Assembly (NCBI RefSeq): GCF_030463535.1
Contig: NC_132896.1
Span: 25,357,709 to 25,421,708, forward strand
DNA length: 64,000 bases
Direction: 5' to 3'
From: Salminus brasiliensis
Taxonomy: Eukaryota > Chordata > Actinopteri > Characiformes > Bryconidae
Below are positions 1 through 64,000 of the stretch, one piece after another; position 1 is the stretch's first letter, and every line of letters begins with the position of its first letter. The notes below the pieces were generated by a model. That model was given only the letters and a program-made list of their open reading frames with translations. It was not told the DNA's origin and made no database searches. The position numbers and the translations under genes are program-made.

Positions 1-526
1 AATATTTTTTCTTTATATCTTTTCTAGCACCAGTGATACCTCCTCAAAATGTTAACGTACACTCCCTGTTGTAGCCAGGAATCTCTCATTATTCATTATT
101 CATATCTACAAATTCAGTACAGCTCCATCCATACCATGTCTAAAGCATCAGGGTGAGTATTTTATAATCGTTCAAATTCCAGCTCTGCTCCCTAATGAGT
201 CATTCCCTCATCTCACAGTCTGCCTGGTTTTACTCCCTCATCTCACAGTCTGATTGGTTTTTCTCGTTCCAGCCATGAAGGACCAGGCCCGCTCCTCGTA
301 TCTCTACTCTGCATTAATGGATGCTGGGCTTACACCCTTTATCTCTCATTATACTCCCTTCAGTTGCTGAGCTGCTGTCTGTCAGGAGCTAATGGTAAGG
401 CTGCCATAATTCATGCCTCCTCATTGTCTCTCGGACTGTATTCACTTTTCTCAGGCTGCAGATCTACACATGTGCACATGAAAATCATGGGCTTATACAG
501 CCATAGGTGTGTATATGTGTGTGCAT

Positions 527-857
527 ATATAATACAAAAGTATTGGGACACCTGCTTATTCATTATTTCTCATTGTTGTTTTTGAAATCAAGGGTTTTAA
601 AAAAGAGTGGATCCTTTTTTTTTTTTGGAGTAACTGTCTCTGTGAGACTGTGAGGATTTGATTGCATTCAGTGAAAGAAGCGACAATGAGGTCAGAGGAC
701 CTTTTCAATTGGCAGTACTTCTCTACAAGGACTTTGTAGAGAGAAAAAAAACTGTGTGCATGCATTTGCACATCTGTGTCAGCACTAGGTGCAACTTAAA
801 GTAGCTGAATGCTTTTGTTAAAAGCGGTGTCCATAAACATTTGGACATATAGTGTAA
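527..857. mobile_element. Tc1/mariner-type MITE, nonautonomous
   Basis: The left end contains AAAGTATTGGGACACC. The right end contains GGTGTCCATAAACATTTGG, which is an imperfect inverted counterpart of the left end. The roughly 330-bp interior has no open frame for a transposase. Such ends are typical of short teleost mariner-derived elements. A related copy lies near 29.95-30.47 kb. Confidence 0.6.
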
Positions 858-3284
858 TATATATCTACATCCCACAGGTTGGTGGTTCTGTGCTCACACA
901 CTGCCACACTTATGTAAGCACGCATCAATATGTAACCACATGTTCGAGCATGCATGATGTAAACCTGCTGTTGTAAAGGGTTCACAAATGAGTTGATGAA
1001 TGACCACTTACTGTTAGTCAGTCTGGAGCCAGAGGCAGAGAAAGGTAGGACCATTAGGTGTCAGGAAAAAAAGAAACAGCTTTGAGCTGTGGAACTGCTT
1101 CAGCATTTCAAATAGGTTTGCCTCGCGTTCTGTGACATCGGATGGTGGAGTTACCATATGTAAAGTAGCACTAGGATCTGGCAGACTAGGTGATTAATCA
1201 AGTTTCACTCCAAAAAGGTTAAATTGAGCATTTAGAATTCCTTTGATTTAACTGTTGGTTTAATCAAGAACAGTCAGCAATGCAGAGGGGTATTTATACC
1301 CCTTAAGGGGTATTATACCCCTTATCAAAGTGGATGCGATCTACTGTATTTATACCATTCCCTACATAATCAAATGTATATAATATTTTAATCAAAGAGT
1401 AATTAGATATGGTTTATATCTAGTCAAGGCCAAAGCACAAGAAAGCACACACTACCGTCAATTAATGTAAATGCCCAGATTCTCATATCCAGTCATATAT
1501 TCACTGGAAACGTTAAGGTAGCAGGTGAACAAATATTTAATTTTGATATTACTTTGATAACAAGTTTATTTAGCAGCTACAAGAACTGATTTAAAAATCT
1601 TTTCTACCGATGCTTAATAAGAGCTTCGTAGGTTCGTACTTACTGCGGATGTGAGGCCTAAGTGACATAATTGCGACAAAACAGTGTTAAAGCACACAAT
1701 CACCAGTGTCATTGAGCAATGTGGACGGTAGTATGCCCTCAAAACTTTGCCCAGTGTACATGCCACCTTTAGCACTTCTTTCATGCTAAGCTTATACCTT
1801 CAATGCCTTCGGAAATATAGAAAAAACTATTTCGCATTTAAGTCAGACTTCACATTTATATTTTAAAACTTCAGCTCTGAATGGAGCCGACTGGACATGT
1901 GTTAGAAATGACTGACCTCATGGAGCAGTTAGGAAGTTGTAATGAAGAAAAGCTGTTGTTATTTGAACTAAAAAGCTTAAGTCATGAAAAAAAAAATGTT
2001 AAAACGATGCACTGGCTTAAAACGGTGACACATTTTCAGCATTGCCGTCATCGACTATGCCGACTAATCATGGCTATGCTTTCCAAGATGGTTTCTGTGC
2101 AGTTGCAAGGGCAACTGCTTTGCGGTTCCATGTGGTTACCATCCTGTTTCTAAGCAGGTGTCTGCAATTGATGGCTGCAATGGTGTCCTAAGCGGTTGCG
2201 GCACAGTTTCTAGGCACTTGCTATGCGGTTGCTGGTTGGTTGTTATACAGTTGTGGTATCTCAGCATCTCAGCTGCTTGTCATTGCACAGTATTACAGTA
2301 TTAATCAAGTATTTAGTACATTTGTGTGTGCGTGTAATGAACTATATCCGAATGTCTTTTCAAGGAAGCTCTGTGTTAACAGTTACCATCCATCTCCTTT
2401 CCTTACACCCTAACTCATTAATTACAACATATCTATGTCTTCAATGTTTCTCTCTTACCAGGAATGGATCAGGATGGTGTCCACAGATTGAAATAGCTCA
2501 TGAGCACAACCTGGTCTTTCATGCCTCCCACACCGGGATAGGATTGCAGTCATGTTGTATTAAGCTTTTAATTAAAAAGCCCTTTTATTATTGACAGTGC
2601 GTGTATTTACAGCGACCTTCAGCACCACACTTTTGCATGCTAACTCATCCATCATGCACCAGAGGCCAAGAGATTTATCCACCAGTCCTTTCTCCAAGTG
2701 CATGCAAATGAACGAGTGAGACCTTACTCACTGACTGAGCTGAAAATGTCATGTCCCACGTGAGGCTGTGTGGAGCTTAGTGCCCTTGATGTCATGATTT
2801 GGCTGGACAGCTACCAACATGTCATGACCAAGATGCTTTTTTGGCCCCATATTGTAGCATGAGTATTTCTACAAAGGAACTGTGGGAAAGATTCTATGGC
2901 AGCTAGCTGAGGAAAATGTCAAGGTTGCATCATTTATAAGTTTGTAAAGCTGAGCAGGGAACATTTTCCATTTTTCATTTGGTGGTGTCACAGATTATCC
3001 TATCTGACATAATCCAAACAGCCTTCTAAACCTTGCCATTAGGCTACGGTGAATAGGAATAAGGTCAATAGGAAGCACAAACAAATTGCATTCGAAGCTA
3101 CAAGGAGCAATGGGCCTTGAGTGACAACACTTGGTAAATATATATCCAGGAAATTCCAGCAAGTCTTTTTAGGGTTGGAAGTTATTGTGGAAAGTGATTA
3201 GCACTGGTATGTTCCATTATAAAGCTGGGGGATAATGGGCTATGTTTCATATAACTGTTTAGCCAGAAATCAGAATGGTTGAAT

Positions 3285-3410
3285 GGGAGTACCAACCCTG
3301 CGGTGTACTGGCAAGCTGGTCAGGAGGCCTTCCTGCTTTGCACCCAATGATTCCAGGTAGGTTCCAGACCTATCATGACCTTCACCAGAAAGAGGCATAT
3401 AAGAAGATGA
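3285..3410 (+). repeat. Interspersed repeat fragment
   Basis: The stretch with CCAATGATTCCAGGTAGG followed by a CTTCACCAGAAAG-like segment and an A-rich GATGAATG end resembles the 3' part of a very common fish interspersed repeat. It is recognised by pattern only; the family is not named. Confidence 0.45.
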
Positions 3411-3639
3411 ATGCTCCACCAAAAATGTAACTTCCCCCTTGCCTCAGATGCAATCAGTTTGCCAAGACATGTTTGCTGTCCCACATGTAAAAGTTTATTC
3501 TTTAGTTTTGCCCTGGATCAACAAGACCATGTGTCTAGTAATGACAATGGAACTGTCTAAACTGCATACCTACACCCATGCCACCCATGCCAGTTTATAA
3601 AAGCATTGATTGAAATCAAGCTTCAGTGTGGCTGTGGAC

Positions 3640-3725
3640 GAAAGTGTTGTTAAACAACTTCTATTACTAAAGAATATCCCCACCAGTTTGTACAGAAGCC
3701 CCTGTAGTTACTGAATTATATGTGT
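3640..3725 (+). repeat. Dispersed repeat, copy 1
   Basis: The segment starting at GAAAGTGTTGTTAAACAAC and running through CCCCACCAGTTT and CCTGTAGTTA is repeated with about 80% identity, in the same orientation, at 55048-55130. The family is not recognised. Confidence 0.6.
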
Positions 3726-5514
3726 TTTAGTACATTGTACTCCATTCTCCATTGTTGCTTTGTCACACAGGGTGACGCCTTACTATTGCCAGTTTTCTGA
3801 TAATGGAATATTGTCGTGTTGATGGGATTCAAACTTATGTTCTCTTGACAAGCAGCCAGTTAGACAGTTGGCCACCCTGGAACTGTGAAACCGTCTACAT
3901 TTCTGTGTCCAAGAAATGGAAAGGTAAATAATGAAGTATCATTTTACAGTTTTAGTGTGAAACAACTGTCTGCTCATCAAGTGATAATAAGTTCAAAATG
4001 CAGCAAGTGTTTAGCCTGTCATTGTGAAATACCTCCCAGTATGGGGACATCAAGTGATAGGGGGAGTAAACAGTAAATAAATGAGGGGAGGGGAGGAGCC
4101 ACAGACTACGCGTTTTTAAATATTTCAGCTTTTTTTTTTTTAGCTGCAGCTCATTTAATAATGTTTTGGAGGCTCATCTCAATATGTATTGTTGATCAAA
4201 CTAAGATACAAAGAACGCCAAAATTGCCTTACTATATTTGGGCTAAGTGGGAAATTGAACCAAATATGACCAAATTATGGATTCATATTAAGGTTTGTCT
4301 TGATCACCTGTTTAATAACAGGTTTAATAAATGTAGCGCGATCAATGTACAGTATATTACATATCATGCAGCCAGTTCATTAGAGCCACTCTCATAAGAA
4401 ATGACTGCGCCAAAGGTGACAAACATCATCCATGGCTCTATTTTAGCCTTTCAGCTGCACTTCCAGTCAGAGATGAGAGTTTGCTGAAGTTCAGAACTTG
4501 ATAATGAAATTTGGTTTCTTACCTTAGGCTTAATTAACAGTGCGTGCACAGTCAAGCACGAATCATCTGTACATTAATAATAAAACTGACTCTGCAGAGC
4601 CAAAGCCAAAGACTCTGCAGAGGGTCATCAGAGGCCACTTCACACATCTCAAGAAATTGTGGAATCCTCTATAAATGCCACATTCAGTAAATCATATTGG
4701 ATGGTCTCTGCAGAATGGAGCACATGCTTCTTGAAATTAAAAAAATAATAATACAAAATCAGAAAACTGCATCATTGCCAAGAACTATCCTAAATGCTCT
4801 GACACTGAGGAGATCACATTCACACTCACAATAGCCCACACTGCAACAACTATAAACCTAGTTACAGCTTACTAGGATGGATCCTAATAATAGACAAATT
4901 CTGCTGAAGGTATCAGCTATGAAGTATCAGAGCTGGTAAATGCATTGAACCTTAGGCTGCTGGGAGCTGGTTCTCTGTCATAGCACAGGGTCAGAGTTAA
5001 GTAACGCAGCTATAGACAACAGAGCACCCAGCCTAGATAAGCATGTAACACCTGAACGAAGACGCGCTGAAAGCACCATCTGAGGTAGGGTTGTGTGGGA
5101 GGGAAGGGCACATTTGAAGAGGACATGAGGCATGTACCACAGTGAACATGGTGTCTGTGTGGGCATTATGGACCATGTGACTCATCAAGCGTGGGCTGAG
5201 ATTACAAAGAGACAGAATTAAAACTACTACAGTTTACTATCACAGGCAGAAAAGTATGTTTTTCTATATTAAGTTCAATAAGGCAACCAGGACCAGTTAG
5301 GTTTTCATTTTTTTTTCCCAGGGTTAAATAGCAAGGTAGATGCATGTACACCAGGGTGTAGTGTTTTGTTTTGTTGTTTTTGTAGACATTTTCCATTTGT
5401 TAAATGTGTTACTGTCAATTAACCCACCTGTTTGTAGCTCCTAGCCCCTAGCACTAGCAATGCTTCGGTCACTAAAAAAACAGGCAACGGCTCTTTTTAA
5501 AAGAGCAAACACGC

Positions 5515-5741
5515 TCAGAGGATAGCTCCGGGTCCCCAGCTCCACCATACCAGCTACCAGACCCTTGTGCCGACTAACAAAGCTTCAGGAGTTTCATCAA
5601 CCCACTAGGAGAAAGTATGCTCAATTGTTATGGGAGCATGACTCCGGCTGCTAATGGCAAATCAGCAAGTCTCGGGGTTCCAACTTGTGACCCCTGGGCT
5701 ATAGTGGTAGCACATTAGCCTGCTAAACCACTCAGAGTCCC
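5515..5741 (-). repeat. tRNA-derived SINE-like element
   Basis: Read on the minus strand from 5741, the sequence has a tRNA-like head: GACTCTGAGTGGTTTAGCAGG resembles an A box, and a GTTGGAACCCC segment about 50 bases later resembles a B box. The body continues leftward for about 150 bases. No terminal target-site duplications were verified. Confidence 0.5.
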
Positions 5742-8409
5742 AATCAGGGGTGTAATTTTGAGAGTATTAAGCATAATCTCTCCTCAGCACCACATTTCTG
5801 TTTGACAAATGAAAGTGACTGCCAGCTCTCTTTTGACGGTCACCAATGTACTGTGGTTACCATCACCAATTATACAAATATAATTCTAACAATATCATAA
5901 ACTCAGCATTATCTTGGTCCACAGTTGACCATGGCAAAGCTGCAGAATAGTTGAGTCCTTTAACCGTTTGCCTAGTACTGTAAAAGGTTAACTGGCTTTT
6001 ACCCACTGTGGTTTGCAGTCAGCTGTTATAATAACCAGACAGTTAAATGTGAGTAAAAGTCAGTAATCAGGTGTTGCGGTAAAAATGTCCCTGTTTTTTC
6101 TGTTGTTGTGAAAACTATGGGGAAGTAGGTTTGTTGTCCACCTCACTATAGTGAAGTCTTTGAGACAATGCTTTCAATGCTTCCCTGTAATCTTCTCCAG
6201 ACAACCCGCCCCCCCCCCCCAAAAAAAATGCTACTGATTTACATCTGAAATATTTAGAATGTGATTTATTATTAACTATGTTATGTTATCTTAAGATTCC
6301 ACCTTTATTTTAATTTCCTTACATGTGATTTGATTCCTTTATAACCGAACAGTTAGAATTCCTGCTAGTTTGCACCTCGCAATGTAATTAGCTGAGAGGC
6401 ATTCAATGAGTACCAATATATCACAATAATGACACTCCAGTAACAACAAACCTACACACTCGTATTGTGAACAAATAAGGTCTGTCTCTACACACCATCA
6501 CTCTGCATCGCGCTGATATTCCATCTCAGCATAAACAGCAGTGACGTCTTTCATTAAAACACTGTTAAGCAGGACTGTCAGAACTGTTGTGTAATCACAA
6601 TGACAGTAAAGCTTGTCAAATAGAATAATGTGCATAAATAATTTTACTTATGGAAAATATTACACCAGGTTCAGTGGCCTACTTTTACTGACATTCAGGA
6701 TTTCAGTAGGGCATGGGGATGGATTAGGTAGGTATTAGATACACTCGTTTATTATTAATCATTTACTTATTCAGCTTTTGCGCTACAGCAGAGGGGTGGC
6801 TTATGTGGCTCAACAATATGTAAGTTAGCAAAGTTACTGTGCTGACACTAAGTTATTGTACATTGGGAATGGGGGGTTTTGAGTGAATGTGAATAGTGAT
6901 TTGTGAAGCCTAAATCATCCGAGGCAAGCATGGTCCTGGATATTAGGGCTAAGCCCCAGATGTTTAAAAAAAGCCTGGCTACGCCCCTGGTGACATACAG
7001 TATGACTGCAAGCAAGTACAGAATGAGAAGTCTTGCCTTAGTACTTCTATAAGCAGCTGCCAAGGTTAAGCGATGGTAATGTAAACTCTGCTGTCTGGTA
7101 AATACTTATGACAACTGGCGTACTAGTTAGAATAATGTCAGCAATAATGACATTAATGGCTTAAGTAGATGCCATAAAGTCTAACAATCACCGTCATTTG
7201 TTAGAGTGCTTTAAGGTCTGCAACTTAAGGCCCAAATAGTTTGTGCAGTTGTATATGGAATGGTTCAAATGACCTCTTCTAACAACAAATTAAATGTGAT
7301 TTACTGTCCATGCTTAAACAAACACAGACCTAGAATTCTAGATATGCATTCACCCAAAACCTACAACCTGTGTTATTCACTCCAGTTATAATATAAGGTT
7401 GCAGCTAAAAGAGGGCACTCACTAGACCATGACTAACCAGTAAACAGCACTTCCTTTTCATCCATCCACACTTTTCCCATTCCGGCTATCTGGTGTTTGG
7501 TTGGGAGAGAAATCAATCCATGGAGTAACAGCATGTAATTTGTCCTTGGCTTTGACAGAGGCTTGGGTCAATAAAGCCATTGCACTGCCACTCCCCCTTG
7601 GCCTTAGCAGTCTAATGCTGGACACAGCAATACAGTCACTGGCGTTCGGGCATGACAGACAGTGGAGGCACGGCCACTGACTCACCCACTCAAAACAGGG
7701 TGGGATAGTTTTTGTCCAGCTCTATACTGCACTGCCAAACTAAGCAAAGGACAGCAAAGCATGCCCCAGTGACCATATCGAATGGGACTTGTTAGAAAAC
7801 ATCTCCTCTGTGTAATGTTCAACTGTCTGAGTTACCAATTAACTGGCCAGGAAAAGAAAAAAATGCATAAAATAGCAGAGGCTCAGCAAGACATTTGACA
7901 AGCTTAATGGCAAAAAGAATAAATTAACCAATTATTATATAATAGTTAATTAATGCTTATCAAGAACTATCCAATTGTTACATATTTTAAAAAATGCTGC
8001 AAATGTTTTAATCTAGAAACCTAATCATTAATAATAGTTTGCTAATTATTTAGTTATTTGATAGTCATAAGTCACAATGGACTAATGAACATGAAACTTG
8101 AAATATTAAGCATGTATTGCTACTGCGTAATACATAATCATTTACATTTACTTATTATAAATGGATCATATACCATCAGTGTTCTGCAGAAATTCTGTAT
8201 CTCAATAATTGTTGTTTTGTAGCATTTGCCATTACAGTTTGAATCTGGTAGAATTATTTATTAAAATTGAAAAGTATAATTGACATTAGTGGTTAATTAG
8301 TGGTTAAATTAGTAAAACAATGAACATAAAGACCACAAAATGCATAAAGAAGTCTTTTACCATCCTAAAATGTCATTACAGGATCTACAGGTAGCTCTTG
8401 CTACACCTC

Positions 8410-8660
8410 AAGCCAAAGTACAGCATCTACCGTCATAAAGACGGATAACACCACTACCTGCCACTGAGCCGCCACACCATGTGGACCCATGTGGGGTTCG
8501 ATTCCTGGTCTGGGTGACTGTTCTGCGTTACACCAATAACAGTCCCTGGGCAAGACTCCTAACACTGCACTGGCCCACCTCTGTAATATAAGTAACATTT
8601 TAAGTCGCTCTGGATAAGAGCATTAGCCAAATGCCATAAATGTAAATGTAAATGTAAATA
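8410..8660 (+). repeat. tRNA-derived SINE with teleost 3' tail
   Basis: A B-box-like GGTTCGATTCCTG occurs near 8497. The 3' end has the widespread fish SINE tail GTCGCTCTGGATAAGAGC followed by GCCAAATGCCATAAATG and a short (TAAATG)n run to about 8660. This combination is typical of teleost SINEs. Confidence 0.75.
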
Positions 8661-8684
8661 AAGAGACCACACACATGGTTTTCA

Positions 8685-9050
8685 TTGGAGGTCTGCAAGG
8701 AGGAAACCCTTGCTGTCAAAATAAAACCATCAGAGCAAAACTAACTAAAACACCTAGATCAAGATCAGGACATCTGGAACAATGAGCTTTGGACAAATGA
8801 ATCCAAAGTTGAATTATTTGGGCACAGAGGGCATGTTTTGCATAAGCCAGATTACTAAATTTTAATTACATTTTTTAAATGTTTTTTTTTTTTTTCAGTT
8901 TTATGTGTTTTAGTTCTTTTAGTAGTTCTATGTGTTGTAGTAATGTTACCTCCGGCTCTTGATATTGTTTAAATGATGATATGTTTAAATATATTTTAAA
9001 ATATATTTCATGGGGTGCCCTAACTTTTCCACATGACTGTATGCAGCTTC
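8685..9050 (+). mobile_element. Tc1-like transposon relic
   Basis: In one forward frame near 8760-8845 the sequence reads DQDIWNNELWTNESKVELFG, matching the region around the second half of Tc1-family transposases (W..ESK..LFG). The 3' end near 9010-9040 carries GGGGTGCCCTAACTTTTCC, a Tc1-type inverted-terminal sequence. The rest of the transposase is missing or decayed, so this is a dead copy. Confidence 0.75.
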
Positions 9051-10674
9051 TATTTATCACCACACAGCAGTACGTGTCCTACAAGTGAAATTGCTGTGGC
9101 ACTGATTTTTGTCTTGTCATATACACTTCAGGCCACAGTAAGAAGACTTTTATTGTATTGATTAAGGATATGTCTTGCTGTTTATAATTGAAGGCTTAGG
9201 AGAATAAAAGTCATTTTATTGTCAGGTCCTGTCTGGCATACATCGGTTACCATTTAAACGTGAATCAACAGTGGATTATAAAATGTTGTATTTTGTTGGA
9301 CCACAGTCAACAATGTGTAATACAGACTTCATACACTGGTAGAATTGTCTTTATTTGAGAAAGACCTACAATAAATAAAGCTTAGGTGTCTACATTAAGG
9401 CAACTCACCCTATGTCTAATATATGCTAATGTTTAGCAACTTGTATACGTATACTACTTAAGGCAATGTATTTAAATAAAGTGTTAGAGGGGATCTATCC
9501 AATTGTGAAAACTGAACAATAATAGTGAATTATACATAATACAACTGATGTTTGCAGTAATGTATGTGTATATGCATTCAATATAGAGTAAAGAGAGAAG
9601 AGATGATGAACCATATTTATGTGTCAAAACAGCATCAGAGCCAAAGATAATATGCAGTTGATCCGTGTTTGGTCCATTTAGATGTCTAGGACTCTTGGTC
9701 TGTGTTTAGATTTCAAACAGACTGCAATAGAGTTCATTTGGAAGTGGCCTGTTATCGACCTCCCCAAAAGATCATTATCCACTTACCTGGTGCACACCAG
9801 GGTTCTCACTTGTTCTAACAGGGCAAACACAGTAAGGTTCATTTTAATCGAATCAAGCCTTCTACATCTGAACATAATCTTAGTTGTCTGTTAGTGTGTG
9901 GCCCCAACTGTAGGTTAAGCCTTCAGTCTAGGCCATAAATGTCAAAATATGGTCAGAAATGTGAAAAAACCCACTCATTAAGGTGCTCATTTCCAATAGT
10001 ACCCATGTGAGATTTCATCAGAATGTTAGCACTAAGCTAATATCAAAGCACATTAACATTAACAAATGTGGGCTGTTCTAGATTAAACAGAGACATTTAA
10101 AGCATGGGAAATACATTGCTTGTAAGAGTGGGGTTATATGGATTCTTTTTAGTAAAGGGCTTTTAGTAAATGGTACAGAGTTGCTGCCACTGATTTACAT
10201 TTCTAAGAACTGGCTGAAACCAGGATATACTACTGCTCATATTCCAGGCCTAGAGTGATATTGAAATTTGTCCCACCCATTCCGAATGAAAAATATCTGT
10301 CTCTTTCAAATTACGTGGTTAAAATTACATACTTGTCACAATGTAAGGGACTAAAAATGGCTATATCTGGCCATGGGGAAACTTTCATTGGGCAATTTTC
10401 CATTTGTTGTTCCAAGAATTTAACATGTTGTTTCCTACAGCAAATGAGAGAAGTACTGTTTCTGGAAATCATTATCTGAAGTCCTAGAAGGCCCTGTAAA
10501 ATTCACCCTTTGGATTTTTGTCTTACTTAAAAATAGTCACATGTACATGTTGCATTAAACATTCTGTGCAATATGTAGCAATCTCAGTGTAATCTTGGAT
10601 TTCTTTTATTATGCCCCCCACAAAGTAGCCTCATTCATTTAACCCCTTAACACTGTAAAGCTTATTACACAAAA

Positions 10675-10850
10675 AAGGTAAAGGTGCACGTATTCGTCAC
10701 TGTACAGTGTGGACTGTACAGCGAAATGTGTCCTCCGCATTTAACCCATCTGGTAGTGAACACACTCACACACACACACGTGTTAGGGGCAGTGAGTACA
10801 CACCCAGAGCGGTGGGCAGCCAACTCCAGCGCCCGGGGACACAAAATACA
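10675..10850 (+). repeat. SINE-like interspersed repeat
   Basis: It begins AAGGTAAAGGTGCACGTATT and continues with GCGAAATGTGTCCTCCGCATT, a CA-rich stretch and AGAGCGGTGGGCAGCC. This is a very common fish genomic repeat. A short 5' fragment of the same family is at 27868-27905. Confidence 0.75.
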
Positions 10851-11748
10851 CAAAGGTGTATTACTCTGTAGCTACTGGGACTGCTGAACCAACACTTTCG
10901 GCCCGCCGGCGGACCATAGGCTTTTTAAGGGGTGAATCACGTTCCTCTAAGTAATTAAATGACTTAAAGGATTCATGTATCATTAAGCAGTATTGACATC
11001 AAGTGGCTAATGGGTAGCTTTTTGTGGTTGGCCATTTGTCTTTCCAGAGGTACAAGCTGGTTCAGTACTTTATCGCATTTGTCAGCCCTCAGATCAAATA
11101 GCATTCAATGATCCAGACGTTTACAGCATGACCTCATGACCAGCCTTCTCTACTCCTTTTTTTGTATTAGCTTGCTCCAAACAATGACTGAAAAGTTTTC
11201 CATTTTAATGTACAGCGATTTAAATGTACAGTATGTCATACGTTGAAAACAGTGGGAGGCTTGTGGTTTTGCTTTAGAGAGATTAGGTTCTGTAGACAGA
11301 AAGCCCACAAAAAGCACATGATAGAAAAGAGGAATTTCCACTGGTGCTTAACGTCACGCTTCCTTGTTCTGCTCTACACTTTAATAACCATATCAGCAAA
11401 ACACTGTCAGTCACGTTGACACTTTCAGTGGATTACAGATAGATAGAAATAAAATCTTTGCTAGAACACTGCTTTTTCTCGCAGTAGTTTGTGTTAGATT
11501 AGCTCATTATTTAACACAGTGGTGAACGCAGAGAGGCGAGCAGTGCCAAATGCTGCTTTGGGTGGCACTTCCTATTTTGTGATGTTTTGCATGAGAGCGT
11601 AAGAGGCTTATTTTTGGACTTCCTCCTTAGGTGTCGAGTGGTTTTAAATTGAGACTTTATTCTACGTTGTTTATTTGACTCTTGCCTGGTTACATTGTGT
11701 GGACACAAGTTTTAATTGGCAACATAAATAAGAGTAGGAGAATACGCC

Positions 11749-14318
11749 ATGGAGGTTAGCTCATTATCTTCACTGTCAGAAGAGGAATCTTCGACTAAAC
11801 AGCAGTCTCTCCCCGAGGACACAAATGAACAGAGGACCTCTATTGACTCGGGGTAAGTAAAGTGTTGCAGCTTTATTCCTCATGGTTTTCTCTGTTTTTT
11901 TTTCTTTTTAGTTTAAGAAGTGGCAAAAATGTTAACTTTATCTCAGCCATAAGTACATGATAACCTGTAACAACACTTTATACCATTAAGATAAATATAG
12001 ATAAACCCACTAAACTGTAGTCAATATGTGTTGTATATCAATAAAGTTATTGATAAGTTGGTTTGAAGAATTCAGTAAGTAGAACACAGGTGAGCTCCAC
12101 TGTCACTGTATAGTATTTGTTCAGTTCAACCATTTAGGGATTGATTACATAAACTGTAATAATTTGATGGTTACTGGAAATACGAGGCTTCACTGACAGA
12201 AGTTTTGCTTATCCTACCACACTGTTATAAAAAAAAGGTAAAATTGTAATATAATCATTTTTGAACCACTTTACATCTCACTTTATTTTTCTAAAAAATG
12301 TATACTATAATACAAATGTTAATTTTTTTTTTTATCGGCTTTTCTGAATTGTCAAATTGTTGAATTGAAAAAGGTTTATGTAACAACATTATCAATTTTA
12401 TGACAAAAAGTAATAACAAATACAGAATGTAAAGTAACATTTAGCCAATATACATATATGTATCTTAATAATATTATTATATCAGTAGGCTGTACCTAAT
12501 GATTTGGCCTTTTTACAGTGAAATATAGTAAAACATGATGTAAATGTGGTTTCCCTGTTGATAATCAACATAAGATCAAATTCTTAACAAACAATACGGT
12601 GACACTCGTGTGTTGATATATAACATTGGATTCAGGATTTGTGTTTGGGATTAGGTTTAAATGGGAATTTGAACTTTTTTAAGATGTAAACAGATTTTTG
12701 TATAGGTGGTGAAAATTGGTTGGTGTGAAATCCATAAATTAAGAATATGTTCTTAATGACTTGCCTAGTTACATTAAAGGTTACATCTATAAATATAAAC
12801 GCAGCTTTCTGGAGATAATAAGCACTGAATAAGAACTGTTTACAGTGCTGGTAAAAGGTACAAGACATCTGATGCATTCAAAGCTGGAACCTTTGGCCTA
12901 ATATATACACTCTTAAAAATAAAAGTCTTCAAAATGTTTATTTGGAATTTGAATGATGCCATAGAGAACCCACCTTTGGTTCCATAAAGGGTCATATTTG
13001 TAATAGTGATCTGTGAGTATGAAGAACCTTTTAAATGTCTAAAGAACCATCACTTGTTGTAAAGGTACTTGCCCAATTAAGATTCTTTACACCCACAGAT
13101 CTCTTTTACAAACATGGTTATTTATGAATTTGTTCTTCTATGACATTTGAAGACATAATAATAAGTAAATATGAAAAGAATAAAAGTCTGGCTATATTGG
13201 TATTGTAGACATTGTAACCCCAGTCCTCCTATCATCTCCACTGTAAAGAAATCTGAGTCAGTGAGTTTCTCCACAAAGAACTGCTTTACATTACACCACT
13301 TTGACTGACTATGCTTATGTCTCAAGTACTGAATTTCAGAGAAACATCTGTGGAATTGCCCTGTAGGTTTTGGTTTGAAGCTAATGTTGAATTGTATTTG
13401 ATAGATATTTTGTTGGATGAAACACACAAGCATCTGCAAAGCACCAGTGAACTCTCAAAATAAAGTGTTGCTATGACTTTTACTTCGTCGTAACTTTACT
13501 TAATCGTAATATCTGCCAGTGTGCAAGTGCTTCAGTCGACTTCTCCCTGAATCACCCTGAACCACTTTGTCCTTTGAATAATTACACCACAAATAAGAAT
13601 CCAATTTTCTTTACCAGCAAAAACAACTAAAAGACTGCAGGAATTTTAAATGGGAAGAGAAACCTTGCAATTTATGACCTCTGACAGTGTTTTATCCATT
13701 TTTCCCACTCCAATATGGTCACGACTGAGTAATAACTTTTCACACTCCTAAAAAGGAAGAGTATAAAATATTAGGTGATAGATTATTTTGATAACCTCCC
13801 TTAGCTTCGAAGTTCATGAGTCAGAATTAAATTATTCCACTCTATTTCCAGCCTGAATGACAGTGAATTTTTATCCTGCAGGTACAAAATGTGACATTTT
13901 GATGTCCTTCCAAAAGCATCCATGAGACTAAAAACTTTTTAAGACAAGGGGGTCATATTCTATCCCTTTACAAATTATAGAATAAACGTTACTGGACAGG
14001 CCTGGCTTGGCCATGGCAGCATATTTAAATGCTTTTGGTTAATGTGGCTGATGATCTTGTTTGATCATGTTTTTTGTTCTTTTTCACTCCTTTTTGCTTT
14101 CTCGTCTACCTTTATTTGTGCAGCCTGTTAATGCCTTATTGATCGCTTTCAGTGAGAACAGCATTAGTATAATACGTTTAGGGACAGAGCTGGCTAGAAT
14201 GCTACAAAAGAAGAGTGGAAGACTTTTGGTAGAAGACTTTTGGTGAACTTCCAGGACCTGTGGGCTGCAGCGCCCACCTAACTAAGAATTCCCCTTCAAA
14301 ACCTTTGTGTGTGTGTGT

Positions 14319-14354
<36 letters not shown>

Positions 14355-15511
14355 GGCTGTCTTACAATAGGTTAACAATAAATGGCCTGACTTGATACTT
14401 AATGTTACTTGATGTGTATAATTGTGTTAAGCTGGTGAGGACAAATAATGTCTTTGTCTGTGGTTACTGAGGTGAAGCTTAGAAAAGTCCTAATACATAT
14501 AGGAAATTATATACATATATAAACTAGTATTATTGTAAAAAAAAATAAGGGTGATGGTGGGTTCAGACAATAGAAAGTGTGTGGGTGGGGCATTTGTTGT
14601 GAAGTCTAAAGGTTTTTAGCTTGCGGTTTCTGCAGTGCGGAATTTTATTTGTAAACGGCAGTTCAAGATAAGATCTGGAAGACCAATAAAAATCTCAGAG
14701 GGAATTGCTTAAATGCTGGTCAAACAGGCAAATCAAACCCCAAATAACTGTCAAAACCTTGTAAGAAGCTTTAGCTGAGTCACAAATGCGGTGCACTATT
14801 CCCCTTTGCAGCATTGCTTGCACAACATTATTTTCACAGAATCAAAAGGGAAACCTTAACTGTGACCTTGCCTAGAAACTAATTTTTTTGAAGTATGTAT
14901 AAGTTGGGCTGCCAATTGTATTGAAGTTATTGTACAGGAAGAAAGAATGGATTCTGTAGATTCTGGAGCAAATCCTGGAGGCAAATCATCTGTTGGCTGA
15001 AGTTGAAAAGATGATGGCTTCTACAACAGGATAATGACAACATATACCTCACAACCACCATGGACAACCTGAAGAACAAATAAACTGAAACTGATATAAT
15101 AGAATTTGTAAATAGACCATAAGAAAGCTGTGCATGCAATACGAATATCTGAGAACTAAAGGCCTTCTGCAAAGAAGAGTGGATGAAAATTCCATTGACA
15201 AGAACTGAAAGACATTTAGCTGTGATCTCTACCAAAGGGGATGCTACTAGGTTCTGACTCTGTAAGGTGCCCAAATGTTTGCACAGGCCACACTGATTTT
15301 GTAGTTTGACATTAGGAAAGACAAGGAATATGGTGTTGTATGTTTAATTAGCTAAATAGGCTGTGTTATATATACCTGTATATATTGTTTGTGTGTGTGT
15401 GATCCCCACATGACCCAACATCCTGATATGTGTTGCATCAAAACAACGAGTGCATCTGTGTGCATTGGCATGCATCGGTACAAAGGTGCAAAATGTCCCA
15501 GCAATTTTGCA

Positions 15512-15549
<38 letters not shown>

Positions 15550-18500
15550 AATAGAAAACATCTGATGGTTGGGGGATTTTCTAGTGACCCTTGTAAGAAA
15601 ACAACAGACATCTACAATAGATTTGCTATTCTTTTATATGCAGAACTGAAGATATATTTATGTTTGCTTAGGTTAATATTGGGCTATGGTTTAGCTGTAC
15701 TCAAGCATAGTAAAATGGCTCAGTGTTCAACTGTGTGGAACACAAGGTTGTGTGTGTGCATCTATGGTGGTTGAATATAGCTATCCAGAATAATGTACAG
15801 TATAACTTATTTACTCGCACATTTGGTCAGAGCTATAATGAAACTTTTGGCATGACCTTTCTATCACACAGACTGCATGGAGTATTGCTGAAAAGTACAC
15901 TATTTCCACACCATCACCATCCAAAATTAACGAAGGGCTTACTGCACTGACATTTTACAATCCAGAATTTATGATACGTGCATAATGTGCTTCAGTTTTG
16001 TTTCTCACATTCATTAGCCAAGGAGCTGCCATTCTATGATGAGTGAGGCATCTCTAACATATCAAACAGTGTTAAAAACCATGCAGTGATGCAGTTTACA
16101 ATACGGCAAGTCTTAAACAGCCATAGCCGGAACGAAAGACAGAACGACTGCTGAACCAATACAATAGCCTGTGATGACCTATGATGATGTGTTTCTGTAT
16201 GATCGTAAAAAGATCTACTCGGGTAGTTACTTTTAATGATTTCTCAATGCACAGTGCTCAAGGATTCAGTAGGTCAAGTGGTGAAGTGGTGTCTGGAAAG
16301 GTGCATATACTCTGGATATACTTTTTTGGAATTCCCATCCCTATGTACTCTTAAAATAAAGGATGTAACAAATAAAAAAATGTCACTTCCCTCCAACCTA
16401 CCATTTGTGGAATGATTTTCTGATCCCAGGTCCACTTCTTTAACCTTTGAGGCCAATTTATTGTTTTGCATTGAATCTACGCACCTCCCCAGAAATGTAG
16501 CAACTCATTGCAGGGAGGCAGACTACAACAACTGTAAATGGCCTGTTTTAAAGCATTGTATTTCTTCCTTCTGCCTTATAAATATAATTGGACGAACATG
16601 GATCATCTGTTATGGATTGTTTGCATAGTGATGTGAGATAAGTGGCTACATTTAACAAATCAAATCATCAAATCTACCTGCATTTCCTCATCCATGTCTC
16701 ACAGTGGACAGACAAGCACAGAAAAATCACCCTCCTTCTGCTTCAATCAGTTTAATGGCCATGCAGACCATCTCCCCAGACATCTTCTCTCTCTTTTGTA
16801 GCAGACATTTTAGTAAAAGTAACAGCTATTAGCTCCAACTCCAACATAATCAGCTTAGTATTAGCCTCCATTGTCTATGGTCAGCCTCCAGCCTTCCTAC
16901 ACTAATGTTTTGGCAGTGTAATGGCAGAGCAACACAGACACTTACAATGGTGGGGTATGTTGTAGTCAGTGTACTTGACACTGACTAAGCCTTTGAATGG
17001 TACTATCCGAAAAAACTGTTACTAAACAGAACACAATGCTATAAAATAACATTTATTTATCTTATGTGCTTTCTAGCTGCACTACATTGCTTTTATTAGT
17101 GACTGTGGAGAATAATAGAAAACATCATCAACACTTTAAAGCAGGAATGTAATGAATGTAAAGTTTTTGCTCTCTGGTTAAGGTTAAATTTAAAATTTTG
17201 CACAAAATCTGCCAAAGCAATTGTGCATTTCGCAACATTTAGATGTGTATATGGTAAATGAGTCTCCACAGAGGTGTTTTTGTGCCAATTACCACATACA
17301 CATACACATTTATACACTCACATTAGCTTACATTAGTTAAACCAGCAGGCTAACAGGCACTCGCAACAGAAAAGACAAGGCACCAGTTTTAGTTTTTTAT
17401 TCTCAAACAAACAAAAGAAAAAAAGGAAATAGCAAGAGGGCACAGTAGTTATTCAGCTGGTATATCTGGAAACTTGCTTGGGCCAAGAAAAAGTCCAGGC
17501 TACCATCTCTTTGTGTTTAAGAGTGTGTAGTGCTGAGGTTGAAGTGGTGGATGATAGACTGTTTTATCTTAGGGTGTGTGTGTCCCTGTGGACCACAGCA
17601 CACAGCCCAGTTCCTCTTTCTCTACATCGTTCTCTGATTTCTGAACAACCTGGTGTGATGTTGTCCAGCAACAATTCTCAGAGCTATCTGTCATTTCTCT
17701 GAATGGCTTCGCACACTGAACACAAATTGAAAAGCTTAGTCATACTGGATCTAACAGTGCATCAGGGATGACATAAGACCACAAGAACTGTCTGGGGTTA
17801 AAAAAGTTGTACTTGTCCTTCATTACCATACTTCTATTACATATACAACATTATGTAAGTGGTCCTTCGAGCAAAAAAGGTACTCTAAATTACTAAAAGG
17901 TCCATTGACATCTAATAGTTAAACCCTTTGAAATTGTGCAATATATAACCATTGCTTTTACACATGAACCAGTAAAGAACCATGAGGAGTGTAAACCCAT
18001 GAACATACCCAAAGCAAATTGAATGTGTAAAAGTATTGGGTGGTTCAGTTATGGATTTTGTTTAAATAGCACATAAAGGTTTTACACTACTGTTACAACC
18101 TTTCTTGCAAGGGTTCTCAAATCAGACAAAACATTTATACTTATATTTGCTCTTGCTTTTATTCTGTCATTTCATCCATCATGGTTTCTGTAGTTTAACT
18201 GAAGTCAGGGAAAATGGTACCTTTTCAATTCTCTTGTATCATGCATTATTCTCTTCCAAGAACTCTCAAGTGCACTAGAACAGAAAAGTGCATAAACTTT
18301 TTCTTTAAAGTACTTTCTCTTGAAAATAGCTATTATGAAGACCAAGTTGATTATTGTATTTGTCCCTGTGTGTGTAGACAGGTGGAAGATTTGGCCCAGG
18401 GGGAGAGGCTTCTGTCTGGTGAGGAGCAACTGACTCTTATCACAGAGAGCATGTCCATCACCTCTGCAGATGAGGAGAAGCTTCAGCTCCTCAACAAAAA

Positions 18501-19132
18501 CACAGAGCTCCGCAGACTCAACAAAGAGGTATAGTCATTGCAGCCTTTGCCCAGCTCCAACCATCTTAATCATCCAGCTTTGACTACCTAAATCGCCTAG
18601 CTCCCACCACCTAAATGTCTCAGCTCCATTCCCCTTAACTACCTAAATCACCCAGCTCTGACTACCTTAATCATCTATCTCTGACTACCTAAATTACTGA
18701 ACTCTGACCACTGAAATGATGCAACACTAACCACCTAAATCGCCCATCTTAAACAACCTGGGTTTTTTAACCCTGCTGGGTAATGTGGACAGAGGAATCA
18801 CAAAGTGACATCTGGGAACAAAAACAACAACAGAGGTACAAAAAGGACACCTTCTTCTTCAATGCCACGTTAAAAGCATTTGCTGTTTTATTAAGGTGTC
18901 TCGCAAACTCTCCTGAAATGCTGACATGCTCAGGGAGTGCAAATATATTCAACAATGAATTCCTTGTGTTTCCAAAGGCTTTCTCTGTGATAAAATTAGT
19001 CTTTTTATATAGTGTTTCCTGCCTCCCATCCTCCTTTCACTTTATGACACAAGGAAGAATACAAGAGACTGAGACACAGCCTGAGGAGATGTGGAGAGGA
19101 CTGCAGTGTTTATGTGTGTGTGTTTGTATATA

Positions 19133-19165
<33 letters not shown>

Positions 19166-22100
19166 CACAGCTGATGAAACTAAATGAGGACTGGGACCAC
19201 ATCTACCGCAGTACCAGTGCAGGCCTGCAGCAGCGCGTGGCTGCTCTGGAGCAGGAAAACACAGCCCTCAAGCAACTCAACAGCAGACTTCTGCTGAAAG
19301 TGGAGCATGAACAGGTACTACAACACACACCTGTAGTGTCCTCTGGCCTGTGGTTCTCAGCAGTGGTTGGCATTTCACAAAACAAGACTATTAAGGGAAT
19401 AATCCAGTGTTTTTCAGTATTTTAATGGTAATTACAAAAAAAAAGTCAATCTCTTAACACTGACACTCTAATGAATTACTTAATTACTTAATTAAAGTAA
19501 TTCGAATTAATTTTTTTATGTACAAGAAAAATATATATTTAATATTTGATATGTAATACTTATCCTAGACTGTGACAGTTTAAAAACAAAAGACATTTTA
19601 CTGTAATCCTTTATGATTTTATTATTTTCACTTGCATTTATTTTAACACTAAAGCAATTTCAGTGTTGGCCAGTAGGTGGAGCATTACAACATCTGCTTC
19701 CATTTAAACTCTGGGGCAGGCAGTCCTGTCCTGAATTTTTGTCAAGTCGCTTACTTTGGCAGCCACCAGTTCCAGATGTTATGTGATTAAAAAAGTACTG
19801 CAAATGTGAACTTCAGCAATTAATTGATCTATTTGGTAATAAAATCTAATTAGATTGCACTGAAATGTCTGACAGGTTCTATTCATTGGTTAACAAAGTT
19901 TTGTGTAATTATTTAGGTAACATGATAGTAGGTGGCCATCTAATTATTAAGATGAAAAAGGAAAATATCTCATAAGTGGTTCATTTTTGAGTAACAATGT
20001 GATACACTAAATTATGGGGTAAGGTCACAGTTTTAAGCTTTATATTATATGGCATACTACTAGTCTGTTGCCTAGATATTAAACTGAATCTGGCCACTGG
20101 GGGCAGTGGTGGCTCAGTGGATAGAGCACTGGGTTATTGATGACAGGGTTGTGGGTTTGCCAAGCTGCCACTGTTGGGCCCTTGAGCAAAGCTCTTAACC
20201 CTCTTTACTCACCAGGCACCACAGCGATGGCTGCCCTCCGCTCTGGGCATAGTGTGTATGTATGTCACAACACATTTGAATCATTTCAGTGTAATTATGT
20301 TAACCTGTTCTGGAAATTGCCATCATGTCACTAAAGATAATTACCTAGTTCTTATCAGCTCCAGAACATGTAGAACGTAAAAAAAGGGCTGATCTAAAAC
20401 AGTTTACATTTAATGAAATGTGTGGAATGAAACACTGGTCAAGCACAGCAATGTATCGATTGGTTTTGCTTGGAAAATGCAGGTAGATGTAAGTAAGATG
20501 CAAGTTCTTATCTTGTGAGCAAGAACAAAGCTTGGTTCCAGATTTCACCTAGACGCCCCATAAAGCGCAAGGATTTGTTCAATTTGATCACCAGCCCACC
20601 TGATTCAACATCATAAAGCACTGATTAGAATTGCGTTTTACTGAGTAAATAAACTTACACTTACTCTCCAAATAAGGTGCCTAACACTTTGGCCCAGTAC
20701 TATATATCTAACAGAAAGCAGAGCTTTATGAGGCTATGTTGTAATGTTCCTTGTCATTCTTGAATTACTGCGTTAGTGCCATATCTCATCTAGTTTGTCC
20801 ATGCCCATACTCAACCTAAGTAAATAGGACTACTTGGTCGGCTGCCTCTGCATCCTCATTCTAGAGGGTGTCCTGAGCATCTAAGGGTTTTGTTGTGTTT
20901 CACAAGTTGTTGACCCACCGTTCAGGCTTATTAAATTTATCCTTAGTGATAAACAGGTAAATTATTATGAAGGTTCAGGCCAAGTATTATGGGGTCTTGG
21001 CAGAATGACAGGGACTGTGATGTGCAATCAGGAGATCAAGGGTATTCTGCTGGCTATGGCGGTTGAAGTGTCTGCAGGTATTTGTTCCAGCCACGCACAG
21101 CAGTACTTAATTTGACTAATTAGGGATCCTGCTTTGTTACAGAAGAGAGCCATTAGTGAAATCAGGTGTTGTGCAGGGCTTGAAAACTGAGCTCCCTGCA
21201 ATACATGTTGCGTGATATGGATGGCTGGGCTCGTGACTTGTTTATGTAATGGAATGGAAAGCAGCAGCTTTCTGGGAAATGGTCCATTGACCAGGCTTTT
21301 GCATGGCACCTCTGCCCTCGCCATCCACTTCATTAGGAAAATCTACCTTGTGCTTCCACTCACTGGCCATTTTATGAGGTCCATTTGCCTTACAAGGCAC
21401 ACCACTGTATAGCTGTACAATTACGGACTGTAGCCCAGCATTAATCATATGCAATTTGTCATCACCGGTCAGTTTCTGACCACAGGATATTGATATTGAC
21501 AAGATATTATTGAGGTAGTGGAACACAACGGTAACACTGACATGGTAGCACTGGTTCCAGAACATCACATAAAGTGGGGCTGCCAAGGTTTTTACACACT
21601 TTTTTACAAATGTACAGCCAAGGGCCATTTTGTGCTCAGAACCTAACAAAGATCTATATTGGATGCCTTATGCAACTTGTGCACAAATGGGCTACAGTCT
21701 CTTATTGTGCACCGGAAAGATGGTTCTAAAAGCAAGGTTCTCTTTCAGAGTGTTAAAACTGTGACTATAAGGCATCTTAAATTCTGTGTACATGGTTGTA
21801 TTCAGTTGTATTCATATACGTGGTTTGTTTTGTGCAGAATAAAAGTGAGTATTACGAGCACACCCTGATGCAGGAGCTAAAGAAGAATCAGCATCTTCAG
21901 GAGTACGTCCGCCTCCTGGAGAGCCGAATGCACCGCACAGACACACTGAATGACTGGGCTTTAGGAACACAGGTGATTACCATACAGTGTCTATGTGTGC
22001 ATATGTATAGTAACTGTTTCCCAGTTTTCCCAGTTTTGTAAGACTGTCAATAAAGTCTTACAATAGTATAATCTATAATCTATAGTCACTACATTGGTCA

Positions 22101-25100
22101 AAGATATATATAAATCACACCATTTCATCTCATCATCCTCAACATGATGTTATATACACGTTGCTGACATGCTTCTGTAACTGGATTTAAACTGGGAGAA
22201 AAATGGATTTTAGTTAAGGTTAGGGTAGTTTTTTGGGCTGAGGTTGAGGTCAGGGTTAGGATTAGAGCCAGGGTTTAAGTTGATCTTAAATTAAGTCTAG
22301 GATTAGGTTTAGGTTTTGGGTTGAGGTTAGGATTAGGATCAGGACCAGAGTTAAGGATTAATTAAGGTGAATCTGCTTATTTGAAGTAACATATGTCTCC
22401 TTCATTAAGTCATCTAAGAGATCAACAATACATAAACTATACATACAATACATCTACAAAGGACCAGTCAAAATAAAGGGTTTTCAAGTATTATCTAAAT
22501 GTTTTTAAAATAATATTAATGATATTCTATCAGTCATGAAGACCTTACCTCACATAAAATGCAAGGACCCATTGGTGCAATATTAGTAATCCCACATTAA
22601 TCTTTACAGTCTTACATTGTACTGGTGATTAATCTTATTTATCTTACTTATCTTAAATTAACAGATTCTATGTAATTAAATGTTTATATTGTGATAGGAA
22701 ACAGAAGGCTTTGTCTAAAGGCCTTTAAAAGCTCCATCACCATATTATAACATTAAAACATCACAAATAATCTCAGACAAATCACACAAAGAAAGCATCA
22801 TTTTTTTGTTCTGCTGCACGGTCCAGTACCAGATCATTTCGGAAAGTAACTAAAACATCCATCAAGAGTCGTTGTGTCTTTGCAAAATCAATGTGAAAAG
22901 AAATAATAAAATAAGTGTTTTTTTATCCTTATTATTATTCCTGTTGCTGCTGCTACTGTTGTTCTTGTTTTTAATTCCACACTTTTTCATTGTCCTTTCT
23001 CTCCAGAACACGTCAGCTGTCATCTCACCTCCAGAGCCTCAGCTCCTGGAGCGTACCCCTAAATCCCCCGCAAGCTTTGTGTCCACCCCTGGGCTCTCCG
23101 CAACTACAGCTCCACCTTCAGAGGTCCACCAGAGGAGCAGGTCGAGCCGTGAGCTCCTTGAAAACCACACCAGCCCAGCCAATGCTGTTAAAGAAGTGCA
23201 GGATCTAAAAGAGCAGCTAGAGGCCTTGAGGTGTCAGGTGAGCAAGTAGCATTAAGTCTGTGGGTCAAGCTGTGCAGGACATTTCACCCCAGGGCCGCAC
23301 TTCAGTGATAAGAATCAGATGCGACTGTGTCAAGGATAAGTGTCTGTGCTCTCATCGTAAAATGGACTGTACCCTACAAACACGCTGCTCACATCTGAGT
23401 GGATGGACAGCACTGCCCAGTGGACATATTAAGATCATCCAGTTTCTATTCCTGGGACCTGCAGTGCTAATCAGACGTTTGGAATCACTTGTCATAAGTA
23501 GTCACAAGTAGTTAATTATAGATATATCATCGCTGTTACCCAAAAACCTCGTATTTAAATTTTTCTCTTCTTGACAGATTCTGAATCTGTCAGCTGTTCT
23601 TTAAATCTGGTTAAATGTCATGATGAACGGAGCAATATAAATGCTCAAAAAGTACCTTTTTATATTGACTTCCATTTAAATTAAGATGTTTTTTCTGTAA
23701 AGTTGCCGATTTGGAGATACAAGGTTTTTATGTGATAGTGATGATTCAATTGGAGGATACATATTATATAAAAACTGATTTTCTCACTTCCTCACTATAA
23801 CACTGGTTCACAGTGGACCCAGCATATATATACATATACTTACCAATTCAGCCCCAAGGGATAAAGGGAGGTTGGGGAAATAGTGATATGATAGGAGAGA
23901 AAATAATACAGAGGAAATTGTAAAATAGGGGGACTTTAATATGTTTATTCAATAACAGCTTTATTTTAATTATACAACAATGTTTTAATTATTGTATTAG
24001 ATTATTTTTACCTATTGTAAACTAGGCCTCTCTCTTCAGTGTTTAATTGAATATTTAAGGTGTTTTGAATCAAACTAATTATTAGAAAGCAAATAATATA
24101 AATATTTACAACTGTAGCTATTCTTGTGAAATCGAACCAATGTGATCTTATTTTCTATTGGATATGAAACACTGAGACTTCAGAACCCAGCAAGGAAAGT
24201 AGAGACGTGGTCTACGTATTTTTACCATATATAAAAACCACTGCAATTTCTACTTCCAGACTAAAATCTATGAGGCTGACTATAAGACAGAACACAAGGA
24301 CCATGAACGCATGGTGCAGGAGAACAAGAGGCTCCGGCGGCGTGAGGGAGAGATGCGCCAGCAGATGGCACTGTTGCAAGAGCAGGTGAGTTAGAGATGT
24401 TGAGTCATGGACAGCATCAGCTTCTCCATTTGGAAGGAGAGATGCTCTTTCTGGTCATTTTATTAGAAGCGCCTACTGTGCAGCCCATCTGTTGATACAC
24501 AATTTGTGTCAACTACCCTCTAGCTCTTCATTAATGGTCACTTTCGGACCCCAGGACCACTGGTGTCTGAATGCATTTTGTTAATGGGTTATTTTTGGCT
24601 CAGCAATGATACTGATGTGTAGAAAAAACACCAGCAACAGCACTGTCCCTACTACATTACCATGCCAATGCCATGATGGGGGTACTGCTGTGCTGAGAAT
24701 GGCCCACCAACCAAAATAATATCAGTTCAACAGCAGCACTGTGGAAAGAAACAGGTCAATGATGAATGAGTTCAAAGATGGATAGCACAAATTGAGCAAC
24801 AGACTGATGTGGAATATGGTCTTGTATTTGCACACCTGTAGACCTATAAAGGCAGGTTAGTGAGTGTAATAAATTGGATACTGATCACATATATCAATAT
24901 GAACACAATCATAATACATACAGTAAATGTGATGCCACATATACTGCTTTTATTAAGTACTGTGTAAAATTCAGAGACATTTATTGATTTACCAGTCTAA
25001 CCAGACATTAATTTTAATTTAGGCATTTATAAAGGTGATATTTCTGAGACAATTAGTTAGAATATAATTCAGATATGTAAGGCTGAAGTTGATGGAAGGT

Positions 25101-26820
25101 TTAGAAAAAAGGAAAACAAATGTAAAAAGGAATTGAGAAAGAAAACTAAATGAAAAAGGAATTTCCAAAATCGACCCCTAATGATCGACCATCAAAAATA
25201 AGTTCCACTTTAATGAGAAAATGCAAGAAAGAATAATTTAAAGCTCAAACAATGACACCAGACCTCAATATCTTGTAGATTTAGAATATATTTGAGATTT
25301 CTTGGATGGTTAAAAGTAGAAAATGTTTTAGAGGCTTTGGAGAAAAAAAATCTAGCAGTAGATTTTTGAAGAAAGTTAATTAAAGCAAACATGGAGGCTG
25401 TGATAAAAGTAAAGGGTGGTTGAATGTCAGTAAAATATATGATTGCTGCTTTCTTACAAACATTGAGAGGCTTTTTGTTTTGACTGGAAATTAGTGTGTG
25501 GCCTCTTTTGCACATGTATATATTGACACGTCTGTTCTTCAGACTAGCTGACTAAAATAAATTCTAAATTCTTTATGTTTCTTTTAGCAAAACATATTTT
25601 AACACACTTATTAACTTCTTGAGACCCTGCATCCTCATATGGGGACAACACTTTTCTGCTTCTCTGTACCATTATACTTAATTTTTGGCCTCATATGACA
25701 TTGTTCTTTGCAAAAACGACTTCCTGTACAAAGACTAAGTTTAGTTTTTATACTTGTTAGGTCCTACTAATCCCAAATAAATTAAAAATGCACACCAAGC
25801 AAACGGGGTCTCAGGAAGTTAAGTTTAATGCAAATTTAAATAATGTGCATTTTGCACAGTCTTGTATACATTTAAAATTTTATGTGACAAGTGGTTGGTT
25901 GTGGAAGTTAATGAAGTAAATGTGTTGCATCAACAAAACTAGTAAATACTAACAAAGCGAGTGACATTCATTGTGTTAATTAAACATATTTCAGTGTCAT
26001 AAGAGATCACATGCTGTTACAGCTTGTCAGATACAATATTTACATTTACTATTCATAATATTTATAACTTATTTACTGCTTAGTTAATGGCAATGTGTTT
26101 TTACATAAGCTGTTCTACTATAATCCAGCTGTAATAGTAATAACGTCACCAGTAGGTCCACTGTTATTGTATGAACTATCTACATGTAACTACATAGCTA
26201 TTAGAGACCATTTAAAGTGGGACCAAAGTTCTGCATAGAATTGAGTTGATTTTAATGTGAATGTATTTTTCATATTTCAGTTTACTTCCATATGTCACTA
26301 ACTCTGCTGATGCACATTGAAATCAACTCAATTCAATTCCATGCAGCTTTTTCAGTGTAGGTGCATTTTGTATGAGGAAAGTCTTTGCCTTTAGCCCATC
26401 TGTTGCTATGCACAATCTGGCCAGTGAGTGGGAGTACAAGGTAGGTAATGTAAAGTGGGTGGCAAGACTACATTATGTAGCAGGAAGAAGTACCATGTAA
26501 AAAAGTACATCCACTTGCTCTTGAAATGTTACGAATATAGTGGATAGATAACAGGGTCTTTTTGTAATGCTCCCCCCCACCCCCACCCCCACCCCCCACA
26601 GCTGAAGGTATACGAGGATGACTTTCAGAAAGAACGCTCGGATAAGCAGATCCTGCAGAGGCTGCTGATGAAGAAAGCTCCAGGGGTGAAGGACCCGGTG
26701 CTGGTGCACCGCTGCAACAATGACCAGGAGAGACCCCGCGGAGAAAAAAGGAGGCCTCGAGAAGAACAGAGAGCAGCTTACATATGCCCCAAACACTGTG
26801 AACACCATGGACAGCTTTAG
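11749..26820 (+). CDS. TNIP (ABIN) family TNFAIP3-interacting protein
   Basis: Seven coding exons are read: 11749-11852, 18378-18528, 19171-19314, 21838-21972, 23007-23237, 24260-24385 and 26602-26820, encoding about 369 residues; all phases match. The protein is mostly coiled coil. Residues about 70-105, with KNTELRRLNKE, LMKLNEDWDHIYRS and GLQQRV, match ABIN homology domain 1, which binds A20 in known TNIPs. Residues 256-275 (KIYEADYKTEHKDHERM) and 298-320 (KVYEDDFQKERSDKQILQRL) resemble the UBAN ubiquitin-binding motif. The chain ends soon after, with basic residues and a CPKHCEHHG segment. TNIPs dampen NF-kB signalling in the cytosol by linking polyubiquitin and A20. Residues about 180-235 are Ser/Pro-rich. 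The length suits TNIP2 or TNIP3 better than TNIP1, but I cannot settle the paralogue. An additional exon in the 6.5-kb first intron cannot be excluded. Confidence 0.85.
12905..13115. repeat. MITE-like repeat (TTCCATAAAG family), copy 1
   Basis: It contains CTTAAAAATAAAAGTCTTC, TTGGTTCCATAAAGGGTC and AAAGAACCATCACTTG, a palindromic-feeling short element. Related sequence recurs at about 17870-18000, 41339-41440 and 55865-56030. It lies in the first intron of the TNIP-like gene. Confidence 0.55.
14305..14351. repeat. (GT)n microsatellite
   Basis: A GT dinucleotide run with one interruption, in intron 1 of the TNIP-like gene. Confidence 0.95.
15514..15547. repeat. (CA)n microsatellite
   Basis: An uninterrupted CA run in intron 1 of the TNIP-like gene. 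It generates spurious open frames on both strands. Confidence 0.95.
17870..18000. repeat. MITE-like repeat, copy 2
   Basis: It is a diverged relative of the element at 12905-13115 (AAAAAAGGTACTC..., AGTAAAGAACCATG). Boundaries are approximate. Confidence 0.35.
18541..18760. repeat. Degenerate ~23-bp minisatellite
   Basis: About nine imperfect tandem copies of a unit like CTACCTAAATCACCCAGCTC, starting 12 bases after the TNIP exon 2 donor. The units drift in length and sequence, so this is an old array. Confidence 0.8.
19141..19166. repeat. (TG)n microsatellite abutting a 3' splice site
   Basis: The TG run ends directly at the CACAG acceptor of TNIP exon 3 (exon starts 19171) and takes the place of a normal polypyrimidine tract. 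Confidence 0.9.
20100..20265 (+). repeat. tRNA-derived SINE
   Basis: The head GGCAGTGGTGGCTCAGTGG is followed by AGAGCACTGGGTTATTGATG, GGTTGTGGGTTTG, then CCACTGTTGGGCCCTTGAGC and CTCTTAACCCTCT. This is a widespread otophysan-type fish SINE. The copy is truncated at its 3' end. Confidence 0.8.
21345..21575. repeat. Interspersed repeat, family X copy
   Basis: It contains CACTGGCCATTTTATGAGG at one end and GAGGTAGTGGAACACAACGG / AACACTGACATGGTAG at the other. Both motifs recur in the window (24453-24720 and 34607-34682). No transposase frame was seen. Confidence 0.6.
22200..22370 (+). repeat. Degenerate GGTTAG-like tract
   Basis: A purine/T-rich tract of imperfect GTTAGG / GTTGAGG / GATTAGG units in intron 4 of the TNIP-like gene. 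Perfect TTAGGG runs are absent, so it is better described as a telomere-like minisatellite than a true interstitial telomere. Confidence 0.7.
24453..24720. repeat. Interspersed repeat, family X copy
   Basis: It begins TGGTCATTTTATTAGAAGCG and includes CCCATCTGTTGATACAC and CCACTGGTGTCTGAATGC. It shares its start with the 21345 copy. Confidence 0.6.
26572..26600 (-). other. Potential G-quadruplex at a 3' splice site
   Basis: The plus strand has four long C runs separated by single A residues, ending in the CCCACAG acceptor of the last TNIP exon. The complementary strand therefore has at least four runs of five or more G with one-base loops, an almost ideal G-quadruplex pattern. Confidence 0.7.
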
Positions 26821-27049
26821 TACCCCTGATGTGCAGACACAAATACATAGCTTCAGGAATGTAAATGTATCTGAATAGAAGCTACATAGCAAATATATTA
26901 CTGCTTTTAAACAATATTTATTTAATGCCTTACACTTAGCTTGTTTGTACCTTTTTTCTCATCATGTACCTCTTGAACCGTATGCACGCGCTCATATAGA
27001 CACAGTGACACGTGTATTTTTCTTAGAAAAATAGACATAATTAAAACCA

Positions 27050-27055
27050 AATAAA
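27050..27055 (+). terminator. Polyadenylation signal of TNIP-like gene
   Basis: AATAAA lies 230 bases after the TNIP stop codon, in an AT-rich 3' UTR. It is the first perfect hexamer downstream of the stop that I see. Confidence 0.7.
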
Positions 27056-27103
27056 AGCTATTTTTGTACACGTCTAAAAGTCTTCTTCTTCTTTGTCTTC
27101 TTT

Positions 27104-27104
27104 C

Positions 27105-27143
<39 letters not shown>

Positions 27144-27172
27144 CGTTGTTGTTGTTGTTGTTGCTGTTATTG
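27104..27172. repeat. (TTA)n-(GTT)n compound microsatellite
   Basis: About 13 TTA units are followed by GTT units with interruptions. On the minus strand it yields a spurious Asn-rich frame. Confidence 0.95.
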
Positions 27173-27867
27173 TAGATAATATTTGTTTTATTTAAAAAAA
27201 AATTAAAAAGTGTTTTACACAGGAAGGATTGAAAGAATATATCAGATGTGTATACATATAAACACACTAATAGATGCATACTTATATTACATATATACAC
27301 GAATAGTTAAATTGATAGATATACATATATATAGTAGATACGTATATACACAGACAGACATACAGATAGACAGACATATAGATTAGACATTATTTGTATT
27401 TTGTTGTATAGAATTGTTTTACTGAACATAAAAATACATCCTGCCCAGATAAGGAACCTTTATATTCAAATTTTCACAGAAGCTTAAAGCTTTTGCACAG
27501 TACTGTATATATTGTTGCTGTCACAATATCCCCATTTTTTACACTTTGTATAGTTTTATCATTGTAATTGCATGCTAGCATGCTGCAAAATTATTTGGAA
27601 TGTATTCAAAATTCTTGTTATTTTGTTTGTTGAAGATTGTTTTGGAGTTTTTTTGTCAGTCTGCGCCCAAAGCTTATGTAGATATGGATAAAATGAATAT
27701 TGCACTTTCAATATTGCAATATTACATTTTCATCACCAACAATTACAAAGATAGACAGAAGGCTTTAACACAATTATTCTGTCACTATACATTTTACAGT
27801 GTACTTCAGTATGGCTAGTAATGTTCTCCAAGGGAGCCAAACTAGTTTCATTATCATTTCATTGTCC

Positions 27868-27905
27868 TTTAAGGTAAAGGTAAAGGTGCACGTATTTGTC
27901 ACGGC
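27868..27905 (+). repeat. 5' fragment of the 10.7-kb SINE-like repeat
   Basis: AAGGTAAAGGTGCACGTATT followed by TGTCAC is the same start as the copy at 10675. The match ends after about 35 bases. Confidence 0.7.
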
Positions 27906-28439
27906 TGGCTGCTGGCATTTTACCTTGAGGTCATGCACTGTTAGACAATGGATGCACTGATAACCAGAGAATGGTGAGCTAGCCTAAGTGCTCAAAGAAT
28001 GTTTAACAGAAGTTCAGGAAGCAATATGACACAGAAAATTACATTTTGATAAAAGAGGAAACAACCTCTTGTTGTTTACCATCACTTAAGATGCTATCAG
28101 GTTTACACCATGTAGTGTTTTTCCCAAAACTGCTGCTTCCTTCTATAACATGCTTGTTTAGCGTTGCTTCCCATCATTCATAAGTGACCTATTCGGAAAC
28201 ATTGCATACAAATCATTGACATACAAATATCCAACCCAATTTATTTCCTATTTCCTACTTCCCCCTATCTATATATTATATAATTATATATTAGAAATGG
28301 TTTATAAAATATTATTAAATAATAAATAACAATTGTATACGATACCCTATACACATTCAAACTTTTTTGGAAAGACCACTGTAGATTTTTTCTAGTCTTT
28401 ATCAACTAAATAAATTCATATTAATTGCCATGACCTTAT

Positions 28440-28640
28440 ACATGAACCAAACGACTTAAAGCTAACTATAACCTTTGTCCTAAACCTCCATCTGTCCCTA
28501 AACTTAATCATCATCTGAGACCAAAACCTTATCCAGGCGTTTGTCCTAAACCTGTTTCTAATCCTAATACAAAACCTATACATAACCTTATTCCTGGACT
28601 TACACTTAAACTTGGGTCTTAATCCTAACCTTTGCACAAT
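28440..28640 (-). repeat. Degenerate CCTAAA-like tract
   Basis: Imperfect CCTAAAC / CCTTAT / CCTAAT units, the reverse-complement flavour of the tract at 22200-22370. It is an old telomere-like minisatellite. Confidence 0.65.
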
Positions 28641-29502
28641 GTGACTTAATATCTAAATAAACCTGGCTCTGACGCTAACTTTGAATAGAATAATCCTCAA
28701 ATTCAAACAATATGATTCTCACCACTGGGAATTAGATGTGTTTTAGTTCTAAATTTACATTTATATTGAGTCTTAAATTACTTATTTTGGAGTCATTTTT
28801 AAGTGTCTAGCTCCTATTATTTAGGTTTAAATCTGTCGCTTCAGCACCAGAACAGCTCTGATCAATATTTCAGGAGTGTTCCACCTGGTACTTTTTGAAC
28901 TCCTGCTCAGTTTCCTTTCCTGTTACTGTGTCTTTGTGAGTCATTCTTTCAATGAAGTAACAATGCATTTACTTTAACAAGGCTTTAGGTAACTCCTCCC
29001 ATCTTTTTTAGCCAACAGAAAAAATAAGGCTTCTGGTTTAGGCTACTAGAAAAGAACAAAGGGTGGAATGCTGTTGCTTGTCATTCATGTGAACAGCAGC
29101 ATTACGGAAAAAGGAAATGTGCAGTTTAATGATTGCATAGAAATAAATTAAAAAGTGATAGAAATAAAAAAAGTGATGAAAAGATGAAAAATTGTAGCAC
29201 AGTGCCAGTAGATGGCACTGCTGTATACCCATCTGTTAAACCTCTTTATTGTCTCATGTGAAAGATTCTGCATGTTTCACTTCTTCAGTATCTGGATTAT
29301 GTTTGATTACAAATGTATACTCAAAGAAACCAGGAAATCTTATCACCCTGTCACTGGTTTTCCTCCTGACCGTGCTGACCTTCATGCCTCTATGACTCAG
29401 CTTCAAGGATGATACCAATTCATTTCAAGGAAACTGCACTCTTTTTCACACAGCCCCATAACTTGTGGAATGCAGATACTGGTATGATGATGAATTTACT
29501 GT

Positions 29503-29512
29503 GGAAAGTCCT
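29503..29512. promoter_or_regulatory. NF-kB-like site, oxygenase promoter
   Basis: GGAAAGTCCT; its reverse complement AGGACTTTCC differs at one base from the classical GGGACTTTCC. It sits 25 bases upstream of a good TATA box. Single sites of this length are common by chance. Confidence 0.45.
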
Positions 29513-29536
29513 GATGTGCGTCCTGGTCAGAAAGAG

Positions 29537-29544
29537 TATATAAG
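29537..29544 (+). promoter_or_regulatory. TATA box of oxygenase gene
   Basis: TATATAAG is followed about 70 bases later by a strong donor (CAAGCAG/GTAGGAAG at 29610/29611). The stretch from about 29567 to 29610 reads as a short noncoding first exon that can join the acceptor at 31006/31007. Confidence 0.55.
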
Positions 29545-29566
29545 AGTGAGGCTTTCTCAAGCTGAC

Positions 29567-29610
29567 AGCAAAGAGTCCACCAGGACATCTACAAGTCTAA
29601 CTTCAAGCAG
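29567..29610 (+). other. Putative noncoding first exon of oxygenase gene
   Basis: The start is set 30 bases after the TATA box and is therefore approximate; the end is a consensus donor. The exon contains no ATG. The next exon would begin at 31007, after a CTCCAG acceptor, and carry the start codon at 31171. Confidence 0.5.
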
Positions 29611-29939
29611 GTAGGAAGACTTCCGCTGTCTGAATATTCTGTAGAGGATAATGGTATTGAATATATGGATTTGTACATAAAATATAAATTATACTATATG
29701 TATTAAATGGTCACACAATAACTTTAACATTCAATAGTCAGCCTAAAAAGATGTTAAGTTATTTTGGACTATTTTTATTGGTCCATGCAACAAGAAATGT
29801 AGACAGAATATAAAGATTTCAAAAGTGACAGTGACAAAGTGTACTATTATGCCATATTTATTTATTCAACTTTATTTTGTCCAGAAAACAAACAAAAAAA
29901 AATTATAGTTAATTATTCGTAATAAAAAGGGGCTTAGAA

Positions 29940-30475
29940 GTGGTGTCCACAAACATTTGACATATGGTCTATGGTATATCCAAATGTTGGTGGACACCCC
30001 TTCTAATTAATGCATTCAGATACTTCAACATGCAGCCATTGCTGACACAGATGTGCAAATGCACATACACACACAGCTTGTCTAGTCTTTCAATAGGACC
30101 CTCTTGAGCAGATACACGTGAACCTATTGCCACCATGCCTAATGCCAGGAATGGGCTAGAGAAGTATGAAGCCCCCCAGCATTGAGTGTAACTGTGTTCT
30201 CTGGAATGATTGATGGTCCTCCATCCAATACTTTTGGGCTGAGTTAGGGAATTAGGGATGAGGTGGGATGATGAACAACCAACACCCTGACCTCTCTAAC
30301 ACTCTTTTGGCTGAATTCAATCAAATAATCACAGCAACAATCTTGTAAAAAAGCTCTCTTTGGACAGTAGATAAAATATTACTACAACAAATGCAGGATG
30401 ATTTTTAATACCCTTGAACTTGGATGAAACAATGAATGACCAAGTGTCCCAATACTTTAGTCAAGCTTTTAAAAA
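29940..30475. mobile_element. Mariner-type MITE in oxygenase 5' intron
   Basis: The left part has CCAAATGTTGGTGGACACCCC and the right end has AAGTGTCCCAATACTTTAG. These are degenerate inverted ends of the same style as the 527-857 element. There is no transposase frame. Confidence 0.6.
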
Positions 30476-30918
30476 CACTTTTAAGATCATTGCATTTATT
30501 TACTTTGCAAGGAAAATCACAGAAATATGCTGAAATGTCTAACTGTGCACTCACTGTGTTAACAGTGATGCACTGTGCTGTGGCACCTGCCTGCCATTAC
30601 TAACAGGTGTATTGCAGTATGATATTTTTGGGAACAATTTGTTTTTCTCGTTTAACATGTCGCTATAGCGGAGTTTACGAGGTCTCATAAGGGAGTTGGT
30701 CTCCAACCCATTTGCGCAATTGTACGTTTTATCCATTGAGCTGCTCATGCAGCAGCACTTCTGGCTATGATGGAACTCTCAGCTGCTCCATAAACAACCA
30801 AGAATAAATTTGTTTTTGAATGAGCAAAAAAGTAGAGAGGGTGGGGAGAAAGGAGAGGTTTTTTATAGGAGGAAATACCTCTGTCAGGATGTCTCTTAAA
30901 TGCTTGTACTCACAGCCC

Positions 30919-30965
30919 CTCCCTCCCTCCCTCTCTTTCTCTCTCTTTCTCTCTCTTTCTCTCTC

Positions 30966-31003
<38 letters not shown>
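30919..31003. repeat. CT-rich microsatellite serving as polypyrimidine tract
   Basis: Runs of CCCTC, then CTCTTTCT units, then pure (CT)n end in CTCCAG at 31006. It forms an unusually long pyrimidine tract before the inferred acceptor of oxygenase exon 2. Confidence 0.85.
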
Positions 31004-31005
<2 letters not shown>

Positions 31006-31170
31006 GAGGCCTACGCTGCATAAAAACAGTCCTTGTCGAGTTGACACAGTGAACATCTAGAGCTCAGGCCCCTCAGGAAGAGAAAGCTCAATATACAACG
31101 TAGACGAGAGCGTCCACAGCACTGTCACAGTCACCAGAACCCTTGAAGAAGTTCTCCAGGATCTCCAGAC

Positions 31171-33640
31171 ATGAGCACAAAGGTGACAGAGGTTCAGGCA
31201 CTGTACGAGCAGCAGGGCTATCTGACCAGCATTCCCATACTCAATGCAGAGGAGCTACAGCAGGCAAGAGATGCCTTTGCCCAGCTGGAGAAGAAGTTTG
31301 GTAAGTTCTAAAGAAGCTTGGATGATAAAACACTCTCACTAAGAATATTGCACTGAAAATCAAAGGCAATCAAAAATGTACTTTTGGTTCCCTGGTTCTT
31401 TGACTTTTAAGTTCTTCTCTGTGATGGAGAAATGGCTGTATATGGTTTCTTTAAACAATGGTTCCATTATTATTACAGGTCAGAAATGATTTGCTATGAG
31501 TGCAGTTAATACTCTTACTACATTGTACTGGAGGTCATTTCTGTTGGTCTATTAATTACAGTTAGGTATATGCTTGTTCTGCTGCAGGTGAGGACTACAC
31601 TTCCTACAGCCTCCACAATATTCATATGGAATATGACTGGGTCATGGCACTGGCGAAACACCCCAGAGTTCTGGAAATGATCACAGCGGTCCTGGGCCCT
31701 GATGTGATCATGCTAGACTCCCGCTTCATCTGCAAATATTCAGTGTCCAGAGAAAGCGTTGCCAAGACTGAAGAAAGCAATGGCATCATTCCTTTCCATC
31801 AAGAGAGTGAGGCTGAGAAGGAAGTGTCTGAGCAGAAGAGTGATTCTGGGCTTCCATATGTGGCCTGGCATCAGGACATGAAGTAAGTCAAAAGTGAAAA
31901 TAGAACTGCAGAAGAAATACATTATAAAAAATGAGATTTTAGCAAATGAAATTATCTGCAGCCCAGTTTAAATTCTAAAGACTGTTTTAAGATTACTTAA
32001 ACCTGTTTTTTGAAATGAGCAACACATGCTGCAAGAAACTCCATTTCAGTGGATAAAATGACTTTAAACATTCTTACAAACATCTCATGAATGAAAAATA
32101 CTAGATATTTAGACTACATTCATCATCAGCATCCTCTATTACATTGGTCTCCAACCCTCCTGAACCCTTCTTTCTGTAGGTTCCTCCAGTCCAAATCTAA
32201 AACACTTTATTTAGCTAAACAAGCACTTCTGAAGAGATCGATTAGGGCTGTATCTAAAGTTGTAGCTAAAGGAAGGTAGATATGCAGAGTTGTGGATCAT
32301 ACGATCTTAATGCCTTTGATTTGTTAGAATCATGATCTACATCAGTACATACTGCAGATCTGGAGGCCATGTTCTAAATACTTGTCTTTTGTCTTTGCTC
32401 ATAGGTATTGGGGACTTGATGGCGGGCCAGTTGTTTCTGTTTGGCTTGCCTTGGATGACTCTCTGGAGGACAACGGTGCCTTACAAGTCATTCCAGGTAC
32501 AAATCGTTCAGACACATTTGTACATACTTTCTGTTCTGCTCAGTCAAGCACTCTTCATGTAGTCTGCACAAGTTCTCACACCATGGCAGCCTAGATTGCC
32601 CGACGCCAAGTCAATAAGGAAGTTGTGCTTTAATGATATTTTTCCAGCTTCTGTATGTTCTAAATATAACAGCTTCTTTCAGTCTGTCCAAACTAAAGTG
32701 TGCAGATCTTTCCTGGCTAAATAGTACTCTGGAATCTGGGTTACGTATTAGGTTTAATTATAAGCTTTGTTACTTTTCCAACAGGAACTCACCACTCTGG
32801 CCTTTTGCCCCACCATCAAGCTAAACGTGCCGGCAACATGCTGACTGTCAATCAGGAGATCCCGGAGGAGCTGGTGCAGGAAGAAAACGCTGTGCTCTGC
32901 CCCCTACTGGCTGGGCAGATGTCTGTAAGTCTGCACATGCACCGTTTTAATTTTTAATTTTTTTTTGTGATGATGTATAGTATGTCTGAAATGACATAGC
33001 ATATTAAACATATACATTTGTATAGAGGTTTGCCAGCCCTGGTTAAATAACTACATATCCTCTGGAGAACACACTTCTACAAATTATAATGCACAATGAC
33101 TAACTAGCTAATTTAACATATTGCAGAAATAAACAAAAAATCTAAAAATCCTAAATTGTGGTATATACAAAGGATAATTAAGTATTGCTGTTGTTATTAA
33201 TTAGCTTATGTTAAATTAGATGGAAAGTAAATAGAAATTGTGCCAATATTATTAAAAAGTATGCATGTTCAATGTTCAAGCTTTCAGTATCAGTGTACTC
33301 ATGATATTGTTTCGTGTAGATCCATGATGGACTCTTGGTCCATGCTAGTGATCCCAACACATCACAGAGGAGGCGCTGTGGCTTCGTGATCCGCTACATC
33401 CCTACTGCAGCTTATCCAATTCAGGTAAAATTCCAACACTGCCTTTTTCAGTCTGGATTGATAATATATGTTTATGGTTTGGAAAGAAATATGATTTTTC
33501 TTACAGAACTTACAGAACTGAAAAAAAATTCTTTGTGTTTGTCACAGGATCCTGAACGTCCCAGGCATTTCCCTGCCACAACACTGGTTAGCGGGTTTGA
33601 CAAGTACAATCACTTCGCTAGCCAAAAACCTGAAATGTGA
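31171..33640 (+). CDS. Phytanoyl-CoA dioxygenase (PhyH) family oxygenase
   Basis: Six coding exons: 31171-31300, 31588-31882, 32405-32496, 32785-32924, 33320-33424 and 33548-33640, giving 284 residues with all phases closing. The start MSTKVTEVQALYEQQGYL has the F/Y-x-GYL opening typical of PhyH proteins. The iron-binding facial triad is visible: HQD at 138-140 in WHQDMKYWGLDGG, then His227 in LLVHASDPN; Arg238 in SQRRRCGF is the likely 2-oxoglutarate-binding arginine. The Asp of HxD is present, so it should be a hydroxylase rather than a halogenase. The block VWLALDDS..DNGALQVIPG (about 155-173) is closest, from memory, to bacterial PhyH/SyrB2-like enzymes rather than to peroxisomal PHYH. 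Residues about 95-132 form an acidic insertion. No C-terminal peroxisomal SKL-like signal is seen (ends KPEM), so it is probably cytosolic. Substrate unknown. Confidence 0.88.
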
Positions 33641-33926
33641 TTTCAATACATGGACATGTTATATCACTGTAGTCCACACATGTTTAAAATAATTGATATA
33701 TTTTAAAGGATTATTATTCTAAAGGATTATAATATTTTTAATGGTTATTGATTTCAGCTGTTACAGAAGAGATCACAGTTAATTAAAGAAATGTGAATCA
33801 TTTAATTCAATAATTCATTTAGGCCTCTGTCAATTCTACTGTGTCTACTATGCCTTTATATAACATTTATGTCTTTTAAGTTATGCTTGCTGCAGTTTGT
33901 TACCTTCCTTGACTTGAAACTCAAAT

Positions 33927-33932
33927 AATAAA
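33927..33932 (+). terminator. Polyadenylation signal of oxygenase gene
   Basis: AATAAA occurs 287 bases downstream of the stop codon in an AT-rich 3' UTR. Confidence 0.7.
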
Positions 33933-34606
33933 TTATTTATCATGAACATTTTTGATTTGACTTCTTTTTTAATTATGTTCAAATTACAAAGACCAAATTA
34001 TGCATGAAAGACATGGCAAACAGAAAACAATAAAGACAACCCTGGATGGAATTCACTGCAAGTCCAATTCAAAAGAATGTTCAATCCATGACATATTATG
34101 AAGACTTTAGTGTGTAATAAACCTTTATGTGTTAAGGGGTTAAGGTAGAAGCGAGTTGTCTTGAACAATATCACTATGGTTCCACTTCAAGGTTGACCAA
34201 TATTAAACCAGTTATGTAAACAGACAATTCAGGATTGTAGCATGGCCAAGTACTTTCAAGAGCTTTCACATTCACATTTCATATTTAAGCACTTGCATTT
34301 TATGCATTTGCAATTTAAATCTTTCTTAGACAGTTTTACATATCAATGATTTGTTCATTAACCTCTTATGTTCTTTGACTTTTATTACCAAAGATTACTA
34401 ATTGGTAACTACATGCAATGCAAACTTCCAAGGTTATAACAGTAGGGAACAAAATGAGTTTAATAATTCAATGTCAAAATACATATTAAACACATTAAAC
34501 ACATGCCTCTTCTGTAATGATGTTGAATATGATCTTTAACTCTTGTCCTAAAAAAAATGACCGGCCTTCACTAAACCCCTTTAAATAAAGCAGCTAAAAT
34601 TAATTT

Positions 34607-34682
34607 TGAACACTGACATGGTGGTGGCATGTTAGTGTGTGTTGCGCTGGTACAAGTGGATCAGAAACAGCAGTGCTTGTTT
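34607..34682. repeat. Interspersed repeat, family X fragment
   Basis: GAACACTGACATGGTGGTGG and TGGATCAGAAACAGCAGTGC match the 3' portion of the family also seen at 21345-21575. Confidence 0.6.
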
Positions 34683-35297
34683 TAGAACTGCCAGGTCAAA
34701 AATGACCCTAAGACAATCTTTGTATCCTGGTGATGTACAGCTATCAAATTTCAAGCTAAAAAATAAGATAATTTGGGGTTTCTCTGCTGTTAAACATGGT
34801 GGCGGGTCATGTTTAACCATTATGAGTAAACACATTTCTACTATTACTAAAGAACTAAAAAAATTAAACAAACAGAAACAGAACTAAGTGAGGTGTGAAA
34901 TGGTGCCACTACATTGTATTTGATTGCTTTCTGTTTCCACACCCAACCACCACCCCGTCCATTTCCTGCCTGGAACTCAACATTTCACAGTCCTAGCTAC
35001 ACTTGTCAAAGGAAGGTTTGGCCTTCTAGCTCACAGCAGAAGCCGTCTAAAATCAGCTATCAGAGTTCCCTCTCTCTTACGGTCTCCCCCTACATCATCA
35101 TACACTGACAACAGGGTCCTAATTCACAATTTTGTAATTATTTTTAGCTTAGGTCTGGTTGTAGACGCAAATGATAGATGAGCTGGAGTAAAGAAAATTT
35201 CAAAAACCAGTTTTCAAAAACCAAACATAGTCAAATGCAAATTATGTTATGGAGAAGAAATAAAATATAAGTATACAGAGTTATGACACAAACGTGA

Positions 35298-35303
35298 TTT
35301 TAT
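35298..35303 (-). terminator. Polyadenylation signal of ES1-like gene
   Basis: TTTATT on the plus strand gives AATAAA on the minus strand, 194 bases downstream of the es1 stop codon. Confidence 0.6.
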
Positions 35304-35496
35304 TAAGAAGTATTATCACATAAAAACATTCACACAGATGGTCAAAATGTAAGAATACCATGATGTATTTTTCGCTTGTGTGAAAAACACAAATAAATAC
35401 CATCTTCACAATCAGAAAAAAGCACACTACACAATTAAAGGACACTTCAAACGATATGCTTCAACAAACAATACAAAGATCAGCTCAGAGGTCAAA

Positions 35497-37750
35497 TCAA
35501 GCAAGTTTGAGAACTTCTATGACCATCACCCCCAGTCCATCATAGATCTCATGTACGGGAGCATTGCACATAAAAGCACTAGTAGTGACCAGTTTATTCT
35601 TTTTATCCACATGCACTTCTCCTACATTCTTATTGACATGCTTACAACCCAGCTCCACCATGGACTTGGCTACTCCAGCGTATGGCCACCTACAAAGACA
35701 ACAGGAGAGAGAGAGATCAGTACTGCAGATGAACCAGTGTGGAAAAATGCTTGCATGTTCCCAAGAGACCTGATGCCACAGTGAATGGACACTATGGATG
35801 TAATGCAATATCACTGTCAATATCTGTTTAGGGCCCAGGGTTTTAAACCAGACGCAGGCATGGCATAGGCCAATTAAGTTTATGTTGACAATTTAATGGG
35901 TACTTTCCACAGAATTCAACAGAAAGACATGGACAATAAACATTTAAGATATTTATATATTTATTTATTTAGACTCCAGCTGATCTGTGTGTATTCAGTG
36001 TGATGCAGTAGCTTGGCTACATTAAGAGGGTAACGTTTTAAAATGTAAATATACTTTGCCAGTATATTTACTGGGGCCATGAGCTACAGATCAGGGAAAA
36101 TGATTTATAAATTACTTTCTTATTCATTTTTTTGTAATGTAATTTAATAATAATTAAAGATTTAACTATTTTATTTTCACTATTTAAAGTTTTTAGCCTC
36201 TGCAGTCCCCTCTGGTTCCACTCTACTATGGGCGCAGATGTTGTGCCTTAGCAACAGAGCACAAAGCTAAGTTGCAATATGCAAACCACTCAACCTATGT
36301 TATCACCGTTGCTGACAACACCCTTCTCATGCTACACAGAATAAATATGTTGAGTATGAGATATGAGAAGGAGACTGTGCGAACACAGTTGCAAGTCAAA
36401 TAGGTTGTTGCTATTATCCCACGTAATGATATTAGATATTAGGTGTGAGAAACTCAGAGTAATACACTTTTTGAGCTTTGAGCTAACAGTGGTGAATAAT
36501 CATTTTCCCACACTTGGTTTAACAGCACTCTGCATATACACACAAGCTGATTTTGGATATCTGTATGCTCTGATAAGCACATCTGCATCTTACCGGCCTT
36601 TGCTTTATTTCTAAAAAGTTGCACTCTCTCTATTTCTCTGTGTTTACTGATACTAGAAGAAAGATAAGGCGTTTTGTAAAGGTGTATGTGCAACGTTATT
36701 GTGATAATGTTCACAGGCTGCATTTGGATCAAAGGGAAGCTAAGGTACACTAAGGTAAGGGCCACTGTTGGACTACGGGTGGCAAAGCTGATGGCCAACT
36801 GGTGCAGTGACTTTTTGTTCATTGTCTTCTGATTGGCCTGCTGACAGTTAAGCATAAGCATAGTTCATCAGTTCTTTGAGAACTCTTTGAGAATGAGATG
36901 AATGAATAGGACATTCTCAAACCATTAAAGGACCATTCAAGCAGTGGAAATTACACCCTGATACTCACTTCTCACACTCGCAGTCGTGGCCTACAGTGAG
37001 TTCACAGCCAGGGATAGCCTTGGCTGCGAGCACTGGGGCAATGCAGCACATGGCAATAGGCTTGCCAGCCTGACTGAAACTTTTGATGACCTTCTCCACC
37101 TGTGGTTTTACTGAGTACTCTTTCCCCTTGGTGGCCCAGTCGCTCAGGTTCTTTGCTGCTCCAAACCCTCCTGCACAGAACAGTTAAAAGCCATGTTTAT
37201 TCGAAACTTTGCATGACATGAAGACTCATGGGCTGGATTTCCTGACACCAAATTGGGTTTGGTTCTATAATAAAGGCTGAATAATGGCTGTTTTTTTAAC
37301 GAACCTGGAATGATGAGAGCATCAAAGTCAGCTACATTCAGCTTGGCCAGGTCAGTGATCTCTCCACGAGCGATGCGGGCACTTTCCTGCATCACGTTGC
37401 GCTTTTCTGTTGAAGGTTTTCCCTCACAGTGGTTCACCACGTGCATCATCTCAGCATTGGGGGCAAACATCTGGACCTGCAGAGGAACGTGGTCCAATAA
37501 AATGAGAACTCCACCAGATTCTTAGCACCATTTACTCGTTAAAGGAGAGTGGCATGGAAACTCAGGGTCAGAGTTGTTCTTAGTGGTGGTTATAGGAGCC
37601 AGATAAAAGCTACCTCACAAAAAGCTTATTTCATGAGATGGTTACAAATTTGTTGATGTTTGAGACCTTCTTTTAAAATGGTTGTGGCCTAAAATGCATG
37701 TTTAAGACCTTTAAGCAGGGTAATGTAAGCTAACTTAATATATACTTTAC

Positions 37751-37808
<58 letters not shown>

Positions 37809-38267
37809 CAACTATTTTTATAATGATCAACATTACATATAAAAGCTCAGAAGACATGTGAAGTAGTTTTAATTAGCAATCCAAATATCCATATTTTCAT
37901 AGTAAACATGACAAAATCTGCTTCCAAACATGCCAAAGATTTAATTATGCAAAAATGTAGAAAAATGAATAGCATTCCCCTTGAAATGAATGTATATTTT
38001 TTAAGTAATTTTGGTTTGCATGCACGCGCAGTGTAATAAGAAACTGGTAGGCTTGGCATTCTTCATTTCAAAGGAACCAAGGTATCTTGCCAAGAGAGAC
38101 AACTGATACCCTACATTTGAAAACGTGACACATTTTGTGTGTGTGTGAGTTTGTTTTACCTTGGCACCAGCCCGACTAAGGTGTACCAGTATGGCAGAAG
38201 CCTCGTGGATCTCAGTCCCATCGTAGACTCCACAGCCAGCAAGGATGACAGCCACACGTTTTGCCAT
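35497..38267 (-). CDS. es1: ES1/GATD3-like (DJ-1/PfpI superfamily) protein
   Basis: Four coding exons on the minus strand: 38267-38160, 37476-37305, 37170-36969 and 35689-35497, giving 224 residues. The start [36 protein letters not shown] (residues about 66-81), [17 protein letters not shown] (94-110), [14 protein letters not shown] (133-146) and [15 protein letters not shown] are all hallmarks of the ES1/C21orf33/GATD3 family, related to bacterial ElbB. Cys135/Cys136 sit at the nucleophile-elbow position of the class-I amidotransferase fold. Known ES1/GATD3 proteins are mitochondrial and carry a presequence; this one starts directly on the first beta strand, so it is probably cytosolic. A noncoding first exon (38930-38873) is inferred upstream. 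It is convergent with the oxygenase gene and divergent from gene A. Its catalytic activity is unsettled; glyoxalase-like or deglycase-like roles have been discussed for relatives. Confidence 0.9.
37754..37806. repeat. (TA)n microsatellite
   Basis: A pure TA run of about 50 bases in the first coding intron of es1. Confidence 0.95.
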
Positions 38268-38872
38268 TGTACCTTAGAAACACACCCCAACAGCATGATC
38301 AGCAAGCCAAGAAAAAACATGCAAGCAGCTTCACCGAGTCATTCAAGAAGCAGGTAAATGTATTTGGATGCTAATATCTACCTGGTTGATGGCACCATGC
38401 AAAAAGTCTGTAATACTATTGCATTTCATTTTGCTTATCTGCTTTATACACCGCTGAGACAAAGCCAGAAGTGAGATAGGTGGCAAAAGTAAACAACAGG
38501 TGCCAATGACACAGCATTTTACACGATTAAATATTCAAACAGAACCACCAGTCTCCAGGGAGCTCTTTCCAGGAAACGAGTAAACACTTCTGTCTCCAGG
38601 AAGTTCATGTAAAAACGGTTCAACAGAGCACACTAAGCATGCAGATGGCCAAGAACAGCCACAGGAAATCATCACACTCTTTCATCACAGTGTACACACA
38701 TAAACATGGCTCTCCAAATGGCTCTCCCTGACACATGTTGGCGTCTAGCACTAGTAAACAGAATACACTGACTATAAATGAGTCTATAATAGTCAACAAA
38801 ACAGACTAGGCTTGGTTCTTCTTTTCTCAGAACCACAGTTTGAGTTCAGGTAGCTGGAAAAATAGCACTCAC

Positions 38873-38930
38873 CTTGAAAGGAGTAAGGAGATGAGCAAGG
38901 AGCACTGAGGAGTACTGAAGCCTTGAAAGT
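38873..38930 (-). other. Inferred noncoding first exon of ES1-like gene
   Basis: On the minus strand a consensus donor TTTCAAG/GTGAGTG falls at 38873/38872, about 80 bases after the TATA box. The exon contains no ATG. The coding exon would be reached through an acceptor just before 38267 (TTTCTAAG near 38273). The 5' end is approximate. Confidence 0.5.
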
Positions 38931-38954
38931 GTCTCTTCACAAAGACTGGCAGTT

Positions 38955-38962
38955 CTTTTATA
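38955..38962 (-). promoter_or_regulatory. TATA box of ES1-like gene
   Basis: The plus-strand CTTTTATA gives TATAAAAG on the minus strand, positioned correctly for the inferred noncoding exon ending at 38873. Confidence 0.6.
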
Positions 38963-39030
38963 CTCCCTCAAGTTGTAGTTCCTCCCACAAAGGCGAGTTG
39001 GACCAGTGTAGACACACCCTTTTTGGACAA

Positions 39031-39040
39031 GGGACTTTCA
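39031..39040 (+). promoter_or_regulatory. NF-kB-like site upstream of ES1-like gene
   Basis: GGGACTTTCA matches the classical GGGACTTTCC at nine of ten bases. It lies about 70 bases upstream of the es1 TATA box, in the divergent es1/gene A spacer. Confidence 0.45.
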
Positions 39041-39824
39041 TACGAGAGCTGCCAAGAAGGAAGAAAGCCAGTTATAGCTCCAGTTTACTCAGTAAGATTA
39101 AGCCCAGCAATTACAATAATGTGTCTACACCATCAATATTGATTCTGGTGTTCTATTAACTCTAGCACAATACCTTACACTGCTCATGGCTGCATGGTAA
39201 ATGGCACCTGCATTGTCCCTTGTTTTTTGCTTTGTCATGCTCTTTAAAGACAAAATAGAAAATGTACAGACTCGATATCTTTGATATCTTGATAGCAGCA
39301 GTGGTGATAGGGACACAGGTTTTTAACGTCTACAATGCAAATACAGCCATTTTATTTAATGTCCAAAATGACCATGGAACCTACATGTTTTTTGAGTTGT
39401 GGGGGTGGGGTGGGCTTTGGCTTACAACACCTTTTGCACTCACTCACACTTAACATGTGTTGAATTCATGTGATTTTGTAACTTTTTATATAAAAACGCA
39501 CTTTATTGGAATATTTAAGACAAGAACTTTGAGTTACCACCCTCACACTCCTCACTTAAATGATAATGATATATAAATATCATTAATATAAATATATAAA
39601 TGATAAGGCATTTAAGTGACTGAATAATACATGCATTATTATTAATAATAGTTTTATTCATATATTGTTGATTTATAGTTGATTTTTCCTTATAGCTGTG
39701 TTTTGTGCGACTGAATAGCATCGGAATCATTGGTCAGATTCAGAGCCAGGATTCAGTCTATCGTAAGTCCGGTTCACTCCTACTCAGCTCTAAAGAAGGG
39801 CAGGGAAACGCTGGTCTGACCTGA

Positions 39825-39854
39825 CGGAAACTTGATCTCATAAGGAAGTTTCCG
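39825..39854. promoter_or_regulatory. 9-bp inverted repeat with NF-kB-like half
   Basis: CGGAAACTT (39825-39833) and AAGTTTCCG (39846-39854) are perfect inverted copies separated by 12 bases. The right arm overlaps GGAAGTTTCC (39844-39853), which fits GGRRNNYYCC. It lies 82 bases upstream of the gene A TATA box. Confidence 0.5.
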
Positions 39855-39898
39855 AAATGTAATTCCAGGAGGGTCCCGAGTGAATCGAGGAAGGGCAG

Positions 39899-39921
39899 TG
39901 ACGTTTTGACATGTGACGTAA
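39899..39921. promoter_or_regulatory. Tandem CRE/ATF-like sites
   Basis: TGACGT occurs at 39899-39904 and again at 39914-39919, the second as TGACGTAA. The spacing is 15 bases, placing both just upstream of the gene A TATA box. Confidence 0.5.
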
Positions 39922-39935
39922 TGTAGCAGACAGTG

Positions 39936-39942
39936 TATAAAG
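39936..39942 (+). promoter_or_regulatory. TATA box of gene A
   Basis: TATAAAG lies 39 bases upstream of the ATG at 39975. A start about 30 bases downstream would leave a leader of only about ten bases, so either the leader is extremely short or transcription starts further upstream. Confidence 0.5.
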
Positions 39943-39974
39943 TGAAGCGCGCGCAGCGATTCGGCGCGGTTACT

Positions 39975-40244
39975 ATGGCAGCTGCACAGTCTGACCCCGA
40001 GTCGCTGCACTTCTCCGTGGCTGTGCTGGGGATCTCAGGCGGTAGGTTACACATCACATTAAAAAAATATTAAAATATTAAAGAATATTTAGAATTTTAT
40101 ATATGTCTGTCTTTGTTTTTGTTTGGGCATGATTTATAAAAACTACTGTTCTCACATTTACATTTATTTACTATTATTTTATTATTTTAATATACTATAT
40201 TTTTAACGGAAGTAAATGCTTTAATGATGTTAAACACTTGAAGT

Positions 40245-40300
<56 letters not shown>

Positions 40301-43300
40301 TCATATTATTAATTATAGCAATGACAGTCATATAATCACTCTTGTTTTACACTGTATTTTTGCTTTTTTGTTATAGTGTTATGGTGAAATAATAAACTGA
40401 ATTAAAACTGTGCATGTCTAATATTATTACTATTATAAAATCTGCTTTTCAAGTGTGTGGTACCGATCTTTTCCACACTAATAAATGTCGCCAGTAGAGG
40501 GCGCTTAATAGTACTCCACTGCCGAAAGACGAATGTAAGTAAATATATGTGTATTACAGAGAGGTGTGTGAGCGTTTCACAGCGTTTTAGAAATCTGTAA
40601 TAGCGAACCTTCTTTCCATCCCTGATAAAGGCTCTTTACTGCTGCTGGTCAACAACTATGGCAGCTCCTCTGGTAAACCCCTTATCCCGGACACATCTCT
40701 CGGGGTACTGCTCCTCATTATCTCCGCCCTGCTGGCTTATGCAGGTGAGAGTCATTATTGAGAACATAGAAGGGTACATATGACTGGAAAGACTGAGGCA
40801 GAGTCATAGACAAAAAAAAAAAAAAAACAATATATATGCAGGACATTCAGACTGATCAAGAAATACAGTATTAATTACTGCGTAGTTAGTTCTTTTTTTT
40901 GGAATTTCTAAATGGGTAAGATGCAGACAAAGTCATTCAGATTGGTTAGATGTAAAATGTGTAGTTCTAAAAAAAAAACGTTTGTCAAAATTGCTCATCA
41001 TTTTAGGAATCAGATGCCTGAAGCATTTAAGACTTATTCCATCAGAGAAAGTCATTTAAAATAATAATTTCAAATAATTTTAATTTTCTGGTCTGAAACA
41101 TATTTTCTAAAGTAGAGAAGTTTATACAGGGTGTAAGAACAATTTCATGATTGGAATTTATTTCTATTTTGCTTAGACGGGTTAGGGCCCACAAGCCATT
41201 TTGGATAGTAAATTATAATATATAATAAAAAAATATATATACATATATATATGTAATATATAACATATATATATATGTCATATTTTATATAATATAATTC
41301 TATAAAAATAATAGAATTATACTCATCAAGGTCACATTTCTATTACAAAAATATTCTTTATGGTTCTTTATGGATACCAAAGTGGTTCTTCTGTGAAATT
41401 ACTCAAAGAACCTTTTGTAGCACCTTTATTTTTTAGAGTGTACACTGCACCAGTCTCTCTGTACTTTTCCATGCCTGTACTAAATAGAACGTTTCTTCTG
41501 TTTTAGGAGTGCGCCGGAGTTTGTCCAACAGCTCTATCTTTGTCAGTTTGTGTCTGACTGTGTCAGCTTTGTGGTGTGGCTCAGGGCTGATTTATATCCT
41601 TGAAGGCGAAGGTGTAATAGTGAACCAGCTGAGAAATGCAATGGTGCCAGGGCTTGCCGCTTTTACTTTAGCGCTGTTTATCATTTGTATAGTGGCTGTC
41701 CTACAGAGAGAGACTGTCTTCTCCTTCATTGCCCTCTCCATATGTTTGGCATGTGCCCACCAGATTGCTGGCCTGGCTAACTCAAACTTTGGCCAGTCAG
41801 CCACTGCTGCCTGTTACCTCCTGGTCTGTTTTGTGGGCGCTTACTTTGGGAGCGGACGCTTGTTGTCCTACATCACCCGTGGTAAGATTCAGCTGCCAGG
41901 GATGGGTCTACAGAGCAAGACAAGTTCAAAGTTAGCACAGGGTCAGGAAGCTAACGATGTAGTTGCAGTAGGTTTGGTGATGAACTTGTTGTCAGCCAGC
42001 GTGCTGGCATGTCCCCTGCTTGGTGTGGTCCCTCAGCTCTTCGCTGGCCATGTTCCATGGCTGTGGACAGCTGGGGTTTACCAGCTGGGCGTGTGTGTCC
42101 TTTCCTTTAGAGCCATGGACACCCTGTCTGGCACCTTCTATGGCTTTACGGCCATACTGAAGTTTTCCGAAGGGTATTGTGCGCTAGTGAAGGACTTAAC
42201 AAATCAAGAGCCCTATTCCCCAGTACCCTTCCCTACGGTCTTCTCAGTGCTCTTCTTTGTTCTGGCTTTGTTTAGCTGCCAGCGAAGCTTACTCGACAGC
42301 CTCTACGAGCTCTTCTTCGTAGCGTACTGTATAGCAATTGCTGCCCAACCCAGAGGCTTTTTTCAGGGGGGCACACAGGGTGTTGAAGCTGCTATATTTG
42401 TAGCATCTGCCCTTGTGCTCCTGGTGACCCTCTACAACAAAGAGTCTCCAAAGAAGATACCCACAGGTGAGGGTCTCCTCAAGAATCTTCTGAGTCGAGG
42501 TAGTAAACTCTCTCTACGAACCCAGGACAAAGATCTGCATGCACCATATTTGGGCTATTCCAAATATGCAGATGCTGAGGCGTTAGCTCATGGCTGCAGT
42601 GTTCTGGCAGCTTTTGCCATCACTGCTAGTACAGCTGGTCAGAATCCCCTGGCAGTTTTAATTTTGCCATGGGCTGTGGTTTCAGGCGGCGTGCTGCAGT
42701 TGCTGTGTGGATCTGTGGCCTTTTCCCGAGGTAAGACTCTAGAGAGTGCAGCCTTCATTCTCTATGGCTTCATGTGGACAGTTTGGGGCCTGACACGTTT
42801 CGGTGGTCTCTATGGCGATGTCCGTGGATTCCAAGTAGCAGTGGGAATCATCAGCTTCATGCTTTTCAATGTTCTAGTGACAGCAGGAGCCCTGTTCCTC
42901 AACTTAGCATGGTTTGTCTATGCCCTGACATTTGAGCTCATCCTCATTAGCTTCTTGCTGGACGCAGTGGGGGCACTGCCCTATGGCTACGACATTGGTG
43001 TCACCATCATCTTTGGCTTGATTAGCTTCTACTTTTTCTTGGCCAACCTTTTCAACAGCACTTTTGAGACTCCGCAACTTCCATTTGGCGACCCACTGAT
43101 CAAGTTGAGCGGGTTTGGTGGAGGCAAGGACAGCTGTCCGCATCTGCCAGCAAGGAAAGCCACATCTGTACATGAGATTGCAGGTGAGATGCTTATCATT
43201 GAGGCAGAAATTCAAATGAAAGAGTAGCTGACAGTTGGTACAGTCTGATCATGATGACATTGTTTGTATGTTTCTAGAGATCATGAAAAATGGAGGAATA

Positions 43301-44673
43301 TGTGGAATGCCCACTGACACAGTGTATGTGCTTGTGGCGGCTTGCAATCGGCCAGAGGCTGTCGAGAAAGCTTATAAGTAAGATTTATTTCCTTTCTAAT
43401 GACAATGGCAATATAATCCAAACATATCAACAACAGTGATTATACTGAAATATTATTAGAAAAAAACACAGTTTTTGCATAATTTAAAAACGGACATTTA
43501 CAGCATTGCAGAGTTTCGTGCTGAAGGGGCCAAACTAAAATGTCACATCTAATATTGTGCGATTTTCTATGTAGGGTGAAGAAGCAGGCTCAAGAACGTC
43601 CCATGTCATTATGGATCTCTTCCCTTAAGCAGCTAGAACCAGTCAGGCAACAGATCAATCCAGTGCTCTGGGACTTCATGGAGGCTGCTTGGCCCTCATC
43701 AATCAGCATGGTCATTCCTAGGGGTGGGTTTCTTTACAGCCTTATACACTGCAGCTCAACAATCAGGCACCTTATTAGAACTTTATTTGAACATTTTGTG
43801 AAACCTTGCTCTGTTCCTTAGCCCCATGGATGGAATTCTTTGGTTTGGGTGATTCCTCAAAATATATCGGCACACCACAAAGCATAGCCATCAGAATTCC
43901 AGACTGCACCGTTGCAACTCACCTTATTAGCTTGGTATGTTGTTTCATTTTGTTGTGATTTAGTCTATTATGATGTATTTATTATCTGTTAACTCTGTTT
44001 TGATTCATAAATATAATGTTATTTTTTGTGTGATTATTCCAAATTTTCCTGTGTGTGTAATAGGTTGGCCCTATTGCTGTTACATCAGCCAACCCGACGG
44101 GTGAGGCAGACACGACCCATCACAACCAGGTGTATGCCAAGTTGGGTGATAAGGTAAATTTTTACCCTGTAGTAATAAATGGAGTAAACATGTCAGTTTC
44201 CCATTATTACACACCGGATACAATAGTCATTGTATTTGTTTGCGTAGGTCGATGGAGTCCTGTGTGATGGGCCTTCACCTGAAAATATTGCCTCCACTGT
44301 CGTTGACTGTACTAAGGTTGATAGTGGTCAAATCGGCTTTTTCAGGGTCGGTCTGATACCAAAGTCTACGGTAATGCGCACTTATCCAGAGCACAGATCT
44401 TAATATGCAGTGTTTTGTCCACTCAGGCATATTAACAAACTCCTTTTGTCCTGCGATCCTCTCCAGGTCCTGCAAATCTTTGAGGAGATTCAGATGAGAC
44501 ATCGGAACGGACATTTGAATGAAGGTTTTGAGGTAGACTTCACAGAACCTCAGACATATTTAACAGATCCCGAAACAGACTCAGGCTTAAGCCAGCGAAC
44601 CCCTGCAGAGTCGCTGAGCTCGCTTGACCTCAGTCAGCACCACAATCAGGACAGTGAAGAAGATTTTTTGTAA
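39975..44673 (+). CDS. Gene A: triple SatP-like membrane protein fused to YrdC
   Basis: Nine coding exons: 39975-40041, 40631-40744, 41507-43183, 43278-43377, 43575-43723, 43822-43934, 44064-44153, 44248-44370 and 44467-44673, giving 879 residues with every phase closing. Residues about 12-590 form roughly 18 hydrophobic helices in three six-helix repeats (about 12-180, 211-371, 414-591). Repeat 3 carries GGVLQLLCGSVAFSRGKTLE (454-473), then YGFMW, and ends TPQLPFGDP (582-590); this follows the GPR1/FUN34/YaaH (SatP) pattern of a helix-capping F/Y-x-[KR]-G-x-T followed by SYG-FW and a terminal LP-x-G motif. Residues 620-811 are a YrdC/Sua5 domain: GGICGMPTDTVYVL (625-638), TSANPTG (747-753), STVV (786-789). 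The usual KxR...KP loop reads KKQAQERP (655-662), so one catalytic-loop Arg and the Lys are substituted. The tail (812-879) is acidic and Ser-rich. SatP relatives carry acetate/succinate; YrdC proteins make threonylcarbamoyl-AMP. The function of the fusion is unknown. Confidence 0.88.
40248..40301. repeat. (AAT)n microsatellite
   Basis: A pure AAT/ATA trinucleotide run in the first intron of gene A. Confidence 0.95.
41339..41440. repeat. MITE-like repeat, copy 3
   Basis: TTCTTTATGGTTCTTTATGG, CAAAGTGGTTCTTC and AAAGAACCTTTTGTAGCACC match the family of 12905-13115. It is in intron 2 of gene A, 67 bases before the large exon. Confidence 0.6.
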
Positions 44674-44990
44674 ATGCAGCCGAACAGTAATTATGGTTCA
44701 ATGTAATGATAATGACTCTCCAACAAGTGTCAAATGTTAAACCGCAACTGATTTAAAAACAAAGATATCATAAAAGTGCCCATCTGGATTTATGTTATTG
44801 ACATTGTATGCATTGTAAAATACTGTGATGTAAAGTTTGATACATGGTGTATTTAGATAATACAATGGGTTTTCATTTGACTTTCATGTGACTGAGCACT
44901 TTATAGCCTGCCTCACTGGAAGGTTTCTGGGTGTACTTTTATTTGTTCTAAATATTTTATGTAATTTATTTTTACATATGTTTCATGTCT

Positions 44991-44996
44991 AATAAA
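44991..44996 (+). terminator. Polyadenylation signal of gene A
   Basis: AATAAA occurs 318 bases downstream of the stop codon, after TTTCATGTCT. Confidence 0.7.
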
Positions 44997-47900
44997 ACTC
45001 AAAATTTGTTCAGTTAATAAAATACATTTACATATAAACAGCTTCCATTGGTAATACAATACACTTTGCTGAGGGTTTTTAGTTCCATGATATAAATATG
45101 TAATGGCCTCCCGTGTAATAGCTACAGTTCCATAAAGTCTATTCACAGTAAAGTACAAGCTAGGACTGTCCATGTAAAATGCATGTTTAAAAGCTAAAAG
45201 CTGTCTGCTGCTGCTTCCTGCTTTCTTGCTGTTCAGACGCTTTTCTGCTTAGCTCTTTATTTTTCTTATGTTTCTTCATTTTCAAAGGTTTTCAGAGGTT
45301 TTCTGAGCTCATTAACTAGATAAGGTAGAAAATACAGTACTTTGTTTAGTAGTTTTTTGGTACTTTTTTTGCGACAGAGCTACAGATACAGGAATCAGCA
45401 AAGCTCCTCATAGCTACCAACTAAGAAATCTACAAAATGCCTCTTCTTCTGCATGTGTGCTTTCCTGGTAAAGCAAATTTGAGTGAGAACTTGAGTTAAG
45501 AAAAGGCACATTGTTGAGAAACTCTTAACCAGTTGTTTACATTGGTGGTGATGGAAACCAGGGGTAGCAATGGCTACAAAACAAATGTAAGCATCTGATT
45601 TACCTCACGAAATGACCAGTGAACCTACATAAGCCTTCTGTTTTCATATGGAAAAGTTGTCATGGAAAAATAGTGTTTAATCTGGGGCGGGGGATTCTTT
45701 GGGGACTGTTTTACCATGCAGCACTCTGCACATATGTGAATATAAAAAATAAAAACACACATTTTAAGCTAAACGTCTTCTCAAAACTATCACAAAATAA
45801 AGACTTCAAGCATCAAGCAGTGTATCTAGTCATTTCATGCTATATATTCTGGTGAAGGAGCTTTTAGAGGTATCTATTTGGGCTTTAATTGGAGTTTTAA
45901 AAAAGAATGTCTTGGCAAACATCAGCCTGCTGTTTTTCTATTCATTCTTATTGATGCCACGTCTGACTTTGACCTTCTGCTAATACTCTGTGTAAATTAC
46001 AGAACAAACTTCTATCTGTTATTATGCTTCTTCAAGGATTACACTCCACTGAATCCTCATTAATCCTTTCTATGAATACCACATGTATGAGAATCTATGA
46101 AAACATTCATAAACATTATACTGTGACTTATTATAAACACGGTTACACATATTGTTAAAAATCAAAAAACTTTATAACTATTCCTAAAATGCATTATGAA
46201 TGCATTTTATAAATGCCCGTGTTGAAGAAACTCCCAGTTTGCTTAGTTCAAGGACTAGAATCCTATAAGCATCTTTAATATATCATAATGTGTCTTTGAA
46301 AGATTAAACCAATATCATATAATTATGAATAATACTATTTACTCATAATGAAAATTATATAAATTCTCTCACTTCACTTTACATTGACACATTATGTGTT
46401 CCTGGTTAATAATAAACATGGTTTGAATTGTAATAGATCATAAGCCATATATACGCTTTCTGAATGTATGACAACATATTAAGAATGCTCATAGAAGTTT
46501 TTACACATTGTATTAATAAATAATTGCAAACATGATTAAAACAGCTTTACTTTAACATTTTAATGCACGCTAGTGTTATTCTGCTTAATCTTTTTACTTT
46601 GTCTTCTGTAAATTACTTTACTGTACTTTATTTTATCTTATTGGTACTTGCAGTTTTGCTTCTTCTTCTATTAAGCTTAATGTTGCCACTGCACATTGAG
46701 ATATTATTTGCATAGAAAAATTGGTCTATAAATAAAGTTTTATATTATTATCATTATTGTCTTTATGATTAATGGTTATTGATGTTGTTGTTGTTGTTGT
46801 TGTTATCATTATTACTATTATTGTTGTTGTTATCATGTGTCTCATATGACTTAATTGAATTTACTAAATGGTGGCAGACTATTTGCTCCTAATGTGGAGA
46901 ACTTTTTATCACAGTCAGCTAATAATCACATATTTATGAATATTTATAAGGCAGTGAGATGAGCTGCCTGTTTAGCTGCGTGGCTTATTTTGGCTTTCTT
47001 ACACACAGAAATTCTCCATAATAATAGCATTTGTAATGACAAATGGGATTTCATTAATTTGGGGGATTTTATGCAATAATCATTCTTGAGAAGTCAGAAT
47101 GAGTATATTGTATAAGTTTCTTTAACAGTCAAAAGAGAGAGATATATTACTTTAATTTCTGATCTCAGCGGGACAGTTCAATTATGAGCAGGTGACCTTG
47201 TCATTTTATTATCAAAAAAGCACTGTTAAATACGTCTGTGGAAAATGTTATTCATAAAAATGTCAGTAAGACTGAAAGACATGACATAAAGATGCTGTGA
47301 GATGTCTGGAAGGAACTGTAAATAGAAGGAAGCTTTTATAAAGAGCTTAGTGACTTTAATGTGTGCAATGGAGAATAGGTGTGTTTGAAGGTTAACTTCC
47401 TCGTGCTGTTAATGTAGAACTTGATCTAGGTTTTGACAACACATCCACCTGGGCCTGAAAATTCCCCAGGGAGCAATTATCTTTCACATCACTCATTCCT
47501 TTTCATACTTGTTTTTGAAAGCTACAGCACAAATATTCATTCGAAAACTACAGCACAAATGTACATATTCATTAGGTGAATTTATTGAACTGGCTTCATT
47601 CTTCATTCAGGTTCACTGAAAAGTCCATATTGCAATTTTTACTTAAAATGACATACAACGGTATACAAATGTATTCATAAGGACATATATGTACATTTTC
47701 TTTCAAATTAAAATGCTAACAAAAATATGGTAACAACTGATTTTGTGTATTGTGTAATAAATTTTGATAAATATTTACCGCCATATGGATAATGCTTATG
47801 AACACATTATAATGTGTTATGAATGTCTGTCTAGATGATTACCGATACATTATAATATTAATATAATATAATAATAATATAATATAATATATATAAGTGT

Positions 47901-50900
47901 TACCAAAACATAGCTATTCAGAAATAAATTTACATTTTATTTCAAAATATATTATTTTCTATATCGTTTAAATTGATTTTATTGTGGTGATTTTGTCATT
48001 TTAATAATTGTGCTTTTATTGTTAAATATTTTACTTTGTTGTAAAGTGTTTTTACTTTGTTGTGAAGTGTTTTCATTGCCTATATAATAATATTTATATT
48101 TGACTATACTATGTTTTAAAAGTTCTATACAAAATGATACAATACAATCTGATCATTTAAAAAGTTATTTTAGATATTTCATACATTTATTGATTTTCTA
48201 GACATATATGCACTATTACTTCTTTTGTTATATTTTATGTTGAAAAAGTTAATATATGGTTAATATAATAGGTAAAAAGATAATAATAACCGTGACTAAG
48301 CAGTCTTAATACATTTTTTCCCCTGAAGTTGACATGTACACAAAATATTTAATGGGGATTGGCTGACAGTCTTCCAATGTAAATAAATTAACTGCCATCT
48401 GTGTATGTAGCTCAGGAAGGTGATAGGTAACTTGAACAGAGCAGGTATTGTTGACTGAATTTTAGTATCACTTCCTCCATCAACATTCTGAAGTCACTTC
48501 CCAGAAAAACAACATTTTTTTGAAGCCAAGCTGGCTCAGGGCTTGTAGTTTTATTGTTTTTCACACAAAGTTAAAAACTGGCTTCATTTGTTAAACAATA
48601 TACATTATACAAAAAAACATTTTTGTATAATGTATAATGTATCTCATTTGTTTAAAAACCTTGTTTGTCTATATTTTACATTTTACATTTTTTGACATCT
48701 GAATTTAGCAGCTCTTCTTTAGCAGCATTGTGGAAAAATATTCATGATGGATGACACATATTTTCTTGTCAGGATTCCAGTCTCAACTGTTCCATACATG
48801 AGATTTCATGTCCAAAGGCAGAATTGTGAAAGCTCTTAGTGATCATTAACATATTTCCTATTGTTTTAAAGCAGGCATTGTCAAAACCTTTACCCTTGCC
48901 TCAGAGTGACATTTCTTTTCTTTTTTGGTCACATGCTCAGTTCCCTTCTCTTTCTACAGTATATTAGCTGTGAACAATCACAAGTTCGTGTCATTTGAAA
49001 TATTTAGTTCTCTCTGTGTGGAATAGCTTCTCTATAGTGCTGAAAATCGAGCCTCTGGTGAACACCTTTTGGTGCTATACAGAATTAACTTGATTGATTT
49101 AATTGGATATATTTGTTAAACATTCTATACAGTACAAGCAATGAAAGATTTTACACCAATTTGGCAAAACTATTTAAGCATCCAAATGATTATCATGCTT
49201 TGTGGTCATGATGGTTGTAGATACATACATAGAACAACTTTTAATTAATGAATAAATCCCAAAGAACTATTGCCTTAACAAAAGGGCCCTTGAAGATCCA
49301 TGTTTTACATGTATAGGCAATTAAGTATTTTCAGTAAAAAGATTTACTAGTGTAGAAACACTTTCTTTGTTCCTATAACTCTAACATGTGTGTTAGCTTA
49401 ACCATTTCCAAAGATCTCTCTAAAAAAGGTCAATATTTACAGCTACTCCAATACCTAGTTTATCCAATCAATCCTTCATTAAATGAAGTCAGGTGAGCTG
49501 CTGGATTCTGAACAAATCCTTACACTGACTGTAGAGACATCAGAAACCAAATCCAACTGTACACATTAATAATGACAAACTTCACACTGTATTTACCATT
49601 ATATTACTGTCAAAAACATACCTTTTGTGAGATACTTTTCATGGCTGGCTAAGACTTTTGCGCTGTACTATACTTTTATAACAGAATATAATTTTTCAAG
49701 TATAAAAAATTGAAAAATCTGCCATTTTGTTTTCTTTACTACCATGCAATTCTGTATTATGTCACCGTTGTCAATAGGTCAGGAAAGTCCCCTGTTCCAG
49801 TTATTGGAAATAAACTCTGCAGGTGGCAATTAAGACTTTACAGGTGCATTTAGACTGTCATGTGTGTATAATAAATGTTTGACTAAGAAGCTGGAGAGCC
49901 ATATGTGATCTGGCTTGACAAAATGAGGAAATGAACAGTTTCCTGGTGATGTTAGCCTGAAACTATGTGTAAAACAAACTGCAACATCTTTTCCAATCTA
50001 ATGCCCTATCTGTGTCTTCTGAAGTTGATGGACTCATGGTTGATTATTTGCATTTTCATAGATTTTAGTGAAACTTTACAAGGAAGTAGAGAATATGCAG
50101 TATAGATGTTTTCTTTCCTCTTTCCTTTCACAGTTAGTTTCTGTCAGGACGAGATGTAAGGGTTCCACATGGTTCTTGGTTTGGACATTGTTAAAATCAT
50201 ATATCTACAACTAGGCTTCTGTGTTGTCTAAAACATGATTTTGAAAATAATATACAGAACGGAATATACCCACTACCCAATGGAGTATACCCACTTCCTA
50301 ATCAAGTGATTAAGATAAAATCACTTCTTTGAGATGACATGGGGTTGTCATGTGAGCCGCCTGCTGACCTGTCTTCTGATGTTGTTGAGGAAGCTTTTCA
50401 TGGTGTAGGAATCTGTACTCCCCAGACAGTTAGGCTATTTGTCTTTAATATCTCTCATATCCAGACTTCTATCCGGAGTTATAGTGGTCCATCTGTCTTT
50501 CTTTGTTGGGTGGTTTTTTTCTAGTCATTTTGACAGCAATGAAAGTATAGTAACACAGTCTGCTCCAGCACTGCTTTTATACAGCCAAAGGATTTGTAAA
50601 TTATCCATTGTCTGCATCACTTTACATTATTTTTCAGTTTTCAGACACCAAAAATACCTCCAGGTATCGATACTGCCAAATACAAAAGTGATACATAGCT
50701 ACAAAAGCAAAATACTTAACTGACCCATGACTATGCTATACTTAAATGCCAAAGAAATAAAAAAAAAACATGTCAGTACAAGCACAAGCCTTTGATAAGT
50801 GCAAGATTAATGCATTCAAATGAGAAGTGTCTTCAGTTGGCATTAAAACAGAGTTGATCAGACATCCAAACCAAGTTTATTTCATCACAAAGTTGATGTG

Positions 50901-52479
50901 GGCAGCTACAGAACGCAGTAATGAGAATGCAGTAAAGAATTGACTTCACTGAACTTAAGGACACTGAGAACAAGCTGTGATGCTGCCTTCAGGATGGGTT
51001 GGAAGGGCCTGTTGGCATTCATAGAAAGAGCAGCTAGGTGGGAGTTGTAGAGATCAAACCTTGAAATAACAGGGGGGCTGAAGAGCACTTTGATGGCTCT
51101 CTTGAAAGATAGGGTCAAATTCTCTGGATGTTGTTGAGGACAAACCAGCATCACTGAGTTTGCAACATGAGTCAAGCCAAGGTTTTGTGCTTCTGCAGCT
51201 GGAATGACCAGTAAGTTCTCAAAACAGATGGCAAGAGGACCTGTAGGAATTTACAGTGGCTTAATCTTCCTGGGGTTGAGCAGCAGGTAAAGGGTTGCCA
51301 TCCATGATGAGATGTTCAGCGTACAGTGAGAGTAGAGTGAAAAAAAAGAGGGCCAAGCACCAAACCTTGTGCACTGTCTATGTTGCACCATGGTCCTGGA
51401 GGAACGTTGTTTCGTTTCACTGTGTACTCTGTATGTAGTTGAAATGACAATAAACCCACTTGACTTGACTTGACACCAGTGGAAGGTCTGTGTGAAGCAA
51501 ATGTGTTAACTGGCAAGAGTGTCTCCTCGAAGTAGGGCGTAAACCTCTGGTGAGGACTGGAGAGGGTGGATAGGAAGGTCTTATTATCTAGCACTGATTG
51601 TGGATGCCTAGATATTACATTCATTTGCAGTTAAATGTTTGCGGCAAAAGTAATACTGGTAGTATGCAGTTCAACCAGTCAGTGGACACTTATTAATGGA
51701 CTGAATGACTCATTTGAAAAACAAAGTACTGTTCGATATGACTCAACCTGTAGGAATTACCCCAAAATGATTTTCTATATATACTTCACGGTTAAAAGGG
51801 TTAAGTGGTATACAGCATGGACATTCACACTTACAATTCCCCACCTTTCATTGTTAGTATTATTATTATTATTTTAAGTATTCCTATTCATTACCATGAC
51901 AACTCAATAATATATTTATTTTTGAAAGGTGTGGTTGGGAGTGTAAGCTCAGTCCAAAACTGCTTGCAGTTTCAGAATGACAGAATGCCACAGTGAACAC
52001 CCAGTGCTTTCTGTTTTGACCTCAGTGAAGATGGATAAACACTAGAAATAAAACGAAAGTAGCTGCCCAGTACTGGATGTGCAAAAACAACTACTGGGTT
52101 TCTCGATTAGCCTGAGTACATATGGGAATGGTAGAAGGCCCAGGCCTATAACCCAAGTCTGCCTGTTAATTTGTCTGCCTGAACTCAATCAGTTCTTTGA
52201 AATCTCTGCTGTCTGCTTAAGTTGTAAAATGCTTCCAACTACCAAATCTTTAAGTCTTAATTCTGATATAATTTTACTGTTTATTTTTAAATGTTCTGCT
52301 GTTGCATGCATGGTAAAAATAAATCTTCCTAAAGATCAAACAGCAATACAATTTAAATGTTGTAAATGTAAGCATTACCTTTCAAATTGTACTTATTTCA
52401 CTTGCATGTGAAAGGACTGATTAGCTGTTACGTACTTGCTGTTTTCAACCTGTCGAGCTACATTTACAGTGCCTTCCTC

Positions 52480-53120
52480 AAACACTGACACCCTTGGTAA
52501 ACATATATAAAAACAATTTCTGTCGCTCGTTTTGGAAATATTAACAGGAATCCAACCTTTATTTGAAGAACAGAGATTGAATAAAAAGACCTAACCCTTT
52601 GCAAAGCTAACAGCTCTCAGTTTTCTCCTAAAATGCTTAATAAGACTGAAGAACACATGGCAAGGAATCTGAGACCATACAGACTCTCCAGATCTTCATA
52701 CTCTGAGGTACATGCTTGTGGAATTTCCTCTTTAGGTCAATGTACTGGGATGGCCATAGCAAAACCTTGATTCTGTGGTCAGTAAACGATTTTGGGGTTG
52801 ATTTTGAGATGTGCTTTGGGTCATAGTCCTGCTGGAAGATCGTCCTTTGATACGTCCCATTTTACATTTTCTGGTACCTAAAAGTGGAGTACATGATACC
52901 ATGTATCTATACAAGTTGCCTTGGTCCTCTGGAGTAAAAACAGGCCAACATCACGGATAAACCTCCATACTTTAGAGTGGGGATGAGGTACTTTTCTCTG
53001 TACAGTCGCTACATTTGCGTCTTATTCTTGGTATTTATTGCCAGAAATCTCTGTTTTTGTCTCCTCTGACCATAGAACATGGCACCACTGAAAGTTCCAG
53101 TAATCTTCTGGCACTGTGAG
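52480..53120 (-). mobile_element. Tc1-like transposase relic
   Basis: On the minus strand near 52845-52730 one frame reads IFQQDYDPKHISKS and KVLLWPSQYIDL. These match the Tc1 transposase blocks QQDNDPKH and WPSQSPDLNP, including the second catalytic Asp. Upstream, near 52965, another frame reads KYGGLSVMLACF, corresponding to the KHGGGSVMVWGCF block. Stops and a frame change separate the blocks, so it is inactive. Ends are approximate. Confidence 0.8.
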
Positions 53121-55047
53121 GAGATAGGTACAACGGACCAGCCTCTCACATAGGCCTAGAGACTGCGTCTAACACAGCTGACCTAGAGTCAGGTAAGAAG
53201 GAGCTTTTCAGGATGTGTTTAAAAGGGCTCATTTTGGCCCATTCAGGGTTGGGGGGGGACAATGGAGGGACATCTGAGGTAGGCACTATGCCTGAACTGA
53301 CACATGGTGGTAAGCATGCAGAGCCTAAAAGCCCCACGGGACTGTTTAAAGCTAAGTAGTAGCCTGCCAGTAAAACGTAGCACTTAGAGTCTTCTCGGGG
53401 CTTAGGGTTATGTTTGTTTGAGTTGCTTGGTGCGTGGTGACAGTTTTTGCGTGTAAATAAAGTCCAGTTTGGGTTGCTCAGAACCGGCGTGTGTGTTTCC
53501 TCTGTTCTAAGCTAGCTACCACACCCCTTCCCCAACAACATGTGGTTATGTATGTGGTACCTCGTTTTAGTTTATGAGATGTTCTGACCCCAAGACTTAC
53601 CTAATGACTCATTTCCTAGATGTGACCCATGGAGATCCTTTGGCCACTGGAACCATCCTCCTCACTGCATTGCAAATGTCCAGATATTTTAACTTCAGAA
53701 ATTTTAACTCTGATGGTGGAAATCGGTGGCAATTTATTTTTTCAGCTTAATCATCACTGCTGTATTATCTAGTCTTTTTCATAGTGGAAATATGGGGTTT
53801 TCAAGGGTCGCAACATTTGAGGAGGCCACAGTAAATTAAGCATTTCTTATTGTGTTGAATAAGACTGTTCCATAAAACATTCAGTATCATCACTGTCACT
53901 ATCACTAACACCTTTTATCCCTGTTTTTGTCATTTTCGATCTGGCAGCTATACTTTACATTGTGTCAGACTTTCATGATGAATGGACTGATAGAAATGCT
54001 TTACAATGACCTGGAATATGATCTTTTTCTTTTGACTTTCATTGAAGAAGGTTTTTTCCTTCCCCTGTAAAGTTCCCATTTGTGAAGATAAGAGAACAGC
54101 AACAATATCCATCATGCAACGATAGCTCTCAAAGACCCTTTTTTCATCTGGTGCCTGTGCATACCCTCTAGATAGTACCTGCCTTCAGGCACCACTTTAA
54201 TGCTTTTAAAATATCAGTACTCTTGAGTGTTTGTGTAGTTGGTAAAAGAGGTTGGAAAGTCCAGGTCCATGAGCCTGTTTATTTGTCCCCACGGTCTCAA
54301 CCAGTTCTCTGAATTCTCAGACTGTGTGCTGATGTCTCACACTGCTGCCAGAACTTTCCTATTTTCAACAGCAGCCCACAGCCTGTGCGTGCTACACTAC
54401 AAGCCTGTAGATCTCACCTATTCACCCCTTAGACCACTGTAGATAACAGGGGCAAAGCCAATTTGTAAAAGTCTTGCGTAAACTCTCATGCTACTCAATA
54501 TTTCCGAAGCAGGTGCGTGTTGTCAGAAGATTTATCTACACAGTTTTTTTTTTCTTTTCCTTGTCTTTTGTGTGTTGTTTTCGGTCAGTCACATACATTC
54601 TGTGACATTGAGGCCTTTGCCTCTGGGAGGCTAGATTGTAAGACAGATAGTAGATTGTAAAGTGTCTCTCCATGATGATGTGTTACTTGAAACTTTAAGC
54701 TTCTATTCAACTCTCAATAGGGTTAGAATGTTTTTGTGATGACTTAGTAACCAATGCCTTCGATAGCATTAAAGTCTATAATACTGGTTGATGCAAATTT
54801 CACCTTTGCATTTCAACAGGTTAGGATCGTCTTTTGAGTGTCTGAAAAGCCACAGGAGATTGCTGTGTTTTCCCCAAAGTTATCATATTTTCCTGTCTTT
54901 AAGGAAGTGGCTGTTTTACAAAGCCCATAAAAAAATAAAATAGATGAGATGAAGAGATTTGTAATACACTTTTTCAGTGAAACCTCAACTGAAGATGCTT
55001 CCTTTGCCCAACGTAACCTCTGTATAAAGTCAATGGCCTGGTGGCAG

Positions 55048-55130
55048 GCCGAAAGTGTTTTTACAAACTTCTATTGTCAAAGAATAGCCCCACCAGTTTC
55101 TACAGAAATTCCTGTAGTTATTGAGTAATA
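55048..55130 (+). repeat. Dispersed repeat, copy 2
   Basis: A diverged copy of 3640-3725 in the same orientation, sharing CAAAGAATA-CCCCACCAGTTT and CCTGTAGTTATTGA. Confidence 0.6.
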
Positions 55131-55864
55131 CACCTTATTGTGTAATCAACCTTTCTGCGTGAAGGTTTATTCTTTTTAGGTTTAAAATGTCTAATCATGT
55201 CATATATTAATTTAGCAATATTTCATAACTATGTATAACTATGACTATATATGTCAGAAATAAAAAGAGCCTAAATGGACAACAACATTTCCCTTTTGAA
55301 ACAGCATTGTTTTGCAATGTCAAAATACATTGTCAGTCTTTCAGGTAGAAACTGAACATTTTTGAGAAAAAAACAAAACAAAATGCATATCTAAAGTTTT
55401 ACTATTTATATATTTTTTACACATAGATCAACCAGTGGTACACTCATAATGATACTGTTTGTGGAGCCTTATTACAAAGATGCACTTGTAATGGTGGTGT
55501 GTTATTTAATATACTGTTGTTTAATATACTATAGCATTGTGTACCAAATGTGTCTCCAGTTAATTAAACTACAAAATGATTGTTGCGTGGGACAGAATAT
55601 GGAAATTTGCTCGTTATGCGTTTTTTCTTTTTTGGAGAGACAGGAGCATTCACGCTAATATGTGGCTCAAATGCGTCTCAGACCACCTCCTGAAGTGGTT
55701 TGAGTGGTCTGTTTTGTATTGGACCTGTTTTGTGTTTTGTATGTCAAGATGCATGAAGTGACCAGGTGTAAACAAGGTCATAAATAAGAACATCTAATGG
55801 TAAAATAAGTCAGTTTTTCAAGGGCTATTTAATCAAATCAATGATTATATGTAATAACATGACA

Positions 55865-56030
55865 CCTCAAAGAATCATTCAGATTCTTAAATGGTTATTG
55901 GCCTGGTTAAAGCGTTCTTTGCATTGGTGGGAAACCTGCTATAGACAGTTCTATATAGAACCTGCTAAAAGGTTATAGTGTATGTAGCACAAAAAAAGGA
56001 TTCCACTATCGGTACGATCAAGGGAAATTC
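55865..56030. repeat. MITE-like repeat, copy 4
   Basis: CTTAAATGGTTATTGG, TATATAGAACCTGC and AAAAGGTTATAGTG are of the same style as the elements at 12.9 and 41.3 kb. It is the most diverged copy. Confidence 0.45.
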
Positions 56031-56343
56031 CTTTACATTTGTGTGTGTTAGATGGATAGGTGGCAGATCTAGAGCAGGTTAGCCTTTACCATTATCTATC
56101 CATATACTGTAGTTCAAGCCCTTCGTTGCATAATAATGGGTAGTTGACCCCTTTTGGTAATTGATCTTGTGCCCTTGTCTAATTGAATTTGATAGTTTAA
56201 TTTCATTCATTGTGACAAGCATCTTTTCTAAGGATCTGTCTGTGTCAGAGTGCATCATTTTCTATCCAGTATTCTAACTTTTTGTGTGTATGTCATTGGA
56301 ATGCTTAAAATAATGACACAATCACATAGTCTAATTTCATAGT

Positions 56344-56349
56344 TTTATT
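56344..56349 (-). terminator. Possible polyadenylation signal of gene B
   Basis: TTTATT on the plus strand gives AATAAA on the minus strand, about 700 bases downstream of the gene B stop codon. A nearer variant hexamer may be used instead. Confidence 0.35.
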
Positions 56350-57046
56350 AAAATGTATTCATGACTGAGAAACACAAATAACAGAATGACATTGATATAT
56401 AATAGATTTATCATGCAAAATAATACATATGCCTGCATATAATTATTGTGCATATGTGTATAAATAGTCACACCACTGTCCTTCATTACACTGAAGTCAT
56501 GTTTATATTATCTATGTCAGTATATTACAAAAATATGATATATATATATATGTATATTATAAATGTAACAGGAAAAAGCAATCATGTTACAGCATTTGTA
56601 CATTTGGCAAAAAGTGAGTCTTCACCCAGGAGCAAAAAAAAAAAATATTGGCACACATAGAATAAACAGCCAACAATGTTTTGTTCACAATTCTTAACAC
56701 TGCTGATAAATAGAATGAGGACATTGTGTGGGCATGTTGCATTATCTTTATAAAATATTCTCATTTTTTGGAATGGATGACACCTACATAAGTCTTTCAT
56801 AACAGCTGACATTAACCCTATATAACTGTTTATAAAGACTTGTTCCAATCAGTGTTGGAGTTGTCATAGAGACTGCATATGAGGTAAGGGTTATGACTAC
56901 TAATGCTATGTAGATGTCTACATAGATTTATGCCAGTTGTCATGAAAGTTTTATATATGTGTGTCATGTAGCCACATAACATTTGCCCTTTAGTGTTTTT
57001 TTGTTTTTTGTTTTTTGTTTACTTTTGGAGACTGATCCTTGAGCTC

Positions 57047-60000
57047 TTATGCCATATTGTTCTTCACCCTCTCAAAAATCTGCCGCACCTTTACTGCAGG
57101 AACGCAACCTTCCCGCAGAATGCCTATCGTACCTGAGAACAAAACATAGACATCGTAAGCATCTATAAAAAAAATGCAGACAACAGAATCTCTTTGCTGG
57201 CGTTTTCAGTTTCAGATTACCTTCATCGATTTTCAGGCAGTTGACCACAGTTGATGCTACCACTTCATTGGACTCTCCGTCACACAGAACTCCTTGAATC
57301 TTGTGTCCAAGGCGACTGTCAGAAGGACAAGAGTATAACTGACAACAATATCATTGGCTACTGAACTATGATGAACTATTTGTGCTGGCACTAAAGGATT
57401 CATTGACTTTTTAATCTAAAAAGACAGGAAATAATGAGGGCCATTTCCGTGTCACTGTATTATGTAAGCGAACTCTGTTTGTGAAATAGTGATTGACATA
57501 AACAATTTATATAATAATTAAATTGTTCAGCGAACCGCCTTCTAAAGGTGAAGACCTTTGACAAATGTCTCCACACTGCTTATTAAATGAATGGATCAGT
57601 AAGCAAGAGGTTTCAAAGTCGGCTAGGAAAAGGGTTTGACAATAGTGGATTGTATGTGTTTGATTGCTACTTGGACTGCACTGATGAAGGATATTTAAAC
57701 AACCCTTTCTGAAGACCACACTGTAATAAACACGTAAGGAAAAAAAAACAAAGCACCAAAACACAACTCACCTAATGACCATGTCATGGTGTGTGCTGTC
57801 AGGTTCACCACTAGGGTTTGCAGATGTGATGGCCAATGGTCCAGTGATCTCACACAGGTGAGCAGTGACTGTGTGGTCTGGAACTCGGATCATTATGCTT
57901 TCCTTGGTCCCCACACGGTCATATGCAGGTCCCACACCTTAAAAAACGAAAATCACCCAAGAAGATTACTTGAAACCCAAGAACATAAGTCTATGATGTA
58001 TACTGATGGATGATGATGTCCTACAATGCTGCTCCCTCACCAAGTTTGAAGAGCCAGTCACCCTTCGGCACAATGCAGCTGATGCCTCCTGGGTAGACGT
58101 TTCTCATGAACTCCCACAGCAGGGGGCTGAATGGAGGTTTGGCTGCCACAAGCTGCTCCACACTAGAGATACAAATGCAGATGGGCTTCTCTGCAGGACG
58201 GTCCTATGAACCAGGAATGCGCACAGGTTAGTCAACCTGATCTTTAGTTTATTCCTAATAAACATGGTAATGCATTGTGTATGCAGTAAAACTTGGAGCT
58301 CACTTTGATATTGTAGATCTTCTCTATTGCACTAGGATTCTTGCAAGAAGCAGCCAAGGCATAGACAGTATCCGTTGGAATACCACACACACAGTCTTTT
58401 TCAAGCAATTTAGCAATCTGTAGGAGCCCACCGGTCCCCCGAGAGCTAGCAATTGGACATGGAGTTGTGGGAGCAGATTCTTTCTTCTTTTTATTCTTAA
58501 AATAAGGAAATTACAAAGTATAATCAACATCTCTCAGTGATAACTTGAGATGGTTCATGAGATATTTAGTAAAGCAAGTTGGGGGAAAAAATTACCTTTA
58601 TCAGTGCAGGGCCAAGCGGTATCAGATTCTTGGAGAAGATGCAGTTGATAAGTGATGCCAGAGTTCCATACAGACAGGTGATGGCAAATAGTGAAAGCAT
58701 AGCAACTGAAAAAAGAATAGCAAAAAGAATATAAACTCATTACAGTTGTGTGTTAAATGATAGCAAGGTCGCATTTTTTATTTTGTATTAGACAGACTTT
58801 ACCTTCTAGTTGGTAGGGCAGTCTACCAAGGGTGGAGAGAAGAAAGCAAACCACCATGATCTCCATGATGGTGGTTAATGTCAGCAGAACAAGACTGCCA
58901 TAGGCAGCTGCAAATGATAAGAATAAGAAATGTTGTTTACCTTTGTAAAAAACGTATTGGCAATGTCCAAAATATGGCATTTTTTAAATAAAAAAACTTA
59001 CCAATTAGCATCAAGAAAGCATTGATCACCAGAAAAGCTATTGCTCCAGCTGTAAAGCCACCTGCTGTTTCAGTGGTAATATGCAGATGATGTCCTGTAA
59101 ATAGATGATCGAAGTTTTATTTAGAAATCCAGTATTATTCAATGTAAGAGTGTATCACAAGAAATTACATATATAGTATTTACATTGAATGCGATATTAC
59201 ATGGACATACCTCCAAACCTGAACCATGTCCAGGTGGCCCAAATGGCCACGTAGAAAGATGGTATAACAGAGCCAAACCTCCTGCCACCTTGAACCTGAA
59301 GTCGACTAACATACCCCTGGATAATGGCTCCTGGGATGAGCACCCAGGGTACAGTCAGTTCTAGAAAGCCTGGGAGGGGCTGGTTGTTGTGGATGGCTGA
59401 GAGCGCTGCCACTCCATTGGTGAGGTAAAACAGAGCATCGGGAAGTTGGGAGCCTTTTCCATGGGGTTGCTCCTTTAGAGACTTCCTCATGCAACCTAGG
59501 CCATTCTGGAGTCGATCAGTTGAGACAGGTTGAGGTCCGACCGGAATCAGAGACTTCTCTGCTATGGTGTTGATCAGACGTGCAAATGTGCCATATAATG
59601 AGAGAGCTGTGAAGATGGAACACATCACTCCAAAAAAGATGTAGTACCTATGAAGAGGGATCTGGGAGATTGTTGAGATGGTTAGCAGGAAGAAGGCGGC
59701 ATTGTGGAGAAGCTCCAGGGTATCCATGTTCAGGCATGCAATGCAGAGAACCAGAGCTGCTGCCAGAAAGAACCAGTCTCCCACCATGGCCTGTCTTCCT
59801 GTAGCTTCTTCACTCCTTCCAGTCACAACAGACACAACATACTCTTCCCAGGTCTTCACAAGCCAGTAGGTGCAATGCAGGCCAAACTTGGTGGTGTGGT
59901 AACAATCTTGTCGCAGGTAAGCATAGTAACTGGACAGGAGCTGGGTGGCAGAGTTAATAGTTATCCAGATGGCACCTAGTGTGAGTGTCGGGAAGTAGCC

Positions 60001-62272
60001 AAAAGCGTAGAAGGCGAAGATGAATGGTGAGATTGTGTCACAGAAGAAGCCCAAGGCCATGGGTTCAGCATATTTTGTGTTCTTCTTTTTCTCTTGGCCT
60101 AGACTCTGAGAGCTGCTGGCGTTGGTTGTCCCGAGGAGCAGCACATTAAAGAGAGGGTTACCGAAGCCCTTGAGGACATAGCGTTGGGCCAGACCTTTGA
60201 TGAGCAATGCTGCTGAGCCATAGATGGCAAAGAGCAGAATGAGGAGCTCCAGAACTCCTGAGACCACCAGAGCCCACTTACCCACTAGTCCCACAGCCTC
60301 AAATACCAATGTGAGGGTGATGGCTCCAAACACAAAGGGCATAATGTAGTTCACTGTGGCCGAGCAGAATGCCAACAGCAAGGACAGAAAGATGTAGGGC
60401 ACCAGCCCAGCTATGGCAGCTTCACTGATGTATCTAGGGACGGAGGTTTCACTGGCAGGAGTGGAGTTTAAGAAAAGGTTGTTGAGTGTAACGTTTATCA
60501 TGGTTGAAGTATTTGTATTTGTATTTGTGTGTATTTCCTGGTTCGCTCCTATAAATATTCTTGTTGCACCGTAACTTCCCCAAAGAGCTGCATAGCCAAT
60601 GAAAGCCGTGCCACTAAGATGGTCATATTTACGGAATGATAAGAAGCCAGCGATTAACTGGCACACTCCTCCAATTAGAATCAGATGAACACCTATACAG
60701 GCCCAGAGAAAGAACACAGGAATTAAAACTACATTAAGAATAAGGAACCTTCTAGGCTGGAAATTTTGATTTGATTCTCACAGCATAACGACGCAGAATA
60801 ACTTTAGTTCATTGTTCTGTAAATATTTTTTATTGTAATTTTCTATTCAAATAGATGGTGATAGTGGTTAGCAGATGTAAAAAAAATACCTGCAAGGATG
60901 CTCTCTACTCCAAATGCTGGAATCCCAGTTCTGGCTCCATTGAAGTTCTGTAGAAGCACAACAAATGCACTGATGCCATTGGACAAGAGGCCAAGCACTC
61001 CAGGCTCACTGTAGAAACTAGCAGGAAAGCCATTTCCTGATGCCATCACGCCGGTTGACTTTAGCTGATAAGGCTGCGGGATAAGATCAAGGAAACGAAA
61101 AAGAAATATTTTAAAGGACTTTCGATATTCGGGCAGTTCGGATATTCGGGTCATGATTTATTTATTGGCTAATCAGGATATTTACATATTCATACATTCA
61201 TATATATATATATTCCAGAAACATTTCCAGAAAATGAAAGGATAAAGTTCAGACAAAATGAATATTAAATGGGTTACAATGAGGTTGGTCAGGGTGCTTA
61301 TATGTCTTTACATTAACAATTCATGTTAACATTTATGATACCAATTTACAACCATAATTAAATATTATAGTTATTAAACAGTAACAGAAAAATCATCCAC
61401 ACTTAATTTGAATGAGCACCATATGATGTATGAAGGTTATATTTAGGGTTAGGTGTTAGGTTGAAGTTAAATTTAAGCTTATAATCTTTTACATATAACT
61501 TAGAGTTCAGCTGCACAAGTATAGATAAAGATAAAAAAAAGCATCAATATATTTGTTGTTTATTATTTTTTTCACAGTTTTTGTTAATTGTACAATTGAA
61601 AATTACATTTTTGTAATTTTGAATATTTGAATGTTTTTCTATTCCTGTCAGACCTTCTCCCCGTGTCACCCTTTCCCTCCCTCTAAGCTTGCAGAGTAAG
61701 CATTTGGTTACAGCCCTTCTACAGGTGTGTTTCATTTCATATCCTGCCACCATCAAGAGCTGACACAGGTGCTCTGTTCAGCTGCGGCAGCTCTCTGGCA
61801 AATCTGAGACGCTGACACTGACCCTGGAGCTCCCCACAGAGGCAGAGCATAATATTGTTTCTCTGACTTAAATGGGACTCCTATCTCCTTTCCATTGCCA
61901 TGACACTTCTTTGGAGCTTATGGTCCAGAATAGACTCAAGGGCTTCATCCTGGTTTGGCTCAGTACCTTCAAACTCTGGACACCAATGTAGACCTTGTGG
62001 TAAGACTTCTTTGATTTTCTTAAAGCTGTTAAAGGCTAGTGTTCATTTGTTCAGCTGATTTTCATTTTCTCAAATACACTGATGTCTAATAAGCTTCTTT
62101 ATGCCATCCCTTCTCTCCCACTCTCAAATCAGACCAAATGATAGAAGAAGGAACTTACCTGGTGAAGGTCCTTGATCTGAAGTGTTGGATTGCAGTAGAA
62201 GGATGCTCTATGTTTAAAGGATATGTGCTTCTGTGGAGTAGGAGGAGCACCAAAACTCAGAGCCAACCCCAT
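57047..62272 (-). CDS. Gene B: triple SatP-like membrane protein fused to YrdC
   Basis: Eleven coding exons on the minus strand: 62272-62159, 61073-60890, 60692-59211, 59094-59002, 58907-58803, 58705-58596, 58495-58304, 58203-58062, 57937-57772, 57315-57221 and 57132-57047, giving 922 residues; all phases close. Three SatP-like repeats are visible. Repeat 1 opens EPGVLGLLSNGISAFVVLLQ (61-80), matching the NPAPLGL...TT signature of GPR1/FUN34/YaaH proteins, and has GGVCQLIAGFLSFRKYDHLS (107-126) plus GTAFIGYAALW. Repeat 2 opens EPMALGFF (about 309) and ends LIPVGP; repeat 3 (about 518-690) ends LIPLGPAL. A loop at about 155-180 carries three N-glycosylation sequons (NTS, NVT, NST), so it is probably extracytosolic. 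A Lys-rich linker (697-702) leads to the YrdC domain: GIPTDTVYAL, KDRPAEKP (760-767, the canonical KxR...KP loop retained), TSANPSG (845-851), STVV, ILREG. It is divergent from acod1 and paralogous to gene A. Confidence 0.9.
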
Positions 62273-62376
62273 GCCTCATCTCAAGGGACAACATAACCAA
62301 CCCCTGTCTAAGACAATCAGCTTCCTGCTGTTATGATGAGAAATCCCACCCAAGATGCTAAAAAAAGCAATGCTTT

Positions 62377-62385
62377 GGAAGTTCC
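62377..62385. promoter_or_regulatory. NF-kB-like site
   Basis: GGAAGTTCC fits GGRNNYYCC and lies 50 bases upstream of the acod1 TATA box and about 105 bases upstream of the gene B start codon. Confidence 0.45.
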
Positions 62386-62434
62386 AGCCCCACTTCCTTC
62401 TGGGGTGTATTATCAACCTTTCAGAGGGTCATGC

Positions 62435-62442
62435 TATATAAA
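62435..62442 (+). promoter_or_regulatory. TATA box of acod1
   Basis: TATATAAA is followed by AGAGGAG. Transcription starting about 30 bases later gives a leader of about 110 bases before the ATG at 62578. Confidence 0.65.
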
Positions 62443-62577
62443 GAGGAGATGCAGACTCACCTGAGCAAAAGGAGCATCACCACCTTTCGAGTCCAGCATA
62501 GAGAGACTGAGAGAGAGAAAGAGAGAGACAAAGACTTCACCACCTCGAAGGCAAAACCTCAACCACGCCACAACAAC

Positions 62578-62632
62578 ATGCTCTCCAAAGTACAGGTAAT
62601 TAGACTTTGTGGCCTCTCAGTATGTGTATATA

Positions 62633-62717
<85 letters not shown>

Positions 62718-64000
62718 TAGAATAAATAGGTACTATACAATGAACTGGTACTGTATGCCCTCAGGGCTTTTAGTTTACTTTTCCAATATCTAGTGAGATT
62801 TGGCTTGGCTGATGCTCCAAGCCTTACCTGTTCATACCAGGGCAGTGATGTATCATGTCTAATTTGTGTTGTTAGTGAAAGTTAAAAGCTTTTACATTCT
62901 AGAGAAATGCCTGTAATGTATTTCAGTCAGGAGTTTATGTAATGGAAGGTAATTCCTCAATGACATCCTGATGCATCTGGTAAAACCTGATTAGCTGAGC
63001 AATGGTTTACTTAATATACTGAGACAAGATGAGTCAGCCATAATGAACTATTCAGGCTTGGGGAAATAAATGAGTATAAAGACATTAGAGAGATATTACT
63101 AAGTTGGTCTATTCTACACTAGAATAAAAGCATCAGTGTTTCATTTGAAACATTCAAGCATATATCTTTGTTTTGTCCAGAGATCCTTCAGACCCCTGAG
63201 CACCTTGACCATGGTCAGAGGACTGCATAAATCTGCACTAGATGGTAAGCCAAAACAGTTCCCCTCTTATTTTAGTCCAGATTGACAAACATTTTTAGCA
63301 ACTGGTCTTACCAAGACATTTGTCTTTGAACACTGCTGAAATGGACGAGGCATTAAATTCTCTTGCCTTTGTGTTCAGTGGTGGAACGCCCAGCCTCTGA
63401 GGAAACCGTGACCAGCAGTTTTGGCAGGTTCATCCAGGGTGTGCAGCCAAGGCATCTGTCGTCTAAGGTGCTTCAACGCAGCAAGCGCATGGTGCTGGAC
63501 AGCATCGGTGTAGGGTTGCTGGGTAGCACCACTGAAGTCTTCGAGTTGGCTCTCCAGCACTGCCAGGTAAGGACACAGAGTCAAGAGGAAACAAAATTGT
63601 AATTTATAGAATGTGCCTTTTTGATGCAGTGTCTGTGGACCATACTGTATGTGGTACAACTCAATACATTTTTCAAGATGCAAACAAAATCATTTGTGAG
63701 TGGTCCTAGAGTGGTCTAATGAGAAATTATCTGTTCTAGATAAACCACCAAACCACTTTATGACTTTATTTACAATATCGGACCATTGAATTCCCCTTTA
63801 ATAGAATTATAAGCATTTTCTGAAGCTTGCCACACCTAATGGGTCTCCTATACTTCAGAATATGAGGAGCAATACAGTACACTGGGTAAACATTTGAATC
63901 ACCACCCTAGAAACCTAGTTCATATCAAATCCTGTTTTCCAAGTAGATCACAAGGAGAGGCATTCAGGGCAGTGTTTTTTGTAGAGCGATGGCCTGGCCT
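62578..64000 (+). CDS. acod1: cis-Aconitate decarboxylase (itaconate synthase), 5' part
   Basis: Three coding exons are in the window: 62578-62595, 63181-63244 and 63379-63566; the gene continues past the right edge. The 90 residues read include SSFGRFIQGVQPRHLSSKV, LQRSKRMVLDSIGVGLLGST and TEVFELALQHC, matching the start of ACOD1/IRG1 (MmgE/PrpD fold), whose mammalian N-terminus has the same SKRM-LDT-G-G-LG-TTEVF block. The enzyme decarboxylates cis-aconitate to itaconate in mitochondria of activated macrophages. The first 27 residues (MLSKVQRSFRPLSTLTMVRG...) are rich in Arg, Ser and Leu and lack acidic residues until Asp27, which is a good mitochondrial presequence. The remaining catalytic exons are not visible. 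Fish have IRG1-like variants, so the exact paralogue is open. Confidence 0.9.
62641..62715. repeat. (TA)n microsatellite
   Basis: A pure TA run of about 74 bases in acod1 intron 1, 46 bases after the donor. It creates a spurious Tyr-Ile frame. Confidence 0.95.

Follow-up and report, generated by a model that had tools for sequence, protein, structure and literature searches.

The DNA analysed here, 64,000 nucleotides from Salminus brasiliensis (the window), poses a question: does a single vertebrate polypeptide join three SatP-like carrier repeats to a YrdC domain and, if so, what would such a protein do? The question concerns gene B, whose predicted splice model has GT-AG boundaries at nine of nine introns and reads through 882 amino acids without a stop. 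Its parts are as follows.

57047 to 61046, minus strand: gene B coding region, ten exons, 882 amino acids, three SatP-like repeats and a YrdC domain
60890 to 61046, minus strand: exon 1, with the start ATG and the first helix of repeat 1, including EPGVLGLL
59211 to 60692, minus strand: exon 2 (1482 bp), the remainder of repeat 1, the whole of repeat 2 and the beginning of repeat 3
59094-59002, 58907-58803 and 58705-58596, minus strand: exons 3 to 5, the remainder of repeat 3
58495-58304, 58203-58041, 57937-57772, 57315-57221 and 57132-57047, minus strand: exons 6 to 10, the YrdC domain with KDR and SAN
62159 to 62272, minus strand: candidate upstream exon, 5' UTR or N-terminal extension, read by eye

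Gene B is real. Its second exon is an open frame of 506 amino acids, and the motifs named in an earlier, sequence-only reading of the locus (EPGVLGLL, GGVCQLIAGFLSFRKYDHLS, and LIP-x-GP, which closes repeats 2 and 3 as LIPVGP and LIPLGP) are all present on the minus strand. That reading had begun the gene at 62272. An ATG exon can indeed be read there in frame (62272-62159, with a donor after 62159 and an in-frame join to 61074), this by-eye assignment being its sole support; we prefer 61046 as the probable start because the first residues of a second fusion gene, gene A, align at that position (MAAAQSDPESLHF / MASGNGFPASFYS).

39975 to 44673, plus strand: gene A, nine exons, 879 amino acids, architecture as in gene B, with KKQ replacing KxR

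The predicted splice model of gene A likewise has GT-AG boundaries throughout (8/8 introns), and its YrdC domain matches PF01300 with an E-value of 7.1e-36. A 633-residue model, which made gene A a carrier lacking YrdC, had read through a donor to a stop at 43227; it was rejected because tblastn placed YrdC exons at 43277-44385, and the corrected model is the one listed. Repeat 1 of gene A was assigned by position and by a whole-length alignment of A with B.

As the joining of carrier and enzyme is here a splice model drawn from genomic DNA, two separate genes might have been wrongly connected. We regard this as exceedingly improbable: in-frame splice sites connect both parts in A as well as in B, and vertebrate proteins of some 900 amino acids with both parts are reported in the available portion of PMC13316224. 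The idea that the fusion is an artefact or a one-off is ruled out by the second gene within the window and by that published family. The fusion had been described as unusual, which holds relative to microbes; among vertebrates it does not, as gene A and the PMC13316224 family have the same layout.

Repeat 1 of gene B matches the profiles AceTr_1 (E 1.5e-6, 28.4 bits) and PF01184 (E 9.2e-5, 22.6 bits), below their curated cut-offs of 50 and 25 bits, respectively. It is the best of the six repeats of genes A and B, none of which reaches a curated acetate-transporter cut-off. In the proposed profile search of the gene B repeats against the AceTr family, repeat 2 gave an E-value of 1.6 against AceTr_1, which is not significant, and repeat 3 matched no acetate-transporter profile. 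Repeat 3 of gene A matches AceTr_1 (E 1.1e-5), and repeats 2 and 3 of gene B also match that repeat. Compared with each other, the latter two scored 26.2-28.5 bits, vs. 12.8 bits for the best of 7200 shuffled-repeat comparisons. Across both genes, similarity rose above the 7200 shuffled comparisons in five of the 15 repeat pairs; the other ten, including B1-B2, B1-B3 and all pairs with repeat 1 of gene A, lay inside the shuffled range. EPGVLGLL in exon 1 of gene B aligns with NPAPLGLM of SatP (5ys3; phmmer, E 0.033). For the NPAPLGL signature, repeat 1 of gene B has SEPGVLGL instead, and repeat 1 of gene A is without a clear match.

Three six-helix units should give 18 segments; a simple hydropathy scan returned only 12 for gene B and, for the older model of gene A, 15. 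The predicted model of gene A repeat 3 has six helices at low confidence (pLDDT 59, pTM 0.49). Its best five PDB matches are all SatP (query-normalised TM 0.59-0.69; E 0.07-0.13), and no PDB match had an E-value below 0.001; the alignment behind the model contained no SatP row. A single-sequence model of gene B (493 residues) had a pLDDT of 41. The splice model, the repeat 1 profile matches, the repeat-to-repeat similarity and the low-confidence fold of the gene A repeat support the claim that SatP-like repeats and a YrdC domain occupy one gene B polypeptide. Gene B has four N-glycosylation sequons, three of them (113, 119 and 128) in one loop of repeat 1. Under the SatP topology that loop would lie outside, and therefore the YrdC domain would be cytosolic. 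The fourth sequon, at 243, and the two of gene A (68 and 577) add nothing to this argument.

A complete YrdC/Sua5 domain had been claimed for gene B, and residues 679-863 bear this out, matching PF01300 with an E-value of 4.6e-36 and 124.4 bits (cut-off 25.1 bits). The TIGR00057 equivalog cut-off of 123.2 bits was missed by gene B (121.4) and by the gene A domain (118.5). Is the domain still an enzyme? Gene B keeps KxR...SxN, a signature of Sua5/YrdC proteins in the available parts of PMC3223725 and PMC9654439: its KDR and SAN align with the KER/KGR and SAN of two solved Sua5 proteins and of the genome's YRDC-like gene. That separate gene lies on C5, in two matching pieces; a PF01300 search of the genome listed it and gene B, and missed gene A. 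In gene A the signature is broken (KKQ and SAN), with the Arg of KxR lost and the whole domain kept. A housekeeping t6A enzyme as the sole role of the fusion is unlikely, given the gene on C5.

These residues bear on two further accounts. Were the helices there to place an active YrdC domain at the membrane, the protein would be an anchored threonylcarbamoyl-AMP synthase, raising t6A or related carbamoylation in stress. The retained signature of gene B argues for such an enzyme, as does its TIGR00057 score when set beside the cut-off. The C5 gene and the persistence of the gene A domain despite its lost Arg argue the other way, and an anchor should need fewer than three carrier-like repeats; we consider this account quite improbable. 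Alternatively, the domain may be a sensor, in which binding of ATP, bicarbonate or an amino acid gates the carrier and no product is made. The title of one paper reportedly links IRIP, which we take to be YRDC, to the regulation of transporter activity, which would suit a sensor, as would the retention of the domain in gene A. Solved Sua5 proteins, moreover, have Thr, HCO3- and an ATP analogue as ligands, according to the available part of PMC9654439. The intact signature of gene B suggests that catalysis is still selected, and a purely sensory domain is, in our estimation, improbable.

Clues to the cargo were sought among the neighbouring genes.

63211 to 64000, continuing past the window to about 66740, plus strand: acod1/irg1-like gene, start chosen by eye
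35500 to 38267, minus strand: exons of an ES1/ElbB-like gene (ElbB model E 1.5e-24, 87.1 bits; cut-off 180)
31171 to 33637, plus strand: PhyH-family dioxygenase gene, exons picked by eye, ends approximate

Gene B and the acod1/irg1-like gene stand head to head across a gap of about 2.2 kb. The latter has MmgE_PrpD domains; its exons, once joined, match cis-aconitate decarboxylases of known structure (E 4.8e-170), and 459 of the 472 residues of the protein, as joined by eye, align with 7br9_A. The PhyH gene matches PF05721 when its exons are joined (E 2.5e-24; single pieces fall below the cut-off) and has HxD (WHQD) and a later His (LLVHAS). The ES1/ElbB-like gene had no Pfam match among the pieces tried; four of its exons match, at 59-81% identity, an ES1-like gene adjoining a second acod1 on C8.

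No fusion gene was found near the C8 acod1 in the 20 kb read. Searched at E up to 1, stretches L011, L012, L003, L004, L014 and L015 gave nothing that matches gene A or gene B. A kctd12-like query from C8 likewise gave nothing at that level in the window, L003, L004, L014 and L015, where a C8 glutaredoxin query gave only E-values of 0.067 and 0.89. The C19 locus has acod1 and the ES1-like gene in common with the C8 locus; a larger duplicated block is not supported. When the large exon of either fusion gene was searched against the whole genome, that exon alone came back; as the sister gene went undetected, distant copies could have escaped as well. Exact NF-kB-type sites (GGGRNWYYCC) are at chance level in the window (two vs. 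2.9 expected), and the interval from gene B to the acod1-like gene contains none.

Because an acod1/irg1-like gene adjoins gene B, we suspect an itaconate-related role and hold this neighbour to be the best clue to function. Neighbourhood is weak evidence of function in vertebrates. Responses in zebrafish also bear on the matter; there, si:ch211-153b23.4 and.5 were equated with genes B and A, respectively, by label and clone name alone, the former being labelled a YrdC domain-containing protein-like. Upon Shigella infection, irg1l,.4 and.5 are consecutive entries in a list of the 50 most changed genes (in a figure whose legend gives no per-gene direction), and a PFOS table has the three in one “upregulated” cell. 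One zebrafish module has both irg1l and.5 as hubs. In the available portion of an 18-column toxicology table, the correlations of irg1l with.4 and.5 are 0.90 and 0.86, respectively. This co-induction is not specific, because sult5a1 follows irg1l as closely (0.91 in the same portion).

The fusion proteins might have a small anion such as acetate, succinate or lactate as their cargo and no particular tie to itaconate; the acod1-like gene would then be next door only because the two genes occupy the same inducible chromatin domain. The behaviour of sult5a1 accords with this, as does the C8 acod1 with its lack of a fusion gene nearby; head-to-head genes can be co-expressed without sharing a pathway, and the Ato cargoes studied, in the available portion of PMC13316224, are short carboxylates such as acetate. 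Against it stand the presence of both fusion copies in a compact cluster that also holds acod1-like, ES1-like and PhyH genes, and the appearance of irg1l with.4 or.5 in four separate zebrafish studies. We regard the absence of an itaconate link as possible, if doubtful.

Our tentative preference is that genes B and A encode an Ato/SatP-type carrier of small carboxylates in the inflammatory response, with itaconate the likeliest cargo. Itaconate is a succinate-like dicarboxylate, and SatP is named a succinate-acetate permease; no transport measurement on a vertebrate Ato protein is known to us. Evidence against the carrier reading comes from the sub-cut-off scores of every repeat, the insignificant profile results for repeats 2 and 3 of gene B, the ten repeat pairs inside the shuffled range and the hydropathy counts. 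A chain of this kind would contain 18 helices; paired as B-B or A-B, two of them could build a six-unit ring as in SatP, which has been proposed in print for the family. Each unit would move carboxylate together with protons. The induced cargo would be itaconate from the neighbouring decarboxylase, which might cross the plasma membrane, or enter a phagosome or other vesicle, on infection or injury. The presumably cytosolic YrdC domain would bind ATP, bicarbonate and an amino acid; that of gene B may make a threonylcarbamoyl-AMP-like product or switch the carrier, and that of gene A is probably a non-catalytic partner. A bolder version, which we think unlikely, has A and B as co-induced subunits of a hetero-oligomeric itaconate carrier. 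In that version A, B and the PhyH and ES1-like enzymes together would be an animal gene cluster by which itaconate is synthesised, modified and then delivered, as such or hydroxylated, at infected surfaces, the active YrdC of B and the decayed one of A coupling delivery to ATP and bicarbonate.

If itaconate is the cargo, non-mammalian vertebrates move it with a carrier of microbial type. The acod1/irg1-like neighbour and the shared zebrafish responses give Ato-YrdC fusions a directly testable function, and the paired genes, with the YrdC signature present in B and absent in A, are a natural test of the fused domain's role.

How do these genes compare with known systems? The fusion type is already known; its pairing with an acod1/irg1-like gene we did not find reported in the literature. 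A paper of June 2026 (PMC13316224, iScience) described Ato-Sua5/YciO/YrdC fusions from vertebrates other than mammals, for example Oryzias melastigma A0A3B3D9A3. In the available portion of that paper, the proteins have about 900 residues, with three tandem Gpr1/Fun34/YaaH domains and a C-terminal Sua5/YrdC domain, and genes A and B are alike in this; profile searches of some members return fewer than three hits. The same portion describes two vertebrate clades (two such genes are present here, and we found no difference from the family) and no fusion in mammals, and states no cargo for the vertebrate fusions; its main text mentions neither itaconate, irg1, synteny nor neighbour genes.

With SatP/AceTr proteins (PF01184, NF038013; PDB 5ZUG, 5YS3, 5YS8), gene A shares a six-helix fold in the low-confidence model of its repeat 3, and the GG..Q...G...F block with the TAF-like stretch that follows it recurs in B repeat 1 and partly in A repeat 3. 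Unlike SatP/AceTr proteins, our genes have three units per chain, sub-cut-off scores and an attached YrdC domain, and gene B keeps NPAPLGL only in part (EPGVLGL). With the TsaC/Sua5/YRDC synthases (PF01300, TIGR00057), gene B shares a full-length domain, PTDTVY, KxR and SxN; the fused carrier and the KKQ of gene A set our genes apart. The two YrdC domains are 24-33% identical to the genome's YRDC-like gene (partial) and the two solved Sua5 proteins. ABCG2 and SLC13A3 belong to protein families other than SatP/Ato. These two are animal itaconate transporters, for export and uptake, respectively, in the available part of a review (PMC13307414). Finally, the itaconate cluster of Ustilago, as described in the accessible portion of PMC6064134, consists of different genes (Tad1, Adi1, Itp1, Mtt1, Cyp3 and Rdo1), yet there, as here, synthesis genes adjoin transporter and oxygenase genes, a likeness that we take as an analogy only.

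The sequence-only reading had described gene B, on the minus strand, as SatP-like repeats and a YrdC domain joined in one polypeptide, and this observation proved to be right. Contig C19 of the 1.07 Gb genome, presumed to be that of a bony fish, holds the window, and the splice model of gene B is an 882-residue frame without internal stops in which all nine introns are GT-AG. Residues 679–863 constitute a full-length Sua5/YciO/YrdC domain (Pfam, E 4.6e-36), which is also matched by solved threonylcarbamoyl-AMP synthases (best E 2.9e-19). A start at 62272, as initially proposed, requires an additional exon further upstream, which can be read in frame and has no other support; because the start of the sister gene, A, aligns with the ATG at 61046, the latter was preferred. 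The two genes are as follows.

61046 to 57047, minus strand: gene B coding region, 10 exons, 882 residues
39975–44673, plus strand: gene A, 9 exons, 879 residues, same layout as gene B (PF01300, E 7.1e-36)

Each gene was divided by eye into three membrane repeats (A1–A3 and B1–B3), and these were compared with profiles of the acetate/succinate carrier family. AceTr_1 matched two of the six, B1 (E 1.5e-6) and A3 (E 1.1e-5); B2 gave E 1.6 only, and for the other three no acetate transporter came up even at E 10. All six stayed below the curated AceTr_1 cut-off. With PF01184, B1 scored 22.6 bits (cut-off 25) and A3 14.9 bits, with no match up to E 1 for the remaining four. In gene B, repeat 1 was matched by these profiles below their cut-offs, and repeats 2 and 3 had no significant profile match. 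Further profile matches (TMEM132_C, TgpA_N and similar, E 0.15 or worse) were taken as chance.

Pairwise comparison of the repeats was benchmarked against shuffled repeats, whose best score in 7200 comparisons was 12.8 bits. Five of the 15 pairs exceeded this value: A3-B3 (51.8–53.4 bits), B2-B3 (26.2–28.5), A3-B2 (16.3–18.4), A3-B1 (14.6–15.3) and, narrowly, A2-B1 (13.1–13.6). The other ten, including B1-B2, B1-B3 and all A1 pairs, did not rise above the shuffled level. From these scores, B2 and B3 are clearly related, and B1 is linked to them through gene A. A1 was assigned from its position together with the full-length alignment of A and B (E 2.6e-21, older gene A model). A hydropathy scan gave fewer segments than the expected 18, with 12 for B and 15 for the older gene A model. 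Residues 106–130 of gene B (about 60460–60535, minus strand) form an Asn/Thr-rich loop of repeat 1 with three N-glycosylation sequons, which is missing from the aligned repeat of gene A.

The fold of A3 was modelled with AlphaFold and an alignment of five other repeat pieces from A and B that held no SatP sequence. The model shows six helices, neither more nor fewer, and its confidence is modest (pLDDT 59, pTM 0.49). A PDB comparison with E 10 as the limit gave 314 matches; among the best 50, ranks 1–5 are all SatP chains (5zug, 5ys8, 5ys3; TM 0.59–0.69, probability 1.00, E 0.07–0.13), and rank 6 has a TM of 0.20. No match reached E 0.001.

The YrdC domains of A and B are 47% identical, the membrane parts about 23%. 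Working YrdC proteins are described as carrying a KxR...SxN signature (PMC3223725; PMC9654439). Both genes carry SAN; at the KxR position, gene B reads KDR and gene A reads KKQ. A separate YRDC-like gene (two matching pieces) lies on another contig, C5. Beyond YrdC, gene A continues for about 59 residues (44467–44673, plus strand) as an acidic tail rich in Ser, which gene B lacks.

The genes near the pair, and a second locus on contig C8, are as follows.

Start about 2.2 kb from that of gene B (placed by eye), head to head with it and extending beyond the window: acod1/irg1-like gene
35500–38267, minus strand: ES1-like gene, four exon matches, 59–81% identical to the C8 ES1/ElbB-like neighbor
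31171–33637, plus strand: PhyH-family dioxygenase gene near the fusion genes, joined exons E 2.5e-24, HxD and a later His
C8:18313000–18332800 (stretches L011 and L012): second acod1, between kctd12-like and ES1/ElbB-like genes

Over 459 residues, the joined exons of the acod1/irg1-like gene align with cis-aconitate decarboxylases of solved structure (E 4.8e-170), and its long exon is 56% identical to that of the C8 acod1. Since the latter also lies beside an ES1/ElbB-like gene, the acod1-ES1 neighborhood occurs twice in this genome; its other neighbor is presumably kctd12-like. Genes A and B had no match in the 20 kb read at the C8 acod1. NF-kB-type sites were not enriched in the window, and none lay in the stretch that separates gene B from its acod1-like neighbor. 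Elsewhere, coiled-coil-like exons at about 18199–23246 (plus strand), perhaps a TNIP-type gene by eye, matched no Pfam family at cut-off for the pieces tried. Upstream of the window, a 390-residue open frame (L004:2807–3979, minus strand) resembles, by eye, the reverse transcriptase of a non-LTR retrotransposon.

Zebrafish si:ch211-153b23.4 (labelled YrdC-like) and.5 are, from that label and the common clone name, the likely counterparts of B and A. In a PFOS table, they and the acod1-like irg1l are three of five genes in one "upregulated" cell (PMC9228135). For 4-nonylphenol, triclosan and triclocarban, a published table covers irg1l,.3,.4,.5, sult5a1, hsp90b1 and mgst3a (PMC8877790); over its 18 columns, we computed correlations with irg1l of 0.90 for.4, 0.86 for.5 and 0.88 for.3, versus 0.91 for sult5a1, 0.50 for hsp90b1 and 0.39 for mgst3a. 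Given the sult5a1 value, the pattern is common to at least one other responsive gene. With iron oxide particles, irg1l,.3 and.5 were hubs in one module (PMC11140123). In Shigella infection of zebrafish, irg1l,.4 and.5 are consecutive entries among the 50 most changed genes, the text giving no direction per gene; the same list includes a phytanoyl-CoA dioxygenase-like gene. A stickleback methylation paper that also contains the clone name has no bearing on the question.

The Ato-YrdC architecture and the acod1-like neighborhood are supported by sequence. A and B chains may assemble into six-unit rings. The YrdC domain would face the cytosol, because the helices per unit are even in number and three of the four gene B sequons fall in one repeat 1 loop. 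Itaconate is the likeliest candidate for the induced cargo; in the open-access literature searched, no publication tying the fusion to itaconate came up. The gene B YrdC could form an acyl-adenylate or act as a sensor of ATP and bicarbonate; that of gene A is probably only regulatory.

The fusion, which the sequence-only reading had considered unusual, is real and already in print: a June 2026 paper reports Ato/AceTr proteins as widespread in Bilateria, with two vertebrate clades represented in all major lineages except mammals (PMC13316224). Its main text does not mention itaconate, irg1, synteny or neighbor genes; the present analysis adds the acod1-like neighborhood, the presence of a second gene and the difference in YrdC signature between the two. 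In that paper, a predicted fish protein was superimposed on SatP (TM 0.82) and a dimer was proposed as a six-unit ring; the authors call the fusion's implications unclear and suggest that import might couple to metabolic assimilation. The vertebrate proteins are described as having about 900 residues and three Gpr1/Fun34/YaaH domains, and nearly every one of the sequences carries a Sua5/YciO/YrdC domain at its C-terminus. Genes A and B are alike in length, in their three repeats and in the C-terminal YrdC, and fit within this vertebrate Ato-YrdC family.
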